Shown here: positions 1 through 26,748 of the stretch, one piece after another
Layout of the letters: each line of letters opens with the position of its first letter
How positions within the stretch are numbered: the stretch's first letter is position 1
IMG/VR virus record: IMGVR_UViG_3300032050_000684
Span: 1 to 26,748 of that record
Direction: 5' to 3' (one strand)
Length of the DNA: 26,748 nucleotides
From: a virus
Made by a program: the position numbers and the translations under genes
The notes under the pieces: generated by a model
The model's input: the letters and a program-made list of their open reading frames with translations, nothing else
Database searches by the model: none
Told to the model about the DNA's origin: nothing

Positions 1-622
1 TTTGTAGATCTGTGCCAAACACGTAGTTAGGTTGGCTGTCGGATATGTACTTAGGCGTTTTGTTGTCGAGAAATCTACATGTATAACCCACAATCTGGTC
101 ATTATGGGTAAATGGAATTATCACATGTGGCCTGGTCCAGTGGATGCCATCATTTTGTATCTGCACCATTACAGGAAAGTCTTCCGGAACCTTCCTTGAA
201 CGCACGTAGTCTCTGTAGCTGCCTTCGTCCATCAACAGTTCAGCATATGGTGGCAAGTCACGTTCTTCAAACTCAACTGCGCTTAGTGCGTTAACTATCT
301 TCTGTCGATCTTCTAATATGCCGTTGATGCTTCTATGACGCAGACTTTCCAAGTTGAGATAATCAATCTCAGCATCAGGTACACCAAGCCAGTTCAAGAG
401 CCTGCGGGCCTTAAAGCTCACTGAGCGGCCAAGGATAAAACTAGCGGTGTATCCACAGTTGAAGCAGTGATAACTCCAACCTTGTTCAGTGGCCTTGAGT
501 CCACCACGTTGTCTTTTGTCTATGTTGTTGCCATTATGGCCACAGCAAACCGCATTGAAGCTAATCCATCCCGATGGAGTTTGTTTGCGTTTGCTGGGTA
601 AGTAAGAGACAATGTCTAGCAT
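1..622 (-). CDS. DNA primase, T4 gp61-like (3' end cut by window edge)
   Basis: Reading leftward from ATG at 622 the frame stays open for 207 codons to the window edge, so only the N-terminal part is present. The protein starts MLDIVSYLPS and carries an N-terminal zinc-binding pattern: CCGH at residues 26-29 and CFNC at 53-56, with a basic, glycine-rich stretch between. This is the arrangement of phage primase zinc domains. Further on, a GYTCRFLDNKTPKYISD segment resembles the start of the TOPRIM-type catalytic region of primases of marine T4-like phages. Primases synthesise the RNA primers for lagging-strand replication. There is no Shine-Dalgarno motif before the ATG; a sigma70-like promoter ends 6 nt upstream, so a leaderless transcript is likely. 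The primase call is from family knowledge; the catalytic half lies outside the window. Confidence 0.8.
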   Translation of the reverse strand, partial: MLDIVSYLPSKRKQTPSGWISFNAVCCGHNGNNIDKRQRGGLKATEQGWSYHCFNCGYTASFILGRSVSFKARRLLNWLGVPDAEIDYLNLESLRHRSINGILEDRQKIVNALSAVEFEERDLPPYAELLMDEGSYRDYVRSRKVPEDFPVMVQIQNDGIHWTRPHVIIPFTHNDQIVGYTCRFLDNKTPKYISDSQPNYVFGTDLQ

Positions 623-628
623 CTGTAT

Positions 629-657
629 AGTATAACAGATCTATCAACAAAGATCAA
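629..657 (-). promoter_or_regulatory. sigma70-type early promoter of the primase gene, leaderless geometry
   Basis: On the minus strand TTGATC (652-657) and TATACT (629-634) are separated by 17 nt. Only 6 nt lie between the -10 hexamer and the ATG at 622, so the expected start of transcription falls on the start codon. The -35 box touches the stop codon of the upstream virion gene at 658. Confidence 0.65.
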
Positions 658-1728
658 TCAACGATACATCAAATTGGTAACAGTGCCGTTGTTTATGACA
701 ACACTGGCATAGACAGGATTGCCAAATGTGATTGGCAAGTATCCTGAACCGCCATCGGTCACTGTGATAGGACCGCAACCACCATCACTGCCCAAAGTAG
801 CTGTGGCCTTGGCTCCGGCACCGTTGCCCACAATCAACACATTTGGTGGAGCAACATAATAGTAGCCAGGATTGTTCACAGTGATTCCTGTGACCACACC
901 ATTTACCACCGTAGGGGTAGCAGTGGCGCCCCAGCCTTGGCTTTGGTTAAATGCCACACGGATTAGCGGATGGAAACCCACTACGTTGAGATAAATGGTT
1001 TCTGTAGCATTTAGATACGAAGTAGATGTGGTCACATCATACCAAGGTGCTTCATAGTCCTGTGCGCCTTGTGCTTTGATTGTGCCAGTAAAATGCGTTA
1101 GATCCATTTTGACTGTGGTCAGGCTTGCACCTACTGTGGGGATTTGACTGGAATAGAATTCTGTAGTTTGCGTATAGTTAATAGGCTGCGGATTCAATGC
1201 CCAATCAGGCCAACCACTAGGTGGATTCTGCGGCCAACTCATGGGGCCGTAAATTGTGGGTATGGTCAAGTTGGCGCTGTCTTGGAACTGCGGTAACACT
1301 GAGTCTACGATGTTGCAGTCTGCTCGTGCTTGTGAGTTAGCATCTGTGTACACAGCTTGCACATAGTTGCCTGATGTGCGCTGAATACTGTAGCTGGCAG
1401 GCTGTGCTATTAAATCAATAGTGTCCTCGCCTGTTAGCACTACTTTGACTCTGCCTGTTGCGGCGCTGAGTATTTCCATCTCTTTGCTGAGCAGTAATTC
1501 ATCGCCATTTTGGCTGATCATTCGGAACACAAACGTGCTGCCCGTAATGTTTACAGGCTTTTGATCTTGATTGATAAATTCAAACAAAAGCACGTTGTCC
1601 ACGCCTTTGTTAACGGTTAATTGTTTTGCGTACACTGGGTCGTACCTCGCTGTGAAATAGCCACCACTGGTGTCAATCAATAATACTCTGGTAATTTGCT
1701 GATATAAGTAAGCAGTGGTTGAATACAT
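658..1728 (-). CDS. virion structural protein (tail or fibre associated) with C-terminal glycine-rich repeats
   Basis: A 356-residue protein. Residues about 40-145 (GVDNVLLFEFINQ, then ITGSTFVFRM, ending with a DCNIVDSVLP segment) look like the immunoglobulin-like N-terminal domain of baseplate or receptor-binding proteins such as the BppU/DUF2479 group. The C-terminal quarter holds two imperfect repeats of the type GxGxGAxAxAxxxxG...VxxxGxGYxxP (NPGYYYVAPP, then GGSGYLPITFG), a pattern frequent in large virion proteins of marine phages. The centre (IYGPMSWPQNPP) is not recognised. A late-type octamer CATAAATA and a GAGG ribosome site lie just upstream, which fits late expression of a structural gene. 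The exact virion position is not determined; the structural call is an inference from the repeats and promoter class. Confidence 0.6.
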   Translation of the reverse strand: MYSTTAYLYQQITRVLLIDTSGGYFTARYDPVYAKQLTVNKGVDNVLLFEFINQDQKPVNITGSTFVFRMISQNGDELLLSKEMEILSAATGRVKVVLTGEDTIDLIAQPASYSIQRTSGNYVQAVYTDANSQARADCNIVDSVLPQFQDSANLTIPTIYGPMSWPQNPPSGWPDWALNPQPINYTQTTEFYSSQIPTVGASLTTVKMDLTHFTGTIKAQGAQDYEAPWYDVTTSTSYLNATETIYLNVVGFHPLIRVAFNQSQGWGATATPTVVNGVVTGITVNNPGYYYVAPPNVLIVGNGAGAKATATLGSDGGCGPITVTDGGSGYLPITFGNPVYASVVINNGTVTNLMYR

Positions 1729-1743
1729 AGGATCCTCGACAAG

Positions 1744-1751
1744 TATTTATG
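1744..1751 (-). promoter_or_regulatory. T4-type late promoter octamer for the virion gene
   Basis: The minus strand reads CATAAATA, one base from the T4 late consensus TATAAATA, 15 nt before the ATG at 1728. Transcription would start about 6 nt downstream, leaving a short leader that contains GAGG. The octamer overlaps the start codon of the divergent gene at 1749. Confidence 0.55.
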
Positions 1752-2126
1752 GGTAACAATATTTTTGAAAAACTCACGGAAAAGTATCCGTTTGTTACGC
1801 TTTGCGTTTATGCCAACACCGAGTATGTTGGAGTTGTACAAAACAGAGACGATGCTGTTACAACCATCTACGACTTTGGTAGTGTGCTTGCACAAGAGGA
1901 TAAACTACAGTTTTTAGAGCTAGCTACCACCTGGTGGTGGGAGAGCAATCGTAGTGTGCCCATAAACATATTCTTACGCGGAGATTGGGACCGATTCCGC
2001 TACACTCTACGAACATTTGTCAACAAAGATCTAGAAATCATACACGGGCCTGCATGTAGCCTGTTGGACATTGCTCGCAAAAAAATCAAAAGAAAAAGCA
2101 TAACATTGGTCAGAAAATTAGATTAA
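1749..2126 (+). CDS. conserved-looking phage protein of unknown function (125 aa)
   Basis: Not recognised as a known enzyme. The protein is a compact mixed alpha/beta sequence with an aromatic cluster (TTWWWESNRSVPINIF) and a basic C-terminus (DIARKKIKRKSITLVRKLD). No signal peptide or membrane segment is visible. The start at 1749 is the first ATG and sits inside the divergent late promoter; no clear ribosome site precedes it. One nucleotide after its stop codon the next gene begins, so the two are probably co-transcribed. The WWW motif resembles small proteins seen in marine T4-like phages, but I cannot name a function. Confidence 0.6.
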   Translation: MGNNIFEKLTEKYPFVTLCVYANTEYVGVVQNRDDAVTTIYDFGSVLAQEDKLQFLELATTWWWESNRSVPINIFLRGDWDRFRYTLRTFVNKDLEIIHGPACSLLDIARKKIKRKSITLVRKLD

Positions 2127-2127
2127 C

Positions 2128-2934
2128 ATGAATCCGTTAGACAATTTGAGTATTAGTAAAATTATTTTAATTGTTGGTGCAGCTGGAGCAAGGAAGGATT
2201 TTGTCAGCGGATGGCTTGGGTTGTGCGATGATTTTGTTAGACTGAATTGGAGAATTGACCCATTAATAGGTTACAGTAGAATTGACAGCATTGGGCACGA
2301 CATTTCCGCAGTGGCTGACAGTATCGAGCGCGGAGACTTGCACATTGACCCAACAGTAAATCAACGGCTAGCAATAACATGTCACATAGCTGATGGGCTA
2401 GGGGGCGATACTGCAGATATTGGCACTGTAAATAAATTAGCCAAGCTAGTTAATTCCAACGTGTTGACCATAGCCGGTATTGATTTGCGCAACGCAGATA
2501 TGTCTCAATACTATTGGGATCGATTGGTCAAAGTGCACCTATGCATTGGTATGAAATACAATCAGCATCGTCGTCAACACAACATTGGTGAGATAAAAGG
2601 AGCATTTGGTTCGTCTGACGTATCAACCGACGACCAGGCAATCAAATATATCGAGAATAGAATAAACATGGCAGTTGAAAATAGCTCGTTGGCGCCCAGG
2701 GATCAAGATAAACATTGGCCTCTTTATAAAAAGTTAGAATCGTTATCGCCACTTGATCTTGACTATGCAGAATTATTCAAGCCTGGTGGTAGCTATTATC
2801 TGTGCAATATAGTAGGAGCAACTGCCCCCGAAAGAGCACATGCCTACTGGGACGCAATGCTTCCGTTTATCAATGCACCCGACTCTTGCACAGCGTTTGG
2901 AAGAGAGTGGGACAAGTCAATGATTGTCAAGTAG
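2128..2934 (+). CDS. unknown protein with a P-loop-like N-terminus (268 aa)
   Basis: The N-terminus IILIVGAAGARKDFVSGWLG has the shape of a Walker A strand-loop-helix (hydrophobic strand, then GxxGxxKD), but the last position is D rather than S or T. The fold could be that of a P-loop kinase or sulfotransferase; no second catalytic motif is certain. The middle contains VLTIAGIDLRNADMSQYYWDR split over residues about 110-130, and the C-terminus is rich in aromatic residues. It follows the 125-aa gene after 1 nt and its last 18 nt overlap the convergent polymerase-like gene. Function unknown; the nucleotide-binding idea is inference only. Confidence 0.6.
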   Translation: MNPLDNLSISKIILIVGAAGARKDFVSGWLGLCDDFVRLNWRIDPLIGYSRIDSIGHDISAVADSIERGDLHIDPTVNQRLAITCHIADGLGGDTADIGTVNKLAKLVNSNVLTIAGIDLRNADMSQYYWDRLVKVHLCIGMKYNQHRRQHNIGEIKGAFGSSDVSTDDQAIKYIENRINMAVENSSLAPRDQDKHWPLYKKLESLSPLDLDYAELFKPGGSYYLCNIVGATAPERAHAYWDAMLPFINAPDSCTAFGREWDKSMIVK

Positions 2935-3483
2935 ATTCATATGCAACGCAACCAAGGCTGCATAACTTACAGCATGTGACTTTTTGAACGTGTATCCTTG
3001 CGAGTCGTTGCCGTCCCATACTGTAGCAAACACATCTGCCCAGGGTTGATTCTGCAAGTGAGCTTTGCCTGGTCTAATGATAGAGATAAACGCTGCCATC
3101 TGTGGTATAGTCGTGGGCCGCATGTTCTTCAACAGGTCTGTGTAATTTCCCACGTGAACCAGCTGCTTGGACCAGTTGACATCTTGCCAAAGTCTATTCC
3201 ACGGCGGCGTTGCTGCCAACATCTCTTGATAGTGTTCAGGACTCTTGACCAACTTGTACACATTCATGTTCAAGAAATCTATCTTGAAATAGCCACGATC
3301 TTCTGCTTGTTCATACTCTAATGCCGCACACTCATTTACGGGATCATACGGAATATCTGTAACATACACACCTGAGTTGTGTCGACGCACCTGACCTTGA
3401 ACCGCTTGCCGTGCCGGCGTGTGCCGAATCAACTTCAACACATGATCTCTGTCAGCAAAGTCAATGTCAATGTCTGCACTCAT
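2917..3483 (-). CDS. miniature DNA polymerase III alpha (DnaE)-like protein
   Basis: Only 188 residues, against about 1,100 in a bacterial DnaE, yet several DnaE landmarks occur in the right order. Residues 3-19 (ADIDIDFADRDHVLKLI) match the DnaE palm motif PDFDIDFCxxxRDxVI that holds two catalytic aspartates (here D6 and D8). Residues 64-73 (GYFKIDFLNM) match GLVKFDFLGL with the third catalytic aspartate (D69). A MRPTTIP...ISIIRPGK segment matches the KPTSF...LYRPGP region, and YTFKKSHAVSYAALVA near the end matches YGFNKSHAxAYA. The PHP, tau- and beta-binding parts are absent. The gene starts 1 nt after the zinc-finger gene's stop and belongs to an early operon with a clamp-loader-like gene. 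Whether it still polymerises DNA cannot be seen. Confidence 0.7.
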   Translation of the reverse strand: MSADIDIDFADRDHVLKLIRHTPARQAVQGQVRRHNSGVYVTDIPYDPVNECAALEYEQAEDRGYFKIDFLNMNVYKLVKSPEHYQEMLAATPPWNRLWQDVNWSKQLVHVGNYTDLLKNMRPTTIPQMAAFISIIRPGKAHLQNQPWADVFATVWDGNDSQGYTFKKSHAVSYAALVALHMNLLDNH

Positions 3484-3484
3484 G

Positions 3485-4174
3485 TTACCATCCTGCTTGT
3501 TTTAGAATCTCTTTGGCATACTCTTGGTCTGCTGAATAGTCATGAAATTTCTTTTGCCATGCATCCGAGTCAATATAAGGCCATATCATTGTGATCTGTG
3601 TTGTGTCTAGTGTGTTCAAGAACTCTTGGCCCGACGCTGAATTGTAGATTACCCAGGGTGAGATGCGTCCTGTTGTGACAGCATGACATAGTGCATTAGT
3701 ATTGCCATATCTTAAACAGTCATGTGCTGGGTGTGTGGTCTTTTCACTCCAGTCAATGCTGTACTCTACTGCACGGGCTAGAGCGTCTGCCACAGCTTCT
3801 ACCTTTAAGTAGAACAACAAGTACTCTGTGTAGATTTTATCACTGCACCAATGATCAATTTTCTTGTTGTTCTTGAGCAGCCAAGTCATAAACTGTGCAG
3901 GGTTAATAGCTCGTGTGTTGACACAGTAACGACCAAACTTTACAAAGGCTCGATAATAAGGGCTGTCACAAAAGTCCTCAAATGTTTTTAACTTTGCTGA
4001 TCCTTGTGCCATTTCATAGAACTTGATATAGGCCTGGAATCCCAGTTGTACACCACGCTCACTTTGTTCCATGCGCCTGCGCTTGGGCTCGCACATGTGT
4101 ACTGCAATAGAGCTTTCTCTTGCAAACTCTTTTTTGCAAAACTCACACGTGAACTTACTTGTTGTCTCTGCCAT
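3485..4174 (-). CDS. zinc-finger protein of unknown function in the replication operon
   Basis: From the ATG at 4174 the protein is 229 aa; an upstream in-frame TTG at 4195 would add seven residues but is a weaker start. An N-terminal Cys2-His-Cys finger is visible: C10-x2-C13-x12-H26-x-C28, followed by a basic patch PKRRR. The remaining 190 residues are helical, rich in aromatic residues and not recognised (it includes CVNTRAINPAQFMTWLLKNN). The start overlaps the end of the preceding gene by 20 nt, and 1 nt separates its stop from the polymerase-like gene. Binding to DNA or to replisome partners is plausible from the finger and context, but is not shown. Confidence 0.65.
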   Translation of the reverse strand: MAETTSKFTCEFCKKEFARESSIAVHMCEPKRRRMEQSERGVQLGFQAYIKFYEMAQGSAKLKTFEDFCDSPYYRAFVKFGRYCVNTRAINPAQFMTWLLKNNKKIDHWCSDKIYTEYLLFYLKVEAVADALARAVEYSIDWSEKTTHPAHDCLRYGNTNALCHAVTTGRISPWVIYNSASGQEFLNTLDTTQITMIWPYIDSDAWQKKFHDYSADQEYAKEILKQAGW

Positions 4175-4607
4175 GTGCTCTAATGTATTGATCAAGTTCT
4201 TTTTTGGTTGTTATTGCTGCCATGACATCTATCTCGTCTGACTTGTAGTGTGGGAACAACTCTGCCAATTGTTTTTTTATGCTGCCGACACCTGCTTCTT
4301 TTTTCTTGGGAGCAATCCAGTTGTGTCTCATTGCACCTAGTCCTGGACTCACAGTTGTGGCCATGAGCCATTGCAGTTTACGATGTCGGGTTGAGTTGAT
4401 GTTAAAAAAGTTTTTGTTCAATCTCTCGTTGGTAGAAATCACATAAAACTCTTGTAGGTCTCTTGAGCCTTCAACTGCCGATCCCCAACGTATCATGAGA
4501 AACGGAGCAAACTTCTTGCGTTCGTCTTCTGTTAAATCGTCATAGAAGTCTCTGACCTTGTGGTCAAACATTTTCATCTCGTTAGCAATGCTTAGTTTAT
4601 CAGTCAT
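4155..4607 (-). CDS. possible clamp-loader small subunit (gp62-like)
   Basis: A 150-residue protein, first gene of a three-gene early operon. It has FAPFLMIRWGSAVEGSRDLQ at residues about 33-52, then STNERLNKNFF, a KLQWLMATTVSPGLG stretch, and a basic IAPKKKE segment. This order (aromatic-basic P-F-I-R-x-x-S, then N-E-x-x-N, then a K-L-Q helix) resembles the small clamp-loader subunit gp62 of T4-like phages, which with gp44 loads the sliding clamp. The match is from memory of the family pattern and is not strong; treat it as a candidate. The ATG at 4607 has no Shine-Dalgarno motif and lies 6 nt after a TATAAT box, so translation is probably leaderless. Confidence 0.45.
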   Translation of the reverse strand: MTDKLSIANEMKMFDHKVRDFYDDLTEDERKKFAPFLMIRWGSAVEGSRDLQEFYVISTNERLNKNFFNINSTRHRKLQWLMATTVSPGLGAMRHNWIAPKKKEAGVGSIKKQLAELFPHYKSDEIDVMAAITTKKELDQYIRAHGRDNK

Positions 4608-4613
4608 ATTACT

Positions 4614-4641
4614 ATTATAACACTATGTTAACAAAAGTCAA
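4614..4641 (-). promoter_or_regulatory. sigma70-type early promoter, leaderless geometry
   Basis: TTGACT (4636-4641) and TATAAT (4614-4619) on the minus strand, spacer 16 nt, with 6 nt between the -10 box and the ATG at 4607. The -35 element lies inside the last codons of the upstream SGNH-like gene. It should drive the operon of 4607, 4174 and 3483. Confidence 0.7.
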
Positions 4642-5281
4642 TACCCAGTGTTTCTCCCACTGCTTGCCTAAACTTATCTTGCCAATCACGATCATACACG
4701 TGATACCCGTGTAATGTGGGGGTAGGGTAATCCCAAAGATTTGCGGATATCTTGTTTGCAAGGTATTGCTCTAGCTCATTTGGAATGCTCATATTTTTGA
4801 ACACATGTTCTGGCAATTCAGTACCGCCAAGTGTGTAAGCAAATGTTATGTTGTTTGTTTTTAAAAAATTCAAAGTAGACAGCACAACATGATATGACTG
4901 TAGTGCTAAAAAATCTGTTGCTACCAATCCATAATAATGATCTACAAATTTTTTTTCCACAGGATATGCGTCAGACATTATTGAATGTTTCCACCGTTTG
5001 GCATAGTGCTCAGCTAAAGTCAGATCTGGAGTAACTGTCACCGAATGTGTAGAGTCTCGATCAAATTCAAATCTAGAATTTCTAGTAAAACTCACAACCA
5101 CATGATTGTGCCCAAGTGCTACTGCGTAACGTACTTGATTTGCAATCAAAACATTTGAACATGCACCTACTGCCAATATTTTTTTATGTAGGTCAGGCGG
5201 CAATTGGTCAGTCCAATGAATACCAGTTTGATCAGTAGTCATATAACTATCTCCACAAATGGCTAACTTTATGTTACTCAT
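4628..5281 (-). CDS. SGNH/GDSL hydrolase-like protein, copy 1
   Basis: 217 residues starting with a beta strand and a block-I motif, KLAICGDSYM (G10-D11-S12), the nucleophile site of SGNH hydrolases. A second block, VVVSFTRNSRFEFDRD at about 81-96, takes the position of the family's GxND block. The C-terminus has YHVYDRDWQDKF, shared in outline with the second copy at 6179-6793 (FHINNQDWQAEF). The usual Asp three residues before the catalytic His is not visible, so hydrolase activity is uncertain. SGNH enzymes remove acyl groups from glycans or lipids. The gene overlaps the preceding 88-aa gene by 8 nt and is probably read with it. Confidence 0.6.
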   Translation of the reverse strand: MSNIKLAICGDSYMTTDQTGIHWTDQLPPDLHKKILAVGACSNVLIANQVRYAVALGHNHVVVSFTRNSRFEFDRDSTHSVTVTPDLTLAEHYAKRWKHSIMSDAYPVEKKFVDHYYGLVATDFLALQSYHVVLSTLNFLKTNNITFAYTLGGTELPEHVFKNMSIPNELEQYLANKISANLWDYPTPTLHGYHVYDRDWQDKFRQAVGETLGIDFC

Positions 5282-5540
5282 TGGTATTTTTTAAATTATA
5301 CAGTATCTCAAGTTGATCCCATAACTCCCGCATACCCGGATCCGCTTCGGCCATTTGTTGTATGGCTAGAATCCTAGCAACACGACTTTGTGGTAGCCCG
5401 AGTATTTTATTTTCTTGATTCACTTCGTATCCAACTACATGTCGTTCTGTTGCACCAAACTCACGTGCGTATACTACAGGACCAACACGTTCATATATCA
5501 AAGGAACATCTGGTCTAAGACTGCCCATACTTGTAGCCAT
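5274..5540 (-). CDS. small unknown protein (88 aa)
   Basis: Not recognised. The ATG at 5540 is preceded by the coding end of the 48-aa gene (26-nt overlap); a second ATG four codons on is possible. The N-terminal half has YERVGPVVYAREFGATERHV, the C-terminal half is an acidic helix (QQMAEADPGMRELWDQLE). No membrane segment or known motif is visible. YERVGxxxYAREFGA-type segments occur in small phage proteins of the T4-like group, but a function is not known to me. Overlaps on both sides show it is part of the 6161-to-4628 transcription unit. Confidence 0.6.
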   Translation of the reverse strand: MATSMGSLRPDVPLIYERVGPVVYAREFGATERHVVGYEVNQENKILGLPQSRVARILAIQQMAEADPGMRELWDQLEILYNLKNTNE

Positions 5541-5661
5541 ATTGATTATGTGCCCAACGTAGGAAACGTTCTAGACCTTCTCGATCATCTGGATAACTTT
5601 CCAGATAGATGCGACTCAATCGATTAATTATTTCAAATAGTTCAGGTTCAGTGTAGGTCAT
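5515..5661 (-). CDS. very small unknown protein (48 aa)
   Basis: An open frame from ATG at 5661 to TAG at 5515, encoding MTYTEPELFEIINRLSRIYL followed by an acidic helix and RFLRWAHNQYGYKYGQS. The start codon shares one base with the stop codon of the 166-aa gene (TAATG), and its 3' end overlaps the 88-aa gene by 26 nt. Such tight coupling in a co-directional series argues that it is real although short. It fills what would otherwise be a 120-nt gap. Function unknown. Confidence 0.6.
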   Translation of the reverse strand: MTYTEPELFEIINRLSRIYLESYPDDREGLERFLRWAHNQYGYKYGQS

Positions 5662-6161
5662 TACCAAGCCTTGTTATAATCTACAATCTCGCAGTTGCGA
5701 CTAATGTCCTTGACAAAATAAACACAGTCTGGCTCGTCACCGTCGGTGATCGGAACAGCTAACATTTGCCCATTTTTAAGTTTAGGAGCATACCAACTCA
5801 CTTCATGATACACATCAAGAATTTCAATATCAGGAAAGCTAGGACGGAAACTGGTAAGAGGATTGAATTGGAATACTTTGAATCCACGATCGTTGATACT
5901 AGTTAAGGGCAACACTTCCAAGTCACCAATCTCGGGTTCGCCTATTAGTATCTGCCAGTCCATGGGCATTTTGATTGTGTTATCGCCTATGCGCAACACC
6001 AAGGCCGGTGAGTTAAAACTTTCCAAGAAGATCAAGGGAATAAAATGATAGTCAGGATCTGCTGGATTAGAGTTGTCTAGTATGGCAAACCTCATGTCAT
6101 CCACCTCTTCAGGTAAATGGTCAAGGTCGTAGTGTTGATTGTCTAGTGTTAATATTCGCAT
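5661..6161 (-). CDS. conserved-looking phage protein of unknown function (166 aa)
   Basis: An acidic, beta-rich protein with a proline-phenylalanine centre (QFNPLTSFRPSFPDIEILD) and an ending CVYFVKDISRNCEIVDYNKAW. The strings MDWQILIGEPEIGDLEVLPL and LKNGQMLAVPI look like a protein I associate with marine T4-like phages, where it is found near replication genes, but its role is not known to me. No signal peptide or membrane helix is visible. The start at 6161 has no ribosome site; the -10 box of a promoter ends 6 nt before the ATG. Confidence 0.65.
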   Translation of the reverse strand: MRILTLDNQHYDLDHLPEEVDDMRFAILDNSNPADPDYHFIPLIFLESFNSPALVLRIGDNTIKMPMDWQILIGEPEIGDLEVLPLTSINDRGFKVFQFNPLTSFRPSFPDIEILDVYHEVSWYAPKLKNGQMLAVPITDGDEPDCVYFVKDISRNCEIVDYNKAW

Positions 6162-6167
6162 AGTTGT

Positions 6168-6196
6168 ATATTACAGTATTATTTTGTTTTTGTCAA
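6168..6196 (-). promoter_or_regulatory. sigma70-type early promoter, leaderless geometry
   Basis: TTGACA (6191-6196) and TAATAT (6168-6173) on the minus strand with 17 nt between them and 6 nt from the -10 box to the ATG at 6161. An overlapping TATACA would give a 19-nt spacer and is less likely. The element lies over the last codons and the stop of the SGNH-like gene at 6179. Confidence 0.6.
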
Positions 6197-6793
6197 CAGA
6201 GTTTGTACATTATTTGCAAACTCAGCTTGCCAATCTTGATTGTTGATATGGAATATAGGACGGTTCTCATGTGGCTGTTGCCATATGTCTTGAGTAAGTT
6301 CGCAGTATGCATATTGTTCAAACACAAAATTAAATCTTGTAGCGTCATCATCTAATATTAAATGATTTTTCTCAGCAGAGTTAAACAACAAACGATGCCA
6401 AACAAACGGTATGTTGTGCTTGCGCAAGGTTTCAAATATAAAAGATATTTGTGTGCATGCTAAAATATGTCTATATTTTGCCGACATCACTGATAGCCAG
6501 ACTTTGTAGAATAATTTTTGATCTGAATTTAATTCCCAATCGTGACAGCTGGAATATGTTTTTGATCCGTATTCAAATGCGATTCGAGCTTCATCAGTTA
6601 GTCCCACAACTACCACTGCAGGATTGTATGCAAGCCCATCCATCAACTGCTCTGAAATCCAGGCCAATGATGCACCACCTTTGGCCAAGTTTACTACACG
6701 GTATTCAGGCAGCATCTCGCTCCAGTGTTCACCTGGATAGCGTTCGTCCTGTGACATAAAACTATCGCCAATGACCAGCATAGTGGGTTTCAT
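6179..6793 (-). CDS. SGNH/GDSL hydrolase-like protein, copy 2
   Basis: 204 residues from the ATG at 6793; an upstream in-frame GTG at 6808 is possible but the ATG forms a 4-nt ATGA overlap with the uvsW stop and is preferred. Block I is MLVIGDSFM (G9-D10-S11). A VVVGLTDEARIAFEY block follows the position seen in copy 1, and the C-terminus FHINNQDWQAEF aligns with YHVYDRDWQDKF of copy 1. The two genes are thus paralogues with low identity. As in copy 1 the Asp expected three residues before the His is absent. Downstream of uvsW and coupled to it. Substrate unknown; an esterase or deacylase role is inference from the family. Confidence 0.6.
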   Translation of the reverse strand: MKPTMLVIGDSFMSQDERYPGEHWSEMLPEYRVVNLAKGGASLAWISEQLMDGLAYNPAVVVVGLTDEARIAFEYGSKTYSSCHDWELNSDQKLFYKVWLSVMSAKYRHILACTQISFIFETLRKHNIPFVWHRLLFNSAEKNHLILDDDATRFNFVFEQYAYCELTQDIWQQPHENRPIFHINNQDWQAEFANNVQTLLTKTK

Positions 6794-8259
6794 TTGATTT
6801 TCATCCACTCTAATTTCTCTGCCGAGAACGGATAGTTGGCTTCCTTGTAGAATTGTTTACGCTTGGTCAAGTGTCGTTTGGCAAACTTGCAGGTTGATGT
6901 TATGTCCCAGATCTGAACATGATCTTTATCTTCTGCTTTGCGTATGCCACGGCCAATTGACTGGATGACTCTAACAAAGCTCTTGCCAGGTTCAATGAGT
7001 ACCAGATTAAAAATACGGGGAATGTTAATACCAACAGCAGCCACACCATAAGTTGCTACAATAATTTTACCTGTTGCATCAGCCACTTCGTCATATTCAT
7101 CTTGCCTGGCTTTTGCTTTGGTTGCTCCGGATACAAACACAGCACCATCACCTAGACGTTCTACCAATTGACGTCCACACTCTGTTCTGTCCACCAGCAC
7201 AAGTGTGTTGCCTGTTTCGTTGACTTTACGCACAAGGTCTGCCATGGTATCAAGGCGTCCTGATTCCTCAAGCAAGTATTTAAGCTCACTTTGATAGTTT
7301 GAATATTCCACGTGATCTACCAACTGCACAATGTTAACGTGGCACTGAGCCAGCACACCACGATCCTGAAGTTCACTTGCACTGAGCTTGCTAACAACAG
7401 GACCAAGTCCAACCAATAATGCTTGGCTCTCAAACTTCTCTTTGGGTATGGTTCCGGTCAACCCCCAACGAATTGGCACTCTAGCCATGATGCCTGTTAG
7501 CAGGGTTTTGAGTGCATCTGCTTTGGCCATGTGTACTTCATCTACAATAACACATACCACATCTTCCATGAAGTCTTGTATGGTAAACTTTGCTGTGCCT
7601 TCTTTGGAGTCTTTAAGCAGGTTATTTAGACTTTGCCAAGTGCAAATGGTATGTGTCTTGCCGTAGTCTTTACGGTCACCAAAGTACACACCCACATCCA
7701 GACCCAAGTTGACATAGTCCTTTTCTGTTTGTGTTACCAAGCTCTTGTTGGGCACAATAACAATTGACCTACCATAGGGTTGTACGTTCCAACTCAAGGC
7801 CGCTGTCATGATAGTCTTGCCTGCACCTGTGGCCACTTCTTGTATGCATTGCGGGTTCTGCAGGTAGTTGTTGATGATCTCTACTTGGTAGTCTCGCAAC
7901 ACAATGGGTTGACCTTCTTGTGGATGTCCTTTGGGCCATAGTGTGTCAGCAAAAGTGTCTTCCCGCATCTCAGCAAACTCAAATGTGGTTGAGTACTCAC
8001 GTTGGTCATCTAGTTCAATGTCGTAGTTGTACTGCTCCAGGATAGGAATGATCTCTGGCAACAAGTTGGTGTAGGTGCTACCACCCAGTTGGAAGTAGGC
8101 AATCTTGCCATCCCATCTGCCTAGTCTCACCGCAGGCAAATACCTTGCTGCCGGATTTTCGTACTTGAAAGTATTAACCAGTTTCTTACGCACATCCAAG
8201 TCAAGACCCTCTAGCTTGATATTGACCTCATCACGTATTTGTATTGTGCATTGTTTCAT
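6790..8259 (-). CDS. uvsW: UvsW-type superfamily 2 DNA/RNA helicase
   Basis: 489 residues, close to T4 UvsW (about 500). The N-terminal 100 residues contain the T4-type dsDNA recognition region (YLPAVRLGRWDGKIAYF). Helicase motifs follow in order: LRDYQ at 121-125, Walker A ATGAGKT at 143-149, DEVH at 240-243, LTGT at 267-270, and motif VI QSIGRGIRK at 433-441. UvsW unwinds branched DNA and R-loops and helps switch T4 from origin-dependent to recombination-dependent replication. The ATG at 8259 matches the family's N-terminus and no ribosome site precedes it; the promoter's -10 box ends 6 nt upstream. Ends in a 4-nt overlap with the SGNH-like gene. Confidence 0.95.
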   Translation of the reverse strand: MKQCTIQIRDEVNIKLEGLDLDVRKKLVNTFKYENPAARYLPAVRLGRWDGKIAYFQLGGSTYTNLLPEIIPILEQYNYDIELDDQREYSTTFEFAEMREDTFADTLWPKGHPQEGQPIVLRDYQVEIINNYLQNPQCIQEVATGAGKTIMTAALSWNVQPYGRSIVIVPNKSLVTQTEKDYVNLGLDVGVYFGDRKDYGKTHTICTWQSLNNLLKDSKEGTAKFTIQDFMEDVVCVIVDEVHMAKADALKTLLTGIMARVPIRWGLTGTIPKEKFESQALLVGLGPVVSKLSASELQDRGVLAQCHVNIVQLVDHVEYSNYQSELKYLLEESGRLDTMADLVRKVNETGNTLVLVDRTECGRQLVERLGDGAVFVSGATKAKARQDEYDEVADATGKIIVATYGVAAVGINIPRIFNLVLIEPGKSFVRVIQSIGRGIRKAEDKDHVQIWDITSTCKFAKRHLTKRKQFYKEANYPFSAEKLEWMKIK

Positions 8260-8265
8260 GTCTAT

Positions 8266-8294
8266 AGTATATACTTATTGCAAGCAGAAGTCAA
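8266..8294 (-). promoter_or_regulatory. sigma70-type promoter of uvsW, leaderless geometry, fused to a terminator
   Basis: TTGACT (8289-8294) and TATACT (8266-8271), spacer 17 nt, 6 nt to the ATG at 8259. The first two bases of the -35 box are also the end of the T-tract of the terminator just upstream, so transcription of the previous unit stops and that of uvsW begins within a few bases. Confidence 0.65.
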
Positions 8295-8325
8295 AAAGAC
8301 AGACACCTTTTTAAGGGTGTCTGTC
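8293..8325 (-). terminator. intrinsic terminator between the AAA+ unit and uvsW
   Basis: A perfect 10-bp stem (GACAGACACC, 8298-8307, pairing with 8316-8325) with an 8-nt loop. On the minus strand it is followed by TTTTT (8293-8297); on the plus strand no T-run follows. It ends the transcription unit of the AAA+ ATPase and the two tiny genes. Confidence 0.85.
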
Positions 8326-8331
8326 ATAAAG

Positions 8332-8359
8332 CCTGGGATGGAGCCAACCTACTCCCAGG
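8332..8359 (-). other. second hairpin upstream of the terminator
   Basis: CCTGGGA (8332-8338) pairs with TCCCAGG (8353-8359) around a 14-nt loop, 6 nt from the terminator stem. No T-run follows on the minus strand, so it is more likely an RNA structure in the 3' untranslated region than a second terminator. Confidence 0.5.
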
Positions 8360-8379
8360 AAAAAAGGAAACAAAAATGA

Positions 8380-8481
8380 CTAACCAACTACCACACGAAA
8401 ACCTTGTTCCTGTTGTTCGTCTGCTTCATACTGGGTATCCACAGCAAACAAAAACAAATCACCATCATAAATCTTGTACAT
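8380..8481 (-). CDS. tiny protein (33 aa) of unknown function
   Basis: Reading from ATG at 8481 to TAG at 8380: MYKIYDGDLFLFAVDTQYEA, then DEQQEQGFRVVVG. A TGGGG run lies 6-7 nt before the ATG as a ribosome site. It comes 12 nt after the stop of the 29-aa membrane gene in the same direction and before a double hairpin, so the three genes form one unit. An opposed 59-codon plus-strand frame exists here but has poor composition. The compact, acidic, beta-like sequence looks like a real protein; function unknown. Confidence 0.55.
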   Translation of the reverse strand: MYKIYDGDLFLFAVDTQYEADEQQEQGFRVVVG

Positions 8482-8493
8482 TTGGCACCCCAG

Positions 8494-8583
8494 TTATCCA
8501 AACACTAAAATTAAAAAAGCCAATAACACTGCCAACATTGGGTGTCCTACTATGATTAATAATATGACACCCAACCAAGCCAT
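8494..8583 (-). CDS. tiny single-pass membrane protein (29 aa)
   Basis: ATG at 8583 lies 1 nt after the TAA of the AAA+ ATPase gene, in the same direction; stop TAA at 8494. The product begins MAWLGVILLIIVGHPMLAVL and continues LAFLILVFG, one hydrophobic helix that spans nearly the whole protein with a single His-Pro in the middle. It should insert in the inner membrane. The tight spacing and strong hydrophobic bias support a real gene. Role unknown; small membrane proteins in phages can act on lysis timing, superinfection exclusion or host enzymes, but nothing here distinguishes these. Confidence 0.55.
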   Translation of the reverse strand: MAWLGVILLIIVGHPMLAVLLAFLILVFG

Positions 8584-8584
8584 A

Positions 8585-9607
8585 TTAGGCACTCTTCATG
8601 CATGTTGTCTCTGACATGCGCTTCCAGTTGTTAGGGAAGCTCTTGCGCAAGTCTGCAATCTTGAGCGCCATGCGCAAGGAAACCTCACGCAGGCGTTCCT
8701 TGTTAACATGCATAAAGTCAATAATGTCGTCTTGTGCGTACTCATTAAAGTCGTAGTCTGCAAACAACACACCATCTTTGGCAATCTGTTTGATACGCAA
8801 CAACTTGTCCCGCATGGTGTCCAGGGTCAAGTCCAAGTAGTGGCAACGACTTTGGAGAGCGTCCAAGTGGTCACGCAACTTTTGACTTTTCATTTTGTCA
8901 AACTTTAAGTTTGTGATAAAGATGACACTGCCTTTAAACTCAAAACGGTCTGGAATGCCTTCTCTGCGCAAAGCACTAGACTCTGACAACCAGGAGATAA
9001 CACGCTTCTTACCAGAGTCCAAGGCACCCTTGAGCAGGTTAAGAGCAACGTCATCTAACAAGATGCTGTCACAGTCGTCAAACACTACGACGCTGTTGGC
9101 GTCACTGTATTTGTACAGAGTTTGGTACAAGCCGATAGGAGTGGCACTGCCTTTAACTACCTCTGCACGGAGTCGTTTGCCTGCCAACTTGTCAAACAAG
9201 CAGGCTTTCTCAATCTCTGTCTCGACGCCGTAGCTCTTGCCTACACCTGGAGGGCCGCTCACAATCATAGCACGGATGTCACCTGACACGGTGGCCTTTG
9301 TCATCTCGTGCAGGATGTCAAAACGCTCACGGATACGATCCATGGCCTCGTCATCTGTCTCGACTACTGCGGGCTTCTCAAAATGTACTGTATTATCTTG
9401 CACGGCATCTCCTGTTACATATTCAAAATTTTGGATGGAATCTACCTTGATACGGATTGTATCTGGGCAGTTGGGAAAGTTACCATCATTCTTGACAGTA
9501 ACATAATTGCCTTTGGCGCCAGAGGCATAGCCTGACACTAAAGTAAAAGCAATATTGCGGACGGGCTTGTTACGATACTCACCCTTAATGATACGAATGG
9601 CACTCAT
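8585..9607 (-). CDS. AAA+ ATPase
   Basis: 340 residues. An N-terminal beta-rich region (1-75) is followed by an AAA+ module: Walker A GPPGVGKS at 118-125, Walker B VVVFDDCD at 173-180, sensor-1-like FITN at 230-233, and a helical lid with LREVSLRMALKIADL near the C-terminus. Such proteins remodel or load other proteins using ATP. The SRC arginine-finger signature of clamp-loader gp44 is not seen in the usual place, although LQSRCHYLDL near residue 250 could serve as the arginine finger region, so gp44 is not excluded but not favoured. Has an AAGGAGC ribosome site and a consensus promoter. The two tiny genes follow directly. Confidence 0.8.
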   Translation of the reverse strand: MSAIRIIKGEYRNKPVRNIAFTLVSGYASGAKGNYVTVKNDGNFPNCPDTIRIKVDSIQNFEYVTGDAVQDNTVHFEKPAVVETDDEAMDRIRERFDILHEMTKATVSGDIRAMIVSGPPGVGKSYGVETEIEKACLFDKLAGKRLRAEVVKGSATPIGLYQTLYKYSDANSVVVFDDCDSILLDDVALNLLKGALDSGKKRVISWLSESSALRREGIPDRFEFKGSVIFITNLKFDKMKSQKLRDHLDALQSRCHYLDLTLDTMRDKLLRIKQIAKDGVLFADYDFNEYAQDDIIDFMHVNKERLREVSLRMALKIADLRKSFPNNWKRMSETTCMKSA

Positions 9608-9637
9608 GGTTGGCTCCTTGTTGTGCGTTAAAATTAA

Positions 9638-9666
9638 ATTATAGCAGAAGTCGAATTAAGCGTCAA
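9638..9666 (-). promoter_or_regulatory. sigma70-type early promoter of the AAA+ gene
   Basis: TTGACG (9661-9666) and TATAAT (9638-9643), spacer 17 nt, minus strand. The leader is about 25 nt and contains AAGGAGC before the ATG at 9607. The -35 overlaps the final codons of the 133-aa gene. It belongs to a set of four similar promoters in this region. Confidence 0.8.
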
Positions 9667-10057
9667 CCTGCACAGCCTCAATTCCAAACTGTTCGAGCAA
9701 CACGGTACGGCAGGCATCTACTGTACGTTTGGTTACTACAACCTTGCCGCCCATAAACCCCACATAGAGATGCCTGTGTGCTACAAACTTGATCTCACCG
9801 TCTGCACCTGTGTGCTTTTGACGGACGACTGGTTTGGCTGTCACTGTCTTAGCAGGTGCCTTTGTGGGCTTTTCTGCTTTGGCAGGCACTGCCGTGGGCA
9901 TTGGTGCTACCGACTTAGGTGCGGCATTAGCAAATCCATGCTTCTTGTCGTACTTGGCAATATCTGCTGGAGTCTTCCCCCAGGTAGCTAACAGACGTTT
10001 GACTTCTGTTCCGGGCAATTGGTTCCAATGGATGATTTTATCAGTCCAGTTTTGCAT
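9656..10057 (-). CDS. unknown protein with an Ala/Pro/Lys linker (133 aa)
   Basis: Three parts are visible: an N-terminal helical segment (residues 1-45, containing WNQLPGTEVKRLLATWGKT), a low-complexity linker rich in Ala, Pro, Lys and Thr (about 46-80), and a C-terminal beta domain (IKFVAHRHLYVGFMGGKVVV then a DACRTVLLEQFGIEAV helix). The two end domains may bind separate partners joined by a flexible tether. No family is recognised. It has its own consensus promoter and a GGAGCC ribosome site, so it is an early gene. Confidence 0.65.
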   Translation of the reverse strand: MQNWTDKIIHWNQLPGTEVKRLLATWGKTPADIAKYDKKHGFANAAPKSVAPMPTAVPAKAEKPTKAPAKTVTAKPVVRQKHTGADGEIKFVAHRHLYVGFMGGKVVVTKRTVDACRTVLLEQFGIEAVQVDA

Positions 10058-10086
10058 TGTTGGCTCCGTTTAGTTACTATACAAGT

Positions 10087-10115
10087 ATTATAGCAGTTTG
10101 AGAATTATTGGTCAA
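10087..10115 (-). promoter_or_regulatory. consensus sigma70 early promoter
   Basis: TTGACC (10110-10115), 17 nt, TATAAT (10087-10092) on the minus strand, followed by a leader with CGGAGCC before the ATG at 10057. The 45 bases around it are nearly identical to the promoter at 10318-10346, and the -35 covers the last codons and stop of the upstream gene. Confidence 0.88.
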
Positions 10116-10287
10116 CCGGAGCAAACATCTTGCTACCCTGCACCATGAATACCCTGAAAGCTGCCATGGTTTTTTCACTGTAGATCATTGCACCATTCTG
10201 CTGAATGTCTTGCAAGAGTTCTAAAAATCCCATGCCCAAAAACTCTTGTTCTTTGTTGAGTTGGGCGATTGCTGTGGCTATCTGCAT
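10105..10287 (-). CDS. small unknown protein (60 aa)
   Basis: A mostly helical protein (IATAIAQLNKEQEFLGMGFL, then QDIQQNGAMIYSEKTMAAF) with no recognised domain or membrane segment. It has an AAGGAGCC ribosome site before the ATG at 10287 and its own consensus promoter. The terminal DQ codons and stop are written within the -35 region of the next promoter. Early phage proteins of this size often bind host enzymes; nothing in the sequence tells which. Confidence 0.6.
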   Translation of the reverse strand: MQIATAIAQLNKEQEFLGMGFLELLQDIQQNGAMIYSEKTMAAFRVFMVQGSKMFAPVDQ

Positions 10288-10317
10288 CTCTGGCTCCTTT
10301 TTAATTACTATACAAGT

Positions 10318-10346
10318 ATTATAGCAGTTTGGGAATTATTGGTCAA
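10318..10346 (-). promoter_or_regulatory. consensus sigma70 early promoter
   Basis: TTGACC (10341-10346), 17 nt, TATAAT (10318-10323), minus strand; leader with AAGGAGCC before the ATG at 10287. Near-copy of the promoter at 10087-10115. Confidence 0.88.
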
Positions 10347-10381
10347 ATGGTAAACTGTGGCTTTTTTACAACAAAAACTGC

Positions 10382-10591
10382 TTATTTTTTAAGCACTTCG
10401 TAAAAACGCTGGTTGATAATGTCCATTTCCTCTTTGGAAACGTAAAAATCTGTAGTGGGATCGTAGTAGGCGCCCTCTTTGTTGTCATAATACAACACTT
10501 GGCCTGAGAAGTTGAACGGACCTTCGAGTCCCTTGCGTGGCTCGTACTTGGTACGCATCATGTCTGTGGTGTCAACAACCTTGTAACCCAT
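10382..10591 (-). CDS. small unknown protein (69 aa)
   Basis: Contains FSGQVLYYDNKEGAYYDPTT then DFYVSKEEMDIINQRFYEV, an acidic, tyrosine-rich sequence with a helical end. The YDPTTDFYVS string reminds me of small conserved phage proteins, but no function is known to me. A TAAGGAGTT ribosome site lies before the ATG at 10591, and a sigma70 promoter precedes it. A 35-nt A/T-rich stretch separates its stop from the next promoter without an obvious terminator stem. Confidence 0.65.
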   Translation of the reverse strand: MGYKVVDTTDMMRTKYEPRKGLEGPFNFSGQVLYYDNKEGAYYDPTTDFYVSKEEMDIINQRFYEVLKK

Positions 10592-10621
10592 CTTGAACTC
10601 CTTATTTCTTACAATACTTCT

Positions 10622-10650
10622 ATTGTAGCAAAACGGGATTTATTGGTCAA
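10622..10650 (-). promoter_or_regulatory. sigma70-type early promoter
   Basis: TTGACC (10645-10650), 17 nt, TACAAT (10622-10627), minus strand. The -35 and part of the spacer (TTGACCAATAA) match the two other TTGACC promoters. It lies just before the end of the glycosyltransferase-like gene at 10656 and would isolate the early genes from that unit. Confidence 0.8.
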
Positions 10651-10655
10651 CCTTT

Positions 10656-11387
10656 TTAACGCCAAAGATCTTGTACTACTTTGTCGTTAATTTCGTGCGG
10701 CTTTGGCTTGCCATGAAAAACTAATACTGAAGTATTACCCAGAATTTGTGTGCCTTGCCCAGGAATTCTGTGGCGTCTAGTGTTAAAGTCGTAGCCACCA
10801 TCTAAACATTGCCAGCGCCAACTTTGCATTTGACTGTCTTCAAAATATCTAATTCTGTTGTGGCCAAGCACGGCGTTTATGTAGTCTTGATCGCCTGGGT
10901 ACTGCCTTGAAGTGTTGACCACATTGGTGGTGTTAAACTGATTCCATATCCAAGACATCTTTTCAACATTCCACCACATCACACTGCTGTTTAATGTTGA
11001 GTAACCTGGACGTTGTAGGTGTTTAAAGTCTTTAATGCCCCAGAGATATTCTGTGGGCAGTTGTGAGATCCAAGAGATGTCACGAAGTATCACTGTGTCA
11101 AGATCAAAATACAACAAGTTGCCTTGATGATGTTCAGAGTTAAACAGTTGTAGTTTATACCACCATGATCGTTTGGGTCCTGATATTTCAGGCCAGTTGG
11201 TTAACGCATGTTTGATCATGTGTGCAGGAACTGATCTGTCCTGCTCAGTATACACATGGAATCGTAAGCCGTTGGGAAGATTACGACTTAGCATATTATA
11301 CAGTCGTTCTACGTAGATCCAATCATACCCAGTGCCGTGTATCACACACGCACAATCTACAAGGCTGGTCGTATTCTGTTTAGCCAT
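10656..11387 (-). CDS. glycosyltransferase-like protein (GT-A fold, DxD)
   Basis: 243 residues. LLYFDLDTVI at 91-100 has the DxD motif (D95, D97) that binds the metal and sugar nucleotide in GT-A glycosyltransferases; the upstream SWWYKLQLF segment and the later NSSVMWWN and GDQDYIN segments fit the family pattern in which a nascent chain or receptor site follows. It shares its WxKxQLF...FLDLDTV core with the gene at 15770-16411, so the two are paralogues. The start at 11387 overlaps the preceding gene by 31 nt. Sugar and acceptor are unknown. Confidence 0.75.
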   Translation of the reverse strand: MAKQNTTSLVDCACVIHGTGYDWIYVERLYNMLSRNLPNGLRFHVYTEQDRSVPAHMIKHALTNWPEISGPKRSWWYKLQLFNSEHHQGNLLYFDLDTVILRDISWISQLPTEYLWGIKDFKHLQRPGYSTLNSSVMWWNVEKMSWIWNQFNTTNVVNTSRQYPGDQDYINAVLGHNRIRYFEDSQMQSWRWQCLDGGYDFNTRRHRIPGQGTQILGNTSVLVFHGKPKPHEINDKVVQDLWR

Positions 11388-12187
11388 AAGCCTTGTTCCA
11401 GTTCATTTAGTGTGTATTCTGTGTGACTGATTTGTGTGAGCCATAAATCTCTGTTGGTACTGTACGGCTGTTCTATGTCAGCAAATCCAGCGCCCACAGG
11501 ATAGGCCAAACTAGTGCTATGCACAATAGGACGAGATCCAGCAATGGCCGCTTGTATGCCTGGTCCAGAATTGTAGTTTACAATAGCATGACAATCCAGT
11601 GCCAAATCAAAGCTGTCGTAAGTGCCAGGTATCTTTGCAGGCTGTTCAACTGTAACACCCAGACCTGTAACGTCCAATCGGCATCGAGGGTGTGGGCGTA
11701 CATGTATGGGGCGGTCAGTAACATTCCTCAAGCATTGAATTTGATCACGTACCCATTGATTGAAATCTATCCCGGCTGATTGTTCACTTTTGGAATGTTG
11801 TGCGGCAATAATCACATGCGGTTTTGGGTTGGCAGGAGTTTTTAAAACCAATCCTAGTTTTTTTGGGCGACCCCAATCCAACTGATCTAAATGTCCGTAA
11901 TAGCCTTGTGCGTTTATGTTGTTCACTGCAACCTTCCATGTTGTGCCACGTTGCAGGGTGCCTATGTCAGCTACCACAACAGGACGATTCAGTGATCGAT
12001 AGTGCTGATACACTGCTTGATTGGCTGCCATACGTCCAGACCACAGCACTGACCAAATTAATACTGCATCTGCTGTCATGGAATTTTCTTCTAGCACATG
12101 TCCAGCACCACGTAAACTAGAGAGCAATGCGGACATAACTAGTTTTGAGTTCAGTGCTGTTTGTGCAGGGAAGTAAGCAATTTTCAT
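11357..12187 (-). CDS. capsule polysaccharide synthesis-like protein (possible GT)
   Basis: 276 residues. Two motifs fit glycosyltransferases of the capsule synthesis (KpsS/KpsC-like, GT-B) type: RPIHVRPHPRC at 159-169, and NSGPGIQAAIAGSRPIVHST at 206-225, where a glycine-rich loop near a histidine binds nucleotide sugar. N-terminally ADAVLIWSVLWSGRM is a beta-alpha element. The gene at 12988-13896 has the same pair of motifs (HPGD, then NSTPNVVAAIEGIP) and is a distant paralogue. The ATG at 12187 follows a late-type octamer. The product likely transfers or modifies a sugar; no catalytic base can be assigned. Confidence 0.6.
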   Translation of the reverse strand: MKIAYFPAQTALNSKLVMSALLSSLRGAGHVLEENSMTADAVLIWSVLWSGRMAANQAVYQHYRSLNRPVVVADIGTLQRGTTWKVAVNNINAQGYYGHLDQLDWGRPKKLGLVLKTPANPKPHVIIAAQHSKSEQSAGIDFNQWVRDQIQCLRNVTDRPIHVRPHPRCRLDVTGLGVTVEQPAKIPGTYDSFDLALDCHAIVNYNSGPGIQAAIAGSRPIVHSTSLAYPVGAGFADIEQPYSTNRDLWLTQISHTEYTLNELEQGLWLNRIRPAL

Positions 12188-12196
12188 ATTGACGAA

Positions 12197-12204
12197 TATT
12201 TAAT
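12197..12204 (-). promoter_or_regulatory. late-type octamer for the 12187 gene
   Basis: Minus strand ATTAAATA, two changes from TATAAATA, 9 nt before the ATG at 12187. It faces an identical octamer on the other strand, so the 34-nt gap is nearly palindromic. Confidence 0.45.
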
Positions 12205-12207
12205 GCT

Positions 12208-12215
12208 ATTAAATA
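12208..12215 (+). promoter_or_regulatory. late-type octamer for the 12222 gene
   Basis: Plus strand ATTAAATA, 6 nt before the ATG at 12222. By T4 spacing transcription would start within a base of the start codon; there is no ribosome site. Confidence 0.45.
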
Positions 12216-12221
12216 CTCCAT

Positions 12222-13016
12222 ATGATATTACCACCAACACATGGTGCCGTAGCACCCGTAGATTTTTTTATATACGCTGCCTGCGACGCAGGATATTTTG
12301 ACGAGTTTGGTCATGAGTTAATTGCCAGCATACATGCAAATGCACGTGAACATTTGCACTTGCATATTTTTAATCCAACATCCGCACAACTAGATTATTG
12401 TGCTAGACAAACAGGTGTTAGCGTAACCTATGAGCATGTAGGGCCTGAAACGTTTAATGCCGCAGCCAATCAGTGGGTTACACCGCCTGCTGACGCACTA
12501 CGTAAATCTCAGCTGGACCGCACTGTTAATGCCATGGGCAAAGGCCATGATATTAATTTGCATCATCGCATGCAAAAAACCTACTATGCATGTGCTAGGT
12601 TTATTAGACTTGCTGAGATTGCTCGTAACCGACGCTTTATGAGCATGGATGTGGATGCACTGGTTCGGAAACCGTTACCGCCTTTGGGTACCGAGCACGA
12701 CTTTTACCTACACAAGATTACAGGACGTAAAGCTCGTATTCTAGCAGGTGGCATGTATGTGCATCCTCAAGGACGTAGTCAAGAGTTCTTGGACGAGTAT
12801 GCCAGAGCACTAGCAGCCAATTTAGAAAGTGATTATATCTATTGGGGTCTTGACCAAGACATACTGGACCAGCTTGTTCCCAAATATGCCAGCGGTCATT
12901 TGCCTATAACATTGATTGATTGGGACATGCATCCTGACAGTGTTATTTGGACTGCCAAGGGCACAAGAAAAGACTCGCCTAAGTTTGTTAATGAGAAGCG
13001 GAAATATACTTCTTAA
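12222..13016 (+). CDS. glycosyltransferase-like protein (DxD)
   Basis: 264 residues. FMSMDVDALVRKPLPPLG carries the DxD-type motif D143-V-D145 after a beta strand, followed by LAGGMYVHPQGRSQEF and YWGLDQDILDQL, which fit the receptor-site elements of GT-A transferases of the GT8/GT32 type. The N-terminus has FFIYAACDAGYFDEFGHELI, the first Rossmann-like strand. It is read opposite to its neighbours from a late-type octamer and ends with a 29-nt overlap with the convergent gene. Substrate unknown. Confidence 0.65.
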   Translation: MILPPTHGAVAPVDFFIYAACDAGYFDEFGHELIASIHANAREHLHLHIFNPTSAQLDYCARQTGVSVTYEHVGPETFNAAANQWVTPPADALRKSQLDRTVNAMGKGHDINLHHRMQKTYYACARFIRLAEIARNRRFMSMDVDALVRKPLPPLGTEHDFYLHKITGRKARILAGGMYVHPQGRSQEFLDEYARALAANLESDYIYWGLDQDILDQLVPKYASGHLPITLIDWDMHPDSVIWTAKGTRKDSPKFVNEKRKYTS

Positions 13017-13896
13017 TAGCTGTCCATAACGCACCAGAGCGTACTTCATCATTGCTCCAGTGTATGTTTGCAATCTTGTGAATCCATGCTGATCTGTCGG
13101 GCATTGGCGGTGTTTCAACCAAGGCAAGATCATTGAACGCAACATCGGCAGCCCAGCTACGACTAGGATCTTCAACATAGCCTGGGATGCCTTCTATGGC
13201 AGCAACTACATTGGGTGTTGAGTTGATGCCCACTGTGCACCAACAGTTGACCAAGGCGTCACGAATGTTTTCGTGTTCACTAATTATTACACTGGTGCCA
13301 TACTTCTTTTGTATTTTTTCTATCTGTTTGAATCTAGTACCATCACCAGGATGCATGCGAATCATGATAGGACGGCGGCTGTATTTGCGAATCTTGGCCA
13401 CAGTTTTTTCCAACCAGGCTTCTTGATCTGTAAACATGTTGAACCCTTTGGGACGCTGACACAAAACAAGAATATGATTCCCTGTGGTGCGCCAGGGCTT
13501 TAGATCAACCCCGTGCCAGGCACTAAATGTGTTCCATTTGGCAGTGTCCAAGTTGTCAAAAAAGTACGTGCCTGAATTAGGATACACTGACCCTAAACTA
13601 TAACGATGCCATTCGTGCTCCTTGCGTCCATAGTGTAAAATGTTGCTGTCCACAAATACTGCAGGAACTTTTTGTAGTCGCAGTTGATCAATGATCTTTT
13701 TGCGGAAGTTATCTTCTAGTGTGTATCCCAACACAAACCCTGCATCTAACCGTTGATTGGGTAATGTGTTGTCTCTAAAATCAATAACGGAGTCTCCTTG
13801 ACCACGCACCCCATGTGCAAAGTTATCCATCAACATTACTTTGTTTGAGAACTTGGCAGGATTTCTAATACTGTTATAAAATATTCCTACTTGCAC
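12988..13896 (-). CDS. capsule polysaccharide synthesis-like protein (possible GT), paralogue
   Basis: About 302 residues. No ATG lies near the expected N-terminus; GTG at 13896 or TTG at 13902 are the candidate starts (the sequence VQVGIFYNSIRNPAKF should be included). RPIMIRMHPGDGTRFKQI at about 175-192 and NSTPNVVAAIEGIPGYVEDP at about 225-245 repeat the motif pair of the 11357-12187 gene. LVLCQRPKGFNMF gives a further beta-alpha element. This suggests a GT-B-like protein for polysaccharide assembly. It overlaps the GT25 gene's stop by 10-16 nt, so the two are co-translated. Confidence 0.6.
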   Translation of the reverse strand: MQVGIFYNSIRNPAKFSNKVMLMDNFAHGVRGQGDSVIDFRDNTLPNQRLDAGFVLGYTLEDNFRKKIIDQLRLQKVPAVFVDSNILHYGRKEHEWHRYSLGSVYPNSGTYFFDNLDTAKWNTFSAWHGVDLKPWRTTGNHILVLCQRPKGFNMFTDQEAWLEKTVAKIRKYSRRPIMIRMHPGDGTRFKQIEKIQKKYGTSVIISEHENIRDALVNCWCTVGINSTPNVVAAIEGIPGYVEDPSRSWAADVAFNDLALVETPPMPDRSAWIHKIANIHWSNDEVRSGALWTAIKKYISASH

Positions 13897-14648
13897 ACCC
13901 AATCCTTTGATTTGGTCATTGATATGTTGCCTTCTTCAGCAAGAGTATTACGGCCCATGAGATAGGTGCTGATTTGTAAAGGTGTAATAAATTGGTTGAT
14001 TGCATTGTCTGCAGGATACCAATAAGGTCTGTAAAATTTGGTCAAGCCCAGGGCCGCATCAGGTTTGATTGCATATCCGCTGGCGCCGGGCATGCTGAAA
14101 TTCTGCCACTTGCGAGCTATCGCAGGGCCAGTGGGATTTTCTAAGTAGCTTTTCTGTGGCTCAGTCATGTAGGAACTTTTGCCCAAGCTAAGAATTAGTA
14201 CACCATCAAACTCCACAGGATGATATCCACGATAGAACTTGACGTCATCTTCAAAGATCATAATAGGCTCGTTGAGTTCTAGACATTTTTTCCAAAGACC
14301 GTAGTGGCTGTAGAAACACCCGACCACACCTGGACGACTGAGTTTGCCAACATCGTCTTCGCCGATGAGCTGTCGTTCAATGATTTCAAATTGATGTTTT
14401 TTTATGAAATTTTCGTACAGTTCTGGACGAATTAGCTCTTTGACATCTTGGTCATTTAATCTGCGATTTTTAATGCTGTAGGGATACAATGTTTTTTCAG
14501 ATTTTCTTGCCAAGGCGACTGCCTTGTTACCGGGAGTGCCTTCAAACAGTTCAGCATCAATGTTGTACTCCTTGAGTTGATCCAACATGATTTGGGAATG
14601 GCGAACGCTGTGTTCACGTTCTGGGAGGTAAATTATAAATGCTTTCAT
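13887..14648 (-). CDS. family 25 glycosyltransferase-like protein
   Basis: 253 residues with the core of glycosyltransferase family 25 (the LPS galactosyltransferase type). The match runs from RPGVVGCFYSHYGLWKK at 105-121 through PIMIFEDDVKF at 128-138, where E133-D134-D135 is the acidic metal site. ASGYAIKP later on matches the G(x)xGYxI acceptor-side motif. The enzyme should move a sugar from a nucleotide donor to a saccharide or hydroxylysine-like acceptor; the acceptor here is unknown. The ATG at 14648 lies in a divergent intergenic region that contains a perfect late octamer for the opposite gene. Confidence 0.8.
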   Translation of the reverse strand: MKAFIIYLPEREHSVRHSQIMLDQLKEYNIDAELFEGTPGNKAVALARKSEKTLYPYSIKNRRLNDQDVKELIRPELYENFIKKHQFEIIERQLIGEDDVGKLSRPGVVGCFYSHYGLWKKCLELNEPIMIFEDDVKFYRGYHPVEFDGVLILSLGKSSYMTEPQKSYLENPTGPAIARKWQNFSMPGASGYAIKPDAALGLTKFYRPYWYPADNAINQFITPLQISTYLMGRNTLAEEGNISMTKSKDWVCK

Positions 14649-14660
14649 GTTTTATATGTA

Positions 14661-14668
14661 TATAAATA
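14661..14668 (+). promoter_or_regulatory. T4 consensus late promoter (TATAAATA)
   Basis: A perfect TATAAATA 30 nt before the ATG at 14699, leaving a leader of about 24 nt with AAGGGA as ribosome site. It should drive the three forward genes 14699, 15238 and 15770. Confidence 0.8.
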
Positions 14669-14698
14669 TTTAGTGAACAATATTAATCAAGGGAAACA

Positions 14699-15241
14699 AT
14701 GTCGTACAGTTTAAAATCCGGAAAAGCAGAAACACTAGCTTGGTTTCAGGCAAACGAAGCAACTATTAAAACAGTGGTAGACATTGGACCTGGATCAGGA
14801 ACATATATCAAACTCATACGCGAAGATGCCCGATGCTGTGCGGATGCTATCTGGATTGGTGTTGAAATTTGGAAGCCTTACATTGAAGAATTCAACTTAG
14901 AAAGCAGATACACTCAAGTACTCAATCAAGACGTTCGTACCGTAGACTGGGCTGTGCTCAATCCTGATGTGGTCATAGCCGGCGATGTGCTAGAGCATAT
15001 GACCAAAGAAGATGCTATTATACTTGTGGATCGTATTTTACAGGTATCCAAAACGTTGATTGTTAGTATTCCCATTAGATACATGCCGCAGGATGAACAC
15101 GCTTATCCCAATCCCCACGAAGAGCATGTCAAAGATGACTGGAGTCATGAGGAAGTTATGGCCACGTGGGGCAAGTATGTCAAAGACTCGTATCGAAAAA
15201 GTCAAAAAAGCAAACTAGGCGTGTATTGGATGAGCAGATGA
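14699..15241 (+). CDS. class I SAM-dependent methyltransferase
   Basis: 180 residues. VVDIGPGSGTYIKLI at 26-40 is SAM-binding motif I; VGVEIWKPYIEEF-like residues (55-65) are the acidic strand that holds the ribose; PDVVIAGDVLEHMTKEDA at 89-106 is the motif IV/V region with the DVLEHM signature. It resembles small-molecule or sugar methyltransferases rather than DNA methyltransferases, because no DPPY or similar motif is present. The C-terminus is basic. It ends in a 4-nt ATGA overlap with a second methyltransferase-like gene, so both act in one unit, probably on glycan or its precursors. Confidence 0.8.
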   Translation: MSYSLKSGKAETLAWFQANEATIKTVVDIGPGSGTYIKLIREDARCCADAIWIGVEIWKPYIEEFNLESRYTQVLNQDVRTVDWAVLNPDVVIAGDVLEHMTKEDAIILVDRILQVSKTLIVSIPIRYMPQDEHAYPNPHEEHVKDDWSHEEVMATWGKYVKDSYRKSQKSKLGVYWMSR

Positions 15242-15777
15242 GAAGTCTAGATGATCTTAAACAAGATTTTATCAATCTTGTAATTGAGCCAACTGCTTGG
15301 CTCGGAGACAGTCCTGATCGATTTGATACCTATGCTAGATATGCTAGTCAGGTAGATAGCATTACTGAATTTGGTGTGTATACTGGTCTTAGCACTTGTG
15401 CATGGCTGTCAGGAAAACCAAACAAGCTACGCAGTTACGACATTACGGATAAAAATTTATCCGTCTTAGATGAGCTCAAGGGCAACGCAGAACTTAATGG
15501 TACTGACTTTGAGTTTGCACTTGCAAACAGTTTAGAAATTGAAATCGAACCTTGTGACCTGTTGTTTATTGATACTGTACACAAACGTGATCATTGTTTA
15601 GCTGAATTAAACAAGCACGGATCTTTTGTTAACAAGTACATTGTGCTACACGACCCTAGTGACTGGCCTGGAGTATTTGAAGCCGTGATTATGTTTTTGC
15701 ACCATAACAGGCAATGGCATATCATTGAACATTGCAACAAGAACTCTGGACTACTTGTATTAGAGAGATATGCTTAA
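15238..15777 (+). CDS. class I methyltransferase-like protein (Methyltransf_24 type)
   Basis: 179 residues from the ATG at 15238, the ATGA overlap with the previous gene. An upstream frame exists but would run through the previous gene. ITEFGVYTGLSTCAWL at 42-57 is SAM motif I; LRSYDIT at 64-70 is the acidic second strand; CDLLFIDTVHKRDHCLAEL at 106-124 is the DTVH-type metal/catalytic element seen in TylF-like and cephalosporin hydroxylase-like methyltransferases that work on sugars or macrolides. Its role is probably a sugar O-methylation, inferred from the glycosyltransferase neighbours. Confidence 0.7.
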   Translation: MRSLDDLKQDFINLVIEPTAWLGDSPDRFDTYARYASQVDSITEFGVYTGLSTCAWLSGKPNKLRSYDITDKNLSVLDELKGNAELNGTDFEFALANSLEIEIEPCDLLFIDTVHKRDHCLAELNKHGSFVNKYIVLHDPSDWPGVFEAVIMFLHHNRQWHIIEHCNKNSGLLVLERYA

Positions 15778-16411
15778 TGTTGTATGCTTGCTACGGCAAG
15801 GTGGCAAGGTTGGGTATGATGCTAGTTGGGTCAAAAAACTTCAACACAGTGTTCACCGTAACCTAACACTACCTCACAGATTTATATGTTTCAGTGACTG
15901 TGAGGTGCCTTGCGAACGAATAGAATTGCTACCAGGCGATCACGGATTCTGGAGCAAGATGCAGTTGTTTCGTCCTGGTGTGTTATCTGGCCCAACATTG
16001 TTCTTGGATCTTGATACTGTAATATGCAGTAACCTAGACAGCATGGTTTCACAATTACAGGGTCAAAAGTTTGTTATGTGGGTTGAGGCAGATAAGAATA
16101 TACACTCAAGTGCTCTTATGTATTGGGAAGAAGATCATAGCTATTTGTGGACTCTTTACCAAAGCCAGCCGTTATTGTACTGGCAGGCATTGTATAGCCG
16201 TCCTCCGTTGTATGGTGATCAAGCTATCATAAGTGAAAATACCAATCACACTATTCTAACTGATCATTGCCCTACGTCGTGGTTTCACATAGCATCACGC
16301 AACGACGAACACTTGGATCTCAGTGCAGTAAAAATGTTAATGTTTAGAAAAGTATCTCAAAAGCCCAGTACCATGGGGCATCACCCGTTAGTGCAACAAC
16401 ACTGGATTTAA
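15770..16411 (+). CDS. glycosyltransferase-like protein (DxD)
   Basis: 213 residues. FWSKMQLFRPG and FLDLDTVICSNLD at 60-88 hold the DxD (D80-L-D82); SALMYWEEDHSYLW and GDQAIISEN follow as in the GT at 10656. The C-terminus has the late family element FRKVSQKPSTMG. The start at 15770 overlaps the previous stop by 8 nt. This places a second copy of the same GT family in the forward unit. The acceptor is unknown. Convergent with the gene at 16408 by 4 nt. Confidence 0.75.
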   Translation: MLNVVCLLRQGGKVGYDASWVKKLQHSVHRNLTLPHRFICFSDCEVPCERIELLPGDHGFWSKMQLFRPGVLSGPTLFLDLDTVICSNLDSMVSQLQGQKFVMWVEADKNIHSSALMYWEEDHSYLWTLYQSQPLLYWQALYSRPPLYGDQAIISENTNHTILTDHCPTSWFHIASRNDEHLDLSAVKMLMFRKVSQKPSTMGHHPLVQQHWI

Positions 16412-17091
16412 ATTTCTCGTTGCAAACAATACTCAGTTAGAATACGTTCTCTGTGCCACTCATCACCTTGTGGTGTGTCAGCAAACTCTTGGAAACAGGG
16501 TGTGCCTAGCGTGTAGTGCAACAGCTTGGCATCCCGGTTGACACCATACTCATCAGGCAGCCAGTTCCATTCTGGAGGCAGCTCGCCAATACGATCATCT
16601 TCTAGCCACGAGAAGCGGTGGAGCTCACTGCCTGTGGCGTGTTGGACGAACTGGGGAGTAAGTTGCCTGTTAGGAAAAGAATTACAATTCCACAGAATAA
16701 CACTACTCCAATTTTTTCGAGGATAGTCTTCATTTTTTGATCCTAAGTATTTTACAGGCATCCGAGTTTTGTAGTCATGTTTGACCACCATCACATCGTT
16801 ATACGGATTCTGCAGTTCCCATAACTTCACAATATCATCACGCACAATCATGTCGCCGTCAATAAAGATGGCCCAACCGGTGTATTCTTGCAGGTGTGGT
16901 ACTAGAAAACGAGTATAGATAAAGTGATTGCTTCCGTCTGTATGTGTTTCTTCGTAGTCACGAAACAAGTTCAGGGCCACGGGAATAATAGCCACAGGCT
17001 TTGATGCATGTCTTATGATTGAGTTAGCACAGGTGTGAAAAGCAATGGCTTCTCTTGGGTCGTACCCTACATAAACTGGTATGGCTTTCAT
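16408..17091 (-). CDS. glycosyltransferase family 8-like protein
   Basis: 227 residues. IPVYVGYDPREAIAFHTCAN at 4-23 is the N-terminal nucleotide-binding strand seen in GT8-like enzymes; WAIFIDGDMIVRDDI at 73-87 carries the DxD (D78-G-D80); NWSSVILWNCNSF and LHYTLGTPCF are the later family elements. It is coupled to the nucleotidyltransferase-cupin gene by a 4-nt ATGA overlap, so that gene may make the donor or a precursor sugar for this transferase. The acceptor may be virion protein, DNA or host surface; the sequence does not say. Confidence 0.8.
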   Translation of the reverse strand: MKAIPVYVGYDPREAIAFHTCANSIIRHASKPVAIIPVALNLFRDYEETHTDGSNHFIYTRFLVPHLQEYTGWAIFIDGDMIVRDDIVKLWELQNPYNDVMVVKHDYKTRMPVKYLGSKNEDYPRKNWSSVILWNCNSFPNRQLTPQFVQHATGSELHRFSWLEDDRIGELPPEWNWLPDEYGVNRDAKLLHYTLGTPCFQEFADTPQGDEWHRERILTEYCLQREI

Positions 17092-17843
17092 CGGCGCTCG
17101 ATGTCTTCTTCCACACAGTTTTCGCCAAACTGAATTTCGATTATTTTAAGTGGCTGGTCGGTTTCGTTACACAACATGTGCCACTGATTCTGTTTGATCC
17201 AGATATGCTCATGCACTCCAAAATGACCAATGAGATCGTGATCACTAGAATTGTCCAAGGTGTACACAGCGGCTTCGCCCTCGGCCACAAACCAAAACTC
17301 AGCACGTCGATCATGTCGTTGCATGCTTAAACATGTTTTAGGTGCTACAGTTAGTTCTTTGAGTTTGGTATTTGCACCAACTTCGTGTAACACACGATAG
17401 TAACCCCAGGCACGACCAGTTCGTGGCTTTTTCCAGTCTTCCAGTATCCACGAACTGGAGTTCATCTTGTTTTCGCCGCCTACACCAAACACAAACTCCA
17501 CATCATCAATGATCATTTCAGGAATGTTGTCTTGAGTACGATCGCCGCCATTGGCAAACACAATTTGATCTTTAGGATACCGTGTTTTCAACAGTCGAAT
17601 AGCATCACAGCTCGAACCGTCAGAGTCGTTGTAAACAACAACTTCGTCCACGATCTTCAATGCGCTGACCAATTCAAATCTCTCGCTCATGGGCATGAAT
17701 GGTTTGCCTTTTTTACGAGTAAGCCATTCGTCGGAATTGAGGCCAACTACAAGTTTATCACCTAGTTGTTTTGCTGCCTGAAAGTAGGCAAGATGTCCAG
17801 AGTGGATGGGGTCAAAGCCCCCAGTTACAAGTACAATTTTCAT
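17088..17843 (-). CDS. nucleotidyltransferase fused to a cupin (sugar-phosphate enzyme)
   Basis: 251 residues from the ATG at 17843. The N-terminal 100 residues are a HxGH-type nucleotidyltransferase: KIVLVTGGFDPIHSGH, with H14 and H17, then VGLNSDEWLTRKKGKPF, as in cytidylyltransferases that activate glycerol phosphate or heptose. The C-terminal 110 residues have CLSMQRHDRRAEFWFVAEGE followed by HEHIWIKQNQWHMLCNETDQ and the ending FGENCVEEDIERR, the cupin of mannose-6-phosphate isomerase type II. An isomerase or epimerase step and an activation step may thus be in one chain. Upstream in-frame codons to 17948 were rejected, because they lie in the UvsY-like gene. Confidence 0.75.
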   Translation of the reverse strand: MKIVLVTGGFDPIHSGHLAYFQAAKQLGDKLVVGLNSDEWLTRKKGKPFMPMSERFELVSALKIVDEVVVYNDSDGSSCDAIRLLKTRYPKDQIVFANGGDRTQDNIPEMIIDDVEFVFGVGGENKMNSSSWILEDWKKPRTGRAWGYYRVLHEVGANTKLKELTVAPKTCLSMQRHDRRAEFWFVAEGEAAVYTLDNSSDHDLIGHFGVHEHIWIKQNQWHMLCNETDQPLKIIEIQFGENCVEEDIERR

Positions 17844-17848
17844 GTAGA

Positions 17849-17856
17849 TATTTACA
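17849..17856 (-). promoter_or_regulatory. late-type octamer, leaderless geometry
   Basis: Minus strand TGTAAATA, exactly 5 nt (TCTAC) before the ATG at 17843. With T4 spacing (octamer at -13 to -6) the A of ATG is +1. It overlaps the stop of the UvsY-like gene. Confidence 0.55.
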
Positions 17857-18304
17857 CCTGTATGTCTTCCATGCCTGCAGTTCTTAGCCTGACCACGTGA
17901 CCCATTTGCCACTGTTTGGTATCTAGGCCTTTCATAATACCCAGCCACCGATTACGTAACAATGCAACTTCGTTGATTAGAGTTTCCATGTCAATAACTT
18001 CGTCCTCGCCGTCTACATATTTTTCAGCGTCTCTGCTGGTTAACGCTCTTGCATATCCTTCAAGATACTTTTGAAAATGTCGTCGACGTATTTTGCGTAA
18101 CTGTATGTTGAGAAAATTAAGCACCGCTTCAATCTCTTGTAGTTGATTAAACCGATGCTCGGTAATGCCGGGCAGTGCAGTGATATTTTTTTCTACTATG
18201 CCACCGATGCGACAGTCTTTCTTGGCTGCATCTAGTTCGTGTTCGTAATATGCAACAAAATCTGGAAGCAGACTCAGGTCTGCTGTAACTTTACTATACC
18301 ACAT
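17852..18304 (-). CDS. uvsY: probable UvsY-like recombination mediator
   Basis: 150 residues, mostly helical, close to T4 UvsY (137). The C-terminal half has the stretch YLEGYARALTSRDAEKYVDG at about 95-114, then LINEVALLRNRWLGIMKGLD and LRTAGMEDIQV. This is the pattern I associate with the UvsY of marine T4-like phages; UvsY displaces gp32 and loads UvsX on single-stranded DNA. Its place at the end of a unit that contains gp32 and uvsX genes supports the call. The start overlaps the radical SAM gene by 11 nt. The identification rests on recalled family patterns and context. Confidence 0.55.
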   Translation of the reverse strand: MWYSKVTADLSLLPDFVAYYEHELDAAKKDCRIGGIVEKNITALPGITEHRFNQLQEIEAVLNFLNIQLRKIRRRHFQKYLEGYARALTSRDAEKYVDGEDEVIDMETLINEVALLRNRWLGIMKGLDTKQWQMGHVVRLRTAGMEDIQV

Positions 18305-19538
18305 ATTTTTTATACTCAGCTAGCCAAGGAAATAGCAATTCCCAATTGGTATTGCGTCTACGATCTTTTTCGTCAAGATACTTTAATAGTGTAGTGACTT
18401 CTGCAGGATTAACTTTTGACTGTGTAATACTACCCGCTATACCTGCCATGTACTTGTAGGCTATCTTGTCTTCATCTGTGTTTTGTGGCATTAGTGATAG
18501 TATATAATCAAAATCTTGTCTAAACTGCTCGCCGCCTAATATGCCAGCATTAAAGTAGCTAGGTCCAGGTGTTGGCCCACCGAAATGATGATGCACAGGT
18601 CGTATGGCATTCCACTCTTTTAACTTGATCAATAGTTCAGGCATAGTCTTGATAGTGAGTGCAGTGATAGTCTGATTGATGCTGATGTACAACCATTTGT
18701 GCATGATTAGTGTTTCAAAGTTTTTTTGCCATTGCTCAAGATCAATTCCCCATCTTACATATTCTTGTTGCGGACCCCAACAATCTATACTGCATGTTAT
18801 ATCAACTCGTTTTATTTTTTTTGTCAGTAAAAGTTTTTTAAGTTTTTCAACAAACATACTTAATCTATCTGGCGAAACCATGAGATTAGTTACGATATTA
18901 AGTTCGCAATCTGGGTTAGGATGTCGGTCGATCATGTCTAAGAGTTTTTCAAACTCCTTCTGATAGAACGGTTCACCGCCTAATACACCAAATCGTTTGA
19001 GTTTAACAAATCCTGAAGGGAACCACTCCCAAAAACTTGGTATTAACTCTTTATGGTGTGTCTCAATTGGTGCTAGCAATGAGATAGTTTTTTCTAATGT
19101 ACCAAATTTCTGATTCTCTGTGTTTATCACTGAGCTCAATGTTGGCCCGCAGTATAAACATCCTAGATTACAAGTGTTACTAAAAAAGACTTCTAGTATC
19201 ACAGGACTTACTACAATTGACTCAGGATTGTGCATCAGTTCTGGTGGCGACAAATCTGTTGCATCAATTTGTCGTAGTCGATCACTTACTCCCCCCGACT
19301 CTTCAATGTTTTTACAGTAAGAACAACTAGTTTCAGGCCACAATCCTTGTAACATTCTTTTGCGATCACTTAGCACAATTTCAGTATTGTGAAAATTATT
19401 AAAATTTTCCGGAGTCAATGGTGTTTCAGCAGTGCGATGGCAAGTTCGAGAATATCCTCCATTGAGATATAAAGACGTCCAATTCCATTTTAATTGACAA
19501 CTTGTTGCAGTCCGAATTGGAAAGTATGTCTTGGACAT
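18294..19538 (-). CDS. radical SAM protein (twitch-type)
   Basis: 414 residues. The radical SAM cluster motif is C123-x3-C127-x2-C130 (CNLGCLYC), followed by VLGGEPF at 185-191, the SAM-binding GGEP motif. An N-terminal WNWTSLYLNGGYSRTCHRT segment and C72/C75 (SCSYC) may form an auxiliary metal site. The half-barrel matches radical SAM proteins annotated as twitch-domain enzymes in phage and bacterial genomes. Substrate unknown; related enzymes modify peptides or small molecules. It is inserted between the 89-aa acidic gene (1-nt stop/start spacing) and uvsY, so it is expressed with the recombination genes. Confidence 0.8.
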   Translation of the reverse strand: MSKTYFPIRTATSCQLKWNWTSLYLNGGYSRTCHRTAETPLTPENFNNFHNTEIVLSDRKRMLQGLWPETSCSYCKNIEESGGVSDRLRQIDATDLSPPELMHNPESIVVSPVILEVFFSNTCNLGCLYCGPTLSSVINTENQKFGTLEKTISLLAPIETHHKELIPSFWEWFPSGFVKLKRFGVLGGEPFYQKEFEKLLDMIDRHPNPDCELNIVTNLMVSPDRLSMFVEKLKKLLLTKKIKRVDITCSIDCWGPQQEYVRWGIDLEQWQKNFETLIMHKWLYISINQTITALTIKTMPELLIKLKEWNAIRPVHHHFGGPTPGPSYFNAGILGGEQFRQDFDYILSLMPQNTDEDKIAYKYMAGIAGSITQSKVNPAEVTTLLKYLDEKDRRRNTNWELLFPWLAEYKKYVV

Positions 19539-19807
19539 TAATCTTCCCAGTCTTTGTCATCAAAATCATCAAAGTCTTCGTCTTCCTCTGCGTCTTCTTC
19601 TTCCACATAGTCTTTGTCGTTGTCAAGATATGCGGTTAACGCACGTTTGATATCTGAATCACCTTTAAAAGCTGTACGGATATCTTCTACGTCTGAGTCA
19701 TTGTCCATTAGGATTTGTACCACAGTTTCAGCAGCCTCTGCACGGTCCACTGTGTTTACAAAACGTTTGAGTTCGCCCCAAATTTCACTTGCTACTACTT
19801 CGCTCAT
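19538..19807 (-). CDS. small acidic protein (89 aa) coupled to uvsX
   Basis: A helical N-terminus (SEVVASEIWGELKRFVNTVD) and a strongly acidic tail: the last 25 residues are almost all D and E with F and W (DEDFDDFDDKDWED). The tail resembles the acidic C-termini of single-strand DNA binding proteins that recruit partners. The gene shares a 4-nt ATGA overlap with uvsX. It could regulate UvsX or occupy the gp32 binding site of partners, but this is inference. No family known to me. Confidence 0.65.
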   Translation of the reverse strand: MSEVVASEIWGELKRFVNTVDRAEAAETVVQILMDNDSDVEDIRTAFKGDSDIKRALTAYLDNDKDYVEEEDAEEDEDFDDFDDKDWED

Positions 19808-20859
19808 TCTGCATCCTCCTCGACTGTAGTTACCTCTGCCTTCTGATTACCAAAGTCTTTCATCACAACATCCAAGCATGAGTCATCGTTGCGTTCCCAA
19901 CCTTTGCGGAACTTCTTGATGATCTCTCCAGCACTTGTGGTAAACACAAGACTGTTGCCTTCTTTTTTAAGCAGGCCTTTTTTCTCAATCAAGTCAGTAA
20001 GACCTGAGTAAGGGCTCATACCTGTTGTGTAAGGAATCTTAACTTGAACACCTTCAAAAGGTTTGGCATAGCGTGTTTTCATAACTTTGCAACCAGCACG
20101 AATGCCGTTTACTTCGGACACTTTGTTGCCGTCTTCATCTTCTTTGAGCTTCATCTTTTTCATAGCAACCACAATACTTGACGCATAGATAAAGCCTTGA
20201 CCACCCGAGATCTTGTCGTCTGGATCAAACATGTCTTGACTTGCGTATGTGTGATTGGTACACACCAATCCAACATTGTAGCTACCAAACATGTTTACAC
20301 AATTACGAACAAGTGCTGTGAGTGCTTTGGGTTTACGACCCAAGTCACCTTTCATTTCACCTGCATCAAATTGGTTAACGTCTGTGGGTGTTAACAACAT
20401 GCCCAGTGAGTCAATCACAAACATAACTTTAGGGCGTTCGCCATCAGGCAGGGCTTTGTAGTCACTCATGAATGTTGAAATTGTTTTGGCAACGTCATCA
20501 ATCATGGCCATACTCAGTTTAAGAAGTTTGTCTGGACCGGTGTCAACTCCTAGAGCTTTGAGCCAGTCTTCATCTAGTGCGTTCTCACTGTCAATTAGCA
20601 CCACAAAGATACCTTGCTCTTGTGCGTGTTTGACAATGTTGCCTGAACAGATGTAGGATTTACCAGCACCCGAATCGCCAGCAAACACAGTGACCTTGCC
20701 TAGCGGAATGCCGCGATTGAAGTCACCAGAGATCAAATAGTTCAAGGCATAGTTGCCTGTACTGATCCAATCTGTAGGATCATTGAAGCCAATGCTTAGG
20801 CCGTCAATGCTTTTTGTAATTTCCTTACGGAACTTTGAAACGTCAAATGGTTTTCCCAT
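19804..20859 (-). CDS. uvsX: UvsX recombinase (RecA family)
   Basis: 351 residues. Core motifs are Walker A GDSGAGKS at 61-68, Walker B VMFVIDS at 145-151, a KISGGQGF segment near 215-225 in the DNA-binding L2 region, and NHTYA. UvsX forms filaments on single-stranded DNA and performs strand exchange in recombination-dependent replication. The ATG at 20859 has a weak GGTGAA site. A hairpin terminator lies 25 nt upstream after the gp32 gene, so uvsX is read from partial read-through or from a promoter I could not place. C-terminus is acidic. Coupled by 4 nt to the acidic small gene. Confidence 0.95.
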   Translation of the reverse strand: MGKPFDVSKFRKEITKSIDGLSIGFNDPTDWISTGNYALNYLISGDFNRGIPLGKVTVFAGDSGAGKSYICSGNIVKHAQEQGIFVVLIDSENALDEDWLKALGVDTGPDKLLKLSMAMIDDVAKTISTFMSDYKALPDGERPKVMFVIDSLGMLLTPTDVNQFDAGEMKGDLGRKPKALTALVRNCVNMFGSYNVGLVCTNHTYASQDMFDPDDKISGGQGFIYASSIVVAMKKMKLKEDEDGNKVSEVNGIRAGCKVMKTRYAKPFEGVQVKIPYTTGMSPYSGLTDLIEKKGLLKKEGNSLVFTTSAGEIIKKFRKGWERNDDSCLDVVMKDFGNQKAEVTTVEEDAE

Positions 20860-20875
20860 AATTCACCTATGTATA

Positions 20876-20908
20876 GAAAGAAACGCAAGAGGTGTTAGCC
20901 CCTTGCGT
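20876..20908 (-). terminator. terminator between gp32 and uvsX genes
   Basis: Stem ACGCAAG (20883-20889) with CTTGCGT (20902-20908), extended by two G-C pairs after one mismatch, and on the minus strand followed by TTTCTTTC (20875-20882 region). It should limit uvsX transcription relative to gp32. Confidence 0.7.
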
Positions 20909-20923
20909 GATGTGTAGTGTCAA

Positions 20924-21937
20924 TTATTTGTTTTGACGAGCACGGATCATTGCCAAGATATCTTGTGCATTTTGGCCTGTGGCTGCTGGTTTAGCAACCG
21001 GTGCTGATGCCGCTGGCACATCGTCCTCATCATCAAATGGTGATGCACTTGCTGTTGGAGCAGGTGCCGGAGCAGCCTTGGCTACTGGGGCACTTGCGGC
21101 CACAATGTCGTCTTCGGTAACACCACTGTTGCCGCCTGCTGGAGCATTAACACCTGCTGGGCGGAAGTATTGGCCCCAACGCTCTGTGTCGTACGGCTGG
21201 CCATCTACTGATGCTTCGAACATCTCTTTGATGACCTTTAACTCCACGTCTGTTGGACGCTTGGGCAAGAATGTGCTCAAGTCAAACAAGCCGTGTGCTT
21301 CAATTGCGGCTTGCTCAGTTTCTGTTAGCGCAGATTCCTTACGTGCCCACTTTGAAGTGTTGTAGTCAGCGTATCCGCCCTTTTGTGTTTTTGTAATACG
21401 GAAATCCAAACCACGCAGGGCGTCTGTTGGCAATTCTTCCAGTTCAGGATCCATTAACGCACCTTTGATCAGTGTGAACAATTGAGGACCAATGATGAAT
21501 CGGCGAATAGGATTGTCCGGGGTCTTGTCGTCACCAATTGGGTTCTCACGAACAAAGCCTTGGAAAATGTAACTGCGTTTTTTCCAGTACTTACGACCCA
21601 TGTCTTCAAGACTCTTGTCCTTGAACCAGGTGCGTACTTCTGCCAAGATTGGGCAAGCATCGCCCCACATCTCAACACAGGGTACTTGTACCATAACCTG
21701 TTTGGAATCCATTTCTCCTTTGATGCCGTTGAAAGGCAAACGAATCATTGCTCGTTCTTGCCAGAAGAATGTGTTTTTTGTGTTACTATCAGGGAGGAAG
21801 CGTAGCGTAGCCGATTGGCCTTCTTCCATATTCCAGTGTGGGTAGATCGATTTGTCCCCGCCACCTTGCGAACCTTGTCCGCCTTTGTTGCCTTCTGCTG
21901 CCTGTAGTCTTGCTCTGATTTCTGCTAATGATGCCAT
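20924..21937 (-). CDS. 32: gp32-like single-strand DNA binding protein
   Basis: 337 residues in the typical layout: a short N-terminal helix (LAEIRARLQAAEG) and Gly-rich linker, an OB-fold core (about 30-260), then an Ala/Pro-rich linker (about 270-320) with an acidic patch FDDEDD. The core has SATLRFLPDSNTKNTFFWQE as in marine gp32 proteins, and later FLPKRPTDVELKVIKEMF. Of the T4 zinc ligands only C87 and C95 are seen, so the zinc site seems reduced. It coats single-stranded DNA and organises replication proteins. An AAGGAGA ribosome site precedes the ATG. A promoter could not be placed with confidence. Confidence 0.9.
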   Translation of the reverse strand: MASLAEIRARLQAAEGNKGGQGSQGGGDKSIYPHWNMEEGQSATLRFLPDSNTKNTFFWQERAMIRLPFNGIKGEMDSKQVMVQVPCVEMWGDACPILAEVRTWFKDKSLEDMGRKYWKKRSYIFQGFVRENPIGDDKTPDNPIRRFIIGPQLFTLIKGALMDPELEELPTDALRGLDFRITKTQKGGYADYNTSKWARKESALTETEQAAIEAHGLFDLSTFLPKRPTDVELKVIKEMFEASVDGQPYDTERWGQYFRPAGVNAPAGGNSGVTEDDIVAASAPVAKAAPAPAPTASASPFDDEDDVPAASAPVAKPAATGQNAQDILAMIRARQNK

Positions 21938-22073
21938 AGTGTTTCTCCTTGTTAAGTTGCCTATGTTATATGCCTATCTAAAATTTTTAGATGTGTAGTT
22001 GCCTGTGCATACAAGTTGTATTGTATACGAATGTATTTAGCATCACAATAGTAAAAGGCAAAGTTTGTTGGCT

Positions 22074-22081
22074 GATAAGTA
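22074..22081 (+). promoter_or_regulatory. late-type octamer, leaderless geometry
   Basis: GATAAGTA, two changes from TATAAATA, 5 nt before the ATG at 22087. No ribosome site precedes the gene. Confidence 0.4.
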
Positions 22082-22086
22082 TCGCT

Positions 22087-24690
22087 ATGAACAAATATGT
22101 TATTTGGTACCCTGGAGGCAATGCCGAGGGGACTGCATGGATTGAGTATCGGTTATCTGAACGACTAGGGATTCCGTTGTTTGATCAGTCTGAAATACAC
22201 TGCACTCAGTATCCTCCTATCTTGGACATTTACGACGATAGAAAAAAAATTGCATTCATTCGACACGAAAGTATTCGATTATCAACTACAGAAAGTTGGT
22301 ATACTGACATGCTGGAGTCTGATGTATCATGTCACGACTATGATTTGGTCATAGTCTACACCTCCGAACCAGTGGACATGGACTGGAATACGTATCGCAA
22401 AGAAGTTGAAACTCAGTTAGGAACTGCCCGAATTGTATATCTAATAGGCGGGCATGTAGGAGATGAGAATCCTGATCCTAGTATTTGTTATGTTCAACAT
22501 AGTTTTTTTAATTTTGTGTCATGTGGCAATTGTCATCCTGAACACCACGGGCAACCAACAGCACACAAGACTTACTTGTTTGATGCACTGATGGGCACGT
22601 TAAAAGTTCCTAGACTTTGGTTGTATTATAATCTTCGAGACAGCGAGTTTTATGATCAAACGTTGTTTAGTATACATCCATTTCCCAACGCTGAGCTCAA
22701 CCATTCAAATCAGCAAGCAGTTAAAAATATGTTGCCTGACCTGGTTGCCAAATACGGCGAAGTCAACGACTATGAAACTCCCGAATTGTTTGCACTAGAA
22801 GAAACACGTATACAACAATTCAAGCAAAAAGCAGTCACACTCAATGATAAGTATTCAAATCGTAGAATTCCTGATTGGGAACTAGGACGTATGCCAGCAT
22901 CAACCTTGATGCCATGGACCATTTACGATAACTCCTGGTACAGCATTGTTAGTGAAACTAATCCAGTATGGAACAACATCAATTTTCTAACAGAAAAAAC
23001 AGCCAAGTGTTTGTTAGCCCAACGTATATTTGTTATGTTCAATGCGCCCGGAACTCTGAAATATTTGCGCAGTCTAGGATTCCAAACATTCCATAGCGAC
23101 ATTATTGATGAAAGCTACGACGATCATGGCGACCACCAAGTTCGATGGAGTATGGCATGGGAACAGGTCAAAAAGTTAGCGGCAATGGATCCAGTTAAAG
23201 TATATGAATACTATCAACCAGTATTGGAATTCAATTCCAAGTTAATGCAAACATACTCCACTGACGAATTAGCAAGAATTGCTGACTTTGTGTACCAACA
23301 TAAATTTTTAAGTGATGTGTTCCCGTTACATGCTGATAAAACATTTTATCGAGCTGACCAAAATGGTCTTCCGTACACAAGTCCTTTGCATATAAAAAAT
23401 ACTGAATACTATGTGTGGGATCCTCACTGTTGGTGGGAGTTTAATCGAGGAATTATAAAAGGCATAGAGTTTTTCCCAAACGCAGAAATTTCTCGAGAAT
23501 CAAATCCTCCATCTGGGCGTCTAGCTCAGCAACTTGCTCGGGATTCAAGAAAAAAAATTGCAATGTTGTTCTACGAAAAAATCCGTCGACCTTGGACTCA
23601 GCCTAACATTCCTTTTGATCCAAAGAATACCATTGCTGACCTGCACTTGGGATGGGCTGATCTAGTTATTGTGTACACGTCGGAACAGATGAAAGACTGG
23701 TGGCCAGTTATCTACGGCGAAGTATGTAGGCAATTACACACTGACCGGATTGTGCTCATGGTAGCAGGCTACAACAATTATACGGATCCTGATCCAAATT
23801 TTATATTTGCCAATCATCATAGCTTTTTATCATACGTGGCATCTGGCAACGAGTTTATTGATGTGTCTGAGCAAACAGTACCTTTTAGAAAATACATGTT
23901 TGATTGTTTAATAGGCACAGTCAAACCCATTAGGCTTGGATTGTTTTATCAGTTGTTAGATAGCGAGTTTGCCGATCAAGCATTGATTAATTTACAACCA
24001 AATCCGCATTGCGACCCTGACTGGAAGGCAGTTGAGCAACTGGTGCCCGGTAAGGTTGCTACCCATGGTACTATTATAGATTATGCTAGTCCTGCATTAT
24101 TAGATTTGGAAGAAGATGTAGTAAAGCAATTTAAAATTAGCACACAAAATGGATCTGCCGTTGAACGGTATTCAACTAGGCTACTAGATCGTTCAGGATT
24201 TGGTCTTCCAAATAATCAACTGTTGATGAGTAACATAGTTCCTTGGAAAATTTATCAGAGCAGTTGGTACAGCATTGTGTGTGAAACTGCTGATGCTGGT
24301 TCTTCAAACTTGTTCATTACTGAAAAAATAGGTAAGTGTTTGTTTGCCAAACGAATTTTTATATTAATAGCAGGAGTTGGTATTCTTCGATATCTACGTA
24401 GCCTAGGGTTTCGCACATTCCACGGAGATATCGTTGACGAAAGCTACGACGACGAGCCCAATGACCGACTACGATTAAACATGGCCTGGGCACAGATTGA
24501 ACGCTTGCACAAGACTGATCCTAGATTTGTTTATGCACATTTCCGAGACGTGCTTGATCATAATCATCAGATCATGCTTGGGTGGACTGACCAACAATTA
24601 AAGGACATATCGCAGTTTTTACAAAAAAGATTAAACTATGTTTGCTCTAGAGCAAACTATAAAAACGTTCACGGACTGTTTCCAAAGTAA
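22087..24690 (+). CDS. internally duplicated protein, possible GT10-like glycosyltransferase (867 aa)
   Basis: The start at 22087 (MNKYVIWYPGGNAEG) is chosen over upstream in-frame ATGs because a late octamer lies 5 nt before it. The chain consists of two related halves with a period of about 440 residues: (1) DLVIVYTSE in both, (2) NPDPSI / DPDPNF, (3) LRDSEFYDQ / LLDSEFADQ, (4) PWTIYDNSWYSIVSET / PWKIYQSSWYSIVCET, (5) FLTEKTAKCLLAQRIF / FITEKIGKCLFAKRIF, (6) YLRSLGFQTFHSD / YLRSLGFRTFHGD, (7) DESYDD in both. The (4)-(5) pattern, S-x-x-E...TEK, resembles the nucleotide-sugar site of fucosyltransferase family 10. Function otherwise unknown; a C-terminal tail KNVHGLFPK ends it. Confidence 0.8.
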   Translation: MNKYVIWYPGGNAEGTAWIEYRLSERLGIPLFDQSEIHCTQYPPILDIYDDRKKIAFIRHESIRLSTTESWYTDMLESDVSCHDYDLVIVYTSEPVDMDWNTYRKEVETQLGTARIVYLIGGHVGDENPDPSICYVQHSFFNFVSCGNCHPEHHGQPTAHKTYLFDALMGTLKVPRLWLYYNLRDSEFYDQTLFSIHPFPNAELNHSNQQAVKNMLPDLVAKYGEVNDYETPELFALEETRIQQFKQKAVTLNDKYSNRRIPDWELGRMPASTLMPWTIYDNSWYSIVSETNPVWNNINFLTEKTAKCLLAQRIFVMFNAPGTLKYLRSLGFQTFHSDIIDESYDDHGDHQVRWSMAWEQVKKLAAMDPVKVYEYYQPVLEFNSKLMQTYSTDELARIADFVYQHKFLSDVFPLHADKTFYRADQNGLPYTSPLHIKNTEYYVWDPHCWWEFNRGIIKGIEFFPNAEISRESNPPSGRLAQQLARDSRKKIAMLFYEKIRRPWTQPNIPFDPKNTIADLHLGWADLVIVYTSEQMKDWWPVIYGEVCRQLHTDRIVLMVAGYNNYTDPDPNFIFANHHSFLSYVASGNEFIDVSEQTVPFRKYMFDCLIGTVKPIRLGLFYQLLDSEFADQALINLQPNPHCDPDWKAVEQLVPGKVATHGTIIDYASPALLDLEEDVVKQFKISTQNGSAVERYSTRLLDRSGFGLPNNQLLMSNIVPWKIYQSSWYSIVCETADAGSSNLFITEKIGKCLFAKRIFILIAGVGILRYLRSLGFRTFHGDIVDESYDDEPNDRLRLNMAWAQIERLHKTDPRFVYAHFRDVLDHNHQIMLGWTDQQLKDISQFLQKRLNYVCSRANYKNVHGLFPK
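22087..24690 (+). repeat. internal tandem duplication within the 867-aa gene
   Basis: Unit 1 spans about 22087-23400 and unit 2 about 23404-24690. Anchors show a spacing of 1317 nt (DLVIVYTSE at 22342 and 23659) and 1329 nt (TEK region at 22993 and 24322). The halves are well diverged in nucleotide sequence, so the duplication is old and both units are kept. Confidence 0.8.
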
Positions 24691-24693
24691 ATA
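24686..24693 (+). promoter_or_regulatory. late-type octamer, leaderless geometry
   Basis: AGTAAATA, 5 nt before the ATG at 24699; it overlaps the stop of the duplicated gene. No ribosome site. Confidence 0.5.
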
Positions 24694-24698
24694 TTGTT

Positions 24699-25238
24699 AT
24701 GACCACACACCAAATATACGACGCAGATGCTGAAGTCCACTCAGTTGCTCACCACCTTTGGGAGGTAAAAAACTGCTTTGGTCCCGAAACGTTTCAAGAG
24801 CTGTCAACCACACATTTAAATCATGTGGATGCATGGCACCGACACGCTGATTGCCTGGAGTATCGACTGCAACTCACACCCGAGTCGCCCACACTAAAAC
24901 GACTACAGGATATGGCTCCTAAGATAATGCCTGCGCTGGAACAAATTACTGGCATCAAGCTCATGCCTGCAGAATGTAAAATGTGGTTGGATTTGAGCAA
25001 CTGGCATTGTCCGTATCATTCAGATGCAGGATTGCTGGTAGTGACTTATCAAGTGTATTTGTGGACACATGGCGATGTGCATGGTACTGAGTTTACACAC
25101 AGCAATCCACGCACACGATTTGATTTTGTGCCCAACACAGGCTATATTAATCTAAACACTGATCTCAAAGAGCATCATGTAGATACCATTACTGGCACAC
25201 GATTAAGTGCTTGCTGGCAATTCCGCGCCAAAGTGTAA
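24699..25238 (+). CDS. 2OG-Fe(II) oxygenase-like protein, copy 1
   Basis: 179 residues. YHSDAGLLVVTYQVYLW at 106-122 gives the iron ligands H107-x-D109, and EHHVDTITGTRLSACWQF at 158-175 gives the distal His (H159 or H160) with R168 eight or nine residues on, which holds 2-oxoglutarate. This is the HxD...H...R double-stranded beta-helix pattern. The enzymes hydroxylate proteins, nucleic acids or small molecules. It ends with a 36-nt convergent overlap with a second enzyme of the same type. Substrate unknown; the neighbouring duplicated protein may be a co-factor or separate. Confidence 0.7.
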   Translation: MTTHQIYDADAEVHSVAHHLWEVKNCFGPETFQELSTTHLNHVDAWHRHADCLEYRLQLTPESPTLKRLQDMAPKIMPALEQITGIKLMPAECKMWLDLSNWHCPYHSDAGLLVVTYQVYLWTHGDVHGTEFTHSNPRTRFDFVPNTGYINLNTDLKEHHVDTITGTRLSACWQFRAKV

Positions 25239-25784
25239 GTTCACAGTTTCACGCACTGCATTAGGTGCCACAGCATGTGCCGTTCCAAAGAAACATCTAG
25301 GTTGATTGATTATTAACCAGGCTTCGTTGGGACGGTATTTTATTTTGATCAAATCTTCAGATTTGAATTCAGATATGTCTGCATAGTCGCTAGGGTGATC
25401 TGCGTTCACAGTTAAGTTGTTGCAGAACACGCTGGATAGCTCAGGTGCAGGATCTGTACCCATGAATACTTGTATGAAGCATTTGATATCCTTGTGTAAC
25501 CTATGCATCATAATTTTGCTGCCTGACAGATCAAGACTTGAATAGATCACTTGTGGTTGTACAGAATGAGTTGTCAACTGCTGGATTAGCGCAGGTGCTT
25601 GTGCTAGTGCAGACTCTAAAGTAGCATTAGACCCCCAGGGGGTTAACAACCTGTTGGGATACTGTGTGGTCCATGATTGCTCTGGACTTCGATAGCTGTG
25701 GCGTACAGATTCAAAGTCCAAGAAAAAGTCTGGCAAGCGCCAGACTGTGGGAAGGATTTGTTGGGCATTACTAAAGTTTAGCAT
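25203..25784 (-). CDS. 2OG-Fe(II) oxygenase-like protein, copy 2
   Basis: 193 residues from the ATG at 25784; an in-frame ATG at 25790 is inside the late octamer, so the second ATG is preferred. MMHRLHKDIKCFIQVFMG carries an H-K-D iron motif (H97, D99), and TAHAVAPNAVRETVNLHFG the distal His (H170) with Arg (R178) eight residues later. The N-terminal half has VWRLPDFFLDFESVRHSY as in small phage oxygenases. It faces the first copy and overlaps its end by 36 nt. Both could act on glycan, nucleotide or host protein; the sequence does not tell. Confidence 0.65.
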   Translation of the reverse strand: MLNFSNAQQILPTVWRLPDFFLDFESVRHSYRSPEQSWTTQYPNRLLTPWGSNATLESALAQAPALIQQLTTHSVQPQVIYSSLDLSGSKIMMHRLHKDIKCFIQVFMGTDPAPELSSVFCNNLTVNADHPSDYADISEFKSEDLIKIKYRPNEAWLIINQPRCFFGTAHAVAPNAVRETVNLHFGAELPAST

Positions 25785-25789
25785 GCCCA

Positions 25790-25797
25790 TATTTAAA
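25790..25797 (-). promoter_or_regulatory. late-type octamer, leaderless geometry
   Basis: Minus strand TTTAAATA, 5 nt (TGGGC) before the ATG at 25784. Read with T4 spacing, +1 is the A of that ATG, which also decides the start over the ATG at 25790. Confidence 0.5.
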
Positions 25798-26748
25798 TCA
25801 TTTTATCAAGGCCAGACTTTTTATTCTAGCCAGCAATGCATCATCAGATTTGCTTTCATAGTAGGCACCAGTGATAGCACTGTTGCTGTTCATAGGATCG
25901 TCGTTGCCTTCAGCTACTCCTGCCTGTTGCTGTTGTTTTAGATTATCGTATGCTTTGTCTTGTTTTTTCTTTTGGAAATAGTTAACAGTTTTTTCAATGC
26001 CTTTGCCAACTGTAGCACCAATTGCGGCGCCGCCTGCGGCTGCAAGAGTACCTGCCATTGGATGCGACGCCATTTGATTCAATGCATCAATATCAAATTC
26101 GTCTAACTGTTCTTCGCCCATAACAGGAGCCATGCTGCCTGCTACTGTTCCCATTTCGTACATGCTACCACATTCAGCTAGTGCATGTTCTGGACAGTAT
26201 TCGCCTTCAGCAGTCATGTTGCAGGAGCCTTCTTTTACTTCATGACTTTTATCCAGTTGGTCAGCAAAGTGAGCCAGTGCCGGGCTCTTGCCTGCCATGT
26301 ATGCATCAACGGCTGCGCCTTCCTTGACTTCTGGGTGACTAGTAAAATGGTGATATGCTGATGCCACATCACTTATAAAGTCTTCGTCGTAGTTGATTTT
26401 GTAACGAGCTGCCTTTGGAGTCATGCCAACTTCAATTAGTTCATCATACACGGCTTTGTAAAAATCATCGTTGTCACGGTCTGTACTCATTCCTGGCTTT
26501 TCTAATGCTAGAACTTTACCCACTAGTTCGTCAATGTATTCGCTGCCTTCTGCATTGCGACTTTCCACAACAGGCAGACCTGCTGCCTTGCGCATGGCAT
26601 TAATGCTTTCAAAGGTAGCTATGTCGTCTGCTTCGCTAATTGGAGCCATTGGGGGCTCTTGGGGCATGTCCTGTGTGGGTGCCACTGGCTGCTCAGGTTG
26701 GATACCTGGTTCTGTACCATCTGGTTCTACACCAGCAGGTTCTTGACC
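25798..26748 (-). CDS. probable virion- or scaffold-associated protein (5' end cut by window edge)
   Basis: The frame is open to the right edge (316 residues visible), so the N-terminus is missing; the GTG at 26685 is not the true start. The visible N-terminus is Pro/Glu-rich (EPAGVEPDGTEPGIQPEQ). A central FYKAVYDELIEVGMTPKAAR segment, a glycine-rich stretch (GTLAAAGGAAIGATVGKGIE) that could be a membrane-associating or glycine-zipper helix, and the ending DALLARIKSLALIK follow. VxEG occurs three times (VKEG twice, VAEG once) and resembles the [LIV]xE|G/A sites cut by T4-type prohead protease. A head-internal or scaffold role is inference. Confidence 0.5.
   Translation of the reverse strand, partial: GQEPAGVEPDGTEPGIQPEQPVAPTQDMPQEPPMAPISEADDIATFESINAMRKAAGLPVVESRNAEGSEYIDELVGKVLALEKPGMSTDRDNDDFYKAVYDELIEVGMTPKAARYKINYDEDFISDVASAYHHFTSHPEVKEGAAVDAYMAGKSPALAHFADQLDKSHEVKEGSCNMTAEGEYCPEHALAECGSMYEMGTVAGSMAPVMGEEQLDEFDIDALNQMASHPMAGTLAAAGGAAIGATVGKGIEKTVNYFQKKKQDKAYDNLKQQQQAGVAEGNDDPMNSNSAITGAYYESKSDDALLARIKSLALIK

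Follow-up and report, generated by a model that had tools for sequence, protein, structure and literature searches.

Introduction

A minimal DNA polymerase III alpha subunit (Pol III alpha) split into N- and C-terminal proteins was described in group 2.2 jumbo phages in 2021, where the two proteins are encoded by distant genes and a family B polymerase is present alongside (PMC7824862). The same study proposed that family C polymerases originated as a small nucleotidyltransferase (PMC7824862). A truncated alpha subunit of 172 aa has been reported in phage CBB (PMC5259590), and alpha and epsilon subunits in Atu_ph07 (PMC6102473). We found no papers in the open-access literature that tested the function of the split enzyme.

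Here we analyzed a stretch of viral DNA of 26,748 nucleotides (hereafter the window), which is a fragment of its genome. The product of a gene at 2917–3483 is the metal-binding, C-terminal half (C-half) of a split minimal Pol III alpha, and the gene is a new member of the split enzyme published in 2021, from an uncultured lineage. An earlier sequence-only reading of the window had described this product as a Pol III alpha relic; we find a family C (DnaE) fragment that is neither a relic nor alone.

Family assignment of the 188-residue protein

The gene is an ATG-initiated open reading frame of 188 aa on the minus strand, assigned from the reading frame together with profile and fold matches. 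Its product matches the family PHROG 11778, annotated as DNA polymerase, at E=5e-52. Pfam returned a sub-threshold match to the finger domain, and a phmmer search of PDB with the single C-half sequence gave chance matches only; profile and fold searches were required. Profile–profile comparison of the C-half with full-length DnaE, along the lines that the sequence-only reading had proposed, gave E=3e-10 over E. coli residues 510–641, and a second, colinear match covered residues 738–774 (E=4e-4). The AlphaFold model of the C-half had a pLDDT of 94.5 and a pTM of 0.85, and its best 15 matches in a fold search of PDB were all Pol III alpha or PolC, led by 4iqj (E=9e-4, probability 1.0, TM 0.50 over the query). 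The PHROG, profile–profile and fold matches thus bear out the family C palm and finger motifs, as well as the DnaE-like fold, that the sequence-only reading had put forward. As a stand-alone protein, the C-half corresponds to the C-terminal Mg-binding and finger segment of Pol III alpha.

Conserved residues and missing domains

The C-half carries the catalytic aspartate triad and the palm and finger motifs in the order found in DnaE and PolC. From its N terminus, and all on the minus strand, these are DIDIDF (residues 4–9; 3457–3474); HNSGVY (residues 35–40; 3364–3381), corresponding to E. coli KHAGGVV near 511–516; KIDFLN (residues 67–72; 3268–3285); the fingers motif IIRPGK (residues 135–140; 3064–3081), corresponding to E. 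coli ALFRPGP at 636–642; and KKSHAVSYA (residues 167–175; 2959–2985), corresponding to E. coli FNKSHSAAYA from 756. The DIDIDF, KIDFLN, RPGK and KSHAVSYA regions had been recognized earlier in this same order. The earlier numbering of the aspartates stands in part. D4, D6 and D69 align with E. coli D401, D403 and D555, which we take to be the catalytic aspartates of alpha, K67 aligns with K553, and D8 aligns with D405; the choice of D69 therefore holds, but the catalytic pair is D4 and D6 rather than D6 and D8, although D8 is invariant too. The DIDIDF match is too short for a score of its own, and we placed it by motif order, a weak colinear match in M. tuberculosis DnaE1 and a predicted strand at residues 5–9.

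Conservation was assessed across 170 C-halves ranging from 26% to 100% identity to the window protein. Sixteen residues were invariant in 170/170: D4, D6, D8, H35, G38, P45, K67, D69, L71, W95, I136, R137, P138, K140, H170 and Y174. The claim that all catalytic aspartates are kept, which variation among relatives would have overturned, is upheld in every one of these relatives. C-half length is also uniform (183–198 aa, n=80). Loss of the PHP, thumb, OB and C-terminal domains could be taken as the mark of a decaying relic of full-length DnaE, but with at least 579 relatives of the C-half in IMG/VR, uniform length, invariant residues and conserved gene order, such decay is extremely improbable, and we reject it on residue invariance and uniform length.

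The C-half has no PHP, clamp-binding, OB or tail domain. In DnaE and PolC, one chain carries the PHP, thumb, clamp-binding and OB domains together, an architecture that the 188-aa protein does not share. The spacing between D403 and D555 falls from 152 in E. coli to 63 in the C-half, and the thumb has therefore been lost. Similarly, the spacing from RP to H760 falls from 121 to 33, so that the finger segment with YQEQ and R709 has been lost. Because the thumb, YQEQ and the invariant DnaE residue R709 lie within the deleted stretches, normal templated synthesis is not assured.

The N-terminal half and the split point

In relatives of the window, a distant gene encodes a separate protein of ~170 aa (the N-half, PHROG 11127) that carries the GRGS nucleotide-binding motif. 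The sequence-only reading had supposed that DnaE palm and finger motifs were joined with the rest removed; this is correct for the PHP, thumb and other domains, but in relatives the preceding DnaE segment is kept as this separate gene. We recovered the N-half with a Pfam DNA_pol3_alpha search in RaK2 and in two C-half-bearing contigs of >260 kb, and it is absent from the 26.7-kb window. Typical N-halves are 165–182 aa long and end in GVGRGSSVASY...EFLR (EFLR/K) followed by the stop, and C-halves begin M..DIDIDF. The G-x-G-R-G-S motif is kept in 105/105 N-halves. Landmarks in E. coli DnaE are GPGRGSGAGS (359–368), FERFL (388–392) and PDFDVDF (400–406). Since the N-half ends at about FERFL and the C-half starts at about PDFDVDF, the break between the two proteins lies in the loop that immediately precedes the catalytic strand.

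The two halves are complementary. The N-half profile was placed at E. coli 318–393 (E=1e-11), and the two profiles cover consecutive DnaE segments without overlap (318–393, then 510–641 and 738–774); single-chain phage DnaEs were matched by both half profiles in the expected order. The first 11 PDB matches of the N-half AlphaFold model (pLDDT 84) were Pol III alpha, with weak E-values of 0.05 and above. Apart from single-chain DnaE controls, no fused or adjacent halves were found in the fetched loci, and the halves are separated by 34 kb in RaK2, 15 kb in XacN1 and 182 kb in Atu_ph07.

Distribution and the family B polymerase

The C-half matched 63 of 50,697 phage records, and the RaK2 N-half likewise matched 63. 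All but one of the 60 records listed for the C-half (59) are also listed for the N-half; the one missing there is PP728206, a record of 109 kb. Carriers of the C-half among the matches listed include the giant phages RaK2, 121Q, CBB, PA5oct, Atu_ph07, Vibrio 2.275, XacN1 and relatives, and the giant-phage C-halves among these matches are 26–44% identical to the window protein. Identity is 38–44% for the nearest cultured phages, and the window lineage is uncultured.

Among 28 large or complete records, the N-half was present in 15/15 of those selected by their C-half, and the C-half in 8/13 of those selected by their N-half, counts that do not amount to a probability because the genomes share descent and are not independent. 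The former set includes a record (G001) whose C-half is 74% identical to that of the window. Of the five N-half records without a C-half, most are fragments: three contigs are shorter than 200 kb and a fourth measures 262 kb, but the fifth (G015, locus L223) is 359 kb long; this last contig has an N-half and a family B polymerase, and no C-half was detectable in it even at E up to 10.

That a family C fragment coexists with a family B polymerase, as anticipated by the sequence-only reading, was confirmed in 27/28 large or complete records of relatives. Active-site motifs of the family B polymerase were intact in 5/5 inspected (RaK2 gp43 and four others); the 26.7-kb window fragment itself contains no family B polymerase. 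A DnaQ/epsilon-like exonuclease was not a constant third subunit, with Pfam RNase_T found in 9/25 records only.

These patterns bear on whether the C-half acts alone, as a non-catalytic docking module, a clamp mimic or a decoy for host DnaE, all of which had been suggested earlier. A chain without the GS-motif segment and without the clamp-binding domain would be compatible with such roles, but a dock or decoy would need neither the catalytic residues, every one of which is kept in 170/170, nor a co-occurring second gene with a GS motif. Further, the C-half cannot mimic the clamp-binding part of DnaE because it lacks the clamp-binding domain. We consider these suggestions unsupported and this explanation very unlikely.

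Genomic context

The C-half lies among conserved neighbors, all on the minus strand. Immediately upstream, one base before the C-half start, is a zinc-finger protein (PHROG 11058, 3485–4195). It holds this upstream position, with the strand shared, in 158 C-bearing loci, and it is a possible partner of the C-half. A protein of PHROG 11758 with no assigned function (4155–4607) is a conserved neighbor in 150 C-bearing loci, and a UvsW-like helicase (6790–8259) forms part of the conserved gene order. Downstream of the C-half is a DNA primase (PHROG 47, 2–622) that is cut by the window end and occurs in 131 C-bearing loci. Primase and helicase genes follow the C-half in cultured phages, where the N-half is near a GroES-like gene and sometimes gp44.

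The sequence-only reading placed the gene in a clamp-loader-like operon, which our comparisons did not support. Profile comparison of PHROG 11758 with T4 gp62 gave a probability of 0.3% (against a single gp62 sequence), and the 4155–4607 product had no match to any Pfam clamp-loader model. A weak clamp-loader match was seen in an AAA protein at 8585–9607, and gp44-like genes adjoin the N-half, not the C-half, in Atu_ph07 and SCTP-2. Profile comparison was also negative for PHROG 11058 and 11758 as additional segments of DnaE or as gp62.

Several other features of the window and its relatives were observed. A convergent 268-aa ORF (2128–2934, plus strand) overlaps the C-half end by 18 bases, occurs in only 10 loci and has no family match. 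Among the replication genes are two ORFs (4628–5281 and 6179–6808, both minus strand) whose products look alike and begin with a GDS motif; they may be SGNH hydrolases. The first had no PHROG or Pfam match and the second no PHROG match. A run of sugar-, methyl- and nucleotidyl-transferase-like ORFs, with a glycosyltransferase and a radical SAM protein (10656–19538), lies between the uvsW side and uvsX/gp32. The halves of an 899-aa ORF (21991–24690, plus strand) resemble a tandem duplication, with YLRSLGF.TFH.DI.DESYDD in both. One related contig (G026; L290, 5263–6963, minus strand; same contig as L073) encodes, ~4.3 kb from a split C-half, a 566-aa DnaE-like polymerase that is compact, consists of a single chain and lacks a PHP domain, and this phage therefore has both forms. 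No such 566-aa polymerase was found in 22 other records searched, and its nearest match in the phage collection was LR756508, an uncultured 484-kb phage (37% identity).

A putative two-gene family C core

Together, the 170/170 invariant catalytic residues and near-perfect co-occurrence with the GS-motif gene point to one subunit of a functional two-chain nucleotidyltransferase. From sequence comparisons and predicted structures, we think it likely that the C-half belongs to a two-gene minimal family C core, a putative short-patch nucleotidyltransferase that acts beside the family B replicase. D4 and D6 would come from the catalytic strand of the C-half and K67 and D69 from its second palm strand, with R137, K140 and H170 on its shortened set of fingers helices, and the PHROG 11127 protein would supply the GxGRGS helix, which in DnaE is located at the incoming nucleotide. 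The two chains may bind and assemble into one Pol beta-like nucleotidyltransferase site that would polymerize nucleotides. Because the thumb and clamp-binding domain are lacking, synthesis would probably be distributive, filling short gaps or finishing repair, lagging-strand or recombination intermediates. Of the roles suggested by the sequence-only reading, a repair polymerase comes closest, but one that would take two genes.

Alternatively, the two halves could form a nucleotidyltransferase that does no templated gap-filling and either primes synthesis or extends DNA ends, RNA or a protein by one or a few nucleotides. The thumb, YQEQ and R709 are lost while metal- and nucleotide-site residues are invariant, and an intact family B replicase is already present, both of which would fit this activity. 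However, invariance extends to the fingers motifs RPxK and KxH, used by DnaE at the nucleotide, and the conserved context is replicative (uvsW, primase, helicase), making this alternative rather unlikely. We likewise give a low probability to the thumb-less, clamp-less two-chain enzyme being no gap-filling polymerase but a family C nucleotidyltransferase of a new kind, employed by giant phages beside an intact family B replicase for end-tailing, priming or the modification of RNA or protein.

At ~360 residues over both genes, a split Pol III alpha would rank as a very small family C core and would offer a natural test of which DnaE parts are needed for catalysis. It is also relevant to the question of why giant phages have retained two unrelated polymerases, and to the proposed origin of family C (PMC7824862). 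With the split point located exactly and the invariant residues and partner genes identified, cultured phages such as RaK2, PA5oct and Atu_ph07 allow the idea to be tested directly.

Comparison with known systems

The palm of family C polymerases has the nucleotidyltransferase fold of Pol beta. In total size the split enzyme is similar to family X (Pol beta type) polymerases, and gap filling is a proposed analogy; our searches returned no family X match, so this is an analogy of function and not membership. The split enzyme resembles DnaE and PolC in its palm and finger motifs, catalytic residues, and profile and fold matches, but it consists of two chains and is without the PHP, thumb, clamp-binding, OB and C-terminal domains and the finger segment with YQEQ and R709.

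The closest system is the split enzyme of PHROG 11127 and PHROG 11778 (PMC7824862). The C-terminal unit is the same in the window, the window's relatives likewise have a distant N-terminal gene and a family B polymerase, and the window member shows no essential difference from the published enzyme. We determined the split point, the invariant residues and the co-occurrence counts independently of that study (PMC7824862), and the results lead to the same split.

Follow-up and report, generated by a model that had tools for sequence, protein, structure and literature searches.

Results

Leaderless and SD-led promoters in the window

The window, which is the whole stretch of 26,748 nt of viral DNA analysed here, and its relatives carry a conserved class of early genes that are leaderless by their predicted start sites, many of them serving DNA replication and repair. 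Throughout, d denotes the number of nucleotides between the last base of the -10 hexamer and the start codon. Four such genes, their promoters and one preceding terminator were located in the window:

1..622, minus strand: DNA primase-like gene (phrog_47, E 1.5e-15), truncated by the window end, predicted leaderless start ATG 622
629..657, minus strand: putative leaderless promoter of the primase gene (TTGATC 657-652, 17 nt, TATACT 634-629, ATACAG, ATG)
4155..4607, minus strand: gene for a 150-aa protein, partial phrog_11758 profile match
4614..4641, minus strand: putative leaderless promoter of the 4607 gene (TTGACT 4641-4636, 16 nt, TATAAT 4619-4614, AGTAAT, ATG)
5661..6161, minus strand: gene for a 166-aa protein (phrog_11279 profile match), conserved in cultured jumbo phages
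6168..6196, minus strand: putative leaderless promoter of the 166-aa gene (TTGACA 6196-6191, 17 nt, TAATAT 6173-6168, ACAACT, ATG)
6790..8259, minus strand: UvsW-like DNA helicase gene, predicted leaderless start ATG 8259
8266..8294, minus strand: putative leaderless promoter of uvsW (TTGACT 8294-8289, 17 nt, TATACT 8271-8266, ATAGAC, ATG)
8293..8325, minus strand: intrinsic terminator with hairpin and U-run (-17.7 kcal/mol, z -5.0), abutting the uvsW -35 box with a 2-nt overlap

These coordinates bear out the exact 6-nt spacing that the initial annotation had read between the -10 end and the ATG at 622, 4607, 6161 and 8259, and its statement that SD motifs are absent held as well, an SD core being present in 0/4; geometry and SD absence are properties of the DNA itself. 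ATG is the start codon in all four genes, and each promoter contains a TANNNT box with its first T about 12 bp 5' of the start codon. The TTGATC of the 622 promoter is a poorer -35 box, and that promoter scores 10.8. A second group of promoters lies on the same strand at higher coordinates:

8585..9607, minus strand: AAA ATPase-like gene by profile match (phrog_1250), SD-led by promoter layout
9638..9666, minus strand: SD-class promoter of the 9607 gene, 30 nt to ATG, AAGGAG in the leader
10087..10115, minus strand: SD-class promoter of gene 10057, 29 nt to ATG
10318..10346, minus strand: SD-class promoter of gene 10287, 30 nt to ATG
10622..10650, minus strand: SD-class promoter of gene 10591, 30 nt to ATG

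Here too the earlier reading of GGAG leaders was confirmed; the distance from the -10 box to the ATG is 29-30 nt, and the promoter at 9638..9666 has the SD form in 18/18 distinct upstreams of relatives. The view that the SD-led class consists of small host-takeover genes proved too narrow, since matches among the 39 SD-led proteins scanned include late sigma factor, ClpP protease, porin, TctC, an AAA ATPase and profiles of head maturation protease.

The 6-nt spacing exceeds chance

All promoter scores rest on a matrix in which the E. coli sigma-70 frequencies are approximate, and genes were called as greedy longest ORFs with a crude choice of start, for which reason control ATGs, shuffles and conservation tests were used. 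At a score of at least 10.5, 5 of the 35 gene starts in the window have a promoter at d = 6, namely the four above and an 899-aa ORF at 21991. When these upstream regions were dinucleotide-shuffled, such starts averaged 0.036 and never exceeded 1, so that 0 of 1000 shuffles reached 5; in this comparison with shuffled sequence, named beforehand, the arrangement of promoter, 6 nt and ATG is well above chance. The ORF at 21991 has neither a relative among the compared records nor a PHROG match and is probably spurious.

Across four large relatives, promoters scoring at least 9 stand at d = 6 before 10/379 gene starts in G001, 9/386 in G002, 4/289 in G003 and 2/96 in G004 (25/1150 together), and before 9/9425 internal control ATGs. 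Their distances form a spike at exactly 6 nt, visible in the sequence as such, and peak again near 30 nt, where the starts carry SD motifs. When the 110 gene starts with a score of at least 12 were pooled from these four relatives, SD motifs were found in 0 of 5 starts at d 0-4, 0 of 26 at d 5-8, 2 of 5 at d 9-17 and 62 of 74 at d 18-45. The proposed two translation classes of early genes therefore stand as two real classes of sigma-70 starts, bimodal both in distance and in SD content.

In a count free of gene calling, ATG occurred 39 times at d = 6, compared with a mean of 12.5 per distance, and ATA was enriched there too (44), which we attribute to SD-led transcripts likewise beginning with A-T at this position; the SD class serves as an internal calibration, its A-T enrichment also falling at d = 6. 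Since ATA is as enriched as ATG, an ATG at +1 is no proof by itself, and coding and conservation tests are needed. Some SD-led genes also have ATG at +1 (G003:1571, G003:48781).

Spacing and start codon are conserved among relatives

Comparison with relatives, also suggested at the outset, revealed that the promoters have diverged in sequence but kept their distance from the first codon. Distances of d 5-8 occur in 40/42 distinct upstreams of the exonuclease gene and in 42/59 of UvdE, where the leaderless state can evidently switch (nine changes on the tree). For the primase, d 6-7 is found in 34 of 43 distinct upstreams, a count leaving out two loci without room upstream, and four more have d 6 just under the threshold; for the 166-aa protein, 38/41 lie at d 5-8 (d = 6 in 27, 7 in four and 8 in seven), the other three being below threshold. 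In total, 13 gene families have predicted leaderless starts in two or more of the compared records, and these families hold 40 of the 58 candidates.

The conserved columns of the primase footprint (ATG = +1) are -35 to -33, -15, -14, -12, -11, -9 and -7, most others being variable, and the six nucleotides between the -10 box and the ATG take 15 different sequences. An SD core was found in 0/49 distinct upstreams of the primase, 0/37 of the 166-aa gene and 0/24 of the exonuclease (0/110 in all), the exonuclease start test covering only loci aligned from residue 1 (24 distinct). Over codons 2-21, third codon positions are much more variable than second ones, so that coding constraint sets in from codon 2. 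ATG stands at the start of 37/37 sequences of the 166-aa family and 24/24 of the exonuclease family compared; locus L059 has ATT at the 166-aa start. Some relatives have GTG at +1 of the primase, a codon reported to be a poor start for leaderless translation in E. coli.

The 4607 promoter is private to near relatives, as it is clear only in L005 (with identical copies) and L004 among distinct upstreams of relatives and is absent from the orthologues in G001-G006, where G005 refers to the 12.5-kb locus L030 only and not to the whole record. In L049 and L051 of the same family, a TATAAT at d 8 lies within the apparent end of the preceding gene and was not counted as leaderless. A 273-aa family that looked leaderless in three records was dropped, its promoter falling inside conserved coding sequence.

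The leaderless state follows the head of the transcription unit

A TTGACTT...TATACT promoter behind a terminator, at d 5-7, heads uvsW in 11 distinct upstreams and other genes in 19, so that head genes are exchanged with the start kept near the predicted +1. The uvsW gene is leaderless when it comes first in its unit, as in L030, where uvsW itself has the leaderless promoter; when not first, it sits after another gene. The leaderless state would thus belong to the head of a transcription unit as much as to a gene. In L018, G001, L007 and L011, 14 nt separate the promoter of the uvsW operon from an SD-less ATG, an arrangement that fits neither class.

The identifiable leaderless genes encode mostly DNA replication and repair functions: primase (327 aa in a full-length homologue), UvsW-like helicase, DexA-like exonuclease, SbcD-like nuclease, UvdE-like endonuclease and GIY-YIG nuclease. 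The equation of leaderless with replication genes consequently holds for most identifiable products; the products of 4607 and 6161 are without an assigned function, and for these it does not stand.

Cultured relatives and translation factors

The gene order of the window, uvsW (8259) with the 166-aa gene (6161) a short way downstream, recurs in the cultured phages Phosso, Atu_ph07, PA5oct, 121Q, SCTP-2 and XaC1, in none of which do these two genes have a d 5-8 promoter above a score of 5.4. Gene starts at d = 6 are absent from PA5oct and 121Q, and Phosso has two weak cases in 400 kb. The leaderless starts of uvsW and the 166-aa gene are therefore not shared with the cultured relatives, although an ancestral class would have to be shared. 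Ribosomal protein bS21 is encoded by G001, G002, G003 and PA5oct and was not found in G004 (99.6 kb); IF2 was found in 0/6 records and IF3 only in 121Q. The distribution of IF2, IF3 and bS21 has no pattern that explains the leaderless class.

Discussion

Very probably, host-type sigma-70 promoters in these phages put +1 on the A of the start codon, giving leaderless mRNAs for the first genes of several early transcription units alongside SD-led units. Such mRNAs would be translated through their 5'-terminal AUG by direct binding of 70S ribosomes, and the other early units, with leaders of about 25 nt containing AAGGAG, would use ordinary 30S initiation. We infer the RNA start at the A, translation of the leaderless type and a selection that would retain the layout for SD-independent initiation of enzyme-type products; the codon-2 constraint and the kept spacing can be seen in the aligned sequences. 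As d 5, 7 and 8 also occur, leaders of 1-2 nt are possible, the start perhaps shifting by 1-2 nt.

Why the class is maintained is less certain. Leaderless starts might be a by-product of genome compaction, with intergenic gaps shrunk to a terminator plus a promoter and zero leader as the shortest workable layout, lacking regulatory meaning, which we regard as a plausible but not the favoured account. The gaps before leaderless starts are indeed short (middle value 31 nt in 31 cases, compared with about 60 nt in 55 SD-led cases), and at uvsW the terminator U-run and the promoter overlap; yet compaction leaves unexplained why d is 6 instead of spread over 0-15, why the same genes stay leaderless beside neighbours with 30-nt SD leaders, and why the class is missing in cultured relatives of similar size. 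Compaction concerns the reason for the leaderless class and not its existence. A further reading, which we consider rather unlikely, is that the phages possess two initiation channels by design, one through SD and a leaderless one reserved for genes at the head of replication and repair operons. The leaderless channel would keep working when phage bS21, host stress or a heavy load of SD-led phage mRNA alters SD-dependent initiation or competes for it, and a head gene could be swapped only if its start codon falls on +1.

It seems unlikely to us that leaderless genes are favoured as the phage alters host ribosomes, for instance by means of its bS21 or when initiation factors are lost, and that the class thereby orders expression in time. 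Consistent with it, G001, G002 and G003 each encode bS21, which contacts the anti-SD region (PMC9723584), and leaderless translation has a different initiation-factor dependence (PMC9031893). However, PA5oct has bS21 and no leaderless class, the scarcity of IF2 and IF3 genes in the six phage records speaks against it, and both classes have sigma-70 promoters with no temporal separation in the sequence data. It is also very unlikely that longer mRNAs supply a leader after all, by read-through or from a promoter further upstream: several leaderless genes lie close behind same-strand genes, and such small gaps make a second, longer mRNA by read-through possible, but a strong terminator directly precedes the uvsW promoter and the upstream sequence holds no SD anyway. 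Coincidence, in which phage promoters merely prefer A-T starts and the true start codons lie elsewhere, could draw on the ATA enrichment and the few SD-led genes with ATG at +1, but is extremely unlikely and already largely refuted by coding constraint right from the ATG, the lack of SD cores in the three families and an ATG that forms the N-terminus of proteins conserved over many records.

The predicted placement of the start-codon A at +1 by sigma-70 promoters can be set beside known leaderless genes. To our knowledge, phage leaderless genes are mostly known as single cases, e.g., lambda cI. There the gene is that of one repressor in a temperate phage, unlike the replication and repair gene set predicted here across a whole clade. 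The likeness lies in a phage promoter with the start codon at +1 (the cI leaderless mRNA is named in PMC9031893, lambda phage in PMC3160421). Leaderless mRNA itself is known; we found no published account of such genes conserved as a set within a clade of jumbo phages. In these environmental, very large lake phages, a conserved leaderless set would stand beside SD-led genes with promoters of the same type, which makes both initiation routes comparable within one infection. UvdE switching and head-gene swaps offer natural experiments on the persistence of leaderless starts. Annotation is affected as well, as gene-finding programs that favour SD motifs may put these starts in the wrong place.

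In cellular genomes, leaderless mRNAs are marked by a TANNNT box some 12 bp upstream of the start codon, with average shares of 19.2% in Actinobacteria and 39.4% in Deinococcus-Thermus, and occur in only 9 of 71 beta-Proteobacteria genomes (Zheng et al. 2011, PMC3160421). The genes described here resemble those cases in their -10 hexamer, 6 nt, ATG, lack of SD and inheritance among close relatives, and differ in belonging to jumbo phages, in strong -35 boxes and in a strongly SD-led second class. In Lactococcus cremoris, leader lengths are bimodal (leaderless and near 40 nt, none of 4-14 nt), with about 13% leaderless (PMC10986495); a similar gap appears here in the promoter-ATG distance, although it is predicted, and for phages whose host is probably betaproteobacterial, rather than measured in a Gram-positive bacterium. 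The leaderless transcripts of Burkholderia cenocepacia were mapped for cellular genes and are enriched in transcription regulators (PMC4603805), in contrast to DNA enzymes with predicted starts here.

Freshwater bS21 phages are lake phages of up to 331 kb with a G+C of 31.0-33.7% (complete genomes) and predicted Bacteroidetes hosts (Chen et al. 2022, PMC9723584). G001-G003 share the bS21 gene with them, whereas their G+C of 44-46%, sigma-70 promoters and SD leaders differ, so that they seem to form another group than the clades described there. With a G+C of 44.1-46.1% in G001-G003, a betaproteobacterial-type tmRNA in G002 and SD leaders, these phages fit neither the G+C of 31.0-33.7% nor a Bacteroidetes host. 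A host search with the 166-aa protein over genome contigs gave no relative, and a degenerate tmRNA-tag pattern gave no match. Porin and TctC are typical of Betaproteobacteria, and the host is probably betaproteobacterial, as suggested by these matches among the SD-led genes and by the permuted tmRNA of G002, which passes the beta_tmRNA gathering score.

Geometry and two classes of gene starts

In the promoters before 622 (primase), 4607, 6161 (166-aa protein) and 8259 (uvsW) the two boxes are 16-17 nt apart and exactly 6 nt separate the -10 hexamer from the ATG, just as the initial annotation had described. Promoters at this distance (d = 6) precede 5 of the 35 gene starts in the window at a sigma-70 matrix score of at least 10.5, compared with a mean of 0.036 and a maximum of 1 in 1000 trials with shuffled window upstreams. 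In four large related virus records (G001-G004) the motif likewise exceeds chance, with 10/379, 9/386, 4/289 and 2/96 gene starts at d = 6 against 5/3325, 3/3027, 0/2114 and 1/959 internal control ATGs (score of at least 9). When counted without gene calls, ATG occurred 39 times at d = 6 versus 12.5 on average, yet ATA reached 44, which undermines the naive ATG count. The A-T at d = 6 seems to be the transcript beginning in both the leaderless and the Shine-Dalgarno (SD)-led class, and the gene-free count also serves as a calibration placing the predicted start site at d = 6.

Among 110 gene starts in the same four records with a promoter score of at least 12, an SD was present in none of five at d 0-4, none of 26 at d 5-8, two of five at d 9-17 and 62 of 74 at d 18-45. 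This resembles the measured gap between zero-leader and normal-leader transcripts in Lactococcus cremoris, where no leaders of 4 to 14 nt were detected (PMC10986495). At window 9638-10650 and in many relatives, SD-class promoters share a longer form. It is close to TTGACCAATAATTCCCAATTTGCTATAAT and combines an extended -10 with a spacer sequence that recurs, as though copies of a single promoter cassette had been placed ahead of many small genes. For two SD-led genes, at G003:1571 and G003:48781 (minus strand), the predicted mRNA also opens with an AUG at +1 that lies 24 nt upstream of the SD-led start and shares its reading frame; these are possible dual starts.

Distribution among jumbo phages

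Marker genes (UvsW-like helicase, UvsX-like recombinase, UvsY-like mediator, single-strand binding protein and primase) identify the 26.7-kb window as a fragment of a T4-related jumbo phage. The best named matches of the helicase and the 166-aa protein are Sinorhizobium phage Phosso, Pseudomonas phage PA5oct and its kin, and Agrobacterium phage Atu_ph07, with Escherichia phage 121Q ranking lower. By the method used for G001-G004, d = 6 starts numbered 0/408 in PA5oct and 0/573 in 121Q, while Phosso (400 kb) had 2/463 at score 9 and none at score 12; such a leaderless promoter was also not found at the uvsW and 166-aa orthologues of six cultured phages. The class therefore characterises this environmental group rather than the jumbo-phage lineage as a whole.

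Conservation of the leaderless promoters

For each family, the 80 best loci out of at least 498 relatives in viral contigs were collapsed to distinct upstreams, so that close relatives are over-represented in the following counts. The 166-aa gene (41 distinct upstreams) had d 6 in 27, d 7 in four, d 8 in seven and a sub-threshold promoter in three, and the DexA-like exonuclease (42 from 80 loci) d 6 in 22, d 5 in 18 and another state in two. For primase (43 from 78 loci), d was 6 in 33, 7 in one and 9 in one, the remainder being slightly sub-threshold at d 6 (four) or carrying GTG in place of ATG (four). UvdE (59 from 80 loci) had d 5-7 in 42, the others being leadered or lacking a clear promoter; on a tree of 66 rows its leaderless state changes nine times versus 16.1 with shuffled labels, and is thus inherited, yet able to switch.

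With the ATG as +1, the invariant columns of the primase upstreams are those of the sigma-70 promoter, and the six bases preceding the ATG take 15 forms. Variation past the ATG at codon position 3 versus position 2 was 0.404/0.047, 0.515/0.128 and 0.420/0.040 (about 4- to 10-fold), and an SD core occurred in none of 110 distinct upstreams, so that this ATG is, with high probability, the genuine start codon. A clear leaderless promoter at 4607 is limited to near-identical relatives and one further locus (L004, d 5), its orthologues elsewhere lying downstream of another gene or of a leader. Three of the four cases are therefore conserved, whereas that at 4607 is a recent gain.

Exchange of the head gene at the uvsW promoter

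In the window, a strong hairpin terminator lies ahead of the uvsW promoter (TTGACTT...TATACT), its U-run touching the -35 box. A leaderless head gene at d 5-7 follows this promoter in 30 of 41 distinct uvsW upstreams. In 11 of these the head is uvsW, and in the other 19 it is a different gene (a 285-300-aa family accounts for 17, the remaining two being genes of 183 aa and 376 aa). By the same test the other 11 lack a leaderless head; in four of them (G001 and loci L018, L007 and L011) the promoter stands 14 nt ahead of a ~375-aa gene without an SD, and some of the remainder end at a contig edge. A replacement of the head gene usually leaves the start codon of the newcomer at the predicted +1.

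Gene functions and possible mechanism

Leaderless families comprise primase, UvsW, DexA-like exonuclease, UvdE-like endonuclease, GIY-YIG nuclease and SbcD-like nuclease, the last a weaker case because its -35 lies inside the apparent end of the preceding gene, together with function-unassigned proteins. The scan of SD-led genes covered the 39 of 54 found in G001 and G002; the majority have no known function, and matches included a late sigma factor, ClpP, head maturation protease profiles, a porin, TctC, an HNH endonuclease and an AAA ATPase. The proposed division into leaderless replication genes and SD-led host-takeover genes is partly supported: the leaderless families include replication and repair enzymes, but with matches such as late sigma factor, ClpP, porin and TctC the SD-led class is not confined to small host-takeover genes.

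Most likely, host RNA polymerase would begin the transcript at the A of the ATG and ribosomes would engage the 5' AUG directly. According to a review, 70S ribosomes are the form that mostly binds leaderless mRNAs, and the response of these mRNAs to IF2, IF3 and initiator tRNA is different (PMC9031893). Genes for bS21 are present in three of the related records (G+C 44-46%) at G001:85226-85381, G002:200774-200929 and G003:40860-41015, a hint at best, since PA5oct has bS21 and lacks the leaderless class. In 121Q, one gene encodes an IF3 C-terminal domain. As to purpose, the design might rank expression, yield steady enzyme output or only economise space, the gap before the start having a middle value of 31 nt for leaderless and ~60 nt for SD-led genes.

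Lambda cI is a known leaderless phage gene (cited in the same review, PMC9031893), and a paper on phage AR9 remarks incidentally that leaderless transcripts are frequent in phages, while the leaders it finds in AR9 itself span 26-491 nt (PMC5312081). In the literature searched, mainly open-access papers with few preprints, we found no description of jumbo phages that share a conserved class of leaderless genes.

Possible host and further features

A permuted tmRNA gene at L118:1128-1610 in G002, a 349-kb phage record, scores above the gathering thresholds of tmRNA_permuted and beta_tmRNA, with its tag read as ANDSQFALAA, and hints at a betaproteobacterial host; a tmRNA search of the phage collection gave a single weak match (coverage 15%). 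G001 and G002 have 24 tRNA genes each, in large arrays:

L092:16868-17309, large tRNA array
L093:1268-5113, large tRNA array
L117:12941-15940, large tRNA array
L118:6074-9337, large tRNA array

The window also holds a predicted 899-aa ORF (21991-24690), its start tentative, with neither a PHROG match nor a relative among the records compared. Divergent intergenic regions of the window at 12188-12221 and 14649-14698 contain TAAATA-like boxes facing each other, which resemble T4-type late promoters.
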